Shown here one piece after another: positions 1 through 48,566 of a DNA stretch of 48,566 nt. The position numbers were made by a program, and so were the translations under genes. Below the pieces are notes generated by a model. The model did not search any database. It was not told the origin of the DNA and saw only the letters and a list, made by a program, of their open reading frames with translations. Each line of letters opens with the position of its first letter. Position 1 is the stretch's first letter. Source of the stretch: Clostridia bacterium. GTDB taxonomy: Bacteria; Bacillota; Clostridia; UBA1381; UBA9506. The DNA is taken from positions 1 to 48,566 of the forward strand of contig JAFQAZ010000017.1 of the NCBI GenBank assembly GCA_017416855.1, given 5' to 3'.

Positions 1-1
1 A

Positions 2-601
2 TATTATTATGAAAATGAAGCGGAACAATATTTGTTTTACAGAGTTCCTCAAATGCTATTTACAGATAAACGCTTTTCAAAAATATCATCTGATGCTAAA
101 CTGCTTTATTCACTTTTTTTGAACAGAATGTCTCTGTCCAGAAAAAATGGCATGGTTGATGAAGAAAAGAGAGTGTACATATACTTTTCGATTGAAGAAG
201 TTATGGAAGTGTTCGGGATTGCATCTCAGAAAGCTACAAAAATAATTGCAGAGCTTGATGAAGTGAGAGGCTGCGGCTTGATTCACAGAAAGAAGTCCGG
301 GCAAGGTAAGCCTGCCAGAATTTATGTTATGAAATATACATCCGTAAACTACGATGATGAACCTGAAGATATTGAAGAATCATATGATGAGTATATAGAA
401 ATAGATGATAATTTTGTAGACAAAGACTCTGAAGAATATATGAAAAGCTTTATTCTAGAGGGTACTTTAGACGATCCTAAAATCGTAAGTTTCTCCAATA
501 AAAATTCCAGACTTTCGGAAATCAAAAATCAAGACTTTCGGAAATCAAAAATCAAGACTTTTGAAAAGCGAAAGTCAAGACTTTCGAAATTCAAAATGTA
601 G
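2..601 (+). pseudogene. Replication initiator RepA_N domain (N-terminal part, 5' partial, frameshifted)
   Basis: N-terminal part of a RepA_N-type replication initiator as carried by clostridial integrative/conjugative elements and plasmids. The frame is open back to base 2, where it reads YYYENEAEQY before LFYRVPQMLF, the typical RepA_N opening, so the true start lies left of the window and the TTG at 32 is not the start. The winged-helix-type region covers about the first 105 residues (phrases such as SSDAKLLYSLFLNRMSLS and KNGMVDEEKRVYIYF are characteristic), followed by an acidic linker and a Ser/Lys/Arg-rich linker encoded by 23-bp repeats. The frame stops at 601, while the matching C-terminal domain continues in another frame from about 561, so the gene is broken or frameshifted. 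Family assignment is confident; whether protein is still made is unknown. Confidence 0.85.
507..598 (+). repeat. Four tandem 23-bp iteron-like repeats inside the rep gene
   Basis: Four head-to-tail copies at 507-529, 530-552, 553-575 and 576-598, built on CAAGACTTTCGGAAATCAAAAAT-like units. Copies 1 and 2 differ at one base; copies 3 and 4 are degenerate. Copies 3/4 also form a perfect dyad, CGAAAGTC-AA-GACTTTCG (569-586). RepA_N replicons are known to keep their origin within the rep coding region, so this is a good candidate for the origin (inference). The unit is not a multiple of three, so each gain or loss of a copy changes the downstream reading frame. Confidence 0.75.
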
Positions 602-1046
602 TAATAATAAATATAATAATACTGATTATAACAATATCAATCCTATCTTATCTCATCAAAAGAAACAGGAAGATGCGATTGAAGAAAGAGAAGAGTATGA
701 AGAATTAATCAAAGATAATATCGATTATGACATTCTGGCAGAGAATAATCCCAATGTGGATATTGGTGGCATGGTTGAGATAATGCTTGATGCAGTCTGC
801 TCAGGTAGGGAGTATCTTGATATAAATCAGGATAAAGTTCCAAAAGAGATTGTTAAAAGCAGACTTTTAAAACTTGATTCAGAGCATATGAATTATGTTA
901 TTGAATGTCTGCAAAAGAACACAACCAAGGTTAAAAATATCAGAAGTTATCTCTTAACAGCACTATATAATTCATACGAAACGTTAGATCATTATTATCG
1001 GGCAGAAGTTAATTATGACCTCTATGGACGAGAGCAAAATCCATAG
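561..1046 (+). pseudogene. Replication initiator C-terminal domain (DUF6017-like), displaced frame
   Basis: Second half of the same replication protein, in a different reading frame from the first. It begins with an Asn/Tyr-rich linker (NNKYNNTDYNNINPILS), as is usual between the RepA_N and DUF6017 domains, and then shows the DUF6017 pattern: an acidic EEYEELIKDNIDYDIL stretch, VCSGREYL, KVPKEIVKSRLLKL and KNTTKVKNIRSYLLTALYN, ending in YDLYG. The TTG at 561 merely opens the frame inside the repeats and has no ribosome site. Together the two parts give roughly 350 residues, normal for an intact protein. In this family the C-terminal domain is thought to take part in host-specific replication. 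The gene is intact apart from the frame change. Confidence 0.8.
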
Positions 1047-1340
1047 TTTTCATATCACAAAATATGTCGCAAAAAAACAGGGGTAAAAAAGATATATGAA
1101 AAACCAGTGACGATGCGGGTTTGAAGGCGATTTTTGGGCAAAAATCTCCCCAGATGTAGAAAGCAGGGGGTAAAAGCAACGGTCCCAAAAACAAATCTGT
1201 GATAAAAGTGAGCAGACGAATAAACTCAAAAGCTGAGATTGTTTAAAGCTGAGATTGCAATAAAACAATGAGCAGACAAAACAGACGAAACAGACATTGT
1301 AACTATAAACATTTTAACAAATACAAATTTGATTGATTGT

Positions 1341-1370
1341 AAAAAAAAGCTCACTTGGAAGAAGTGAGCT
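1341..1370 (-). terminator. Intrinsic terminator oriented for minus-strand transcription
   Basis: A perfect 9-bp stem AGCTCACTT/AAGTGAGCT (1348-1356 and 1362-1370) with loop GGAAG is preceded on the plus strand by a run of A. Read on the minus strand it is a stem followed by a U-tract, the classical terminator form. No minus-strand gene is visible upstream of it, so it may end an antisense or spurious transcript from the AT-rich region before it reaches the rep gene. Confidence 0.6.
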
Positions 1371-1419
1371 GATGAAATAAAGAATTTTTAATAAGTGAAA
1401 AATGGGTTTATAATAATTC

Positions 1420-1459
1420 TACAACAAATATTGACATTTGCAAAAATGTTGTATATAAT
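1420..1459 (+). promoter_or_regulatory. Consensus sigma-A promoter with overlapping dyad
   Basis: TTGACA at 1431-1436 and TATAAT at 1454-1459 with a 17-bp spacer: a full-consensus vegetative promoter. A perfect inverted repeat TACAACA/TGTTGTA (1420-1426 and 1447-1453) flanks the -35 box and ends immediately before the -10 box, the expected place for a repressor operator. It drives the four-gene operon starting at 1478. Autorepression by an operon product is an inference. Confidence 0.75.
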
Positions 1460-1477
1460 AATAAATAGGTGATAAGT

Positions 1478-1777
1478 ATGAACTTAATTATTAATACGAT
1501 ATTGAAAGAGAAAGTCAGAATTGAATATCTGCTTGAAAAATATTATAAAATAATTGCAGAACTACCGAAGGGTTCGTTATCTGAAACAAATAAAAACGGT
1601 CAGAAATATTTTTATTTAAAATATCGGGATGGCAAAAAGGTAGTTACAAAATATCTTGGTAAAGATGCAGGGGATATACCTGCTCTTATAGAAAAAAGAA
1701 AACATACGGAAGCTATGATTAAATCACTGGAAGAAGAGTTAAAAATAGCAAATAAAGCACTGGAGGGAAATATATGA
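1478..1777 (+). CDS. Small basic/helical protein, first gene of the DUF3990 operon
   Basis: A 99-residue protein of unknown function. The ATG at 1478 is preferred over the in-frame GTG at 1469 because AGGTGA (1466-1471) is its ribosome site and includes that GTG. The N-terminal third looks helical; the middle ([21 protein letters not shown]) reads like the short beta-rich motif of small DUF6788-type proteins found on mobile elements; the C-terminal third is a charged helix or coiled coil. Its stop overlaps the next start (ATGA), implying translational coupling with the DUF3990 gene. It is the promoter-proximal gene, so it is a candidate antitoxin or autoregulator, but no DNA-binding motif is recognisable and the role is inferred from position only. 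Confidence 0.6.
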
Positions 1778-2265
1778 TAATTTATCACGGAAGTAATCTT
1801 GTGGTTGAAAGCCCTAAGCTTATTGCGCAGAACAGATATCTTGATTTCGGATATGGATTTTATACTACAACAAATAAAGTACAAGCGATTAGTTTTGCTG
1901 AAAAAGTATATAAGAGAATAAACGAAGGAACAAAACAAGTTAGCATTTATGAAATTGATGAAGAAAAGTTATTTTCAGAATGTTCTGTTCTTAGATTTGA
2001 ATCTCCTGATGAGGCTTGGCTTGATTTTGTCACTGAAAATCGAAGTGGAAATTACGATGGTGAAAGCTATGATGTTGTCTATGGACCTGTAGCAAATGAT
2101 GATGTTTATACAACATTTACTCTTTATCAGTCCGGTGCATTATCAAAAGAGCAGACACTTGAAACATTAAAGATTAAGAAACTTTACGACCAAATGGTGT
2201 TCACAAGTGAAAAGGCACTATCGTTTCTTAAGTTCATAGGAACAATACCGGAGGAGGAAATGTAA
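1774..2265 (+). CDS. DUF3990 family protein (ADP-ribosyltransferase-like)
   Basis: 163 residues matching the DUF3990 family, which shares the fold signature of ADP-ribosyltransferases. Visible landmarks are YHGS at residues 4-7 (the His expected to hold NAD), GYGFYTT with Tyr30, and a later [14 protein letters not shown] segment near residues 100-112 that ends the predicted catalytic core. No signal peptide, so cytoplasmic. The start overlaps the upstream stop by 4 bases and its stop overlaps the next start (TAATG), so the cassette is translated as a unit. DUF3990 genes commonly sit beside DUF3791 genes, as here, suggesting a toxin-antitoxin-like or anti-phage module; that function is inferred. 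No sign of truncation. Confidence 0.75.
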
Positions 2266-2504
2266 TGGATAAAAAGAAATACGAATCAATGCTTATTTTG
2301 ATTGTTCCTGCTGTGGTAAAGCTTATTACGGAGAATTATTCTTGGGATGAAATTACAGCATCCAATAGGTTTTATGAATCAAAAGTTTTTGAATGTCTGG
2401 AACGCGAAGAGACAAAATTATGGCATTTAAGTCCGTTGACACTATTTAATATGTTTGATGAAGAACAGAAGACAGGTTCTTTTGTTTTCCCAGAGGAGGT
2501 GTGA
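2265..2504 (+). CDS. Small hypothetical protein of the DUF3990 operon
   Basis: 79 residues, acidic, with no motif I can name securely. An N-terminal predicted helix (LILIVPAVVKLITENY) is followed by a segment (FYESKVFECLEREETKLWHLSPLTLFNMF) resembling small proteins that accompany DUF3990/DUF3791 pairs. The start codon shares bases with the previous stop (TAATG) and GGAGGA lies just upstream, so it is almost certainly co-translated with DUF3990. A partner or antitoxin role is an inference from position. Confidence 0.6.
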   Translation: MDKKKYESMLILIVPAVVKLITENYSWDEITASNRFYESKVFECLEREETKLWHLSPLTLFNMFDEEQKTGSFVFPEEV

Positions 2505-2507
2505 ATT

Positions 2508-2714
2508 ATGAGTAAAGAGGGTAACTTTTTAATATTTTGTATAGAGCAGTACAGAACCGCAAAGAATTTGACTGGTAAACAGGTAATAAGCCTTTTTAAA
2601 CAGTATAAAATTTCTGAATATATAGTGAGTTGTTTCGAGGCACTGCATACAACCGGAGCTAGCTATATTATTGAAGATATTGATTTGTATATTGAAGCTC
2701 GTCAGGCAGTTTGA
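2508..2714 (+). CDS. DUF3791 family protein
   Basis: 68 residues with the typical DUF3791 pattern: FLIFCIEQYR, then LTGKQVISLF, a Tyr-rich middle and the closing LHTTGASYIIEDIDLYI. Function is not known. The family is repeatedly found directly next to DUF3990, and here it is the last gene of that operon, 3 bases after the previous stop, with GAGGAGGTG as ribosome site. It is a good candidate for the neutralising partner of the ADP-ribosyltransferase-like protein. It is followed by the hairpin at 2809-2842. Confidence 0.7.
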   Translation: MSKEGNFLIFCIEQYRTAKNLTGKQVISLFKQYKISEYIVSCFEALHTTGASYIIEDIDLYIEARQAV

Positions 2715-2808
2715 TGCGTGCTTGAATAGAGTATGTCCGTGCCATTGTGGGTATTTCCCCGATTTTGTGTAAAACTTCAAGATGATAATATAATCTAAGT
2801 GATTTTAG

Positions 2809-2842
2809 AGGGATGAAATCCGTATTTCGGGATTTCATCCCT
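2809..2842 (+). terminator. 13-bp perfect hairpin downstream of the DUF3990 operon
   Basis: AGGGATGAAATCC (2809-2821) pairs perfectly with GGATTTCATCCCT (2830-2842) around an 8-base loop. There is no U-tract after it, so it may be a weak terminator, an mRNA 3' stabiliser, or a structure belonging to the adjacent IS remnant. Confidence 0.45.
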
Positions 2843-3190
2843 TAGTCCATATATAACATAAAAACACAGGCTTGCCAAGGGAGTCCTCGTTTTGAGGACA
2901 TTAATTTTACCCTTCCTTGCAAATAGCGGAAAATTTGTGCTATCAGAGTCTGCCGTCTAATTGACGGTTCACCATACTTTTCCCCGGCTATGGGGCGGCA
3001 TAGTCCATTTTTCGTTGCTTTAAAAGTTGCCAGAGACAATGCCTTTAAAAGTGCGGTATCGCTTGAAAAACACTTCTTTGACTATTTGAGCGGCGTAAGG
3101 CACGGTTAAGGCTTTCTATCGCATTGGTGGTATACATAACCCTTCGTTCTTCTTTCTCTTCTTCTTTTTGCCATAAAAAATTCCTCCTAT
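2842..3190 (-). pseudogene. Decayed IS256-family (mutator-type) transposase remnant
   Basis: Reading the minus strand from about 3190 there is a ribosome site (GGAGGA) and ATG at 3174, then frame-broken coding DNA. The piece VMYTTNAIESLNRALRRSN (about 3145-3090) is the C-terminal signature of IS256-type transposases and includes the last acidic residue of the DDE triad. After another frame change, a piece (about 3039-2900) ending in FRYLQGRVKL matches the usual carboxyl end (YFEGRL). The N-terminal two thirds, with the first two acidic residues, are absent, so this is an internally deleted, non-functional remnant. TGTAAAA-containing sequences at about 2768 and 3221 may be remnants of the terminal inverted repeats. 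Confidence 0.7.
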
Positions 3191-3286
3191 GATATTTTTA
3201 TTCTATTATAGAAGGAATCAATTTTACAGACCTTTTCTCACACTCTCCTTATCCGTTTGAAATGTTCACTTTATAATTTTAAAACT

Positions 3287-4330
3287 TTATATATATCCAA
3301 CATCCATTTTAACCACATCACCCTTATCAGTGTCATCACAGAAATATGCTTCATAAAGTTCTTCGGCAAAATGGTCGCGAGCATTACCCCAGGCTGAGTT
3401 TGAAAGAAAGATAATATCAAAATCATCTTCCGGCACTTGGATGTGCAAGGTTCTGAAACCTTCCCACCCGCCACCGTGTGTAATACGGGTTTTGCCGTGC
3501 CATTCGCTTACGGTACAGCCAAAACCCATTGAATTGAGTGGAGAAGGGGTTAACACTTCTTTCCAAGTTTCCGGCTTTAAAATCAGCTGATGTTTAATGG
3601 CTTTATTCAAGCAATAAATGTCATTTACGTTAGATATAATATCAGCACAGCCTAACACCCATTCATCTACACGGTGAATTGGAACAATATTGCCATCTTT
3701 TTTACAATAGCCCTGCACTCTGTCTGCTATGCTGAGGTGCTTGTTATCCACTTGCGTATGGAACATACCCAATGTCTCAAACACATTGGTTTTCATATAG
3801 TCTGCATATGCCATTCCGGTAACATTTTCGATAATTAAAGCACAAATAATGAAATTAATGTTGGTATATATACCATTGGTTCCCGGGGCAAACAACATCT
3901 CTTTTTCAGCGATTAAAGTAAGTTGTTCTTTCAATTGCTCAGAGGTTTCACCATGATATTTCTGGCGAAAATCAGTATGCTGATCAAAATCCGGCAAACC
4001 GCTTGTGTGGTTTAATAAATGACGGATAGTGATATCCTTATGTAACCCTTTTGCTTCCGGCAGATATGTTCCGGGGTGCTTATCAATATCAATTAATTGT
4101 TCATCTTTTAGTTTTAACAAACCAATAGCACAGAAAGGCTTTGAAAGGGAATAAAGCGTGAACAGGGACTTTTCTGTCACAGCTAAACCTTTTTCAATGT
4201 TAGCATAACCGAGAGCTTTTTCATATATTATCTCGTCTTTTACTGTCAGGCGCAAAAAGCCGGAATTTTGATTTTTTTTATAATAGTTTTCTACAAAGTT
4301 TTCGATTCTTGCATAAAATCCTGCATTCAT
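3287..4330 (-). CDS. Serine hydrolase, beta-lactamase/esterase (class C-like) fold
   Basis: 347 residues, no signal peptide, so cytoplasmic. The three active-site motifs of the beta-lactamase/DD-peptidase/EstB superfamily are in order: S61-L-S-K64 (SxxK), Y155-T-N157 (YxN) and H285-G-G287 (the KTG-box equivalent). Such proteins hydrolyse esters, amides or peptides; in a glycan island a role in removing acyl groups from imported sugars is reasonable but inferred. It begins 22 bases after the GH3 stop with its own ribosome site (AGAGGT), so both lie in one minus-strand operon. Length is normal for the family. No terminator is obvious before the IS remnant downstream. Confidence 0.8.
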   Translation of the reverse strand: MNAGFYARIENFVENYYKKNQNSGFLRLTVKDEIIYEKALGYANIEKGLAVTEKSLFTLYSLSKPFCAIGLLKLKDEQLIDIDKHPGTYLPEAKGLHKDITIRHLLNHTSGLPDFDQHTDFRQKYHGETSEQLKEQLTLIAEKEMLFAPGTNGIYTNINFIICALIIENVTGMAYADYMKTNVFETLGMFHTQVDNKHLSIADRVQGYCKKDGNIVPIHRVDEWVLGCADIISNVNDIYCLNKAIKHQLILKPETWKEVLTPSPLNSMGFGCTVSEWHGKTRITHGGGWEGFRTLHIQVPEDDFDIIFLSNSAWGNARDHFAEELYEAYFCDDTDKGDVVKMDVGYI

Positions 4331-4352
4331 ATTATTACCTCTTTTGAGTTGT

Positions 4353-5921
4353 TTATTTCAGTTTGAAATTGTAAGTTGGTTCACCGTTTGCCGGGTAAAC
4401 ACCAGCCAAAACCTCCAGGCTTGTATCGACACTTTCTAATGAGGGGCCACCAAAAATGATGTTTGGAATGTGTGGCAGTTCCTCAAGCACATAGGGGTTG
4501 CCGTAATGAATCATATTAGAAATTCTACCGGTTGTCTGCATAGCATCGATGAGGTTAACTAAACGGCGCGTCAAGTGTTCTAAGCCTGTATAAGGAACAA
4601 ATTCAGAGAAGGTCATCATAACTAGCTTATCACAACCTAATGAATTTTCCAAAACGGTCATCAGCTCAAATTGTGATGGGAACTCATGAATAATCTGATA
4701 TTTTGCATTGGGGAACAGTTCGTTGATTTTCTGAACAATTCTATCAGGCTGATGCCAACCATTGCCGCTGAAAGTATCTACAGCAACTTTCCCATCAGAA
4801 ACAGATGTTTCCTGCTTGGCAACAATGATAAAGAAATGCTTGCCATCACGGGAAATGGTGCTTTCCACATCATCGTCCTTTTTAATGTAAATGCCATCTT
4901 TATTAATACTTTTAAAGGTTTTCATTTCTTCTTCCGTCACTTCACTGTTTGTTGGAAGGAGGGTAGCCCTGTGTTGTGCCGCAAGCACTCTTTTTGTGGC
5001 GGCATCTAAACATTCATCAGAAATCATGCCTGTATCATAAGCTTCGCAGTATGATTCAAACTGCTCACGGTTATAGATGGTGTAAGGCAGTAAAAGGTCG
5101 ACACCAGCATTCATAGCAAGAGCCTTTGATTCCACATCATCATATTTTGCTTTGACAGCCATCATGCAAAGAGCGTCGGTAATTAAAAAGCCTTCATAAC
5201 CCTGTTCGCGAATAATGTCAAGTAAAGGTTTTGAGAGGGTTCCAGGGTGTTCATTATCAATGTTGATATACTTTTTATGAGAGATCATAGCACCGTCTAA
5301 AACGCCTGCCTTATCCATAGCAAGATAAGGGGTTAAGGCGTAATCAAGAAGGATTTCTTTCGTGTCAGCAGAGAGACTTTCACCCATGTGAGCATCCATT
5401 TTATTGAGACTGCTGCCGCCGGGGTAGTGCTTGGCAACGGTTAACACGCCGCCGTCACGCATACCTTTTGCTTCTGCAATGGCAAGGGCAGAAACTTTGT
5501 CTTTATCAATGCCCAGACTGCGCATACTGCCTGCTCCCATATCCACAACAGGATTACAAAGCACATTATAACCCATTTTACGAGCGGCAACGCCAATGGT
5601 TTTACCAAAAGCATAGGCATGTTTTTCACTACCTGTGGTGCCAATGGCATTATGCTTGCCAACCAAAAACTCACCGATACCGCTTTCGGCGTCAGTGATA
5701 ATTAAAATAGGGTAATCGGCAATGGCTTTTACTTTTTCAATCTGTTCCTGTGCGTGACCGGCATCATATTGAATCCACACGGCCCCCAGAGAATGATTTT
5801 TAATTAAGTCAAACACAAATTCATCATCACCATCAGGGCGTTCATCACCATGAATACAAGCGGTGAAGGTCATACCCAATTTCTGGCGAGTAGAAAGTTC
5901 TTCAAATTTTAATTCTTTCAT
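4353..5921 (-). CDS. Glycoside hydrolase family 3, NagZ-type
   Basis: 522 residues from the ATG at 5921, chosen over an upstream in-frame start because AAGGAG lies 7 bases ahead of it. The N-terminal TIM barrel carries the GH3 loop K164-H165-Y-P-G-G, with D176-A-H178 filling the place of the NagZ Asp-His general acid/base, and the nucleophile Asp249 in LITDALCM. The C-terminal half resembles the alpha/beta sandwich of two-domain GH3 enzymes. The NagZ clade includes beta-N-acetylhexosaminidases and phosphorylases, so the substrate is probably a beta-linked (amino)sugar; this is family-based. There is no signal peptide, so it acts on imported oligosaccharides. It has its own promoter at 5954-5983 and is co-transcribed with the serine hydrolase. 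Confidence 0.85.
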   Translation of the reverse strand: MKELKFEELSTRQKLGMTFTACIHGDERPDGDDEFVFDLIKNHSLGAVWIQYDAGHAQEQIEKVKAIADYPILIITDAESGIGEFLVGKHNAIGTTGSEKHAYAFGKTIGVAARKMGYNVLCNPVVDMGAGSMRSLGIDKDKVSALAIAEAKGMRDGGVLTVAKHYPGGSSLNKMDAHMGESLSADTKEILLDYALTPYLAMDKAGVLDGAMISHKKYINIDNEHPGTLSKPLLDIIREQGYEGFLITDALCMMAVKAKYDDVESKALAMNAGVDLLLPYTIYNREQFESYCEAYDTGMISDECLDAATKRVLAAQHRATLLPTNSEVTEEEMKTFKSINKDGIYIKKDDDVESTISRDGKHFFIIVAKQETSVSDGKVAVDTFSGNGWHQPDRIVQKINELFPNAKYQIIHEFPSQFELMTVLENSLGCDKLVMMTFSEFVPYTGLEHLTRRLVNLIDAMQTTGRISNMIHYGNPYVLEELPHIPNIIFGGPSLESVDTSLEVLAGVYPANGEPTYNFKLK

Positions 5922-5953
5922 CAGGTTGCTCCTTATCTGTTTCTGGCATTTCA

Positions 5954-5983
5954 ATTTTAACATATTTTACTAATCACGGTCAA
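5954..5983 (-). promoter_or_regulatory. Promoter of the GH3/serine hydrolase operon
   Basis: On the minus strand, TTGACC (5983-5978), an 18-bp spacer and TAAAAT (5959-5954), about 33 bases upstream of the GH3 start. Good sigma-A match. Confidence 0.55.
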
Positions 5984-5998
5984 TCTATAATAAGCAAT

Positions 5999-6029
5999 AA
6001 GCCCCGGAAACCAATGATTTCTGGGGCTT
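5999..6029 (-). terminator. Hairpin between the isomerase-like and GH3 genes
   Basis: AAGCCCCGGAAA (5999-6010) pairs with TTTCTGGGGCTT (6018-6029) with one non-Watson-Crick position and a 7-base loop. It lies just after the minus-strand isomerase-like gene and before the GH3 promoter, so it probably separates the two units. The downstream minus-strand sequence is only moderately U-rich. Confidence 0.6.
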
Positions 6030-6048
6030 GCATGTATGTATTTTTATA

Positions 6049-6879
6049 TTACAACGAAAGATTTTTAATGAAATTATAGTTGTTCTTTGCGCTTTCTTTG
6101 TTGCTTCCCGGTGCGGTGTCAAGCTCAATACAATGATATCCATGATAACCTGCATTTTCCAGAATCTTAAATACGCTCTTGAAATCGACGCTGCCGCTGC
6201 CTAATTCGGCGAAGTTGGTATATACTTCCATACCGGCGCTGGCAAGACCAACAGAGCCAACATCAGCACCCAGTGTAAAGTCTTTTAAGTGAGTAAAACC
6301 AACACGGTCTGCATATCGTTCAATCACAACTAAAGGATCGCATTCGCCAGCGATTAAGTGTGCTGTATCCGGCACAAAAGAAAGCTCTTTAGCAGACGTG
6401 TTCTGAAGCATGTAATCAATTTCGTTTTCCATCATAACACGGGTGTTGTGATGAGGGTGCAGGCAGGTCGTAATATCAAACTGTCTGGCAGTGTTGGCAA
6501 AACGCATTACCTTATTTAATTCGTAATCAAGGTCTGCCTTTAAGTTTTCTTTGCTGTTATGGCCTAAAGGTGCTTGCAAGCTAAGAACCTTAACGCCAAG
6601 CTTGGCAACAAACTCTAATTCGTTTTCTAAATTGGAGAAGAATGCATTTTCGTCTTCTTTTTGGGGAAGATGAAAATAAAAGCTGACAGGTTTTAAATTG
6701 TTACGTTTGAGCACTTCGTTATAAGCCTCCAAATCCATATCGTAGGCATAAATTGCGGCTTTAACGCTTTCGAAACAACGGAAACCAACCTCGGTAATAT
6801 CCTTTGCGGCCTGTTCCATTTCTTCGCGTGTTTCTGTGCCCCAAGGCCAAATGGCATAAGCAAATTTTTCGATATTCAT
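6049..6879 (-). CDS. TIM-barrel sugar isomerase/epimerase-like (AP-endonuclease-2 superfamily)
   Basis: 276 residues of the xylose-isomerase-like TIM-barrel superfamily that includes IolE, IolI and many sugar epimerases. Metal-site candidates are visible in order: HPHH at 141-144, PDTAHL with D171 and H174, H197 in FTHLKD and E252 in CIELD. The family uses such residues to hold a divalent metal for isomerising, epimerising or dehydrating sugars and cyclitols. No signal peptide, so cytoplasmic. It is transcribed divergently from the AraC regulator, a typical arrangement for a regulated target, and carries a good promoter at 6915-6943. The exact reaction cannot be assigned. Confidence 0.7.
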   Translation of the reverse strand: MNIEKFAYAIWPWGTETREEMEQAAKDITEVGFRCFESVKAAIYAYDMDLEAYNEVLKRNNLKPVSFYFHLPQKEDENAFFSNLENELEFVAKLGVKVLSLQAPLGHNSKENLKADLDYELNKVMRFANTARQFDITTCLHPHHNTRVMMENEIDYMLQNTSAKELSFVPDTAHLIAGECDPLVVIERYADRVGFTHLKDFTLGADVGSVGLASAGMEVYTNFAELGSGSVDFKSVFKILENAGYHGYHCIELDTAPGSNKESAKNNYNFIKNLSL

Positions 6880-6900
6880 AGTACTCTCCTTATATCATTA

Positions 6901-6952
6901 ATTATGTTACATTCATCTTAACATTTTGATGTAAATTAATCAATGACATAAT
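6901..6952 (-). promoter_or_regulatory. Promoter and candidate operator of the isomerase-like gene
   Basis: Minus-strand TTGATT (6943-6938), 17-bp spacer, TAAGAT (6920-6915). A dyad TTACAT/ATGTAA (6907-6912 and 6929-6934) spans the -10 box, an outer inverted repeat ATTATGT/ACATAAT (6901-6907 and 6946-6952) encloses the whole promoter, and AATGACATAAT (6942-6952) abuts the -35 box. The same 11-mer recurs at 7928-7938. A binding role for the adjacent AraC protein is inferred. Confidence 0.5.
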
Positions 6953-6995
6953 GTAGCGAAAACTACCCAAAAACTTGCAGAGTGCGCCAGATTTA

Positions 6996-7024
6996 TTGAA
7001 TTAGAAAAAAAGGTTTGATAAAAT
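6996..7024 (+). promoter_or_regulatory. Promoter of the AraC-family regulator gene
   Basis: TTGAAT (6996-7001), 17-bp spacer, TAAAAT (7019-7024), about 59 bases before the start codon. Good sigma-A match and divergent from the promoter at 6915-6943. Confidence 0.5.
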
Positions 7025-7082
7025 GTAATCGTGAATCTGTCGCCTTTTTGTTGAAATTTAATAAATAAAGAAGGTGAAACCA

Positions 7083-7916
7083 ATGGAATATCAAAAATTG
7101 CTCTGGGGTGATGAGCCATATATGGTTGCCTGCGTGCAAGCGTCTTACCCGTTGCATTGTCACCACGAAATAGAAGTTATGTACTGTTTGCGCGGCAAAG
7201 GTAAGGTCATTATGGATGACCAAGAGTATGAATTAGTCGAAGGCAGTATTATTTTCATTAACAGTCTTGCTTTTCATCAGCTTTTCGTCGATAACGATTC
7301 AGCGATTTTAGTCTTAGAGTTTGGTTCTCAGCTTTTGGGTACTGGTTTCAGAGATGTAGCGGAGTACAGTTTTACAAAGTGTTTGCTAGAACCGAATGAG
7401 GAATGCCCATATAGAGATTACATTATCAATCCACTTGAAAAATTGTATTATGAACAATTAAAAGTGAAAAAAGGATTCAAGTGGGCTATACAAGGATATT
7501 TATTTGAACTGTTTGCAATGATTGTGCGCTATGTGCCTATGAACAAGCGCAATTTACAGAATCGTAAAAAAATTGACCATTATATTAAAATACAAAATGT
7601 GTTTGAGTTGGTTCGCACAAGTTATCATCAGGATATTACTTTAGAAATGGCGGCAGCTTGTGTCGGCTATGAAACCAGTGCCTTTTGCAGGCTTTTCAAA
7701 TCCACAACCAATATGACGTTTCATAACTATTTGAATTACTATAGAATCAATATAGCAATGAGACTGTTGGAACAAGAAGGATATTCCATTGAAACGGTTG
7801 GACAGATGACTGGTATACCTGTGCCGAAAACCTTCAGTCGTTTGTTCAAACAGTATACTGGAATGTCTCCCAGTAGTTATCGAAATAAGTATATGGGTGG
7901 TCTTTCTGAATTATAA
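7083..7916 (+). CDS. AraC-family transcriptional regulator
   Basis: 277 residues from the ATG at 7083, preferred over the in-frame GTG at 7074 because AAGGTGA is its ribosome site. The N-terminal half is a cupin-type ligand-binding domain (YPLHCHHEIEVMYCLRG with clustered His, then DDQEYELVEGSIIFIN). The C-terminal hundred residues hold the double helix-turn-helix of AraC proteins (ITLEMAAACVGYETSAFCRLFK and YSIETVGQMTGIP...FSRLFKQYTGMSPSSYR). It is the only regulator in the island, at the junction between the divergent isomerase-like gene and the long plus-strand gene run, so it very likely senses a sugar from this pathway and activates the flanking genes; the ligand is unknown. Confidence 0.9.
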   Translation: MEYQKLLWGDEPYMVACVQASYPLHCHHEIEVMYCLRGKGKVIMDDQEYELVEGSIIFINSLAFHQLFVDNDSAILVLEFGSQLLGTGFRDVAEYSFTKCLLEPNEECPYRDYIINPLEKLYYEQLKVKKGFKWAIQGYLFELFAMIVRYVPMNKRNLQNRKKIDHYIKIQNVFELVRTSYHQDITLEMAAACVGYETSAFCRLFKSTTNMTFHNYLNYYRINIAMRLLEQEGYSIETVGQMTGIPVPKTFSRLFKQYTGMSPSSYRNKYMGGLSEL

Positions 7917-7927
7917 AGATATAATTA

Positions 7928-7938
7928 AATGACATAAT
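7928..7938 (+). promoter_or_regulatory. Second copy of the AATGACATAAT motif
   Basis: An exact copy of the 11-mer at 6942-6952, 19 bases before the aminotransferase start and a few bases after a TATAAT-like box (7920-7925). Candidate regulator site shared by the two flanks of the AraC gene; chance occurrence in AT-rich DNA cannot be excluded. Confidence 0.35.
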
Positions 7939-7957
7939 TTTAAAAGGAGTTGTAGAT

Positions 7958-9130
7958 ATGTTTAGAATGGGTAAAGAAGAAGTTGAAGCGGTGGGTCGTG
8001 TAATTGCCACCAAAGAACTTTTTCGCGTAAACAACGGCTTAAAAGAAGCAGAAAAATTTGAAGAAGAATGGGCAAAGACTATTGGTACTGATTATGCTAT
8101 TTTAATGTCATCCGGTACAGGTGCATTAATTGCTGCTTTAGTTGGTATGGGCATTGGCCCTGGCGATGAAGTCATCGTTCCTGGTTACACCTTTATGGCT
8201 AGTGCCAGTGCAGTATTAGCTGTTGGTGCTATTCCGGTGTTGGCAGAAATTGATGAAACAATGACCGTTGATCCTGCTGATATTGAAAAGAAAATTTCGA
8301 AGTACACCAAGGCAATTGTGCCTGTACATATTTGTGGTTATCCTTGCAATATGGATGCTATTTGCGAAATTGCCAAAAAACACAACTTATACATCATTGA
8401 AGATGCCTGCCAGGCAGACGGCGGTCGCTATAAGGGTACAAGATTAGGTAGCATTGGTGATGTAGGTGCTTTCAGTTTTAACTATTTCAAACTGATTTCT
8501 GCCGGCGAAGGCGGTGCTTTGGTAACCAACAACAAACTAGCTTATGACCGTGCTATGATTTACCACGATGGCGGTGCTGCATTCAGACCGTATGCCAGTG
8601 ATTTTGAAGTTCCTGTGTTTATGGGTACCCAGATGCGTACCAACGATATTACCGGTGCTATTATGAGAGTTCAGCTTACACGTATGGATGGTATTATTGC
8701 TGATCTGAAGAAGATTAAGAAGACGATGACAGAAGCATTTGCCAACAACGGTAAGTTTGTTGTTGCGCCCAGCCACGATATAGAAGGCGATTTAGGTACA
8801 CATCTGCCTCTTCGTTTTGCTGATGCAGAAACTGCAAGAAAATTTGCTGACGATAAAGAACTGGGAGGCTATCTGGTTGTTGACAGCGGCAAGCACATTT
8901 ATTACAACTGGAGTCCCGTTATGGAACACAGAGGCGCACACTGCGATGTGCTGAATCCCTATAACTTACCGCAGAACCAGGGCTTAAATATGACCTATAC
9001 GAAAGATATGCTCCCTAATACACTTGATTTGATTAACCGTACATATCATCTGACACTGCACTGTGATTGGACTCAGGAAGAAATTCAGCAGAAAATTGAC
9101 GCTATCTTAAAGCGTTGCTCTGAAATCTGA
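7958..9130 (+). CDS. DegT/DnrJ/EryC1/StrS-family PLP aminotransferase
   Basis: 390 residues, the normal length for this fold-type I family, which transfers amino groups to or from keto-sugars and cyclitols. PLP-site landmarks: SSGTGAL (51-57), D149 in IIEDACQADGG, and Lys178 in SFNYFKLISAGEGG, the internal aldimine lysine. A clear AAAGGAG ribosome site precedes the ATG. It heads a run of enzyme genes (dehydrogenase, isomerase, aldolase); a DegT aminotransferase beside a Gfo/Idh/MocA oxidoreductase is seen in amino-sugar and inosamine metabolism. In this glycan island a catabolic role, removing or moving an amino group on an imported sugar, is more likely than antibiotic or LPS synthesis, but this is inferred. 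Confidence 0.85.
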   Translation: MFRMGKEEVEAVGRVIATKELFRVNNGLKEAEKFEEEWAKTIGTDYAILMSSGTGALIAALVGMGIGPGDEVIVPGYTFMASASAVLAVGAIPVLAEIDETMTVDPADIEKKISKYTKAIVPVHICGYPCNMDAICEIAKKHNLYIIEDACQADGGRYKGTRLGSIGDVGAFSFNYFKLISAGEGGALVTNNKLAYDRAMIYHDGGAAFRPYASDFEVPVFMGTQMRTNDITGAIMRVQLTRMDGIIADLKKIKKTMTEAFANNGKFVVAPSHDIEGDLGTHLPLRFADAETARKFADDKELGGYLVVDSGKHIYYNWSPVMEHRGAHCDVLNPYNLPQNQGLNMTYTKDMLPNTLDLINRTYHLTLHCDWTQEEIQQKIDAILKRCSEI

Positions 9131-9159
9131 TTTAATCCGAGTGAAAGAGGAGTTTAATT

Positions 9160-10305
9160 ATGAAAAAAATTAAGGTTGGTATTATCGGCATGGGTTACAT
9201 CGGCGAAAGCCACATAGAAGCCGTTCGCAGAATCGGCTGTTGTGAACTCTATGCCGTTGCAGACACAAATGCAGATCTAGCTAAGGCGAAAGCTGACTAT
9301 TATGGCATTGAAAAATGCTATTCCAGCGTTGCAGAACTTTTGGCAGATACTGACATTGACGCTGTACATAACTGTACCCCCAATTTTCTGCATTTATCCA
9401 TTAATAAAGAAATTATCAAATCCGGCAAGCATTTGCTTTCTGAAAAACCGCTTTGTATGAACTATGCAGAGGCCAGTGAACTGGTGGAACTGAAAAAGCA
9501 GCATCCTGACAGTGTAGCGGCGGTTAACTTCAACTATCGTTTAAACCCAATGATTCAGGAAATTAAAAACAGAATCGCTGATGGTAAAATAGGTGATGTT
9601 CGTATTATGACTGGTTCTTATCAGCAGGACTGGCTTTTATATGATACAGATTACAGTTGGCGTTTGGAGCCGGAAGTCTCTGGTAATTCCTGTGCAATTG
9701 CTGATATCGGTTCCCATTGGATGGATGCGGTACAGCATGTTACTGGTCACAGAATCACAGAGGTTATGGCAGATTTAAAAACCTTGATTCCTGTTCGCAA
9801 AAAACCCAAAAAACAAACAGAAACCTTCACAAGCAATGTGCCCACAGAGTTTGATGAGGTAGAAATTAAGAACGAAGATTATGGTGCTGTTATGTTTCAC
9901 ACAGATAAGGGTGCAACCGGTGTATATCATGTTTCTGAGCTGGCTGCCGGTCACGGTTGCTATTTCAATTTTGAAATTAACGGCTCCAAGGCATCCTTAA
10001 AGTGGAACCAGGAAGAAAATGACAGACTGTGGATGGGTCTTCGTGGTGACGACAACCGGTTTATCATCCGTGATCCAAATGCTATTTCTCCTGCAGTTAA
10101 ACCGTACACAGCTTTGGCAATGGGACATCCCGAAGGCTGGAACGATGCTTTTAAGGGTAACATTTATGCTTTTTATAAATTTATTGAAGATGGCGCGAAA
10201 GGTGAGCCGATTTTTGCAACCTTAGAGCAAGCTGCATACATTGTTAAGCTAACTGAAGCTGTTATCGAAAGCAGTAAAGCAAAAAAATGGATTGAAGTTA
10301 AATAA
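9160..10305 (+). CDS. Gfo/Idh/MocA-family NAD(P)-dependent oxidoreductase
   Basis: 381 residues. The Rossmann domain begins at once with G10-M-G12-Y-I-G15; the family EKP motif is E95-K96-P97 (LLSEKPLC), and the catalytic D182...H186 motif is in ADIGSHWMDAVQHV. These enzymes oxidise or reduce a sugar or cyclitol hydroxyl with NAD(P). It follows the aminotransferase by 29 bases with its own ribosome site and precedes the xylose-isomerase-like gene by about 23 bases, so all three are probably co-transcribed. Substrate unknown. Cytoplasmic. Confidence 0.88.
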   Translation: MKKIKVGIIGMGYIGESHIEAVRRIGCCELYAVADTNADLAKAKADYYGIEKCYSSVAELLADTDIDAVHNCTPNFLHLSINKEIIKSGKHLLSEKPLCMNYAEASELVELKKQHPDSVAAVNFNYRLNPMIQEIKNRIADGKIGDVRIMTGSYQQDWLLYDTDYSWRLEPEVSGNSCAIADIGSHWMDAVQHVTGHRITEVMADLKTLIPVRKKPKKQTETFTSNVPTEFDEVEIKNEDYGAVMFHTDKGATGVYHVSELAAGHGCYFNFEINGSKASLKWNQEENDRLWMGLRGDDNRFIIRDPNAISPAVKPYTALAMGHPEGWNDAFKGNIYAFYKFIEDGAKGEPIFATLEQAAYIVKLTEAVIESSKAKKWIEVK

Positions 10306-10328
10306 ATTAATTTTTGGAGGTAAACAAG

Positions 10329-11360
10329 ATGAGTAGATTTAAGTATTCTGTAGGTCCCTGGAATGTGCACGAAGGTGCAGATGCATACGGTCCCGCTGTT
10401 CGCGACACCATTCCCTTTGAAGAAAAAATTAAAACTTTTAAAGAAATTGGTTTTGATGCCATTCAGTTCCATGATGATGATGCCGTTCCCAATATCAATG
10501 ATTATACCGAAGCTGAAATTATTGAAAAAGCTAAGGAAGTTAAAGCGCTTTTAGATAAATATGATTTAAAAGCAGAATTTGTTGCACCACGTTTGTGGTT
10601 TGACCCCCACACAACGGATGGTGGTTTCTGCTCTAACTATGAAGAAGACAGAGAATATGCAATGTGGAGAGCTTATCGTTCAATCGATATTGCTAATGTT
10701 TTAGGTTGTGACAAAATCGTTTTATGGTTGGCTCGCGAAGGTACTCTGTGCTACGAAAGCAAGAGCCCTGTAGAAACCACCAACAGATTGATTGACGCTA
10801 TTAACAAAATGCTGGATTATGATAAAAATATCAAAATTTTAATCGAAACCAAGCCTAACGAACCCATTGATAGAAGTGCTTGTCCCACCATGGGTCACTG
10901 TATGGCAGTTTCTGCTGCGACAAAAGATCCCTCCCGTGTTGGTGGCCTTTTAGAATCTGCTCACGCTATGCTGGCAGGTCTTGACCCGGCAAATGAAATC
11001 GGTTTTGCTATGGCTATGGGCAAGCTGTGGGGTGTTCACTTAAACGATCAGAACGGCATTAAATATGACCAGGATAAGAGCTTCGGCGTTGAAAACCTGC
11101 GTGCTGCCTTTAACCAGATTAAAGTACTGATGGAAAATGGTTATGGTAACAATGGCGAATACATAGGCCTTGATGTTAAGGTTATGAGAACCGAACAACA
11201 GGAAGGTAGTTACCAGCATTTGATTAACAGCTTAAAGATTGCAAAAGCATTAGAAGAAAAAGCTGCTAAGTTTGATTATGACTATCAGGCAAAATGTGTT
11301 GCTGAACGTGACTACGAAAAGCTTGAAATGTATGTAATGGAGCTGTTGATGGGTCTGTAA
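10329..11360 (+). CDS. Xylose-isomerase-like TIM-barrel enzyme with an altered metal ligand
   Basis: 343 residues from the ATG at 10329; the in-frame TTG at 10314 is part of the GGAGG ribosome site. It aligns by eye with actinobacterial-type class I xylose isomerase: catalytic His48 in FHDDD, E173 and K175 in IETKPNEP, E209 and H212 in LLESAH, D247 and D249 in GIKYDQD, and D282 in YIGLDVKVMRT. The xylose-isomerase metal ligand Asp in HIDLN is His237 here (GVHLND), reminiscent of the His ligand in L-rhamnose isomerases. An aldose-ketose isomerase reaction is expected, on a sugar other than simple xylose. Co-transcribed with the preceding two genes; followed by the hairpin at 11382-11412. Confidence 0.8.
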   Translation: MSRFKYSVGPWNVHEGADAYGPAVRDTIPFEEKIKTFKEIGFDAIQFHDDDAVPNINDYTEAEIIEKAKEVKALLDKYDLKAEFVAPRLWFDPHTTDGGFCSNYEEDREYAMWRAYRSIDIANVLGCDKIVLWLAREGTLCYESKSPVETTNRLIDAINKMLDYDKNIKILIETKPNEPIDRSACPTMGHCMAVSAATKDPSRVGGLLESAHAMLAGLDPANEIGFAMAMGKLWGVHLNDQNGIKYDQDKSFGVENLRAAFNQIKVLMENGYGNNGEYIGLDVKVMRTEQQEGSYQHLINSLKIAKALEEKAAKFDYDYQAKCVAERDYEKLEMYVMELLMGL

Positions 11361-11381
11361 GAAACAGCATAAAAAGGGTAG

Positions 11382-11412
11382 CAGGGATATAATCCGTCTG
11401 ATTATATCCCTG
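11382..11412 (+). other. 13-bp perfect hairpin between the isomerase and aldolase genes
   Basis: CAGGGATATAATC (11382-11394) pairs with GATTATATCCCTG (11400-11412) around loop CGTCT. No U-tract follows. Probably an mRNA-processing or stability element, or a weak attenuator, within the long transcript. Confidence 0.55.
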
Positions 11413-11454
11413 TAGAAAACGAACAAGCACTGTGCTAATGAAAGGAAAAGAATT

Positions 11455-12329
11455 GTGGATAAATTAAAAAAGGTTTTTATACAGCATTAGGTACACCTCT
11501 TAATGAAAAAGGTGAACTTGTTGCAGAAAGTTTGGCAAAACAAATCCATATGCAGATTGAAAATGGTGCTTCCGGTCTTTTGTTAATGGGTAGCATGGGC
11601 ATTCAGGCTTCTATTCCGGATAATGCTTATGTTGAAGCAGTTAAAGTTGCCGCAGAGGCTGCTACCGGCCGCGTTCCTCTGTTTGTTGGCGTTATGGATA
11701 ACTCCATCAAACGCGTAATGGATAGAATTGAAGCAATTAAAGATTTTGCATTTGATGCTGTTGTTTTGACAACACCTTACTACTTTGCAAGTTTAGAACA
11801 TGAGGCAATACAATTTTTTGTAGCTGTTGCCGATGCTTCTCCGAAACCGGTTTTCCTTTATGATTTACCCAGCGTTACACAGTGCAAAATTACATTTGAT
11901 ATGGTAAAGAAACTGGCAAAACACCCCAATATTGTTGGTATTAAATCCGGAGACTTGCTGTTGGCTAAACAGGCAAAAAGAGAATTGCCTGAATTTGAAG
12001 TTCTATGTAGCAATCTGGACTGTTTTGATATTGCATTTGCTTACGGAATCGATAAGGTGCTTGACGGCATGTTCAGTGCAACACCGGCAAATGGTAAAAA
12101 GTTTGTTGGTGCCGCTATCAGTGGCGACATTGAAAAAGCGAGTGAGTACTTAGATAAAATTTTATATCTACGCGATATCTATATGGTCAACAATGAAATG
12201 GCAGTTTTTTCTGCCTGCATGAACTGGCTTGGTTTAGAAGGTAATTTTGCTCCTGACTACATGGGCGTTGCAACAGAAGAAGAAATCAAAATTGCTGAGA
12301 ACGCCATGAAAGAGATTGGTGAAATATAA
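11455..12329 (+). pseudogene. DapA/NanA-family aldolase, copy 1 (frameshift near codon 6)
   Basis: Class I aldolase/lyase of the dihydrodipicolinate synthase/N-acetylneuraminate lyase family. Comparison with copy 2 (44628) shows that the N-terminus is MDKLKK then GFYTALGTPL, but the two parts are in different frames. The GTG start at 11455 (ribosome site AAAGGA) leads into A-AAA-AAG at 11466-11472, and the rest of the protein is in the -1 frame. The first plausible in-frame start downstream (TTG, 11532) would delete the first beta strand and the TPL motif. Active-site Tyr (FLYDLP) and Schiff-base Lys (VGIKSGD) are present. The stop overlaps the start of the next gene (TAATG). It is a real pseudogene, a recoded gene, or a one-base sequence error. 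Confidence 0.7.
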
Positions 12330-13273
12330 TGATTTCCTGTACAGAATTTATACCTCTTTACAGTGAGTTTTTTAAGTTTCTTGAAGCAAAAGGCGGTCGT
12401 GAAGCTGTTTTGGAGTATTGGTATCATGTTTCTGATAAAGGTCTTGGTGATAAAACAAATCCTAATAGTTTGATATCATTCGTTGAACGCGATGGTGGAT
12501 TAGAGGGTGCAGTTCATTATTTTGACCATACGCTGGCAGAAGAAGCTTGCGATGTTTTGAGAATCACTGACTTGAAGAACGGCTATTACTATGAATGTAT
12601 GCGTCATTGTCCTTCCAGAGGTATGTTGAACGCCTTAGAGCACGTGGAACCGTATCATAATTATTGCGAACACTGTGATGTAATCTATGCCAGAGTATTG
12701 AATCAGTATGGTTTGGAATTTGAAATGGACCTCGCTAATATTGATAAGGCTGCTTGTACCTCTTTGATTTATGCAAAGGGTAATCGTCCGGAAAATTTTG
12801 ATGCGATTGACGATAGCAAAATTGTAGTGGATTTAAAACCGGAAGATAACAAATATTTGCATCGTGATTTTCATTTATCTGGAGATTTGGCTCTTCAATA
12901 CTGTGGCGATACATTTGGAGAAGAGGGTGTTTTGGAGTTTTTGCAAAATTATACAAAGCATTTTTATTCTCCACAGATAAAGGATATTAAAGACCGTGGT
13001 CTTATTGCCATTAAAGAGTGGATTGAACATAATTATGAAGTGGAAGAGGCATCTGAGCTTCTGCACACAGAGTTAACAGAAAATAAACTTATGGTAACTG
13101 TTGATTACAGTCCTGTCATTGCTTATATGCGGAGCTTGAATCAGGAACCAAGTATATATTATATAGAAGAAACTCGGACACTTTATAAAACAATTGCAGA
13201 AGAATGTGGTCTTGATTTTGTTCTTGACTATTATGAGGAAAATGGTGCTTGTCGCTTCATGTTTTCAAAATGA
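12329..13273 (+). CDS. Cys/His-rich protein of unknown function, copy 1 (ATC-hydrolase-like)
   Basis: 314 residues, cytoplasmic, no assigned function. Its start overlaps the aldolase stop, so the two are translationally coupled; an equivalent pair occurs at 44628-46487. The first half carries conserved cysteines (C74 in EEACDV, C94 in CPSRG, and C113-x2-C116 in YCEHCDVIY) and resembles, weakly and by eye, the L-2-amino-thiazoline-4-carboxylate hydrolase family. A middle segment (NKYLHRDFHLSGDLALQYCGDTFGEEGV, about 174-201) has a His-rich pattern seen in the same kind of protein. The cysteines and histidines suggest a metal site. The second half ends with a small domain containing SPVIAYMRSLNQEP that is also conserved in copy 2. 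Confidence 0.6.
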   Translation: MISCTEFIPLYSEFFKFLEAKGGREAVLEYWYHVSDKGLGDKTNPNSLISFVERDGGLEGAVHYFDHTLAEEACDVLRITDLKNGYYYECMRHCPSRGMLNALEHVEPYHNYCEHCDVIYARVLNQYGLEFEMDLANIDKAACTSLIYAKGNRPENFDAIDDSKIVVDLKPEDNKYLHRDFHLSGDLALQYCGDTFGEEGVLEFLQNYTKHFYSPQIKDIKDRGLIAIKEWIEHNYEVEEASELLHTELTENKLMVTVDYSPVIAYMRSLNQEPSIYYIEETRTLYKTIAEECGLDFVLDYYEENGACRFMFSK

Positions 13274-13289
13274 AATTTTGCGGTTTGAG

Positions 13290-13314
13290 CGACTATGACA
13301 AGTTGCCATAGTCG
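13290..13314 (+). other. Small hairpin after the Cys/His-protein gene
   Basis: CGACTATG (13290-13297) pairs perfectly with CATAGTCG (13307-13314), 9-base loop, no U-tract. Intercistronic structure 17 bases after the stop codon. Confidence 0.45.
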
Positions 13315-13371
13315 TATACAATCTAATTAACAATAAAAATAATTTTGAATTTAGATAAAGGAGTCTTGTCT

Positions 13372-14496
13372 ATGAAAACAATTGGTCACGAAGTTCATTC
13401 GGTGGTTCCCACTCTAGAGTTCCCCCGACACACTGAAGCAACATTTGCTGTTTTAAATGATGGAACCATTATAATGGCATATAACAGACATGTTGGTTCA
13501 TCAGATGATTCTGCTACATCTGATATATATGCAATTTTTTCTCACGATGATGGCGAAACCTGGGGCGATGGTAGGGTGCTTATCGCCAAAAGTAAGGAAG
13601 AAACAAATATTATGTGCCCAATGTTTATTCGCTTGAACGATGGTGCATTAGGCTTAATTTATAGTCGTAAAGTAGGTCCTGATCCTGGTCATATGGATTG
13701 TCGTCCGGTTTTGCGTCGCTCTTATGATGAAGGCGAAACCTGGTCTGATTTTACATATTGTATTGATGAACCTGGTTATTATGTTTCAAATAATGACCGC
13801 ATTATCCGTTTAAAGAGTGGTCGTGTCATTATACCCACCAGTTGCCATCCTAATTGTCGAGATCGTGCTGAGAGTTGCTTCTTTATTTCTGATGATGATT
13901 GTCATACTTTCCACGAAGCAAAGCAGAGGTTGCATCTTCCCTTCGAGCATAGATTTACCGGCATGCAAGAAACAGGGGCAGCACAGCTGTCTGACGGCAC
14001 GGTTTGGGGATTTGCAAGAACTGGTCACGGGTATCAATTCCAGGCATTTTCTGAAGATGAGGGTGAAACCTGGAGCAATGTAGCACCTAATGAATATTTT
14101 ACATCTCCCAATTCCCCGATGAGTGTGAAATGGGTAAATGATGAAAAAATGGTTGCAGTGTTTAACCCTATTCCAATCTATAATGGTCGTTATCCCCATT
14201 ATAACGGAGAGAAGAAACATTACGACATTTACCATCCCTTTAGTGTATACGAAGGCAGAACACCGTTGGTGTGTGCAGTTGGTGATGGGACCATTAAAGG
14301 TTTCGACCGTGAACTTAGATATTTGGAAGTCGACGAGCCGGATCCCTTTATCGGCTATTGCTATACAGGTATTCTTGCTCATAAAGATTATGTATTATTT
14401 GCTTATTCTGTTTTTAATTATGATTATGGCTACAAGGATTTAGATATACCGATTTATGGTATTAGAATCAAAAAGGTTATGCTTGATGAGTTGTAA
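13372..14496 (+). CDS. Sialidase-fold (BNR/Asp-box) protein, probable cytoplasmic exo-glycosidase
   Basis: 374 residues from the ATG at 13372, chosen over the TTG at 13345 because AAAGGAG lies just ahead. It is a six-bladed beta-propeller protein of the sialidase superfamily with clear Asp-boxes (SHDDGETW, SYDEGETW, SEDEGETW and a degenerate SDDDCHTF). An early EFPRHTEAT holds the expected first active-site arginine, and NSPMSVKW, YNGRYPHYN and a late Tyr (IGYCYTG) are in usable places. There is no signal peptide, unlike most secreted sialidases, so it acts on imported oligosaccharides. The fold also hosts enzymes acting on sugars other than sialic acid, and no NanE/NanK-like sialic acid genes accompany it, so the substrate is left open. 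Confidence 0.75.
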   Translation: MKTIGHEVHSVVPTLEFPRHTEATFAVLNDGTIIMAYNRHVGSSDDSATSDIYAIFSHDDGETWGDGRVLIAKSKEETNIMCPMFIRLNDGALGLIYSRKVGPDPGHMDCRPVLRRSYDEGETWSDFTYCIDEPGYYVSNNDRIIRLKSGRVIIPTSCHPNCRDRAESCFFISDDDCHTFHEAKQRLHLPFEHRFTGMQETGAAQLSDGTVWGFARTGHGYQFQAFSEDEGETWSNVAPNEYFTSPNSPMSVKWVNDEKMVAVFNPIPIYNGRYPHYNGEKKHYDIYHPFSVYEGRTPLVCAVGDGTIKGFDRELRYLEVDEPDPFIGYCYTGILAHKDYVLFAYSVFNYDYGYKDLDIPIYGIRIKKVMLDEL

Positions 14497-14497
14497 A

Positions 14498-14527
14498 ATC
14501 GGTAATCAAATTATCGGTAATCAAATT
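14498..14527 (+). repeat. Perfect 15-bp tandem duplication before the permease gene
   Basis: ATCGGTAATCAAATT occurs twice head-to-tail (14498-14512 and 14513-14527), directly after the sialidase-fold stop codon. It may be a paired regulator site for the transporter genes or a recent slippage duplication. Confidence 0.6.
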
Positions 14528-14573
14528 AAAGTAGTTATTTTAGTGAGAATTAAACAAAGAGGTGTTCTTAATC

Positions 14574-15518
14574 ATGAAAATAGAAAATAATCCTAATGTA
14601 AAAATAAAAAAAAGAAATCGAATTACATCACGCGAGTGGAGTTTATACTCCATGTGTGCCATCCCGATGATTCTGGTGTTTGTATTTTGCTATCTACCCA
14701 TGGGCGGTATCATCATTGCTTTTAAGAATTACAAATTTAACAAAGGTATTTTCGGCAGTGATTGGGTTGGTTTTAAAAATTTTGAGTATTTCTTTACAAC
14801 CAACGATTTTTGGCGAATCACACGTAACACCATAGTTATGAACCTTCTGTTCATTTTTATTGGTCTTTTTTGTGCAGTCGGTCTGGCTATCCTTTTATAC
14901 GAACTGAAAAGCCGGGCGGCAACCAGAGTATATCAAACAATGTTGATTACGCCACACTTTGTTTCTATGGTTATCGTATCATATATGCTGTATGCTTTCC
15001 TGCATCCGCAGAACGGTATTTTGAATCAGTTTTTAGTCAATTTTTTGCATTTAGAAAAAGTTGACTGGTATGCAACACCAATGGCGTGGCCATTCATCCT
15101 TGTCATCTGTCATATCTGGAAGGCAACCGGTATGAACTGCGTTATCTATTATGCTGCCTTAATGGGAATTGACCAGAGTTTGTTTGAAGCAGCCAGAATT
15201 GATGGTGCTAATAAAAGACAAATTGTCTGGCATATCATTGTGCCCTGCTTAACATCATTAATGACTATTATGACTATTTTGAACATTGGCGGCATATTCC
15301 GTGCTGATTTCGGAATGTTCTATCAGTTGCCCCGTGACATTGGTACGTTGTATCCTACCACAGATGTTATTGATACGTATATTTTCCGTACTATGCGTGT
15401 AATTGGTGATATGGGTATGTCTTCGGCTGTAGGTTTGCTGCAATCAATCGTCGGCATAATTATGGTTTGTACGACCAATTCCATTTCCAAAAAAGTTTCT
15501 GAAATCAGCTTATTTTAG
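14574..15518 (+). CDS. Sugar ABC transporter permease, LplB type
   Basis: 314 residues, inner-membrane permease of a CUT1-type carbohydrate ABC importer. About six hydrophobic segments are visible, starting with MCAIPMILVFVFCYLPMGGIIIAF after a basic cytoplasmic tail; the ATPase-contact EAA loop reads EAARIDGANKRQIVWHIIVP. The GYLP/PMGG-type opening is typical of LplB relatives that import oligosaccharides in gut Clostridia. The ATG at 14574 is preferred over the GTG at 14562 because the GAGG ribosome site covers that GTG. Partner of the following permease (gap 11 bases) and the lipoprotein at 16632. No ATPase gene is present in the window, as is usual when a shared MsmK-like ATPase is encoded elsewhere. 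Confidence 0.9.
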   Translation: MKIENNPNVKIKKRNRITSREWSLYSMCAIPMILVFVFCYLPMGGIIIAFKNYKFNKGIFGSDWVGFKNFEYFFTTNDFWRITRNTIVMNLLFIFIGLFCAVGLAILLYELKSRAATRVYQTMLITPHFVSMVIVSYMLYAFLHPQNGILNQFLVNFLHLEKVDWYATPMAWPFILVICHIWKATGMNCVIYYAALMGIDQSLFEAARIDGANKRQIVWHIIVPCLTSLMTIMTILNIGGIFRADFGMFYQLPRDIGTLYPTTDVIDTYIFRTMRVIGDMGMSSAVGLLQSIVGIIMVCTTNSISKKVSEISLF

Positions 15519-15529
15519 GAGGAAGGGCA

Positions 15530-16414
15530 ATGAGAAAAAAGACAATTATTGGACAAACCGTTTTAAACTCTGTGTTTGTTTTATTATGTATAGCCGCTGT
15601 GGCCCCCTTTGTACTTCTGGTGAGTGTTTCTTTTTCGAATGAAAAAGACCTTGTTTTTAACGGATATAAATTTTGGCCGGAACATTTTGATATCAGCGCT
15701 TATAAATACATATTTTCGAATCCTGCTGCTATATTTAATGCCTATAAAGTGACAGGTATTTTCTCCATTCTTTCAATGTTCTTGGGCGTATTCTTAATGG
15801 CTTTGATTGCTTACCCATTAGGCATTGGAAAAATGCGTGGGAAAAGCTTCGTTTCTATGTATTTGTACATTACGATGATGTTCAGCGGCGGTTTGGTACC
15901 TAGCTATATTCTGATTACACAGTATCTTCATCTGGATGACACCATCTGGGTTTATATTATCCCCAGCTTAATCAGTCCTTGGTATGTATTTATGATTCGT
16001 ACCTTCTTTCAGGGGTTACCATATGAAATATATGAATCATCTGTTATTGACGGAGCAAGTGAATACCGTATTTTCTTCCAGATGGTCATTCCGCTTTCTA
16101 AACCGGTTTTAGCTACAGTGGCGTTGATGACATTCTTATCAAAATGGAATGACTGGAACACCTCGTTATTGTACATAAACAAAAGTGAATTGTTCAGCTT
16201 ACAGTATTTGTTGCAAAAACTTATGAGAGAAATAAAGCTTTTACAAGATATGCAGGGATCGAATGTATCGTCATTAATCAATCCTAGAGACATTCCTACA
16301 GAGTCAGTACGTATGGCAATGGCTGTAATTGTTGCCGGGCCGGCCCTCTTCATATTTCCATTTTTCCAAAAGTATTTTGTAAAGGGATTAACTGTAGGTT
16401 CTGTTAAAGGTTGA
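15530..16414 (+). CDS. Sugar ABC transporter permease, YtcP type
   Basis: 294 residues, second permease of the importer. Six hydrophobic segments are visible, with a strong MFSGGLVPSYIL segment and an EAA-type loop (ESSVIDGASEYRIFFQMVIP). The carboxyl end FVKGLTVGSVKG is the hallmark of YtcP-type permeases. It begins 11 bases after the LplB-type stop behind AGGAGG, so the two are co-translated. Imports glycan fragments together with the lipoprotein at 16632. Confidence 0.9.
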   Translation: MRKKTIIGQTVLNSVFVLLCIAAVAPFVLLVSVSFSNEKDLVFNGYKFWPEHFDISAYKYIFSNPAAIFNAYKVTGIFSILSMFLGVFLMALIAYPLGIGKMRGKSFVSMYLYITMMFSGGLVPSYILITQYLHLDDTIWVYIIPSLISPWYVFMIRTFFQGLPYEIYESSVIDGASEYRIFFQMVIPLSKPVLATVALMTFLSKWNDWNTSLLYINKSELFSLQYLLQKLMREIKLLQDMQGSNVSSLINPRDIPTESVRMAMAVIVAGPALFIFPFFQKYFVKGLTVGSVKG

Positions 16415-16631
16415 TGTGTATTTACAAAAACGTATCATTGGTAACTGCAAATATTTGAGTGTAAAATGGCAAATTTTTAGGTTTGGGATCAGTTATAGCA
16501 AATGTTATAACTAAAGGATGATAATTAGCTAACGGAGAACAAAACAAATAGTAGAGGGATCAACCCACTACATTATATATAAGGTAATAAACTAGTAAAA
16601 CTATACATTCAAAAAGGAAGGAAGAGTTATT
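16415..16631. other. 217-bp gap between permease and binding-protein genes
   Basis: No gene. Holds a weak promoter match (TTGGTA 16438-16443, 18-bp spacer, TAAAAT 16462-16467) and an inverted repeat AGTTATA/TATAACT (16491-16497 and 16506-16512). The binding protein may therefore have extra transcription of its own, as is common. Confidence 0.35.
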
Positions 16632-18071
16632 ATGAAAACAATGAAAAAAGTTATTTGTGTCGTTTTAGCATTCGTTATGCTGTTGATTATGACAGCTTGC
16701 GGCGAGAAAACAACCGGTGGCAATGGAGACAACGTTACAATTACATGGATGTTACCTATCGGCGAATTGCCTGACGAAGAAAAAGTAGAAGCAGCCATTA
16801 ATGAAATTGCTATAGAAGAAATTGGAGTAGCTGTTGATTTAGTTTGTATCGATGGTTCTGCATATACCGAACGAATGAACATGAATATGGCTTCCGGTAA
16901 GGATTATGACCTGTGTTTCACCGGTTATGTAAATCCATATACCAAAGCTGTTGACAACGGCGGTTTGCTGCAGCTTGACGATTTGTTAAAAGAAGTTCCA
17001 AAGCTGATGGAATCTATGCCTGAATATGCGTGGGATGTTGCTAAGATTAAAGGTGGTATTTATGCAGTGCCCAATCTGCAAGGTTTTGCACCGCCGACTA
17101 GTGTTACTTTCTACAAAGATTTAACTGAAAAATATAACTTCGATGCCCGTTCTATTAAACACATTGAAGACTGCGAGCCTTATTTTGAAACTCTGGTGGC
17201 TAATGAACCGGGTATTATTCCTTTCTGGCCTAACTATGGAACAACTCATTGGACTGATCCTGTTTGGGAACAAATTAACAGCCTGCCGCTGGTAATCCGC
17301 AGAGATGGTAGTTCATCTAAAGTAGAAATTTTATACGAAACCGAAGAATACAAACGTGGTATTAATGTTCTGCATAGTTGGTATAACAAGGGTATCCTTC
17401 GTGCTGACTTAGTAAGTGCCCAGAGCAACTCCGAAGACTGGAAAGCCGGTAAAATCGTAGCAAATGGCAGCGGTTGGTTGCCCGGTAGTGAAGAAAAGAA
17501 TTCTCAGCTTTACGGCCGTGAAATCATTACAGTTCCCGTTGTAGAACCCTATATGCAGAAAGAACTGTGCTTAGCTGCTATGACCGGTATTGGCGTTAAT
17601 AGCAAACACCCTGTAGAATCCATTAAATTTATTGAATTGGTTAACACCAATGCAGATGTTTTGAATCTGTTAACATTGGGTATTAAAGATGTTCACTACA
17701 CTTTAGGTGAAGATGGTAAATATACCTTAATTCCCAACAGTGGATGGACAACCGGCGGTGGCTGGCAGTTTGGCAACAACTTTATTCAGTATGTAGCCAG
17801 TGGTGTTGCTGATGATGTTTGGGAACAGACCGAAAAGATGAATCTAGAAGCTATTAAATCTCCTCTGTTAGGCTTTGTTCTTGATACTGAACCCATTAAA
17901 ACTCAAATTTCACAGCTCACAGCTGCAGAAGGAGAATTTGGTGGCGGTATTGAAATTGTGAACAACGGTGCTGACCATGAAAAGAGAATGAAGAAATTGG
18001 AAGCAGCTGGTCTGTATGAAATCCAGGCAGAGGTTCAGAGACAGATTGACGAATATTGGGCAACAAGATAA
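16632..18071 (+). CDS. ABC transporter solute-binding lipoprotein
   Basis: 479 residues. The N-terminus is a lipoprotein signal (MKKVICVVLAFVMLLIMTAC) with the lipid-attached Cys at position 23. The mature part is a two-lobed binding protein of the family 1 / LipO type that goes with LplB/YtcP permeases, starting VTITWMLPIGELPDEEKVEAAI and ending in a helical tail (EAAGLYEIQAEVQRQIDEYW). It captures oligosaccharides outside the membrane and hands them to the permeases at 14574 and 15530. Ribosome site AAGGAAGG. A strong hairpin follows the gene (18092-18130). Confidence 0.9.
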   Translation: MKTMKKVICVVLAFVMLLIMTACGEKTTGGNGDNVTITWMLPIGELPDEEKVEAAINEIAIEEIGVAVDLVCIDGSAYTERMNMNMASGKDYDLCFTGYVNPYTKAVDNGGLLQLDDLLKEVPKLMESMPEYAWDVAKIKGGIYAVPNLQGFAPPTSVTFYKDLTEKYNFDARSIKHIEDCEPYFETLVANEPGIIPFWPNYGTTHWTDPVWEQINSLPLVIRRDGSSSKVEILYETEEYKRGINVLHSWYNKGILRADLVSAQSNSEDWKAGKIVANGSGWLPGSEEKNSQLYGREIITVPVVEPYMQKELCLAAMTGIGVNSKHPVESIKFIELVNTNADVLNLLTLGIKDVHYTLGEDGKYTLIPNSGWTTGGGWQFGNNFIQYVASGVADDVWEQTEKMNLEAIKSPLLGFVLDTEPIKTQISQLTAAEGEFGGGIEIVNNGADHEKRMKKLEAAGLYEIQAEVQRQIDEYWATR

Positions 18072-18091
18072 TTGGTAAGTTTTAATGTAAT

Positions 18092-18130
18092 ATACCTAAA
18101 GCAATACAATTTTTGTATTGCTTTAGGTAT
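18092..18130 (+). terminator. 18-bp perfect hairpin after the binding-protein gene
   Basis: ATACCTAAAGCAATACAA (18092-18109) pairs perfectly with 18113-18130 around a 3-base loop. It is the longest perfect stem seen in the window. A short T-rich stretch (18141-18145) is some distance away, so it probably acts as a partial terminator or a 3' stabiliser that keeps binding-protein mRNA in excess over the surface-protein genes downstream. Confidence 0.65.
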
Positions 18131-18166
18131 TACATAGATATTTTTGAACCAGAGGAGGTAGAGTAA

Positions 18167-20911
18167 GTGAAATTAATGAAGAAATTAATTGCATCTTTGT
18201 TCATTTTTTCTTTATTGCTCTCGATTCTTCCTATGCAAATGACAACCTTTGCAGCAGAAGATCATAATGCTCGTTTAAAGAAATTAATGGATTTGGGTAT
18301 TTATTCTGTTAATGATGACATGGAATATGATACAGAGTGTATCAAACGAGAGAGCATGGCATCTATCTTATCCGTTTTTTACGGTGTAACAGAAGAAGAT
18401 TACCCTGAAGAAACAATTTTTGAGGATGTTTCGGCAAACTGGGCCTCCGGTCACATTATGGCAATGGTGAATAATGGCATTATGAATGGTTATTCTGATG
18501 GTTTATTCCGTCCTATGTCTTATGTAACAGGAGATGCTGCTATTAAAACATTGGTTTCGATGGCAGGTTATAGCTTTTTAGCAGAAAGTAAAGGCGGTTA
18601 CCCGGAGGGTTACCGCAGAATGGCAGCTGAGTTAGGTATGCTGAAAGGCATCGAAAATATGGACCGTGCTGCTAATATTACCCGCGGTGAGTTTACAACG
18701 CTGCTTTATAATGCATTGGATGTTCCTATGCTGCAGCAGGTTACTGCCGGTGCAACAAACAGATTTGAAACGGATGGCACCACTACATTATTATCTTTTC
18801 ATTTAAATATTTACCGTGAAAAGGGTGTCATCACAGCGCTGCCTTATGTTTCAGCAGGTCTTGGCGAAGGAGCCGGTGCCGGCAAAGTTCATCTTGATAA
18901 TGTTGCTTATTTATGTAATTTGGATGCATATCCCTATTTAGGCGAACAAGTAGAGGTATATTTTCGTTTGGGTGAAGGGGACTTAAGCGAAATTGTTAGT
19001 ATTGAGCATAACTCAAATGCATCTACTAGCGTAATGGTAGATGCAAAAGACATTGTTTCTTATAATAATTTCAAATTTACTTACACTGTGAAAGACCGTG
19101 AAAAGTCTCTGACTGTCCCCAGTGATGTGTTAGTCATCTTCAACGGCAAGCCGATGACTTATTTCACCGATGCTCATATGATGCCCAAGCAGGGTAATGT
19201 GCGCTTTTGTGATGTAGATAATAATGGTGAATTTGATCTTGCAGTTGTCACCTATGAGGTTGACTATCACGTTGCAAGAATAAACCGTTCTTCTTTTGAA
19301 ATCAGTATTGCAGATATGAATGGCATCAAAGAAAACAAACCGGCTTTGACCATTGATACAGATGATGATAGCTATCATTACAGTGTTTATAACGCAGGTC
19401 AAGCTTGCGATTTAGAAGATATTCAGACCAATGAGATTATTAGCATTGCTGCTGATAGTATGGATTTAGCGACTGGCAAAATTCTATCAAGCAGTAGAAT
19501 ATACCGTATTCAGCGTTGTGAGACCAGAGTTAAAGGTATGCTTCAGATCATTGGCGACAACGAAATTGTTGTAGATGGTAAAACATTAGAATTGTCCTAT
19601 TCCTATCAGAAGTTAAACCAAAAGGCTACAATAGGAAAAGAGTATACCTTTTATTATAATTATATCGGAAAAATTGCTGATTTTGACGGTAAATCGGACT
19701 CTGTTATGTATGCTATTTTAGTTAGAGCCGGCACAGAAGGTGGCCCACTCAGCCAGACGATAAAAGTACAGTTTTTCACCCAGGATGGTAGAAAAGTGAC
19801 GACAAATTGTGCTGATAATCTACAGCTTGACGGTAACAACAAAAATGCGTACAGTAATGCAGTGGATTATTTAAAGGCAAGTGCCGTTGATTTTGTTAAT
19901 GTTACTGGTATTACTCCGAATAACAATGATGTTTGGCAGTTGATTAAATATAAAGAGGATGAAATCGGTCTTATAACATCCATTGATACCATTAAACCTA
20001 ATGTAAATCCAAGTGGCAGCGATTTAACTTGGAACGATAGTACAAGCAACAGTCATACATATATTGATGGTGTTATTGCAAACGATGGAACCGGAAGACG
20101 CCACACAATGCGTGATGATTGTATGTTTGTTATTTATGACCCTCTAAAAACGTTTGATATTGATAATTTACATCTTAAAAAAGTAAGCTATTTACGACGC
20201 GGTAGTGATTATCCAAATGCTAACGCAACGGCACTTCATAATTACTTTGACTCAGATGAAATTGGTGCTGAGTATGTATTGTTGCGTGGTGAGCAAGGAG
20301 CTAATATGGCACCTGATGGCGAAGATAGAGAATCGGTTGCTTTATATTTAAGTGACATCCAGATATTGAATGCTGAGGGCGAAAATAAAGATGCTATTAT
20401 AGGTGTTAAATTAACAACCGGCGTTGCACAAAATTATGTAATAACTGACAAAAGCTTATTGACAACAAATAATATTAATCCCGGCGATATTATTAATTTT
20501 ACAACGAATACAAATGGTGAAATTACTCAGATCAAAAAGCTTATCAACATTAATAATGCCAGCGAAGGAACTTTGACCTGGAACTCCGTTACTGCATGGT
20601 CAGGTCCAATATCGGCCTATGTAACTACAACCTGCGGTGTTGTAAGCGACCGGAACGACCAATATATTCGACTGGAATCTCCCAACAGCATTACAGTTGG
20701 TCCTAAAGACTTTAGTTTAGGCTCTATTACCAGCATTTTTAAAATTAGCACTTTGAAAACAATCATTATTTATGACCAAGTAAACAACAAAGCATTTAAA
20801 GGTACTATCGAAGATATTCGCATGGCAAATGAATTCGGTTATGATGGAGCAGATTTAGTTGTTGGTTATAGAAATGCAGGAGTATTGGATACAATAATTC
20901 TTTACAGATAG
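18167..20911 (+). CDS. Secreted S-layer-homology protein of unknown function
   Basis: 914 residues from a GTG start (GGAGG 8 bases ahead). A signal peptide (KKLIASLFIFSLLLSILPMQMTTFAAE) is followed by three SLH-like repeats at about 33-190; the middle one (FEDVSANWASGHIMAMVNNGIMNGYSDG) is clear and the outer two are degenerate. SLH domains bind pyruvylated secondary cell-wall polymer, so the protein should be displayed on the wall. The remaining 700 residues are beta-rich, with no fold I can name and no catalytic motif. It lies between the ABC binding protein and the first beta-helix enzyme, 12 bases before the latter, so it may be a surface glycan-binding or scaffold protein of the same system; that is inferred. 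Confidence 0.75.
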   Translation: MKLMKKLIASLFIFSLLLSILPMQMTTFAAEDHNARLKKLMDLGIYSVNDDMEYDTECIKRESMASILSVFYGVTEEDYPEETIFEDVSANWASGHIMAMVNNGIMNGYSDGLFRPMSYVTGDAAIKTLVSMAGYSFLAESKGGYPEGYRRMAAELGMLKGIENMDRAANITRGEFTTLLYNALDVPMLQQVTAGATNRFETDGTTTLLSFHLNIYREKGVITALPYVSAGLGEGAGAGKVHLDNVAYLCNLDAYPYLGEQVEVYFRLGEGDLSEIVSIEHNSNASTSVMVDAKDIVSYNNFKFTYTVKDREKSLTVPSDVLVIFNGKPMTYFTDAHMMPKQGNVRFCDVDNNGEFDLAVVTYEVDYHVARINRSSFEISIADMNGIKENKPALTIDTDDDSYHYSVYNAGQACDLEDIQTNEIISIAADSMDLATGKILSSSRIYRIQRCETRVKGMLQIIGDNEIVVDGKTLELSYSYQKLNQKATIGKEYTFYYNYIGKIADFDGKSDSVMYAILVRAGTEGGPLSQTIKVQFFTQDGRKVTTNCADNLQLDGNNKNAYSNAVDYLKASAVDFVNVTGITPNNNDVWQLIKYKEDEIGLITSIDTIKPNVNPSGSDLTWNDSTSNSHTYIDGVIANDGTGRRHTMRDDCMFVIYDPLKTFDIDNLHLKKVSYLRRGSDYPNANATALHNYFDSDEIGAEYVLLRGEQGANMAPDGEDRESVALYLSDIQILNAEGENKDAIIGVKLTTGVAQNYVITDKSLLTTNNINPGDIINFTTNTNGEITQIKKLININNASEGTLTWNSVTAWSGPISAYVTTTCGVVSDRNDQYIRLESPNSITVGPKDFSLGSITSIFKISTLKTIIIYDQVNNKAFKGTIEDIRMANEFGYDGADLVVGYRNAGVLDTIILYR

Positions 20912-20923
20912 GGGGTGTTCTAC

Positions 20924-23900
20924 TTGAAAAAAGTACAACATTTTATCGCGCGGCTTGTTTGCTTGGTAATGTTTATTTGTATGGTTATCCCAAGCGGTGT
21001 AGTACTGGCAAATGATGAATATACAATAGCTTTTTTAGGGAACACCACCTTAAAAAATGAGTTAGTTAAACCATATCCTAAACAAATTCAAGGGTATTTC
21101 GAGGGAAGATTAGAAACAACAGTTAATGTCATCAGTGCCAATCCGATTGATTTTGATTCTGATGACTTTATGAATGATTTAGTTGAAAATGTTCTTCCGA
21201 AAAATCCCGATGCTGTCTTTTTAGAACTAGATGTCAGCAAGCATTATGCGGTAACAAATGAGGATTTAACCGCAAGATTAGAATCTATGGTGCTTGCTAT
21301 GCTGGAAACTGAAAAAGTTCCCGCTATTTATCTCATTTATTTCCCTGAAGAAAATATGTGGGATGGTCGTGCACCATTTCAAAAGGTGGCAGAGCGATAT
21401 GAACTGATTGTTTTAGATGCCTTTAGTCACTTTAAGGCGCAAATTGAGTCCGGCAAAATTGTGACCAGAGAAATTTTAACAGCAGGCATTATCCCCGGCG
21501 AAGAAGGGCATGATCGTTTATCCCGCTTTGCTATTAATGAACTGAAAAAGATTAATGATTTATTTAAAAAACCAAATTTTGAGGCAAAGCAAATCACTTC
21601 TAAACGTTACACAACTGTAGTGCAAGAGGTGATTGAAAAAGAAGAACTAAAAACAGACGGGACTGTACTTTATGTTGCACCAAACGGCAGTGACAATGCA
21701 AAAGGCACACTTGAAGCACCGCTTCAGTCTGTTGAAGAAGCCCGGCGTCGTATTCGTGCGGTGAAGCAAAAAGAAATGGAAAACTTCCGCGGGGCAACCG
21801 TGTATTTGCGAGCAGGACTTTATCAGTTCCCCGATGGTCTTAACTTTACAGAGGATGATTCCGGAACGAATACAGCCGGTGTTGTTTATACAGCATACGA
21901 AGGAGAAGAGGTTCGTTTTACAAATGGTTCGCTTATTAAGCCACAAGACTTTAAACCTGTAACAGATCCGAAGGTTTTAAAACGTCTACATTATAAGGGT
22001 GTAGCCAATATTTTAGAATATAACTTAAGAGATGCAGGTATTGAGCCTGGTGAATTTTTAATTCATCCAACCTCTCCCAAGACGGATATTGTGCGTACTA
22101 ACTGTAATACTGGTTCTGAAACAAGACTTGCTTTAGGCAATATTTTCGTTGTGAATGGTAAAGACCAGCAACGTGCTCAGTATCCGAATGGTGGTTGGGA
22201 TGAAGTAGCCGCTCACCAGGATGGTATTGAAAAACACCTTGCCTTCTCCGGCTCCGCACCGGACCGTTGGAACACCAATTCAGGCCAGGCGTTTATTAAA
22301 ATGATTGTTAACCGTGGTTATTGGCATTGGCTTGTTAAGTTTGTAGGAACAGATACCGAGCAGCGCTTCCTTGAAATGGTAGACAGAGGTGATAAGCCTA
22401 CGGTAGGCGGGTATTGGTCCATCATGAACCTGTTAGAAGAACTGGACATCCCTGGTGAATGGTGCGTGGAAGAAAAAACAGGTATGCTGTATTACTACCC
22501 TCGTGAAGGCTTCGAAAATGCAGAATTGCTTTTCTCCAGCAACATTAAACCCATTGTTAAGATGAACAGAACAAAGAATATCACACTGGAGGGTATTACC
22601 ATAGAGGGTGGCTGTTACATTGGTATTAACATTATTGATGGTTATGGCAATACCATTAAAAACTGCACCATCCGTAACATGGGTAACCGCGGTGTAGCCA
22701 TTGACCATAGTGGTAAACCCGGTCCTGGCAATAACGGTGTTGTTGGTTGCCATATTTATAACACAGCTTTATCTGCCGTAACCATTATTGGCGGCGATAA
22801 AAGCGGTTTGACTCATCAGAATGACTATGTGGTAAACAACCACATTGAAAACTTCTGTACCTATGGTAAACACGGTAGTGCCGGCATTTACATTTATAAT
22901 GCCGTAGGTACATATATCCGAAACAACAATATTCACAACAGCACGGCGCCTGCAATCGAAATGGCGGGCAACGACATGTATGTAGAATATAACGAAATGT
23001 ATAATGTCATTCGTGACACGGACGACTCCGGTGTTATGTATGACCAGCATCAGGGTTATGTGGTGCAGGGTAAATATGTTAACCACAACTATTTCCATGA
23101 TGTGTGGCAGTCATTAAGAGCTTTTGCCGTAGGGCACGTTATGGGTTATTATGCTGACTGTACCAGTAGTAGCGGTAGCCGCATTGAAAACAATGTGTTT
23201 GTTAATCTGGGTCTTCCGATACACACCAGTACCGGTAAAAACATAACCATCGCAGAAAATGTCATTATTGATGGTCCTAATGTTGATTCTAGTGGTATAA
23301 GTATAGTAGATGCCCATTGGGGCAATCGAAATCCCGGAGGACGTTATGGAGCAACGAACGACGTTATTTTAGACATGATTAAACAGGCCAATGGTGATTT
23401 TGAAGCCTTGAGAAAACTCGGTAAAGCTCATGTTACAGATCCGTCCGGTGCAGATTTATATTATTATAAACTGGCTTATTTAGATACTAAAGAGTTTACT
23501 GGTGAGAATAGGGATAATTACTTCTTGCAGTATCCTTGGATGGAGCGTTTTGACGATAGCTCGTTGCCTTATAGTGCTGAGGATATTCTCCTGCGTGATA
23601 ATGGCTTGTTCGATTATTTTGATACAAGAGGCCCTGCCATCGAATTACAAGGTCTTTCTCATAAGAAATATAGCGAGGACAACTATGTTAGCGACAAACC
23701 GTTAATGCAGGGTGAAACTGGTTTAGACCGTTTGGCTAAAGTGGATGAAGCTATGCAGATCATGAAAGAAAAATCACCTGATTTTGAGGTTTGGGATGTC
23801 CGTACCACCGGTATTTTAGATGGTCCTAAGCCTGTTGGCAACTTTGATTTGTTATCACCCCGAAACGGCGAAAAAGATGTTGCTACGAAGCGAACCTATT

Positions 23901-25024
23901 TCTTCTGGGATTTTGCATCCGGAGCCGATGAATATCGCATCGAAGTTGCTACCGATGCAGACTTCAAGAATATTGTCCATTCTGAGATTGTGAGAAACAA
24001 CTATGTGACCGTGACTGGTCTTAAAGAAGGCGTTCGCAAATATTATTGGCGTGTAACTGCCATCAGTGAATCTGATAAGTTTTATGGTAATCCTCAGGCA
24101 GGACCCTTCTCCTTTACGACCGAACGTTATATGGAGACAGATAAGGGTGAACTTTCTATTGCGTTGAGTGCCGCTTATAGTGTGCTCGACCAGATTGTTG
24201 AAGGCACTAACCCCGGAGAATATCCTATGGGCACCAGAGCAACCTTAGAGAGCGTGATTGCAGAGGGTGAAGCAATGCGTTCTGCTCAGCGTTCAACAAA
24301 AGAAGATGTTCATACGATAACTGAAAAGATAAACGAAGCTTGGACAAAAGCACGCTGTAGCATTATCATAACAGAAGCTGATGCAGGTACGATTTTTGCA
24401 CAACCTGAAAATATAGTTTTTGTTGGTAAAGGTGATGCAGTTGATGCTGCCACAAATAGTGCAGATGTGGTTTTCGGTGAGAACAAGATAAGTATTTTAG
24501 ATAAGGCGAATGATAGAACCACGGTATTTAGCAAAGCGAAGACTAAACCCTATAACGTTATGCGATTAAAAGGTACCATTAGTTTTGATCAAAATGATGG
24601 TCACTGGGTCATTTTAGGTCTGGGTTGCTATAACCAGCTATATACGCCTTGGAACATGTCTAGTTATGTAATTTTAATTCGCAAAGACGGTATCGAGTTG
24701 CAGGCCTTTAAGCCTCACACCAACAGTGCGGGCTCAATTTATACAGCAGTACCGAATGATTATATTAAAATGGGTGTTCCGCATGACCTTGAGTTTGCGG
24801 CGGTTCCTTGTACAGAAGGTATCAGACTCGTCTTCAGGGTAGATGGAAAAATTATTTTTGATCAGATTGATGATACTTATCCAATGTTTGAACCCGGTCA
24901 CATGATGTTGCACTCCTTAGGACCAACAACAACATTTGATATTGAACCGGCTATGACAGAACAGGAGTATCCCTCCCTGTATGAACTGCTCAGCGACCCT
25001 GAATCCGAACTGAATAAAAAATAA
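20924..25024 (+). CDS. Giant secreted beta-helix protein (GH141-like) with degenerate SGNH and Fn3 domains
   Basis: 1366 residues from a TTG start placed 8 bases after a GGGGG ribosome site. Order by eye: signal peptide (1-29); an SGNH-hydrolase-like domain (about 32-210) in which the usual GDS is GNT and the final block keeps P-x3-GH; a right-handed parallel beta-helix domain (about 247-860) opening with VLYVAPNGSD and containing GGYWSIMNLLEELDIPGEWCVEEKTG, typical of GH141-like glycosidases; a fibronectin-III-like domain (about 970-1067); a short helical module (about 1075-1147); and a C-terminal beta-sandwich (about 1160-1350). GH141 includes alpha-L-fucosidase and xylanase activities. The enzyme probably attacks the target polysaccharide outside the cell. 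It has no SLH domain, so it is released or held by another protein. Confidence 0.75.
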   Translation: MKKVQHFIARLVCLVMFICMVIPSGVVLANDEYTIAFLGNTTLKNELVKPYPKQIQGYFEGRLETTVNVISANPIDFDSDDFMNDLVENVLPKNPDAVFLELDVSKHYAVTNEDLTARLESMVLAMLETEKVPAIYLIYFPEENMWDGRAPFQKVAERYELIVLDAFSHFKAQIESGKIVTREILTAGIIPGEEGHDRLSRFAINELKKINDLFKKPNFEAKQITSKRYTTVVQEVIEKEELKTDGTVLYVAPNGSDNAKGTLEAPLQSVEEARRRIRAVKQKEMENFRGATVYLRAGLYQFPDGLNFTEDDSGTNTAGVVYTAYEGEEVRFTNGSLIKPQDFKPVTDPKVLKRLHYKGVANILEYNLRDAGIEPGEFLIHPTSPKTDIVRTNCNTGSETRLALGNIFVVNGKDQQRAQYPNGGWDEVAAHQDGIEKHLAFSGSAPDRWNTNSGQAFIKMIVNRGYWHWLVKFVGTDTEQRFLEMVDRGDKPTVGGYWSIMNLLEELDIPGEWCVEEKTGMLYYYPREGFENAELLFSSNIKPIVKMNRTKNITLEGITIEGGCYIGINIIDGYGNTIKNCTIRNMGNRGVAIDHSGKPGPGNNGVVGCHIYNTALSAVTIIGGDKSGLTHQNDYVVNNHIENFCTYGKHGSAGIYIYNAVGTYIRNNNIHNSTAPAIEMAGNDMYVEYNEMYNVIRDTDDSGVMYDQHQGYVVQGKYVNHNYFHDVWQSLRAFAVGHVMGYYADCTSSSGSRIENNVFVNLGLPIHTSTGKNITIAENVIIDGPNVDSSGISIVDAHWGNRNPGGRYGATNDVILDMIKQANGDFEALRKLGKAHVTDPSGADLYYYKLAYLDTKEFTGENRDNYFLQYPWMERFDDSSLPYSAEDILLRDNGLFDYFDTRGPAIELQGLSHKKYSEDNYVSDKPLMQGETGLDRLAKVDEAMQIMKEKSPDFEVWDVRTTGILDGPKPVGNFDLLSPRNGEKDVATKRTYFFWDFASGADEYRIEVATDADFKNIVHSEIVRNNYVTVTGLKEGVRKYYWRVTAISESDKFYGNPQAGPFSFTTERYMETDKGELSIALSAAYSVLDQIVEGTNPGEYPMGTRATLESVIAEGEAMRSAQRSTKEDVHTITEKINEAWTKARCSIIITEADAGTIFAQPENIVFVGKGDAVDAATNSADVVFGENKISILDKANDRTTVFSKAKTKPYNVMRLKGTISFDQNDGHWVILGLGCYNQLYTPWNMSSYVILIRKDGIELQAFKPHTNSAGSIYTAVPNDYIKMGVPHDLEFAAVPCTEGIRLVFRVDGKIIFDQIDDTYPMFEPGHMMLHSLGPTTTFDIEPAMTEQEYPSLYELLSDPESELNKK

Positions 25025-25069
25025 TTGAAATTGATCGGTAGTATCAATGACTTACTAAGGAGGTAACCT

Positions 25070-28000
25070 ATGGCAAACGCAAGTTCAAGAAAAACAAAAC
25101 GCTATATGGCTATCTTACTGGCGGGCATACTCACGGCTATGAGTTTTGCCCCGCCTGTGAGTGCAGAGCCTGAGTTATACACATCCAGTGAAAATTTTGA
25201 GTATAATGGTGGACTTACAGATGGTGGTTCTCCGGTACAAGGCAAAGATGGCGTTTTCTCAAAAATCAGCAATGATGGAAAGGCAACTCTCTATTGGAAA
25301 CATGATGGTAGCAATACGATAAGCGATAGAACGTATTATGACCTTAGATCTGGTCGCTCTGCCAGCATAACGGCAACCTCAGCGAATGGCGGTGCCTTTT
25401 TAGAGTATGAATTTAATGAGCTGTTAACCGGCCAGGTAACGATCAGCTTTCAGGCAACCGGTGGTACCGGTGCAGGAGTTAATCCCCGTTGGCAGATTTT
25501 AGATGACCAGGGCAATGTGATTTTATTTGGCGGTAGTGGAAATAATGCTTTCCTGGGCAGCAATGCAGACATGGAATGTGTGTATTGTGATAACGGCATT
25601 CATCAAAAAGGGCATAACAAATCAGATGGAACTTCATATGAAAAAGACCATATGTCCGGTAACGGTCACAGCTTGACCACTCAAATGGGCTGGTACAAAA
25701 TGCATTTGGATTTTGATAACGGTGTGGCAACATTTGAAGAAAAATTCACAACGAGCGGAGAAGAATGGAAAACCTTTTACGGTTATGCGGCAGATGGCAC
25801 AAAGAGTGACCCTTATGTGATGGCATTGGGTAGCACCCGCGGCGCAAAGAAAATCCGTTTTAATTTTAGCGGTACAGCAGCAACTACTACAGCGTTTGTT
25901 GCAGATACTATAGAGGTTAAGCAGACGGCTTTTGCAACACCGCAGGACGTGTTGACAAAGCGTGCGGCAATTATTTCGGCAGCAAAAACACAGTCTGATC
26001 AGGCTTTGGTCGATGCATTAACGGCAGGAATTGATGCGGTTGACGATAGCTTAGCTGCAACCTTTTCAAACTATAACGCAGACCAAAAAGGGTATGTGGC
26101 AGATTATGTTGAAGCAAATCGCCCCAGCTCCGTTCCTAAAACACCGGCAGATGCTCTTAAAGAGCTTACCGATATTTTAGCTGTTCCTATTGGACGGATT
26201 GAAACCATTATTGGTTTGAATACAAAAACAGAAACTGAATTATTTGAATTTCTTGCAAGTAATGAAGCTACAGTGTTGTTAACTCCGGCATCCCTTGCAG
26301 CGTATAACAACTTAAATACCACCGGTGGAAAGCAGCGCGCAGTAGCAGCTTTGCTTGAAGCAGCTGCGACAAATGAATTTAAAATGCCGGCAGATGTTTC
26401 AGCTGCGTTGTTAACTGCAGTTGGTATTGGTGAAGCATATGAGGAATACATTGCAATTAATGGTGGCCGTATTATCGCTGCTGCCAAAACGCTATCTGAT
26501 GAAGAACTTGTGGCAGCATTAGATGCCGATATGGATGTTGTTAGTCCTGTTTTAGAAGCAACCTATGGTGCTTATAATGATGACCAAAAAGAATATGTGG
26601 CAGATTATGTTGAAGAAAATCGTCCCACAGCCACAGATACAGTAGCGGCTCTTGAAGAACTTGCCAATATTTTAGCTGTTCCTGTTGAACATATAACAAC
26701 CGTGGTTGGTTTACAAGCTAAGACTGATGCTCAAGTGCAGGATTTTCTGGTAAGTGCAGAAGCTGAGGCAATGTTAACTCCAGTATCTCTTGCGGCATAT
26801 AACAATTTAACGATTGTTGAGAAACCCAAAGCGGTTTCGGCATTACTTGCCGTAGCAACAGATTTTAAAGTACCGACAGATGTTTCTGCAGCGTTAATTT
26901 TGGCGGCAAACGCGGCAGCACAACTTGATCCGAATGAAACATATATTGCTCCTGTTCCCACATTTGTTTTAGAGAACGGTGCGAAAAATGTGCATCCTGA
27001 TCAGCCTTTACACATTTCGTTTACTCCCGGTGTTGACTCCAGCAACTTAACTGGTTTTGTCCTCGAAACCCTGTCGGGCACACCGGTAGCTATTACTGCA
27101 AGTGCAAGCTACGATGGTACAGATGTTGTGGTTAAGCCAAACAGTAGCTTAGCAGCAAACACAACCTATATTTTAACGATTCCGGAGGGAACAATTAACA
27201 GTGCAGTAAGCTCTTCCATTAAGGCAAAAGGTGCTGTATTAACCTTTAGCACCGGTGCAAATGATGGTATTTATCAGGAGGAAAACTTTAACCGCTTTAC
27301 TTACGGTAGCACAAACACCTGGGATATTATTAATGGTTTGCAAACAGAAAGCTTTGACGGAAACTCAGCGGCAACCATTATGGGCACAAGTATTACCGAC
27401 CAAACAACTTATGAAGCTGCTGTTAGCGGGGGGGTTCTTGATAACGGCAACGGATTTAATCTGAAGACAAACGGCTCGGTTAGTATGGTACAGACAGCGG
27501 CAGCGGGGGTATATAAAAAATCAAGTTTCGTAATTGATTTTGCTGATGTTAGTTCAGGTCGCTTGCAAATTGGTTTCGATTTGATTTTAGAAAGCAATCC
27601 TTCCCTTGAAAACAGCGATGGATTTATTAAAATTAATAACATGTCATCAATAGGTAGTACTGGCATGTATTATAAATTTTCGCATTCTAAAGACAAAGTG
27701 TTAAATGTTGCTTCTAGCGTTGAAAAGACTTTTGGTGACACACCTATGATTTGGACTCGTGAAGATGGCACAGAAGCTTCTCAGGGTGAAACTCTGTTTA
27801 CTGCCGGGCACTATAAGTTCATGTTAGATATTGATATTGATAATGGTACGGCTGATGTCAATATCGTTAAAACGAAAACAGATGGTTCAGTAATCTATGG
27901 TCACCGTTCAACAACGCCGCGACCGGGCAGTAGCGGAATGGAACCCATTGGTCAAATTGTTTTTGATGTGTTGTGTCAGAATGCCTATGTTAATGAAAAT

Positions 28001-29578
28001 GGCGTTGAATACAATTTCTACACTGAAGCACTTGATGGTGATATGAAACAATATGCCTATGGTTTAGATAATGTGTTTGTCCGTAGTTTTCCTGCTACTG
28101 CTGCACCGAAGGTAGAATATAATGGTGCAACTACTGATGTAGCGCTCACGGCTAATCCGGTGCTGTCCTTTGCAACACCTGTAACCGAAGCTGCTGCCGC
28201 AAAAGCCATTACCGTTACTGATAAACGTGGCAACAAGGTATCGTTTACCGGTAGTATGGATGCAGCTGGCTTGGCTTATACAATTATACCCACTGGCGGA
28301 TTAGTGTATAACAATTCAACTTACACCATCAACTTTGCAGGTTGTAAAGACTGGGCGGGCAAAGCCGTACCTGAGGCAACCTTTACATTTACAACCGTTC
28401 CCGATGCAGGCTATGAAGGTCGAAGAACAACACTTATGAATGCAGCAGTGAATGAAAGCGGAACTGCTTTGATAAGCGCTATTGATACAGCTATCAGCGA
28501 TGTGAACGACAAAGCTAGCATGAGTTATGAAAACTATAACGGTGAACAAAAGAAATATGTAGCAGGTTATGTAGAAGCAAACCGTCCTGCAGATGGTGAT
28601 TTTGCAAGTCTTGGCACAACATTAGGTGAGGTTGTGGATGCACTGGATGCAGTCGAAGCGTTAAGCACGGCTGACCGTGCTGGAATGAGCGACCTTTTGG
28701 CAACACCTGAAAAACGTGCCGCCATGATGCTTTCTGCTGAGGCGTCAAATGCATACAACGCATTAGACCAAACGCAAAAGGATAACACAATCATTGCACT
28801 GGCACCGCTTGTTCCCGGCGTTATAACTCCAGAACAGGCATCTAGTGCACTTCTGAGTGCTATTGCTACGGCTACAGCACCTCAACCTGTTATTACACCG
28901 TCTACCAACCATACAGGCATTGTTTCAGGCGGTGGTGGCAATTGGGGTAGTGTGAATGTTCAGGTTACGGATAAGGTTCTTGCTGAAAACACCAACACAG
29001 CATTGCCACAAGGTAATAATGCATTTAATGATTTAGGCACAGTTTCCTGGGCGCGCAATGCCATTAATATTTTAGCGTCTCATGGCATTATTAGCGGTCG
29101 AGGTGACGGATCCTTTGGTCCGAGCGATTCTGTTACTCGTGAAGAATTCTTAAAAATGGCATTGCAAGCTTTTGAGGTTTACACCATTTCAGAAGGTACA
29201 TTGCCCTTTAAAGATGTGTCAATGGATAGTTGGTATTACCCCGTTGTTTCTCTTGCTTATGAAACCGGAATTGTCGGTGGCGTGAGCAGTGATGCCTTTG
29301 GTGTTGGTGCCCCTATCACCAGACAGGATATGGCATTAATTTTAAGCAGGGTTTTAAATTATCAGTTCATTGAATTAAAAGCCGATACTGAAATAGAACC
29401 TTTTACAGATAGTGATTCCTTTAGCACTAACGAGGCTAAAGAGGCTATTGATACTCTGGCAAAAGGCGGCATTATAAACGGTCGCGAAGATGGATCCTTT
29501 GACCCCATAGGCACAGCAACCCGTGCCGAAGCGGCTGCCGTTATTTACCGCGTGTTATATCGCGTTGGTTTATTATAA
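25070..29578 (+). CDS. Giant modular surface protein with Cys/His sandwich domain, Ig-like domains and three SLH repeats
   Basis: 1502 residues. Signal peptide (1-32); a beta-sandwich-like module (about 36-288) carrying C170-x2-C173-x4-H178-x3-H182 plus H194; two copies of a helical repeat of about 155 residues (298-456 and 466-617) marked by YNxDQKxYVADYVExNRP; an SbsA-type Ig-like domain with KNVHPDQPLHI (about 628-729); an EENFN-type beta module (about 734-1005); a second Ig-like domain (about 1010-1105); a third helical repeat (about 1108-1265); a Gly-rich linker; and three SLH repeats (about 1300-1502) for wall attachment. No catalytic motif is recognised, so glycan binding and display are likelier than hydrolysis. 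It shares modules with the proteins at 29627 and 33164. Confidence 0.75.
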   Translation: MANASSRKTKRYMAILLAGILTAMSFAPPVSAEPELYTSSENFEYNGGLTDGGSPVQGKDGVFSKISNDGKATLYWKHDGSNTISDRTYYDLRSGRSASITATSANGGAFLEYEFNELLTGQVTISFQATGGTGAGVNPRWQILDDQGNVILFGGSGNNAFLGSNADMECVYCDNGIHQKGHNKSDGTSYEKDHMSGNGHSLTTQMGWYKMHLDFDNGVATFEEKFTTSGEEWKTFYGYAADGTKSDPYVMALGSTRGAKKIRFNFSGTAATTTAFVADTIEVKQTAFATPQDVLTKRAAIISAAKTQSDQALVDALTAGIDAVDDSLAATFSNYNADQKGYVADYVEANRPSSVPKTPADALKELTDILAVPIGRIETIIGLNTKTETELFEFLASNEATVLLTPASLAAYNNLNTTGGKQRAVAALLEAAATNEFKMPADVSAALLTAVGIGEAYEEYIAINGGRIIAAAKTLSDEELVAALDADMDVVSPVLEATYGAYNDDQKEYVADYVEENRPTATDTVAALEELANILAVPVEHITTVVGLQAKTDAQVQDFLVSAEAEAMLTPVSLAAYNNLTIVEKPKAVSALLAVATDFKVPTDVSAALILAANAAAQLDPNETYIAPVPTFVLENGAKNVHPDQPLHISFTPGVDSSNLTGFVLETLSGTPVAITASASYDGTDVVVKPNSSLAANTTYILTIPEGTINSAVSSSIKAKGAVLTFSTGANDGIYQEENFNRFTYGSTNTWDIINGLQTESFDGNSAATIMGTSITDQTTYEAAVSGGVLDNGNGFNLKTNGSVSMVQTAAAGVYKKSSFVIDFADVSSGRLQIGFDLILESNPSLENSDGFIKINNMSSIGSTGMYYKFSHSKDKVLNVASSVEKTFGDTPMIWTREDGTEASQGETLFTAGHYKFMLDIDIDNGTADVNIVKTKTDGSVIYGHRSTTPRPGSSGMEPIGQIVFDVLCQNAYVNENGVEYNFYTEALDGDMKQYAYGLDNVFVRSFPATAAPKVEYNGATTDVALTANPVLSFATPVTEAAAAKAITVTDKRGNKVSFTGSMDAAGLAYTIIPTGGLVYNNSTYTINFAGCKDWAGKAVPEATFTFTTVPDAGYEGRRTTLMNAAVNESGTALISAIDTAISDVNDKASMSYENYNGEQKKYVAGYVEANRPADGDFASLGTTLGEVVDALDAVEALSTADRAGMSDLLATPEKRAAMMLSAEASNAYNALDQTQKDNTIIALAPLVPGVITPEQASSALLSAIATATAPQPVITPSTNHTGIVSGGGGNWGSVNVQVTDKVLAENTNTALPQGNNAFNDLGTVSWARNAINILASHGIISGRGDGSFGPSDSVTREEFLKMALQAFEVYTISEGTLPFKDVSMDSWYYPVVSLAYETGIVGGVSSDAFGVGAPITRQDMALILSRVLNYQFIELKADTEIEPFTDSDSFSTNEAKEAIDTLAKGGIINGREDGSFDPIGTATRAEAAAVIYRVLYRVGLL

Positions 29579-29626
29579 AAAGTGTAAACTTATTAAACAA
29601 AAAAATTATAGGCAGGAGGATGAACA

Positions 29627-32600
29627 ATGGAAACAATGAAGAAACAGGCAAAAAAGTATTTGGCAGCCCTTTTGGCATGCCTTATGCTGCTCTCACTGGT
29701 TACTGTGGTAGGGGCCACAGAACCGGGGGAAATGATACTCTACACATCCAGTGAAGACTTTGAGTATGGGACACGACTTGCAAGTGATGCTGTAGCAGTA
29801 GAAGGCAGAGAAGGGGTAGTTGCAAGAACCAGCAAAGACGGCAAGGCTACTATTTACATTAAGCATGATGCTGGCGGTGCCTTTGTACAAGACACCCTAT
29901 ATAATGACCTTGGGTCCGGTAACTGTGCGACTTTGCCTAATGCCACAGCAAACGGCGGTGCCTTTTTGGAGTATGATTTTAATGAGCTGATAACCGGTCA
30001 GGTAACCATCAGCTTCCAGGCAACCGGTGGTTCCGGTGCTGGCGTGAACCCCCGTTGGGAGATTTTAGATGATGTGGGTAACGTAGTTATACTTGGCGGT
30101 GTTGGAAACAATGCTAACTTAGGCAGCGATAACAATATGGAATGTGTTGGCTGTGCAAACGGTACACACACAAAAGGTCATATACATGAAGACGGAAGAG
30201 TGATGTCAAGTGACCATATGACCGGTAATGGCTATGTTGTTAGTTCGACTATGGGCTGGTATAAAATGCATTTAAATTTTGATGCCGGCACAGCAACCTT
30301 TGAACAAAAAGCAGATGGCGTATGGAAAACATATTACGGTTGGTCGGCTGATGCCACCAAGAGCGACCCCTATGTTATGGCTTTGGGCAGCACCCGCGGC
30401 GCAAAGACAATTCGCTTTAATTTTAGCGGTACAGCAGCAGCATCACAGTTTGTTGCCGATTCTATTGAAGTTAACCAGACTGCATTCGGCCAGTTAAAAG
30501 CCGGTTTTGATGTGGAAAATGGCGGTATGCTTGCCCTGGGTGAGCCTTTAAAGGTTAACTTTAACTACCCAATGGATTCAAGCACCTTAGAGGGTAACAT
30601 TACCCTGATGAAAAATGGTGCACCTGTTAGTGTTACTTTTGAACCCTCTGCCACCGGCGTAACTGTTATACCGGCGGGCGGTTTAACGGCTGGTAACTAC
30701 ACCTTAACCGTTGGCACAGGCGTACAAGCAACAGGCAATGTTAATCCTTTAAATACAGAAGCTACAGTAACCTTTAATGTTGCGTTAAAAGCGCCCGAAT
30801 GCTTTACATCAGTAGAAAATTTCAATTCACAACCTAACACTGCAACTCTTAGTGGCGATTATTATGTGATGGATGGCGGTAATGGCACTGCTAAGATTAA
30901 GATGAAAAAGGATGCGACTGCTACCGCATTGACCGACACTTATTCCGTTTCTACCGGTTGGACTGGGGAAGAAAGCGGTTTAAAGGCTAAAACAAGTGCA
31001 AACGGCGGTGCTCACATGATTTATGAGCTTAACCAGGCACTTACCGGTAAGGTAACCCTCAGCTTTATTTGTTATGGCGGAATACCGCTTAACGCCTATT
31101 CACCTAATAAAAACCAAGGACCTCGTTGGGAATTGTTAGATGATCAGGGCAATGCCATTTTAGTGGGGGCTACCGATGGTAGCGCAAATGTGGGTTCTAC
31201 TACAGCTATGGCATGCGTAACCGAAAACTGCAAAGGTCATTATCACACTGACGGTAGACCCATGACAGCAACACACATGTATGGCAACGGTCTTACCTAT
31301 GTAAACGGTCGGTACAAAATGCATTTAGACTTCGACAAAGGTACAGTTACTTTTGAATACTACGATACTACTAATAAGGTGTGGTTACCTTATTACGGCT
31401 GGAGTGCTGCCGCTGCATCCAGCGATATTTACACCATGTCCTTAGGCGATGCCAAGAATTTAAAAGCATTAAAGTTTAATTATAACTCTAGTGATGGCGC
31501 TCGTTATTGGGTGGATGCAATTGATATCGCACAAACACAACACGGCAGCCTGCAAGCAAGCTTTAATGTTCCGGCAACCGATGTGCACCCCGACCAGCCG
31601 CTGCACATTAACTTTAACCATGCAGCAGATGTCAATGCGCTGAAAAACAGCGGTGCCATCACGCTGACAAAGCAGGGTGAAAGCACCCCGACAGCGATTA
31701 CCATTCTGCCTTCAGGTGACGGTACAGATGTTGTGGTTAAACCCAACGCTTCTTTAACACCGGGTGCAACCTATACCTTGGCTGTTGCCGGTGGCACGAT
31801 CCCCTCAACCGAGGCAGGGATTTACCCCGTAGCAACTGCTGCCAGCACCACCTTTACCGTTGGTGCCAATGTGGGCTATTACGTTGAAGAAAACTATAAT
31901 CAGCTTACAGAGGCTACAAACGTTGATAACTCTGCACAATTGCTAATGACTCGCGATGGCAATGCAATTCTTATAGGCGGCGGCACAGCAATAACTAATC
32001 AGAGCCAAATTGATGGTATTAGTGATACGGAATTGAATGCAACTTCCGGTGCATTTTTAACAGAAGATGGCCGTTTGCGGATTAACAGAGCAGATGCATC
32101 AACCCTTGATTATTTTGTTGGCATTCCCCGCGTGAGTCAGGGCAACCTGAAAGTTAGCTTCGATGTAGAGCTTACTAAGGCATATGGCAATAGTGACAAT
32201 TATTTCTTCCTTAAAAACCGAGCAACCTATGGTGGTGATACTGCAAAGTATTTCAGACTTGGTAATGCTGGTAGCACTGGAATGTATGGCTCTGTTCCGA
32301 CGGATGCGACTAAGGATTACTTAGTTTGGGGTGATCCGATTACCACATTTGGTCATGGTGTTGAAACAGCGGTAAACCACAAGACCATGCAACCCGGCAA
32401 GTATAATGTTGTCTTTGATTGTAATTTAGATGCCGGCACAGCTGTAGTTACTGTTAAGAGCACACGTAGCGATGGCATTTGGACCGGTAGTGTTGAAAAC
32501 GTTGGACCTATCGTTTACCATGTATCTTGCCCGGCAGTTCAACAAATTGGTTTCTCAATTCCCAGTGGCGGAGAAACATATATAGATAACATTGCTATGC

Positions 32601-32995
32601 GTTACACTCCACCGGCAGACGGCTTAATGCGTGTAACCGATTTGAAGGCATATAAGACAGCTGATGCAAATAAAGCAGCTATCACATCCATCAAAGCCCT
32701 TGATGAGATTACCATTTCTGGATATTTGACTAACGATGTGAGAGATGATGTAAATGTAGAGTTCTATGCTGCAATCTATAGCAATGATGATAAGCTTTTG
32801 AAGGTCTTCTCAGGTGATGCTGTTGAAGTAAAGACCTCTATGAACGTATCCTCTTGGTCTGGTGCAACGAAGAACGTTAAAGTAGATCTTACCGTTCCAG
32901 CAGACACTCCCGAAGGCTCTTATATTAAGACCTTTGCTTGGACAACAGACCTGCAGCCTGCGACAGAAATTTTAAATCCTATTCCTAAGGCGTAA
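29627..32995 (+). CDS. Secreted modular protein with two Cys/His sandwich domains
   Basis: 1122 residues. Signal peptide (1-30). The first sandwich-like module (about 36-290) is close to that of the 25070 protein, with C173-x2-C176-x4-H181-x3-H185-x-H187 and H197. An Ig-like domain follows, then a second, diverged sandwich module (from about residue 390) with a C-x4-C-x2-H-x-H variant, an SbsA-like Ig domain with DVHPDQPLHI, an EENYN-type module, and a C-terminal Ig-like domain of about 110 residues related to the ends of the 33164 and 37778 proteins. There is no SLH repeat or LPXTG motif. Probably an extracellular glycan-binding protein; no hydrolytic residues recognised. Followed by two hairpins. 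Confidence 0.7.
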   Translation: METMKKQAKKYLAALLACLMLLSLVTVVGATEPGEMILYTSSEDFEYGTRLASDAVAVEGREGVVARTSKDGKATIYIKHDAGGAFVQDTLYNDLGSGNCATLPNATANGGAFLEYDFNELITGQVTISFQATGGSGAGVNPRWEILDDVGNVVILGGVGNNANLGSDNNMECVGCANGTHTKGHIHEDGRVMSSDHMTGNGYVVSSTMGWYKMHLNFDAGTATFEQKADGVWKTYYGWSADATKSDPYVMALGSTRGAKTIRFNFSGTAAASQFVADSIEVNQTAFGQLKAGFDVENGGMLALGEPLKVNFNYPMDSSTLEGNITLMKNGAPVSVTFEPSATGVTVIPAGGLTAGNYTLTVGTGVQATGNVNPLNTEATVTFNVALKAPECFTSVENFNSQPNTATLSGDYYVMDGGNGTAKIKMKKDATATALTDTYSVSTGWTGEESGLKAKTSANGGAHMIYELNQALTGKVTLSFICYGGIPLNAYSPNKNQGPRWELLDDQGNAILVGATDGSANVGSTTAMACVTENCKGHYHTDGRPMTATHMYGNGLTYVNGRYKMHLDFDKGTVTFEYYDTTNKVWLPYYGWSAAAASSDIYTMSLGDAKNLKALKFNYNSSDGARYWVDAIDIAQTQHGSLQASFNVPATDVHPDQPLHINFNHAADVNALKNSGAITLTKQGESTPTAITILPSGDGTDVVVKPNASLTPGATYTLAVAGGTIPSTEAGIYPVATAASTTFTVGANVGYYVEENYNQLTEATNVDNSAQLLMTRDGNAILIGGGTAITNQSQIDGISDTELNATSGAFLTEDGRLRINRADASTLDYFVGIPRVSQGNLKVSFDVELTKAYGNSDNYFFLKNRATYGGDTAKYFRLGNAGSTGMYGSVPTDATKDYLVWGDPITTFGHGVETAVNHKTMQPGKYNVVFDCNLDAGTAVVTVKSTRSDGIWTGSVENVGPIVYHVSCPAVQQIGFSIPSGGETYIDNIAMRYTPPADGLMRVTDLKAYKTADANKAAITSIKALDEITISGYLTNDVRDDVNVEFYAAIYSNDDKLLKVFSGDAVEVKTSMNVSSWSGATKNVKVDLTVPADTPEGSYIKTFAWTTDLQPATEILNPIPKA

Positions 32996-33009
32996 TAATT
33001 TTATAAAAT

Positions 33010-33041
33010 GTGTCCGGGACGGCAAAAACCGCCCCGGACAC
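33010..33041 (+). terminator. GC-rich hairpin after the second modular protein
   Basis: GTGTCCGGGACGG (33010-33022) pairs with CCGCCCCGGACAC (33029-33041), one mismatch, loop CAAAAA. It is GC-rich against an AT-rich background, which favours a terminator despite the lack of an immediate U-tract. Confidence 0.6.
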
Positions 33042-33054
33042 CTATCTATGGCAA

Positions 33055-33093
33055 ATCATGGACAGCAGTAACTTTTTGTCTGCTGTCTATGAT
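33055..33093 (+). terminator. Second hairpin in the same gap
   Basis: ATCATGGACAGCAG (33055-33068) pairs with CTGCTGTCTATGAT (33080-33093) with one non-Watson-Crick position and an 11-base loop. Together with the hairpin at 33010 it suggests that transcription is reduced or ended here, with the following genes expressed separately. Confidence 0.5.
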
Positions 33094-33163
33094 TGGCTAT
33101 ATATAGATTTATTTTAAATGAAAATAATTAAAAAATGTAAAAAACTGATTTCGGAGGTAACCT

Positions 33164-36100
33164 ATGGCTAACACAATAATTAAAAAAACAAAAAGATATT
33201 TGGCCTTATTCTTGGCTAGCCTACTTTTGTCAGCGACCTTTATCCCACAGGTAATTGCTGCAAGCAATGTAGCGACAGGGAGAACACTCTATGTATCAAG
33301 TGATAATTTTGAATATAACGGAAGTCTTGTAATTGGTGGCACACAAGCAGAAGGAAGAGAGGAAGGGGTTTTTACAAAACCCAGCAAAGACGGTAAGGCT
33401 ACACTTTACTGGAAACACGATGCCGGAGGAAGCAGAATAACGGACAAGTTAGGGGTTATTAATTATAATGATAGAGCAGCTTATATAGAGGCGACGACTG
33501 CAAACGGCGGTGCCTTTCTGGAGTATGATTTTAATGAGCTGATAACCGGCCAGGTGACCATTAGCTTTCAGGCAACCGGTGGTACCGGTGCAAGCGTTAA
33601 CCCTCGTTGGCAGGTATTAGATGACCAAAACAATGTAGTTATGTTCGGTGGTGTTGGGAATAATGCCAACTTGGGCAGCAATGCAGAAATGGAATGTGTT
33701 GGTTGCGCAAATGGTACACACTTAAAAGGTCATAATAAAACAGATGGAACCTCATATAAAAAGGATCATATGTCTGGTAACGGCCACAGCCTTTATCCGC
33801 AAATGGGCTGGTATAAAATGCATTTAGATTTTGATAATGGCATAGCCACTTTTGAAGAAAAGTTTACAACGAGCGGAGCAGAATGGAAAACATTTTACGG
33901 TTATGCGGCTGATGCTACACTGAGCGACCCCTATGTTATGGCCTTAGGAAGCACCCGTGGTGCAAAGAAAATTCGCTTTAATTTTAGCGGTAGTAGCGCG
34001 CCAACATCGGCATTTATCGTGGATTCCATTGAAATTGAGCAAACTGCGTTTGGTATCGACAGAGAGTTAATAGCGAAGCAGGAGGTTATGATTACGGCAG
34101 CTAAAACACTTTCCGGCGATCTGTTGGTGGCAGCTTTAGATACGGGGATTGATGCAGTTAGCTTTGAATTGGCAACAGCCTATAGCGAATATAATCCAGA
34201 ACAAAAGGCTTATGTGGCAGACTATGTAGCTAATCATAGACCGACTGCAGAAGAGCTTGAAGAAGCATTAAATCAACTGTGCACAACACTTGATACGGTT
34301 ATGGAAAAGCTTAATGCCGTTAACACAGTGAAAAATGGTGGCGACACTGAGCTTAGAAGTTTTATAAATAACTACGGCAGTCTTTTAGAGGCAGATGTAT
34401 TAGATAGTTATAATAATCTGTCACAATCTCAAAAAGATAGTGTCATTACTATGTTATCTGTTATGACGCGCGGTTTTTATTTACCGCAAGATATTTCCAT
34501 TGCGCTGGATTATGTAGTGAATAGGGTACTGAATCCCACGCCGGAAGGAACAGTAATTCATCCTGTTCCCACATTTTCTGTTGTTAACGGAGCCAAAAAT
34601 GTACATCCTGACCAGCCACTACATATCACTTTTAATTGTCCAATGAAATCAAGTGATATGGGAAGTATTGTTTTAACAAGGGGAGTAGGAGAGCTGATAG
34701 CAACTAAAACAGAAGTGAGTATTGATGGCAGTGATGTTGTTATAATTCCCTTAAAAAGCTTAGAGCCATACACTACATACACACTTTCTGTACCACCACA
34801 TTCCATTCGTGGTTTTAATGAAACATTGGGGACAGCTGTATCTGGCGCAGTGACCTTTACCACTGGCGCACAAGAAGGATATTTTGTTGAAGAGAACTAT
34901 AACAATCTTTCCGCAGGTGCAACTATGCTGGATGTGATTACAGAAACAAATTATAGTGCAGCCACCAAGGTGCGTTTGGATGATGGAGATTTTGACATTA
35001 ATTCTGTCTCATCCTGGAACAATGCAAATGCAGCTGGACAGTTTGAAAACGGAGCAGGTTTATATCTGCGCAATGACGGCAGAGTTGACCTGATTGAAGC
35101 AAATCCTAAAGCCAGCACGGCAAACTCTGGAAATATGTATTATATTCTGGATATTGATGATGTTAGCACCGGTGGTATTCATATAGAATTTGATATGGAA
35201 CTATTGGATACACAGGTAGGTAGTGTAGATTATTTCTTTGGAATAAATAATGGAGCAACCTATGGTGCCAATGGCAATTACTGGCAATTAGGCTTCCAGA
35301 ACGGTGTGCTGAAAGCATATTCAAACGGAGAGAGTTTGACAAATGGTGCATTAACCTGGACAAATGAAGCCGGAGAAGCAGTTTCTGAAAATGTGGCAGG
35401 TAAACTGGTTGCCGGTAAATATCATATTAGTTTTTATGCTGATATGAACACCAATATTGGTACCTTTGTTGTACAAAAGGAAACAGACGATGGTATTTTG
35501 ATTGGTAAACGCACCACGGCAGCACGTGTTCCTACCACAAATTTTGAAGCATGCAGTTTTTTAGTATTTAAAGCTACTTATCAGACAGATGGTAGTCTGT
35601 ATAACTTTACTGACAACGAAGGCAACAAAAAAAGCCGTTTTATTTTAGATAACATCAGCACACATCATACCCCCTCTGCTGTAGTCGCATCAGCGATACT
35701 TACAAGCAGCGGCACAGGTGTTGGACTGTATGATAATCAAACTATTCGTTTTTCAACTGCTATGACAGAAGCTGGTCTTTCCGGTGCAATTACATTAAGA
35801 GATCCCTATGGAAAAACCATTCCTTTCAGCGGTATCTTAAGTGAGGATGGGTTAACTTATACGGTGATTCCATCTGAAGCGTTTCTTTATGCAGATGCTA
35901 CTTACAACATCACAATAGATGGTGCAGTGAATTGGGCAGGGCAAATTATGACAACTCAAACCTTGTCCTTTAGCACGGTAACACAGGCTCAAATGGTGGA
36001 ATGTTCTATCAAAAAGAATGCTAAAGATGTTCATCCTGACAGTCAGATTGTTCTGCAATTTGGTGCTGCAATGAACACTGAAAATATGAATGCAATCACC

Positions 36101-37753
36101 TTAAAACGGCAAAATGGATGGGAAGAACCATTCTCTCTACAGATGAGTCATGACGGTAGTGATGTTGTGCTTGTTCCAGAGAAAGGACTTAAACCTTTAA
36201 CCAGCTATATCATTACGATACCCGGTGATAAAATTGCCACAAAGGCTGATGGAACAATTAAAACGGTTGATACGGTTATTACCTTTACAACCGGTCGTGA
36301 TGAAGGGTTTTATTTAGAAGAGAATTATAATCAACATAATCTGTCCAGCAACGTTTGGGAAATTATAGAGGGTACTCGCTATACTTATTGGGGCGACAGT
36401 ATGCTGAATATGGATAGCGGAACCTATGTTAGCTCTGCAAGCAGTTATGAAACAGCAAAACTAAACGGTCAGTTTGATGAGGGGGCCGGTTTATATATGC
36501 GCGAGGATGGCGCCATAGACTTTATCGAAGCCTCTGTGGGTCAAGGCAGCAGATATGGTGAATCTGTTTATAAACTGGATTTCCAAGATGTGGAGAACGG
36601 TCGCTTGCAAGTAGAATTTGATTTAGAGATGCCTGGTGATCAAAATGATACACAAAATGTTCTATTCAGCATCAGCAATAAATCCAGTATGAGTGATAGT
36701 GGTGCTTATTGGTGGCTGGGATTTGAAAATGGTATTTTACATGCAAACGGTAGAGGAGAGAGTAGTAGCGGTGTGTTAAACTGGACAAAGGCAGATGGTA
36801 CAACAGCCGCAAGTTCGACAGGGAAACTGACTCAAGGTCGTTATCACATTCGTTTAGATGCAAATTTAGATACAGGTATTGGCGAGTTCACCATCATCAA
36901 AAATACTACAGATGGACAGTTTATCGGCAAACGAACCACAGCTCCTATTACCAAAATGGATGGTTTTGAAGCATGTGATTCTATAATTTTTAAAAGTGCT
37001 ATAGGGAAAACTGTTTGGGGTACGGTTTCGTTGTACAATTGCACAGATGCCTCAGGCAAAAGAATTAACAAATATATTTTAGATAACATTCGCACACGGT
37101 ATAGTGCCAATCCCGATGCTTTTGTGAAGACTGAAAATCAACTGATAGAAGCAGACGGCACACCGGTAATCACCTTTAACACGCCAATGACAGAGGCGGG
37201 ACTTTCCGGTAAGGTTTTATTAAAGGATGCAGGTGGTGCAGTGGTTGACTTTACGGGTGTTTTAAGTGATGATGGGTATTCATATACGCTGGTGCCTGAG
37301 GAAAGCTTGGCAGGCAATACAACCTATACCCTTACTGTTAGTTCGACAGTTGATTGGGAAGGCAAGGCGATGAACGAAAAAACGCTTTCCTTTACAACGC
37401 AAGATGCACCTCAGGTCACCATGACAAAACTTAAGTTATATGCTAAGGTTGCAGATAGAGAACAAAGTATTACAGAGATAATTGCCGGCGAAAAGGTTAT
37501 TGCTTCGGCGATATTTACAAACAGTAGTGAGGTCGATGTAGTTGATGGCATTTTATACATTGGTGTATATAATGTTGCTGGCAAATTACTTAAAGTTGCT
37601 GTAGAAAAAATAGACATCCCTGCCGGTGATGCAATACAGGTGCAAACAACCTTTGTTGTGCCGGAGGATATTGGTAACGATGGCTATGTTAAAGTTTGTG
37701 CATGGGGTGAAACAGGCAGACAACTTTGCGACGAAAGAGAATGGCCTTATTAA
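33164..37753 (+). CDS. Giant secreted modular protein with Cys/His sandwich domain and repeated Ig/EENYN modules
   Basis: 1529 residues. Signal peptide (1-32). The sandwich-like module (about 40-290) carries C178-x2-C181-x4-H186-x3-H190 and H202 and matches the 25070 module along its length. Then come one helical repeat (about 293-450, with YNPEQKAYVADYV), an SbsA-like Ig domain (KNVHPDQPLHI), an EENYN module, an Ig-like domain, another Ig-like domain (KDVHPDSQIVL), a second EENYN module, another Ig-like domain and the C-terminal Ig-like domain ending in CAWGETGRQ. No SLH or sortase signal. Most likely a long extracellular binding protein. It begins with the same MAN...KKTKRY start as the 25070 protein, so the genes arose by duplication. 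Confidence 0.7.
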   Translation: MANTIIKKTKRYLALFLASLLLSATFIPQVIAASNVATGRTLYVSSDNFEYNGSLVIGGTQAEGREEGVFTKPSKDGKATLYWKHDAGGSRITDKLGVINYNDRAAYIEATTANGGAFLEYDFNELITGQVTISFQATGGTGASVNPRWQVLDDQNNVVMFGGVGNNANLGSNAEMECVGCANGTHLKGHNKTDGTSYKKDHMSGNGHSLYPQMGWYKMHLDFDNGIATFEEKFTTSGAEWKTFYGYAADATLSDPYVMALGSTRGAKKIRFNFSGSSAPTSAFIVDSIEIEQTAFGIDRELIAKQEVMITAAKTLSGDLLVAALDTGIDAVSFELATAYSEYNPEQKAYVADYVANHRPTAEELEEALNQLCTTLDTVMEKLNAVNTVKNGGDTELRSFINNYGSLLEADVLDSYNNLSQSQKDSVITMLSVMTRGFYLPQDISIALDYVVNRVLNPTPEGTVIHPVPTFSVVNGAKNVHPDQPLHITFNCPMKSSDMGSIVLTRGVGELIATKTEVSIDGSDVVIIPLKSLEPYTTYTLSVPPHSIRGFNETLGTAVSGAVTFTTGAQEGYFVEENYNNLSAGATMLDVITETNYSAATKVRLDDGDFDINSVSSWNNANAAGQFENGAGLYLRNDGRVDLIEANPKASTANSGNMYYILDIDDVSTGGIHIEFDMELLDTQVGSVDYFFGINNGATYGANGNYWQLGFQNGVLKAYSNGESLTNGALTWTNEAGEAVSENVAGKLVAGKYHISFYADMNTNIGTFVVQKETDDGILIGKRTTAARVPTTNFEACSFLVFKATYQTDGSLYNFTDNEGNKKSRFILDNISTHHTPSAVVASAILTSSGTGVGLYDNQTIRFSTAMTEAGLSGAITLRDPYGKTIPFSGILSEDGLTYTVIPSEAFLYADATYNITIDGAVNWAGQIMTTQTLSFSTVTQAQMVECSIKKNAKDVHPDSQIVLQFGAAMNTENMNAITLKRQNGWEEPFSLQMSHDGSDVVLVPEKGLKPLTSYIITIPGDKIATKADGTIKTVDTVITFTTGRDEGFYLEENYNQHNLSSNVWEIIEGTRYTYWGDSMLNMDSGTYVSSASSYETAKLNGQFDEGAGLYMREDGAIDFIEASVGQGSRYGESVYKLDFQDVENGRLQVEFDLEMPGDQNDTQNVLFSISNKSSMSDSGAYWWLGFENGILHANGRGESSSGVLNWTKADGTTAASSTGKLTQGRYHIRLDANLDTGIGEFTIIKNTTDGQFIGKRTTAPITKMDGFEACDSIIFKSAIGKTVWGTVSLYNCTDASGKRINKYILDNIRTRYSANPDAFVKTENQLIEADGTPVITFNTPMTEAGLSGKVLLKDAGGAVVDFTGVLSDDGYSYTLVPEESLAGNTTYTLTVSSTVDWEGKAMNEKTLSFTTQDAPQVTMTKLKLYAKVADREQSITEIIAGEKVIASAIFTNSSEVDVVDGILYIGVYNVAGKLLKVAVEKIDIPAGDAIQVQTTFVVPEDIGNDGYVKVCAWGETGRQLCDEREWPY

Positions 37754-37777
37754 GCCGATTGGTGAGGAGGAAATTAT

Positions 37778-40700
37778 ATGAAAGTCATTCAAAATAAACT
37801 AAAGCAAGTGCTTTCTTTGTGTCTGGTTGCTTGTTTGTGCATTGGGCTCATGCCGTTAGTAGCTTTTGCCAGCGGCACAACCTATTATGTGTCACCAAAC
37901 GGAACAGATGCTGGCGGTACGACAGAAGCTACCGCTTTTAAAACGCTGACAGCAGCCTATAACGCTATGGTAAGTGGAGATACTTGTATTATTTTACCCG
38001 GTGTGTATCATGAAGAGCTTAACATCAACGGAAAAAATAATCTGACATTTGCGGCACAAACACCTGGAACTGTTACCATTACCGGTGGTGATGAAGTGAC
38101 CGGTTGGGTTAAGGATACTATGGAAAATGTCTGGGTTGCCAATGTTGGTGCTGGTATTTATAATGGTGATGGTAATATTGTATTCCAAAATGGCGAACTT
38201 TGTCAGGAAGCTCGCTGGCCTGATTTGACTCAGGAGGATGCTGATGGAGCGCATAAACTGTTAAACCTTGATAACTATGCTCGTGTAGAGCAACAGGGAA
38301 CAGCAGTGCCTACGATTACAGACAAAGATTTAGCAGAACTTAATAATCTTAATTTAACCGGTGCTTATGTTTGGACTGTGAGCGGCGCAGCATATTGGAG
38401 TTATGTTGCCAAAATTATGTCACATGATAAAACAAATCATATTTTAACTCTTGAAGATGTATTTGGCAGCACTGGTTACTGGCCAAGAGGAAATACGCAA
38501 GGTTGGCCTGAAAATATTTATTATATTTTTGACCATAAGGGGTTGCTCAGTTGCGAGGGAGAATGGTATAGCGAAGAACCGGTAGAGGGAAGTGCAACCG
38601 GCAAATTGTATATGTATCATGCAGGCAATGATGCACCTCAGGATGTTGAACTGCGTAGCCGTGAGTATACTATCCGTGTTCAAAATGCGCAGAACATAAC
38701 CTTAGAGGGTTTGCATGTGCGGAGTGGTTTGGTAAGTTTTAGCGATACAACTAGCAGATGTACTATCAAAGATATGAAATTAGAAACATTGGACTATCGT
38801 ATGCCCCGTGCTTTAAATAGTCTTTACGATGGAAAATTACATCGTCCCAGTGCCCGTGGTGCCATTATCAATGGCAATAACCATTTAGTGGTTGGGTGTG
38901 AGTTTTTCAACCTTTATGGTGAAGGCATCAACCTTTTAGGCGATGAAAGCCGTGTGTTAAATAACTATTTTCATGATTTTAACATGGAAGCTACTTATGC
39001 AGACGGTGTACAGATGTTAGATGATAAAACCCTGGAAATGAATGGTGTTGATTGGAATAATGCTAACATAGTAGAAAATAATACACAAAGCGTTAACTGT
39101 TATGGAAAAAAACATTTAATTAGTCATAATACGTTTAAGTATTTTGGCCGTAGTGCTATTGGCGGAACCTTTACAAAAGCAGTTATTTCTTATAACGATT
39201 TATCAGATGGTAATCGTCTCACTCGTGACGGTTCTTTATTTTACATTGTTAATGCTGATTTTGGTGGTTCAGAGTTTCATCATAATGTATTAGGTGAAAG
39301 CATTAACGGCGAGGGTATGCAATTAGGACTTTATTTAGATGGTTTTACCACTGGTATGGTGGTTTACAAAAATCTTGTATATGGTCAGGAATCCGAAGGG
39401 AATGTTTTTTCACGAAGTATGACGATGAATCATCATGCTCTAGGCAATGTGATTGTTAATAATACTATTGTCAACAAGTCAGGAATCAGCATTATGACGG
39501 CAGACCACGCTCACACAGTGTTTATGAACAACTTATTCCAGAATAAGTTGGTGCCGCAAGGTGAATATGTGGGGGTAGATTTCCACAACAATGTAGAAAA
39601 CTTTTCTAATTGGACTAATGCCGAACAAAATGATTATAGCTTAGCTTCAAATGCCGAAGAGGCCATTAATAAGGGGGTGGAAATCCCCGGGGTGACCGAT
39701 GGTTTTGTGGGAGATAGACCAGACTTGGGTGCATTTGAATATGGAGCAGAGAAGTGGAAAGCAGGTCACGAGTTTAGTAATGCTACTTATGAGTCAGAAA
39801 TCTGGCAACTGAACACTGCTATTCCCTATGTGAATATTTTGGGAAATAGCGGTTTTGAAAAGTATAGCAAGTCCGGTGGTATCTTTACGATCGAAGGATG
39901 GGAAAGTACTAGCTCAGTTACACCGGTTACACATGATGCATGGGGTACTGTGGCTCGATATGCTAAAGAGGGTAGGAATGTGTTAAAACTGCCAGCTAAT
40001 GCTTCGATTACAAAAACTATAACTGGCCTTGCTCCCAACACAGCCTATGAAGTTGGTGCCTATGCTATGGTAGCGGGCAAAAAATTAGGCCGCACGGAGG
40101 CTGATGAGAATGCTCCAGGTACATCTGTTTCTGGGTTTCCGTTGCTCACAGAAACCGTTAATAGCCTGAATGGCTTTACACAAGATGCGCAGGAACATTG
40201 GATTTGTTATGATTCTTTAGATTTCGGTTCTGTTGGCTATAAAGATTTGTCTATGGAGTTGAGCTACGGTGCCAATGCCGCGAAAACAACCCGTACTATA
40301 GAAATCTATGTAGCAGAAGAATCTGCATCAAATTCTATACAAAATGGTGCACCATCAGGTGCAACAAAAGTTGCAAGTTATGACATTAAAAACAATCCAA
40401 GATGGATTTCAGTGCCGTTTGACTCTGTTATTACAGGTAATAAAAAAGTTTATATTGCCTTTAAAGGGGATTTTTATGATGTGTCTTTTATCAAAGACTA
40501 TCAATTCTTTTACAATCGTGATAGCGGTGAATATGTAGCCTTAACAGCTGAAAGCGATTCTGGCGAACATGCAGAGGTTCGTTTTAATGGTTCTTATATG
40601 CCCAGCACCATCCAAAACCTAACGATTACCACAGGAGATGCCGGTACTGTTACGGTTAAAGTTTCTAAAAACGGTGGCGGATTGTATGGTTTTGTTGATC

Positions 40701-41434
40701 AGGTGCGTATGCGCGAAGCTTATAGCATTACCATTGAAGAAGCATACAACGATTGTTCTTTAGAGAGCTACACAGTAACAGATAGCGAAAACATGCTGGT
40801 TTATGGCGTACAAGAAGGCATGGAACACATCATCAGTGGTCAGGTAAAAAATTCTATTGGTAAAAACGGTCTGATGAGTGTTGATATTACAGCATTTGAC
40901 GAAAATAACAAAGCTTACACAACTGTTTGTGATACCAAACCCATTGAAGGTTTTGGCTCTGCAACATTCTCTTTAACTTTAGAAGCGCCTTTCGCTAAAA
41001 ATGTTTATTTTATTGTAGGTATAACCGGTACCAAAGGAGAACGGACAGAATACATTCTTTCGGACGATGAACTCCGGAAGCAATATTCTGGCGAAAACGC
41101 TTTAGTTGTGCAGGATTATTCTATCTGGAACACCGAAGGCCGTATGCTCTCTGCACCGCAAGGTGGAGCAATGAACATTTTTGAAATCAGCTTATATAAC
41201 GGAAGCAATAACGATGTACCTATGGTCGGTATTTTAGCCATCTACAAAAATGGTATATTCGTTGAAACAACCTATTTAGAGGGTGTTGTGTCAGCGCAAA
41301 ACAATAGTACATTCTATGTGGGTACTGTTGTACCTTCGGGAGAAAATGTGACGGCAAAACTGTTTGCATGGAATAATTTAAAGGAATTAAAACCTTTAAC
41401 AGAGGCACATTTATTTGAAATGACCATTGATTGA
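37778..41434 (+). CDS. Giant secreted parallel beta-helix protein (polysaccharide lyase/hydrolase-like) with binding modules
   Basis: 1218 residues. Signal peptide (1-32). A right-handed beta-helix domain (about 34-650) opens with TYYVSPNGTD and IILPGVYHEELNINGKNNLTF, the pattern of pectate-lyase-fold enzymes, and contains many Asn-rich turns (VVGCEFFN, NNYFHD, NNTIVN). Next come a CBM-like beta-sandwich (about 680-760), a segment with the pattern of family 6-type binding modules (VASYDIKNNPRWISVPFDSVITGNKKVYIAFKG, about 870-910), and a C-terminal Ig-like domain related to the 29627 and 33164 proteins. The fold is fairly secure; lyase versus hydrolase is not decided because the catalytic residues are not recognisable by eye. 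Secreted, probably depolymerising the target glycan. Confidence 0.7.
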   Translation: MKVIQNKLKQVLSLCLVACLCIGLMPLVAFASGTTYYVSPNGTDAGGTTEATAFKTLTAAYNAMVSGDTCIILPGVYHEELNINGKNNLTFAAQTPGTVTITGGDEVTGWVKDTMENVWVANVGAGIYNGDGNIVFQNGELCQEARWPDLTQEDADGAHKLLNLDNYARVEQQGTAVPTITDKDLAELNNLNLTGAYVWTVSGAAYWSYVAKIMSHDKTNHILTLEDVFGSTGYWPRGNTQGWPENIYYIFDHKGLLSCEGEWYSEEPVEGSATGKLYMYHAGNDAPQDVELRSREYTIRVQNAQNITLEGLHVRSGLVSFSDTTSRCTIKDMKLETLDYRMPRALNSLYDGKLHRPSARGAIINGNNHLVVGCEFFNLYGEGINLLGDESRVLNNYFHDFNMEATYADGVQMLDDKTLEMNGVDWNNANIVENNTQSVNCYGKKHLISHNTFKYFGRSAIGGTFTKAVISYNDLSDGNRLTRDGSLFYIVNADFGGSEFHHNVLGESINGEGMQLGLYLDGFTTGMVVYKNLVYGQESEGNVFSRSMTMNHHALGNVIVNNTIVNKSGISIMTADHAHTVFMNNLFQNKLVPQGEYVGVDFHNNVENFSNWTNAEQNDYSLASNAEEAINKGVEIPGVTDGFVGDRPDLGAFEYGAEKWKAGHEFSNATYESEIWQLNTAIPYVNILGNSGFEKYSKSGGIFTIEGWESTSSVTPVTHDAWGTVARYAKEGRNVLKLPANASITKTITGLAPNTAYEVGAYAMVAGKKLGRTEADENAPGTSVSGFPLLTETVNSLNGFTQDAQEHWICYDSLDFGSVGYKDLSMELSYGANAAKTTRTIEIYVAEESASNSIQNGAPSGATKVASYDIKNNPRWISVPFDSVITGNKKVYIAFKGDFYDVSFIKDYQFFYNRDSGEYVALTAESDSGEHAEVRFNGSYMPSTIQNLTITTGDAGTVTVKVSKNGGGLYGFVDQVRMREAYSITIEEAYNDCSLESYTVTDSENMLVYGVQEGMEHIISGQVKNSIGKNGLMSVDITAFDENNKAYTTVCDTKPIEGFGSATFSLTLEAPFAKNVYFIVGITGTKGERTEYILSDDELRKQYSGENALVVQDYSIWNTEGRMLSAPQGGAMNIFEISLYNGSNNDVPMVGILAIYKNGIFVETTYLEGVVSAQNNSTFYVGTVVPSGENVTAKLFAWNNLKELKPLTEAHLFEMTID

Positions 41435-41506
41435 GCAATCTAAATGTACTTTAAAACTTTTGAGGAAAAGCAGTATAAATAAACCAACATTCAAAGGAGT
41501 ATAACT

Positions 41507-43120
41507 ATGCTGACAGAAAAACAAATTGAGTCATTAATTGATTCTCTTACGTTAGATGAAATGATTGGGCAGATGCTTTGCTACAATGTAGTTCTTTCTG
41601 GAGATGATTTGAGCAGAACTGAAGAATTTCTTAGCAAAACGCACGCCGGTAGCCTTTTTGTTGACGGTGAGGCCAAGGCAAACCGAATTGATGACTTAAT
41701 GGCTATGTTTAAAAAATATAATAAGATACCTGGCATGATTGCTGCCGATATCGAAAATGGTCCGGGCAGTTTATGGTCTGATGAGGTAAAATTGCCTCAT
41801 CCTATGGCGTGGGGTGCCTGTGGCGATGCAGACTTAATTCGCAGAGCCCACGAAGCGATAGCCATTCGTTGCCGCCAGAAGGGGGTTCATTGGTCCTTTT
41901 CGCCATTGGTTGATATAAATTTTAACTGCGACAATCCGTTGGTTAACATCCGTGGCATTTCAGACAGAGCAGAACTGGTTGCCAAAATCGGTCGGGCAGC
42001 GGTGCAGGGCTTTGAAGCAGGTGGCAGAATGATGTCTTGTGCCAAGCATTTCCCTGGTGATGGTGTAGATGACAGAAATCAGCATTTTTGTACAACTGTT
42101 AACAGCCTTTCCAAAGAAGAATGGATGAACACATTTGGTGCTGTCTATAAAGAAATGTTTAAGGCAGGGGTAGCCTCTGTTATGGTGGCTCATATTTCTC
42201 TTCCTGCTTATGATGAAAAAATAAATGAATGGTTGGGATATCCGCCGGCAAGCCTTTCTTACAATTTGCAGACAAAGCTATTAAAAGAAGAATTAGGCTA
42301 TACGGGTTGCGTTATTTCGGATGCTATGAGTATGGTTGGCGCTTGTGCCTGTGTACCTGCTGACCGATTGGCAATTGAGTTTTTCAAAGCTGGTGGCGAT
42401 CTGATGATCTTTCCCGTGTTAGAAGATTTTGACCGTATTAAAGGCGCTGTTTTAAGCGGTGAGATTCCTATGGAACGCGTTCGTGATGCTGTACGCCGCG
42501 TGATTAGATTAAAAGATAAGGCAAGATTGTTCGAAGACCAGGATGAAGTGTTAAAAGGTATTGATTTTAATGCGAATGTAGAAGAACTGAAAAATTTAGC
42601 AACAGAAATTGCAGAAAAATCTTTGTGCTTAGTCAGAAATTACGGTAAAGAAGTGCCACTATCATTAAAACCCGGTGATAAAATTTTTATTGCTAACATT
42701 AAAAATATTGAAGGTGGTGGCTTACCTGCCGGTTCTTTAGACTTTGTTGAGGAAGAATTAAGAAACAGGGGCTTTAATGTTGTCAGTAGAGATAATCCTC
42801 ATCGTGGCGATATGGAAGAAATGGCCGATGCAGCGGTGGTTTTGGTCAATTGCAAAATCAGCAGTCAGGATTATAATGGTGGCAGCCTGCGAATCGGCTG
42901 GCCGCAGATTGCACCATTCTGGCGTGGTGAGGTTTTGAAACATCCCCATGTGATTTTTACTTCGTTTGGTGATCCCTATAAACTGCATGATTTTCCCTTT
43001 TTGAAAACATACATTAACACATTCTCTTTTAGTGAATATACACAGAAGGCTTTTGTGAAAGCCCTATTGGGCGAAATACCATTTCAGGGTAAAAGTCCAG
43101 TGACATTAAAAGACGAATAA
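41507..43120 (+). CDS. Glycoside hydrolase family 3, second copy (NagZ-like)
   Basis: 537 residues, cytoplasmic. The loop K180-H181-F-P-G-D-G is followed by H193 at the position of the NagZ general acid/base His, but the Asp of the Asp-His pair is Asn191. The nucleophile is Asp272 in VISDAMSM. The C-terminal half is the usual second domain. It shares the domain layout of the minus-strand GH3 at 4353 but is clearly diverged, so it probably acts on a different linkage. AAAGGAG ribosome site, 72 bases after the beta-helix gene and 22 bases before the GH29 gene, suggesting an operon with the fucosidase. Confidence 0.85.
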   Translation: MLTEKQIESLIDSLTLDEMIGQMLCYNVVLSGDDLSRTEEFLSKTHAGSLFVDGEAKANRIDDLMAMFKKYNKIPGMIAADIENGPGSLWSDEVKLPHPMAWGACGDADLIRRAHEAIAIRCRQKGVHWSFSPLVDINFNCDNPLVNIRGISDRAELVAKIGRAAVQGFEAGGRMMSCAKHFPGDGVDDRNQHFCTTVNSLSKEEWMNTFGAVYKEMFKAGVASVMVAHISLPAYDEKINEWLGYPPASLSYNLQTKLLKEELGYTGCVISDAMSMVGACACVPADRLAIEFFKAGGDLMIFPVLEDFDRIKGAVLSGEIPMERVRDAVRRVIRLKDKARLFEDQDEVLKGIDFNANVEELKNLATEIAEKSLCLVRNYGKEVPLSLKPGDKIFIANIKNIEGGGLPAGSLDFVEEELRNRGFNVVSRDNPHRGDMEEMADAAVVLVNCKISSQDYNGGSLRIGWPQIAPFWRGEVLKHPHVIFTSFGDPYKLHDFPFLKTYINTFSFSEYTQKAFVKALLGEIPFQGKSPVTLKDE

Positions 43121-43142
43121 TATTAGAAAAAGGAGAAAGATT

Positions 43143-44480
43143 ATGTCTAGTTATAAGGTAAAAAAAACCCCCGGCAATACGGAATGGTTTATGCACGACC
43201 GATTTGGCATGTTTATTCATTTCGGCTTGTTTTCTATGCCGGCACGAAATGAGTGGATTAAAACCTTGGAATTTATTCCCGAGGATAAATATCAGAAATA
43301 TTTTGACAATTTTAATCCCGATTTGTTTGATGCTAAAGAATGGGCAAAAAAAGCTAAAGAAGCCGGCATGAAATATGCGGTGTTAACGGCAAAACATCAC
43401 GAAGGTTTTTGCATGTTCGACAGTCAATATACCAATTATAAAATTACAAATACAGCCTTTGGTCGTGATGTGGTTCGTGAATTTGTGGATGCTTTTAGAG
43501 CTGAGGGATTACGTGTGGGTCTTTATTATTCTTTGGTCGACTGGTATCATCCTGAATTCCCCATTGATGTTCTGCATCCCCGTCGTAATGATGAAAATGC
43601 AGAAGAATTAGACCGTGGTCGTGATATGAAAAAGTATGCCCAATATATGCGTAATCAGGTTAGAGAACTACTGACCAATTACGGACAAATTGACATTTTG
43701 TGGTTTGATTTTTCTTACAAGGGTAAAGATGCGGCTCCCTGGCGCAGCAAAGAGTACAGACCATGGATGCAGCACAACGGCGGTAAAGAACAAAATGAAT
43801 GGGAAGCAGAAGAACTGCTTAAAATGGTTCGCGAGTTGCAGCCTGAGGTAATTATTAACAACAGAACTCGTATCGATCAGGATATCTGGACACCGGAGCA
43901 GTATCAGCCGCTGGATTGGGTTAAGGACAAAACGACCGGTGAACTAGTGCCTTGGGAAGCATGCCAGACATTTTCCGGCTCTTGGGGATATTTCCGCGAT
44001 GAAATGACTTGGAAATCACCTAAAATGCTAATTGATTTGCTGATTAACACAGTTTCTGTGGGCGGCAATTTAATCATGAATGTAGGTCCTACAGCAAGAG
44101 GTTATTTCGATTACCGTGCTAATGAGGCGCTGAGTGTTTACGCTGAATGGATGAAATATAATTCTCGTTCCATTTATGGATGTACCATGGCTGAGCCTGA
44201 ATTTACAGCGCCCAGAGGTGCACGGTTAACGCAAAGCCTTGATGGAAAAAAATTGTATGTTCATATTATGGAATATCCCCATGCATTTTTAGAAATGAAT
44301 AATATGGCTGGTAAAATTGAGTATGCACAATTTTTGCACGATGGAAGCGAAGTTATCTATTATGAAAACGCTTTCACAACAGACCAAGATACAAAAGAAA
44401 CCGCCGGTATGGTTGCTTTTGCAATTCCGGCAGTACAACCCAATGTGATTGACCCGGTTATAGAAGTGATTCTAAAATAA
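43143..44480 (+). CDS. Glycoside hydrolase family 29 alpha-L-fucosidase
   Basis: 445 residues, no signal peptide. GH29 landmarks: GMFIHFGLFS (H26), AKHHEGFCMFDS (H85, H86), and nucleophile Asp189 in IDILWFDF; later QTFSGSWGYF, GGNLIMNVGPTARG and the C-terminal small beta-sandwich. It removes alpha-L-fucose from oligosaccharides inside the cell, which, with the GH141-like protein, points to a fucose-containing substrate. It follows the GH3 gene by 22 bases with an AAAGGAGAAAG ribosome site. A cre-like palindrome lies within its 3' end (44363-44376). Confidence 0.9.
   Translation: MSSYKVKKTPGNTEWFMHDRFGMFIHFGLFSMPARNEWIKTLEFIPEDKYQKYFDNFNPDLFDAKEWAKKAKEAGMKYAVLTAKHHEGFCMFDSQYTNYKITNTAFGRDVVREFVDAFRAEGLRVGLYYSLVDWYHPEFPIDVLHPRRNDENAEELDRGRDMKKYAQYMRNQVRELLTNYGQIDILWFDFSYKGKDAAPWRSKEYRPWMQHNGGKEQNEWEAEELLKMVRELQPEVIINNRTRIDQDIWTPEQYQPLDWVKDKTTGELVPWEACQTFSGSWGYFRDEMTWKSPKMLIDLLINTVSVGGNLIMNVGPTARGYFDYRANEALSVYAEWMKYNSRSIYGCTMAEPEFTAPRGARLTQSLDGKKLYVHIMEYPHAFLEMNNMAGKIEYAQFLHDGSEVIYYENAFTTDQDTKETAGMVAFAIPAVQPNVIDPVIEVILK
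44363..44376. promoter_or_regulatory. Catabolite-responsive element (cre)-like palindrome inside the GH29 gene
   Basis: TGAAAACGCTTTCA fits the CcpA-binding cre consensus TGWAANCGNTNWCA at every position. It lies about 100 bases before the GH29 stop and 250 bases ahead of the second aldolase gene, where a bound CcpA could block elongation (roadblock). Function inferred; the bases also encode protein. Confidence 0.45.
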
Positions 44481-44627
44481 GTATGAGATGGAGATGTAAA
44501 CATTATTTATATAAGAAAGCATCGTGTAGACTTAGAGGATACATAAGAATATTGTATTGCAACCAATGTCAATGAAGTGATTCGTAAAGTTTAACCTAAA
44601 ATTTTAATAAAGAAAGGATTAAAAAAA

Positions 44628-45500
44628 ATGAATGCATTAAAAAAAGGAGTTTATGTTGCTTTAGGTACACCGTTAGACGGTAATGGGGATGTTATTGAAC
44701 AGAGTTTGCGAACGGAGATTCGTCAGCAAATTGAAGCAGGAGCATCTGGCTTGTTGTTAATGGGATCAATGGGTATTCAGGCTTCTATTAAAGCCTCTGC
44801 TTGTCGCAGAGCAGTCGAAATTGCCGTTGATGAAGTGAAAAATAGTGTTCCTTTATTTGTAGGTGCTATGGATAACTCTGTCGCACGCGTTAAGGATAGA
44901 ATTGATGCTATGCGTGATTTAGATTATACTGCTGTTGTATTAACGACTCCGTATTATTCCACCAGCCGCGATGCTAATATTGTTGCTTTCTTCAAAGCTA
45001 TTGCAGATTATGCTGATAAGCCGGTATTTCTCTATGACTTACCTGTTGTAACAAAACAGAAAATTACCCTTCCTATGGTACTGGAGTTGGCACAGCATAA
45101 TAATATTAAAGGTATTAAATCTGGTGATTTGGTATTGGCAAGAAAACTGAGACAATTAGCTCCAGAATTTGAAGTTCTCTTTAGTAATATTGATGTGTTT
45201 GATGTTGCTATTTCTTATGGTATTGATAAGGTGTTAGACGGCATGTTTAGTGCCACCCCGAAGAATGAAGCTGATTTTGTAAAAGCTATTGAGGCGGGAG
45301 ACATTGCGGCTTGCACCAAAAGCTTAGATAAAATTTTATATTTAAGAGACTTCTACCTAAAATACGATTTAATGGCTGCGTTTACGGCATCTATGAACTT
45401 GCTTGGTTGTGAGGGACAGTTCTCACAAGATTATATCAATGAAATTGAAGTTACAAGAGAAGGCGTTTTAGGCGCTATGAAGGAAATTGGCGAAATTTAA
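44628..45500 (+). CDS. DapA/NanA-family aldolase, copy 2 (intact)
   Basis: 290 residues, normal length for this class I aldolase family. Active-site Tyr136 (FLYDLP) and Schiff-base Lys164 (KGIKSGD) match Tyr133/Lys161 of dihydrodipicolinate synthase. The pyruvate-carboxylate-binding motif, GTTGE or GSTGE in classical members, is GSMGIQ (46-51), so the substrate is likely different. It probably cleaves a 2-keto-3-deoxy sugar acid to pyruvate or a similar product (inference). It is closely related to copy 1 at 11455, which has a frameshift, so this copy may be the working one. Followed after 27 bases by the matching Cys/His protein. Confidence 0.85.
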   Translation: MNALKKGVYVALGTPLDGNGDVIEQSLRTEIRQQIEAGASGLLLMGSMGIQASIKASACRRAVEIAVDEVKNSVPLFVGAMDNSVARVKDRIDAMRDLDYTAVVLTTPYYSTSRDANIVAFFKAIADYADKPVFLYDLPVVTKQKITLPMVLELAQHNNIKGIKSGDLVLARKLRQLAPEFEVLFSNIDVFDVAISYGIDKVLDGMFSATPKNEADFVKAIEAGDIAACTKSLDKILYLRDFYLKYDLMAAFTASMNLLGCEGQFSQDYINEIEVTREGVLGAMKEIGEI

Positions 45501-45527
45501 CAGTGACGTATAAAGAGGAGTAATACT

Positions 45528-46487
45528 ATGATATCATGCACAGAATTTATTCCGCTATATAGTGAATTTTTTAAATTTTTAGATAGTATAGGCGGTCATG
45601 ATGCAGTTTTAGAGTTTTGGTATAATTTATCAGATAATGGAATTGGCGATAAAACGAATCCGCACAGTCTTGCTTCTTTTATTGAAAGAAGCGAGGAAGG
45701 CGCCTTTGCTGGTGCGTGCAATTATTGGAAACACACACTAAAAGAAGAAGCCTGTGATGTGATTAAAATTTATGATTATAAAAAGAAGTGTTGCCATACG
45801 CATATGCGATATTGCCCGTCAAGAGGTATGCTGAATGCACTCAAACATGTAGAGCCATATTATGATTATTGTGGTCATTGTAATGTTATTTATCAAAGGG
45901 TTTTAGAAAAGTATGGCTTAAAATTTGAGATGGACCATTCAAAAATTGATAATGCTGAGTGTTATTCTCTTCTCTATGAAGAAGGACATAAGCCAACGGG
46001 TGATTGTTCTATCATAGATGATACTAAAGAAGTGCTTGATATGAAAGCTGAGGATAACAAATACTTACACCGCGATTTTCACTTAATTGGTGATATGGCA
46101 TTAAAATATTGTGGCGAGACATTTGGTGATAGCGTTGTGATTGATTTTCTTACATCCTATACAAAGAATTATTATGCTCCACAAATTGAACAAATTCAAT
46201 CATGTGGTCTTTCGGCCTTAAAAGAATGGATCGAAAATCTATACACCATTGAAGAAGCATCTGAGGTTTTACATACAAAGCTGGATGAAGATGGTTTGAC
46301 CGTTATAATTGATAAAAGTCCTGTGATAGAATACATGCACTCTCTTAATCAGGAACCATCAAAGTATTATATCGAAGAAACCAGAACACTTTACAAAGTA
46401 GTTGCAGAAGCCTGTGGATTTGTTTTTTCACTTGACTATTACAACGAAGACGGCGGTACAAAATTCCATTTTCATTTAGCAACGTAA
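45528..46487 (+). CDS. Cys/His-rich protein of unknown function, copy 2 (ATC-hydrolase-like)
   Basis: 319 residues, paralogous over the full length with the 12329 protein (same MISCTEFIPLYSEFFKFL start, CPSRGMLNAL, YxxYCxHCxVIY, YLHRDFH, SLNQEPSxYYIEETRTLYK). Conserved cysteines are C76 (EEACDV), C96 (CPSRG), C115-x2-C118 and C145; the Cys at position 90 of copy 1 is replaced here, so it is not essential. These, with the HRDFH segment, look like a metal or catalytic site. The constant pairing with an aldolase points to a step just before or after the aldol cleavage. Function unknown. It ends the plus-strand run; a bidirectional terminator follows. Confidence 0.6.
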   Translation: MISCTEFIPLYSEFFKFLDSIGGHDAVLEFWYNLSDNGIGDKTNPHSLASFIERSEEGAFAGACNYWKHTLKEEACDVIKIYDYKKKCCHTHMRYCPSRGMLNALKHVEPYYDYCGHCNVIYQRVLEKYGLKFEMDHSKIDNAECYSLLYEEGHKPTGDCSIIDDTKEVLDMKAEDNKYLHRDFHLIGDMALKYCGETFGDSVVIDFLTSYTKNYYAPQIEQIQSCGLSALKEWIENLYTIEEASEVLHTKLDEDGLTVIIDKSPVIEYMHSLNQEPSKYYIEETRTLYKVVAEACGFVFSLDYYNEDGGTKFHFHLAT

Positions 46488-46509
46488 AACAACCACTCAG
46501 CGCTAAAAT

Positions 46510-46542
46510 AAAGAGCAAGCAACCTTAGGTCACTTGCTCTTT
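46510..46542. terminator. Bidirectional intrinsic terminator
   Basis: AAAGAGCAAG (46510-46519) pairs with CTTGCTCTTT (46533-46542), 13-base loop. U-rich sequence follows on both strands (TTTATAAATT plus, TTTATTTTAG minus). It separates the convergent glycan island and DUF6076 genes. Confidence 0.75.
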
Positions 46543-46554
46543 ATAAATTAATGA

Positions 46555-47655
46555 TTAGATTTTAGTCCATTCATCATCCATAAACCAAGTTCTAAACTCA
46601 TCAGCAGAAATTTCTCCATTTCTGTATGCGGTGAGTTTTTCTCTTCCTTTTATTTTCCAGACATCAAATTCAGGCTTGAGAATTGGGTTGCGGAGAGAGC
46701 GGGTGCTATAACGCTTGCGAGCAGCATAAAATTCTACTTCTATATCGGGTTGCTTACTTTTGTAAGCGTTTTGAGCACCGATTGAAACGCATTTATATTT
46801 GAATCCCGGCATTATTCTGTCGCAATAGAGAGAGTCCGGTCTTCCTTTTGGGATAAATGGTTTGTTACAGTTTTTGCATAATTTAATGGGTAAATCTTTT
46901 TCCAATGAAGTAAACAAATCATAATACATCAATTGCTCAGTTGAACATTGTGAAATAGAGGATACTATGCTTCCTTCGTCAGTAAGTTTAGAATAAAAGA
47001 ATTTTGAGTTGACAGAGTTTCCTAAATCTACACTGAGACAAGTAGGAAATTCCATCCTGAATAAATCTATTTTTCTTTTTGTATCTAATCCGTTAAGTCG
47101 ATCAAGACCTTTAACCTCAGCAGGGGAGTTGCATATATCAAAAACATCTCTATATATTGTATCAGTAAACGCCTTGAATTTATCCAGTAAAAAGCCTGCA
47201 GCATTATTCCACAATTTCAAGCATCCTTTAAGTTGTATTTGCCCATCTTTTTGTATGGTTCTTAATTGTTCTGTTAGTTCCAGCTTTTCCTGAGGCTTGA
47301 ATGTATCTATAAAATCAATTAAGTCACCCAAAGAGTAGTTTGGGTGTATTTTTTTTATTGCAGTAAGGAGAACTTGGGTGGTCTCGTGCAGATATATGCA
47401 ATAATCATCTATCTGAAACAATGCATTTTCATATTTCTTAAAATTCGATTCGTTTTCATCATCAAGATATGATATATATGTCTTAATTAAATTGCAATAA
47501 TATTTTTCAACTTGTAAAACATCCAATAGAATTGCATTTATCAAATGGTGTCCAAGAGGAAACTCTGTTCCCAGATAATCGGGATGAATAAAATTGTCGC
47601 TGAATTTGCACTGCAACATATTCTCTTTTTTATAAATGGCATCAAAAACCTGCAT
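46555..47655 (-). CDS. DUF6076 family zinc-ribbon protein of mobile elements
   Basis: 366 residues. The N-terminal two thirds are helical with no recognised motif; at about 260-290 there is a zinc-ribbon-like cluster, LCKNCNKPFIPKGRPDSLYCDR followed by another Cys, similar to the CGNR-type zinc finger. This matches DUF6076 proteins, which occur on clostridial integrative elements next to DUF6870 and serine recombinases. Function is unknown; the zinc finger suggests nucleic-acid binding. AAGGAGG ribosome site, promoter at 47697-47725 divergent from the DUF6870 gene. It marks the return from metabolic DNA to mobile-element DNA. Confidence 0.75.
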   Translation of the reverse strand: MQVFDAIYKKENMLQCKFSDNFIHPDYLGTEFPLGHHLINAILLDVLQVEKYYCNLIKTYISYLDDENESNFKKYENALFQIDDYCIYLHETTQVLLTAIKKIHPNYSLGDLIDFIDTFKPQEKLELTEQLRTIQKDGQIQLKGCLKLWNNAAGFLLDKFKAFTDTIYRDVFDICNSPAEVKGLDRLNGLDTKRKIDLFRMEFPTCLSVDLGNSVNSKFFYSKLTDEGSIVSSISQCSTEQLMYYDLFTSLEKDLPIKLCKNCNKPFIPKGRPDSLYCDRIMPGFKYKCVSIGAQNAYKSKQPDIEVEFYAARKRYSTRSLRNPILKPEFDVWKIKGREKLTAYRNGEISADEFRTWFMDDEWTKI

Positions 47656-47696
47656 TATACAGCCTCCTTAAGTGTAAAATAAAAACATCTAAAAAT

Positions 47697-47740
47697 ATTA
47701 TACACAAACTATTGACAAAAGTCAAGACCTATGTTATTAT
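47697..47740. promoter_or_regulatory. Divergent overlapping promoters sharing one palindrome
   Basis: Plus strand: TTGACA (47712-47717), 17 bp, TATTAT (47735-47740). Minus strand: TTGACT (47725-47720), 17 bp, TATAAT (47702-47697). Both -35 boxes lie within the perfect 14-base palindromic arrangement TTGAC-AAAA-GTCAA (47712-47725). The two promoters face apart and cannot easily be occupied at once; the palindrome could also be an operator. They drive DUF6870 (plus) and DUF6076 (minus). Confidence 0.75.
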
Positions 47741-47807
47741 GTAAATGTGCAAAATAGAAACAATAATAATTATATTGCACTAAACAAAGCTTTTGAGGTG
47801 ATAGCTG

Positions 47808-48056
47808 ATGAAAATAGAAGAATTGAAGAACTTTAAACATATACCTGAAGAAGAACTTGACAGGGGCTCCCTGATTGATATTTCAACCATTGATGTAAGA
47901 TGTGATTTGCCTCCTAAGGAAAGAATGGAGGAGGTTCTGGAAAAAATGAAGAATCCATTTGCTTTTAAAGTTGGGAAGTATGTAGTTAAAACAACATTTG
48001 ACTATGAAGAAGGATGTACAATCGGCGATTGTGTAGATGCGCTTTTGATATTGTAG
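47808..48056 (+). CDS. DUF6870 family small protein
   Basis: 82 residues, acidic. Pattern of the DUF6870 family: LIDISTIDVRCDLPPKERMEEVLEKMKNPFAFKVGKYVVKTTF. Such genes lie directly upstream of serine recombinases on clostridial integrative elements, as here. Function unknown; a role in regulating excision is possible from position. Ribosome site GAGGTGAT; promoter at 47712-47740. Confidence 0.75.
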   Translation: MKIEELKNFKHIPEEELDRGSLIDISTIDVRCDLPPKERMEEVLEKMKNPFAFKVGKYVVKTTFDYEEGCTIGDCVDALLIL

Positions 48057-48081
48057 CTTACATATTTAATAAAAAATAGCA

Positions 48082-48254
48082 GGAACGAAATTTTAGGTCT
48101 TGTAAATTAAACCTCTATATGTTATAATATATTCGAACCGCGAAACTTTTCGCAAACTGAATATAAATACGAAATAACATATGAAAAACCATATGTGTTT
48201 TTGTATGCATAAATACTGGTTTCGTTCCATTTTTTAAAAGGAGCGAATTTTTTT
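48082..48254 (+). promoter_or_regulatory. Promoter and structured leader of the serine recombinase
   Basis: TTGTAA (48100-48105), 17 bp, TATAAT (48123-48128) gives a leader of about 120 nt. It contains GCGAAA-CT-TTTCGC (48140-48153) and ACATATG/CATATGT (48177-48183 and 48190-48196) followed by GTTTTTG, which looks like a small terminator. A 9-bp inverted repeat GGAACGAAA/TTTCGTTCC (48082-48090 and 48220-48228) encloses the whole region. Attenuation control or recombinase-binding arms are possible. Confidence 0.5.
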
Positions 48255-48566
48255 ATGCCTAAAAAAGAAAAAGTGTTCAGATGCGCAATGTATTTGCGCT
48301 TATCAAAAGAAGACGATTCTATTGCAACTGCAAGCAACAGTATTGTCAATCAGGAAAAAATGATACGTATGTATATCGACGACCACGATGATTTGGTTTT
48401 CAAGAAAAAGTACGTCGATGATGGTGTAAGCGGTTCCGGTTTTGACCGTCCCGGATTTAATCAAATGATGAGAGATGCTGATGCCGGGGAAATTGATTGT
48501 ATTATTGTAAAGGACCTTTCGCGTTTCGGAAGAAATCACTACGAGTGCGACAGATATATGCAGATG
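48255..48566 (+). CDS. Serine recombinase, 3' truncated by window end
   Basis: The first 104 codons of a large serine recombinase. ATG at 48255 after AAAAGGAG. The resolvase catalytic domain is clear: R15-L-S17-K in MYLRLSKEDD (Ser17 nucleophile), VNQEKMI, YVDDGVSGSGFDRPGF, and D87-L-S-R90-F-G-R93 (VKDLSRFGRN), with the other active-site arginines. Members integrate and excise elements of the Tn4451/Tn5397-like and related clostridial types. The rest of the gene and any attachment site lie beyond the window. Its presence suggests the window lies inside an integrative element. Confidence 0.9.
   Translation, partial: MPKKEKVFRCAMYLRLSKEDDSIATASNSIVNQEKMIRMYIDDHDDLVFKKKYVDDGVSGSGFDRPGFNQMMRDADAGEIDCIIVKDLSRFGRNHYECDRYMQM

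Follow-up and report, generated by a model that had tools for sequence, protein, structure and literature searches.

The window, by which we mean the whole stretch of 48,566 nucleotides analysed here (contig JAFQAZ010000017.1 of the Clostridia bacterium assembly GCA_017416855.1), carries a glycan-type locus with an ABC importer and its DUF3502 lipoprotein, GH3, GH29, a BNR sialidase-like protein, DHDPS-family aldolases, a GH141-like beta-helix protein and SLH proteins. The present analysis concerns three large proteins of this locus, encoded by ORFs that are named here by their start positions, 25070, 29627 and 33164. The landmarks are as follows; identities are to proteins of G076, a genome from the same family but a different genus.

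14562 to 18071, forward strand: ABC permeases and lipoprotein (DUF3502), 67%, 69% and 60% identical to G076 proteins
20915 to 25024, forward strand: secreted GH141-like beta-helix protein, the syntenic anchor (Beta_helix match; GH141_M below cut-off)
29024 to 29557, forward strand: three SLH domains at the C-terminus of ORF 25070 (Pfam SLH, 2.8e-36; outer limits approximate)
37778 to 41434, forward strand: large secreted protein, beta-helix-like by eye, syntenic (weak CBM_4_9 match; 38% identical to the G076 protein)

Pfam searches matched Big_5 in all three proteins and, among the three, SLH anchor domains in 25070 only, where there are three stretches, the best being residues 1319-1360. The earlier note had taken all three for surface proteins. 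This holds for 25070, but 29627 and 33164 have signal-peptide-like starts (judged by eye) without SLH domains and are presumed to lie at the surface. The Cys content of these proteins is 0.27-0.89%, whereas most cytosolic proteins encoded in the window have 1-4%.

A module of about 255 residues, over which the window copies can be put into one multiple alignment, occurs four times in the three proteins. Each copy has a segment rich in Cys and His:

25178 to 25936, forward strand: Cys/His module with a predicted jelly-roll fold, residues 37-289 of ORF 25070 (from the alignment; AF2 pTM 0.70)
25577 to 25651, forward strand: its loop, C170-x2-C173-x4-H178-x3-H182-x11-H194-M (motif at 25577-25615, H194 at 25649-25651)
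29738 to 30505, forward strand: first Cys/His module of ORF 29627, 64-65% identical to the other two close copies
30143 to 30217, forward strand: its loop, with C173, C176, H181, H185 and H197 (motif at 30143-30181, H197 at 30215-30217)
30800 to 31573, forward strand: second, diverged Cys/His module of ORF 29627, 39-42% identical to the others
31214 to 31276, forward strand: its variant loop, C530-x4-C535-x2-H538-x-H540-x9-H550-M (motif at 31214-31246, H550 at 31274-31276)
33284 to 34066, forward strand: Cys/His module of ORF 33164, 75% identical to the 25070 copy
33695 to 33769, forward strand: its loop, with C178, C181, H186, H190 and H202 (motif at 33695-33733, H202 at 33767-33769)

The three close copies thus carry C-x2-C-x4-H-x3-H-x11-H-M at a homologous place. 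The earlier note had reported C-x2-C-x4-H-x3-H at the same place in the three proteins, and its residue numbers are exact; the further HM that it had placed at a constant distance does lie 12 residues past the last motif His in all three, and its diverged fourth copy with C-x4-C-x2-H-x-H is likewise there in 29627 (C530 to H540). That fourth copy has lost a Cys and a His from the standard set and gained others. The modules of 25070 and 33164 have no Cys besides the two in this loop.

What kind of module is this? Searches of Pfam, NCBIfam and the sequences of the PDB gave no credible match, the PDB-sequence profile matches (PPAR-gamma, uL10 and others, E about 0.1-1) being noise. The profile search that the earlier note had proposed thus found no match to any described domain, and its view that no named family has this combination stands at the level of sequence against these three collections. 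AlphaFold2 run on the alignment of the four copies gave a nearly all-beta jelly roll with a pTM of 0.70 and a mean pLDDT of 60.6. The solved structure nearest to this model is 5mqr (BT_1020), residues 416-614, with a Z of 14.1 and an rmsd of 2.8 over 166 aligned residues, and further fold neighbours at Z 10-13 include GH131, the trans-sialidase lectin domain, alginate lyases and others. VIA-align gave Z > 10 for 50 entries that are, by their descriptions, lectins, lectin domains or jelly-roll enzymes. The module is therefore predicted to be a concanavalin A-like jelly roll of two antiparallel sheets, which supports the beta-sandwich claimed earlier. The Cys/His segment falls in one long inter-strand loop of the model, between strands 114-118 and 170-178. 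Most of this loop has pLDDT < 50 (model residues 128-145 and 155-168 are below that value) so that the ligand geometry cannot be read from the model; the prediction upholds the sandwich and is silent on whether the Cys and His residues lie together. In these terms the module is a known fold with an undescribed Cys/His decoration that is absent from every family tested.

The same proteins contain four copies of a second type of jelly-roll module, downstream of the first and without a Cys/His loop:

27269 to 28087, forward strand: second-type module of ORF 25070 (alignment)
31877 to 32608, forward strand: second-type module of ORF 29627 (alignment)
34880 to 35671, forward strand: second-type module of ORF 33164 (alignment row 1, the sequence modelled by AF2)
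36308 to 37105, forward strand: second-type module of ORF 33164 (alignment)

This type gave a better jelly-roll model than the Cys/His type (pTM 0.78), and its best structural match is also 5mqr (Z 17.1). The two types align globally but weakly (hhalign probability 47); in that alignment an ordinary strand-and-loop segment of the second type stands opposite the Cys/His loop.

No other copy of the Cys/His module was found in this genome, and a profile search of 95 genomes of the order, 391 of the class and 398 of the phylum brought no further credible match. Weak profile matches in G015, G120, G374, G449 and G188 lacked the CxxC loop and were rejected; they are short and partial, and fall in unrelated repeat or other proteins or in a stretch with stops. 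Partial profile matches were seen in G003 (E 0.004) and G041 (E 0.23). Scans of genomes and viral contigs with exact short peptide patterns, a method that misses diverged relatives, found none, and plasmid tblastn gave no match.

G076 was reached through a neighbouring gene, that of the GH141-like beta-helix protein at 20915, which is 45% identical to its G076 counterpart over 1373 aa. The locus there is syntenic (permeases 67% and 69%, lipoprotein 60%, SLH protein 38% identical) and encodes two proteins, of 1074 and 661 aa, with two modules each. These modules are only 15-22% identical to those of the window. The 1074 aa protein was found with E 1.2e-7 in a local profile search (hmmsearch); the 661 aa protein is not significant alone against the window profile, but its modules share 47-56% identity with those of the 1074 aa protein. 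Profile-profile comparison of window and G076 modules gave an hhalign E of 3.5e-5, a value for that single comparison, and a probability of 72. A third version of the locus lies on contig 15 of G076; its sandwich proteins lack CxxC. Searching with a profile of the G076 modules brought up no credible member elsewhere, and neither did a joint profile in the family and in 21 further genomes of the order. A few G076 modules gave matches to DUF7576 (E 0.05-0.09) and DUF6287 that stayed below cut-off, and these were set aside. The Cys/His module is so far known from two genomes only.

As regards the target of the locus, rhamnogalacturonan II is a lead, given BT_1020 as best fold match, the GH141-like beta-helix protein, GH29 and the DHDPS-family aldolases. 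Against it, a shared fold does not reveal the substrate, and different glycosidases occur in the G076 locus.

Could the motif be a chance pattern? At the DNA level the 2.37 Mb genome contains 12 instances of the bare pattern, versus one in a reversed control, and 3 of the 12 are the module motifs; it is common enough for chance, and alone is not strong evidence. Nor does agreement among the three close copies weigh much, since these are young duplicates, 64-75% identical pairwise. Given the identity of the loop, the chance that all five Cys/His residues are invariant is about 0.02, and the enrichment of Cys and His in the loop has a Fisher p of 0.07 at best; conservation statistics within the window, with p of 0.02-0.07 at best, are only suggestive. 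Judged from the alignments, however, the motif's presence at homologous columns of homologous modules is beyond chance, and the stronger evidence is the CxxC found in the matching loop of modules from another genus that share only 15-22% identity.

CxxC occurs in the same inter-strand loop of each of the four G076 modules, although these are paralogs, whose agreement amounts to one or two events and not four. When Cys was masked as X before alignment, the two CxxC fell in the same loop and 1-3 columns apart in all three alignment modes; with both Cys and His masked they were 1-3 columns apart in two of three modes, and the third still put them in the same loop. Overall, in alignments that each hold only four related rows, the masked runs gave the same loop in 6 of 6 cases and a distance of 1-3 columns in 5 of 6. 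The G076 modules have no adjacent H-x3-H. Instead, an invariant G-H-x3-H follows after about 53 residues, and a third Cys, also invariant, lies 68-69 residues past the second Cys of CxxC; the modules of the 661 aa protein contain no Cys other than those of C-x2-C and one 69 residues on. Of the putative CCHH knuckle of the earlier note, CxxC is kept in distant homologs, whereas the adjacent H-x3-H is not; CCHH would be one local form of a Cys/His site that varies more widely, and not the hallmark of the family. Taken together, these features favour a genuine Cys/His metal site anchored on CxxC, with the other ligands exchanged, rather than a disulfide or coincidence. More broadly, we suggest that these modules may represent an undescribed family of exported lectin-fold modules with an extracellular Cys/His metal site at its core; CxxC would have been kept while the other ligands moved between loops across genera. 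To this proposal we give slightly less than even weight.

What might such a site do? The explanation that we propose, and regard as an even call, is a structural, probably zinc, site that fixes a long loop in place on lectin-like modules, which would bind glycans as part of an SLH-linked surface system. Each module, about 255 residues long, would be secreted and fold as a concanavalin A-like jelly roll, with the metal site in an inter-strand loop whose CxxC supplies two ligands. In the window modules the remaining ligands would be the His of H-x3-H and of HM, from the same loop; in the G076 modules G-H-x3-H and the third Cys, on other loops, would probably supply them. We would expect a structural metal, most likely Zn2+, that pins a loop of roughly 45 residues and so may shape a recognition surface on the lectin-like fold; the likely task of the modules would be to keep a complex glycan bound at the cell surface for cleavage by neighbouring enzymes. 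We infer the metal, its identity, its structural role and the glycan binding alike. Surface glycan binding is the most likely job of the modules because they are tandem lectin-fold modules with no evident shared catalytic acid pair, in a glycan-type locus; carbohydrate binding, as judged from fold and gene neighbourhood only, is plausible.

The CxxC might instead form a disulfide, structural or redox, with the His as incidental surface residues and the loop conserved merely through recent duplication. Exported proteins can form disulfides, one module spaces its Cys as C-x4-C rather than C-x2-C, and in copies that are 64-75% identical the conservation of five residues, an event of about 2%, is not striking. 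We nevertheless consider this unlikely: the G076 modules have three conserved Cys each, an odd number that therefore fits a metal better than disulfides, together with an invariant H-x3-H, and the proteins are poor in Cys, as may be the case in a host not dependent on disulfides.

If a metal is bound, it could serve catalysis, the module being a concanavalin-like lyase or glycosidase with Cys-bound zinc. The fold neighbours do include enzymes (GH131, GH16, PL14 and other alginate lyases), the G076 modules have three invariant Cys, and a zinc-Cys3-Glu active site is established in the cysteine glycosidases of GH127/GH146 (PMC10850190). Catalysis in those families takes place in an (alpha/alpha)6 barrel and not a jelly roll (PMC10850190), however, and the eight modules show no evident shared catalytic acid pair, their invariant residues being one Cys, two Asp and the rest mostly Gly, hydrophobic or aromatic. 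The modules are also tandem and repeated, as is typical of binding modules, and a catalytic site seems distinctly improbable. Very improbable indeed, in our view, is that the loop binds metal for capture or sensing at the surface, and not in glycan recognition; exported proteins with Cys/His-rich loops and a glycan role deduced from neighbours only would allow it, but the locus as a whole, of which three versions are conserved, combines a sugar-type importer with glycan enzymes, and no metal transporter is among the genes examined.

If the structural site that we prefer is real, it shows how a recognition loop held by a metal can arise on a common sandwich, and two ligand arrangements around one CxxC would make the turnover of metal sites in evolution testable with small purified modules. 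To our knowledge, metal sites containing Cys are rarely described on exported carbohydrate-binding folds, and nothing close to a zinc site in such sandwiches was found in the literature searched, of which coverage was partial.

The locus resembles Gram-positive polysaccharide utilisation loci in its ABC importer and lipoprotein, secreted multi-domain proteins, SLH anchors and glycosidases; it differs in that large sandwich proteins without recognised enzyme domains, whose modules belong to no named family, make up much of it. With concanavalin A-like jelly rolls (BT_1020 5mqr 413-614, the lectin domain of trypanosomal trans-sialidase, legume lectins) the module shares its predicted fold over nearly its whole length as well as its occurrence on glycan-degrading systems, but it has no sequence match to them and has the long inter-strand Cys/His loop. 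Legume lectins bind Ca and Mn by Asp and His. Like GH127/GH146 (clan GH-P), these are glycan-directed proteins; zinc is Cys-bound in those enzymes (PMC10850190), whereas the Cys/His site here is putative. There the zinc is held by Cys3-Glu in an (alpha/alpha)6 barrel, while here Cys and His lie in the loop of a sandwich with no barrel, and the module had no Pfam match to families of that type. Retroviral-type zinc knuckles (CCHC) and intracellular CCHH fingers likewise have a close Cys pair followed by His in a short loop, and four Cys/His in a short loop are found in three of the window modules, with a variant in the fourth; unlike the CCHC knuckle, the module has the ligand set C-x2-C-x4-H-x3-H and carries it within an exported sandwich.

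Three versions of the locus were compared: window 14562-41434, L044/L045 and L047/L048, the latter two being pairs of stretches that carry the related versions. A core of lipoprotein, SLH and beta-helix proteins is kept in all three, and the sandwich proteins encoded between its members have diverged almost past recognition; these may set the glycan specificity of the locus. Across the three loci, the non-SLH secreted sandwich proteins and those of the ORF 37778 type (large, secreted, beta-helix-like by eye) have a domain in common at their C-termini. It is about 100 residues long, ends near [KE]-x-[FYC]-[AL]-W and may serve to dock these proteins at the cell surface or to sort them there. It occurs as follows.

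ORFs 29627, 33164 and 37778, at the C-terminus
L044, L045, L047 and L048

The window also encodes two DHDPS-like aldolases.

11532-12329, DHDPS-like aldolase gene (by eye, same motifs as 44628)
44628-45500, DHDPS-like aldolase gene (Pfam)

The presence of both in one locus suggests catabolism of keto-deoxy sugar acids, for example sialic acid, KDO or DHA. Each directly precedes one member of a paralog pair (12329-13273 and 45528-46487; 64% identity to each other) that matches no Pfam family. These paralogs are rich in Cys and His, with C-x3-C and C-x2-C motifs, and have relatives at 63-66% identity in three other genomes (G082, G066 and G002).
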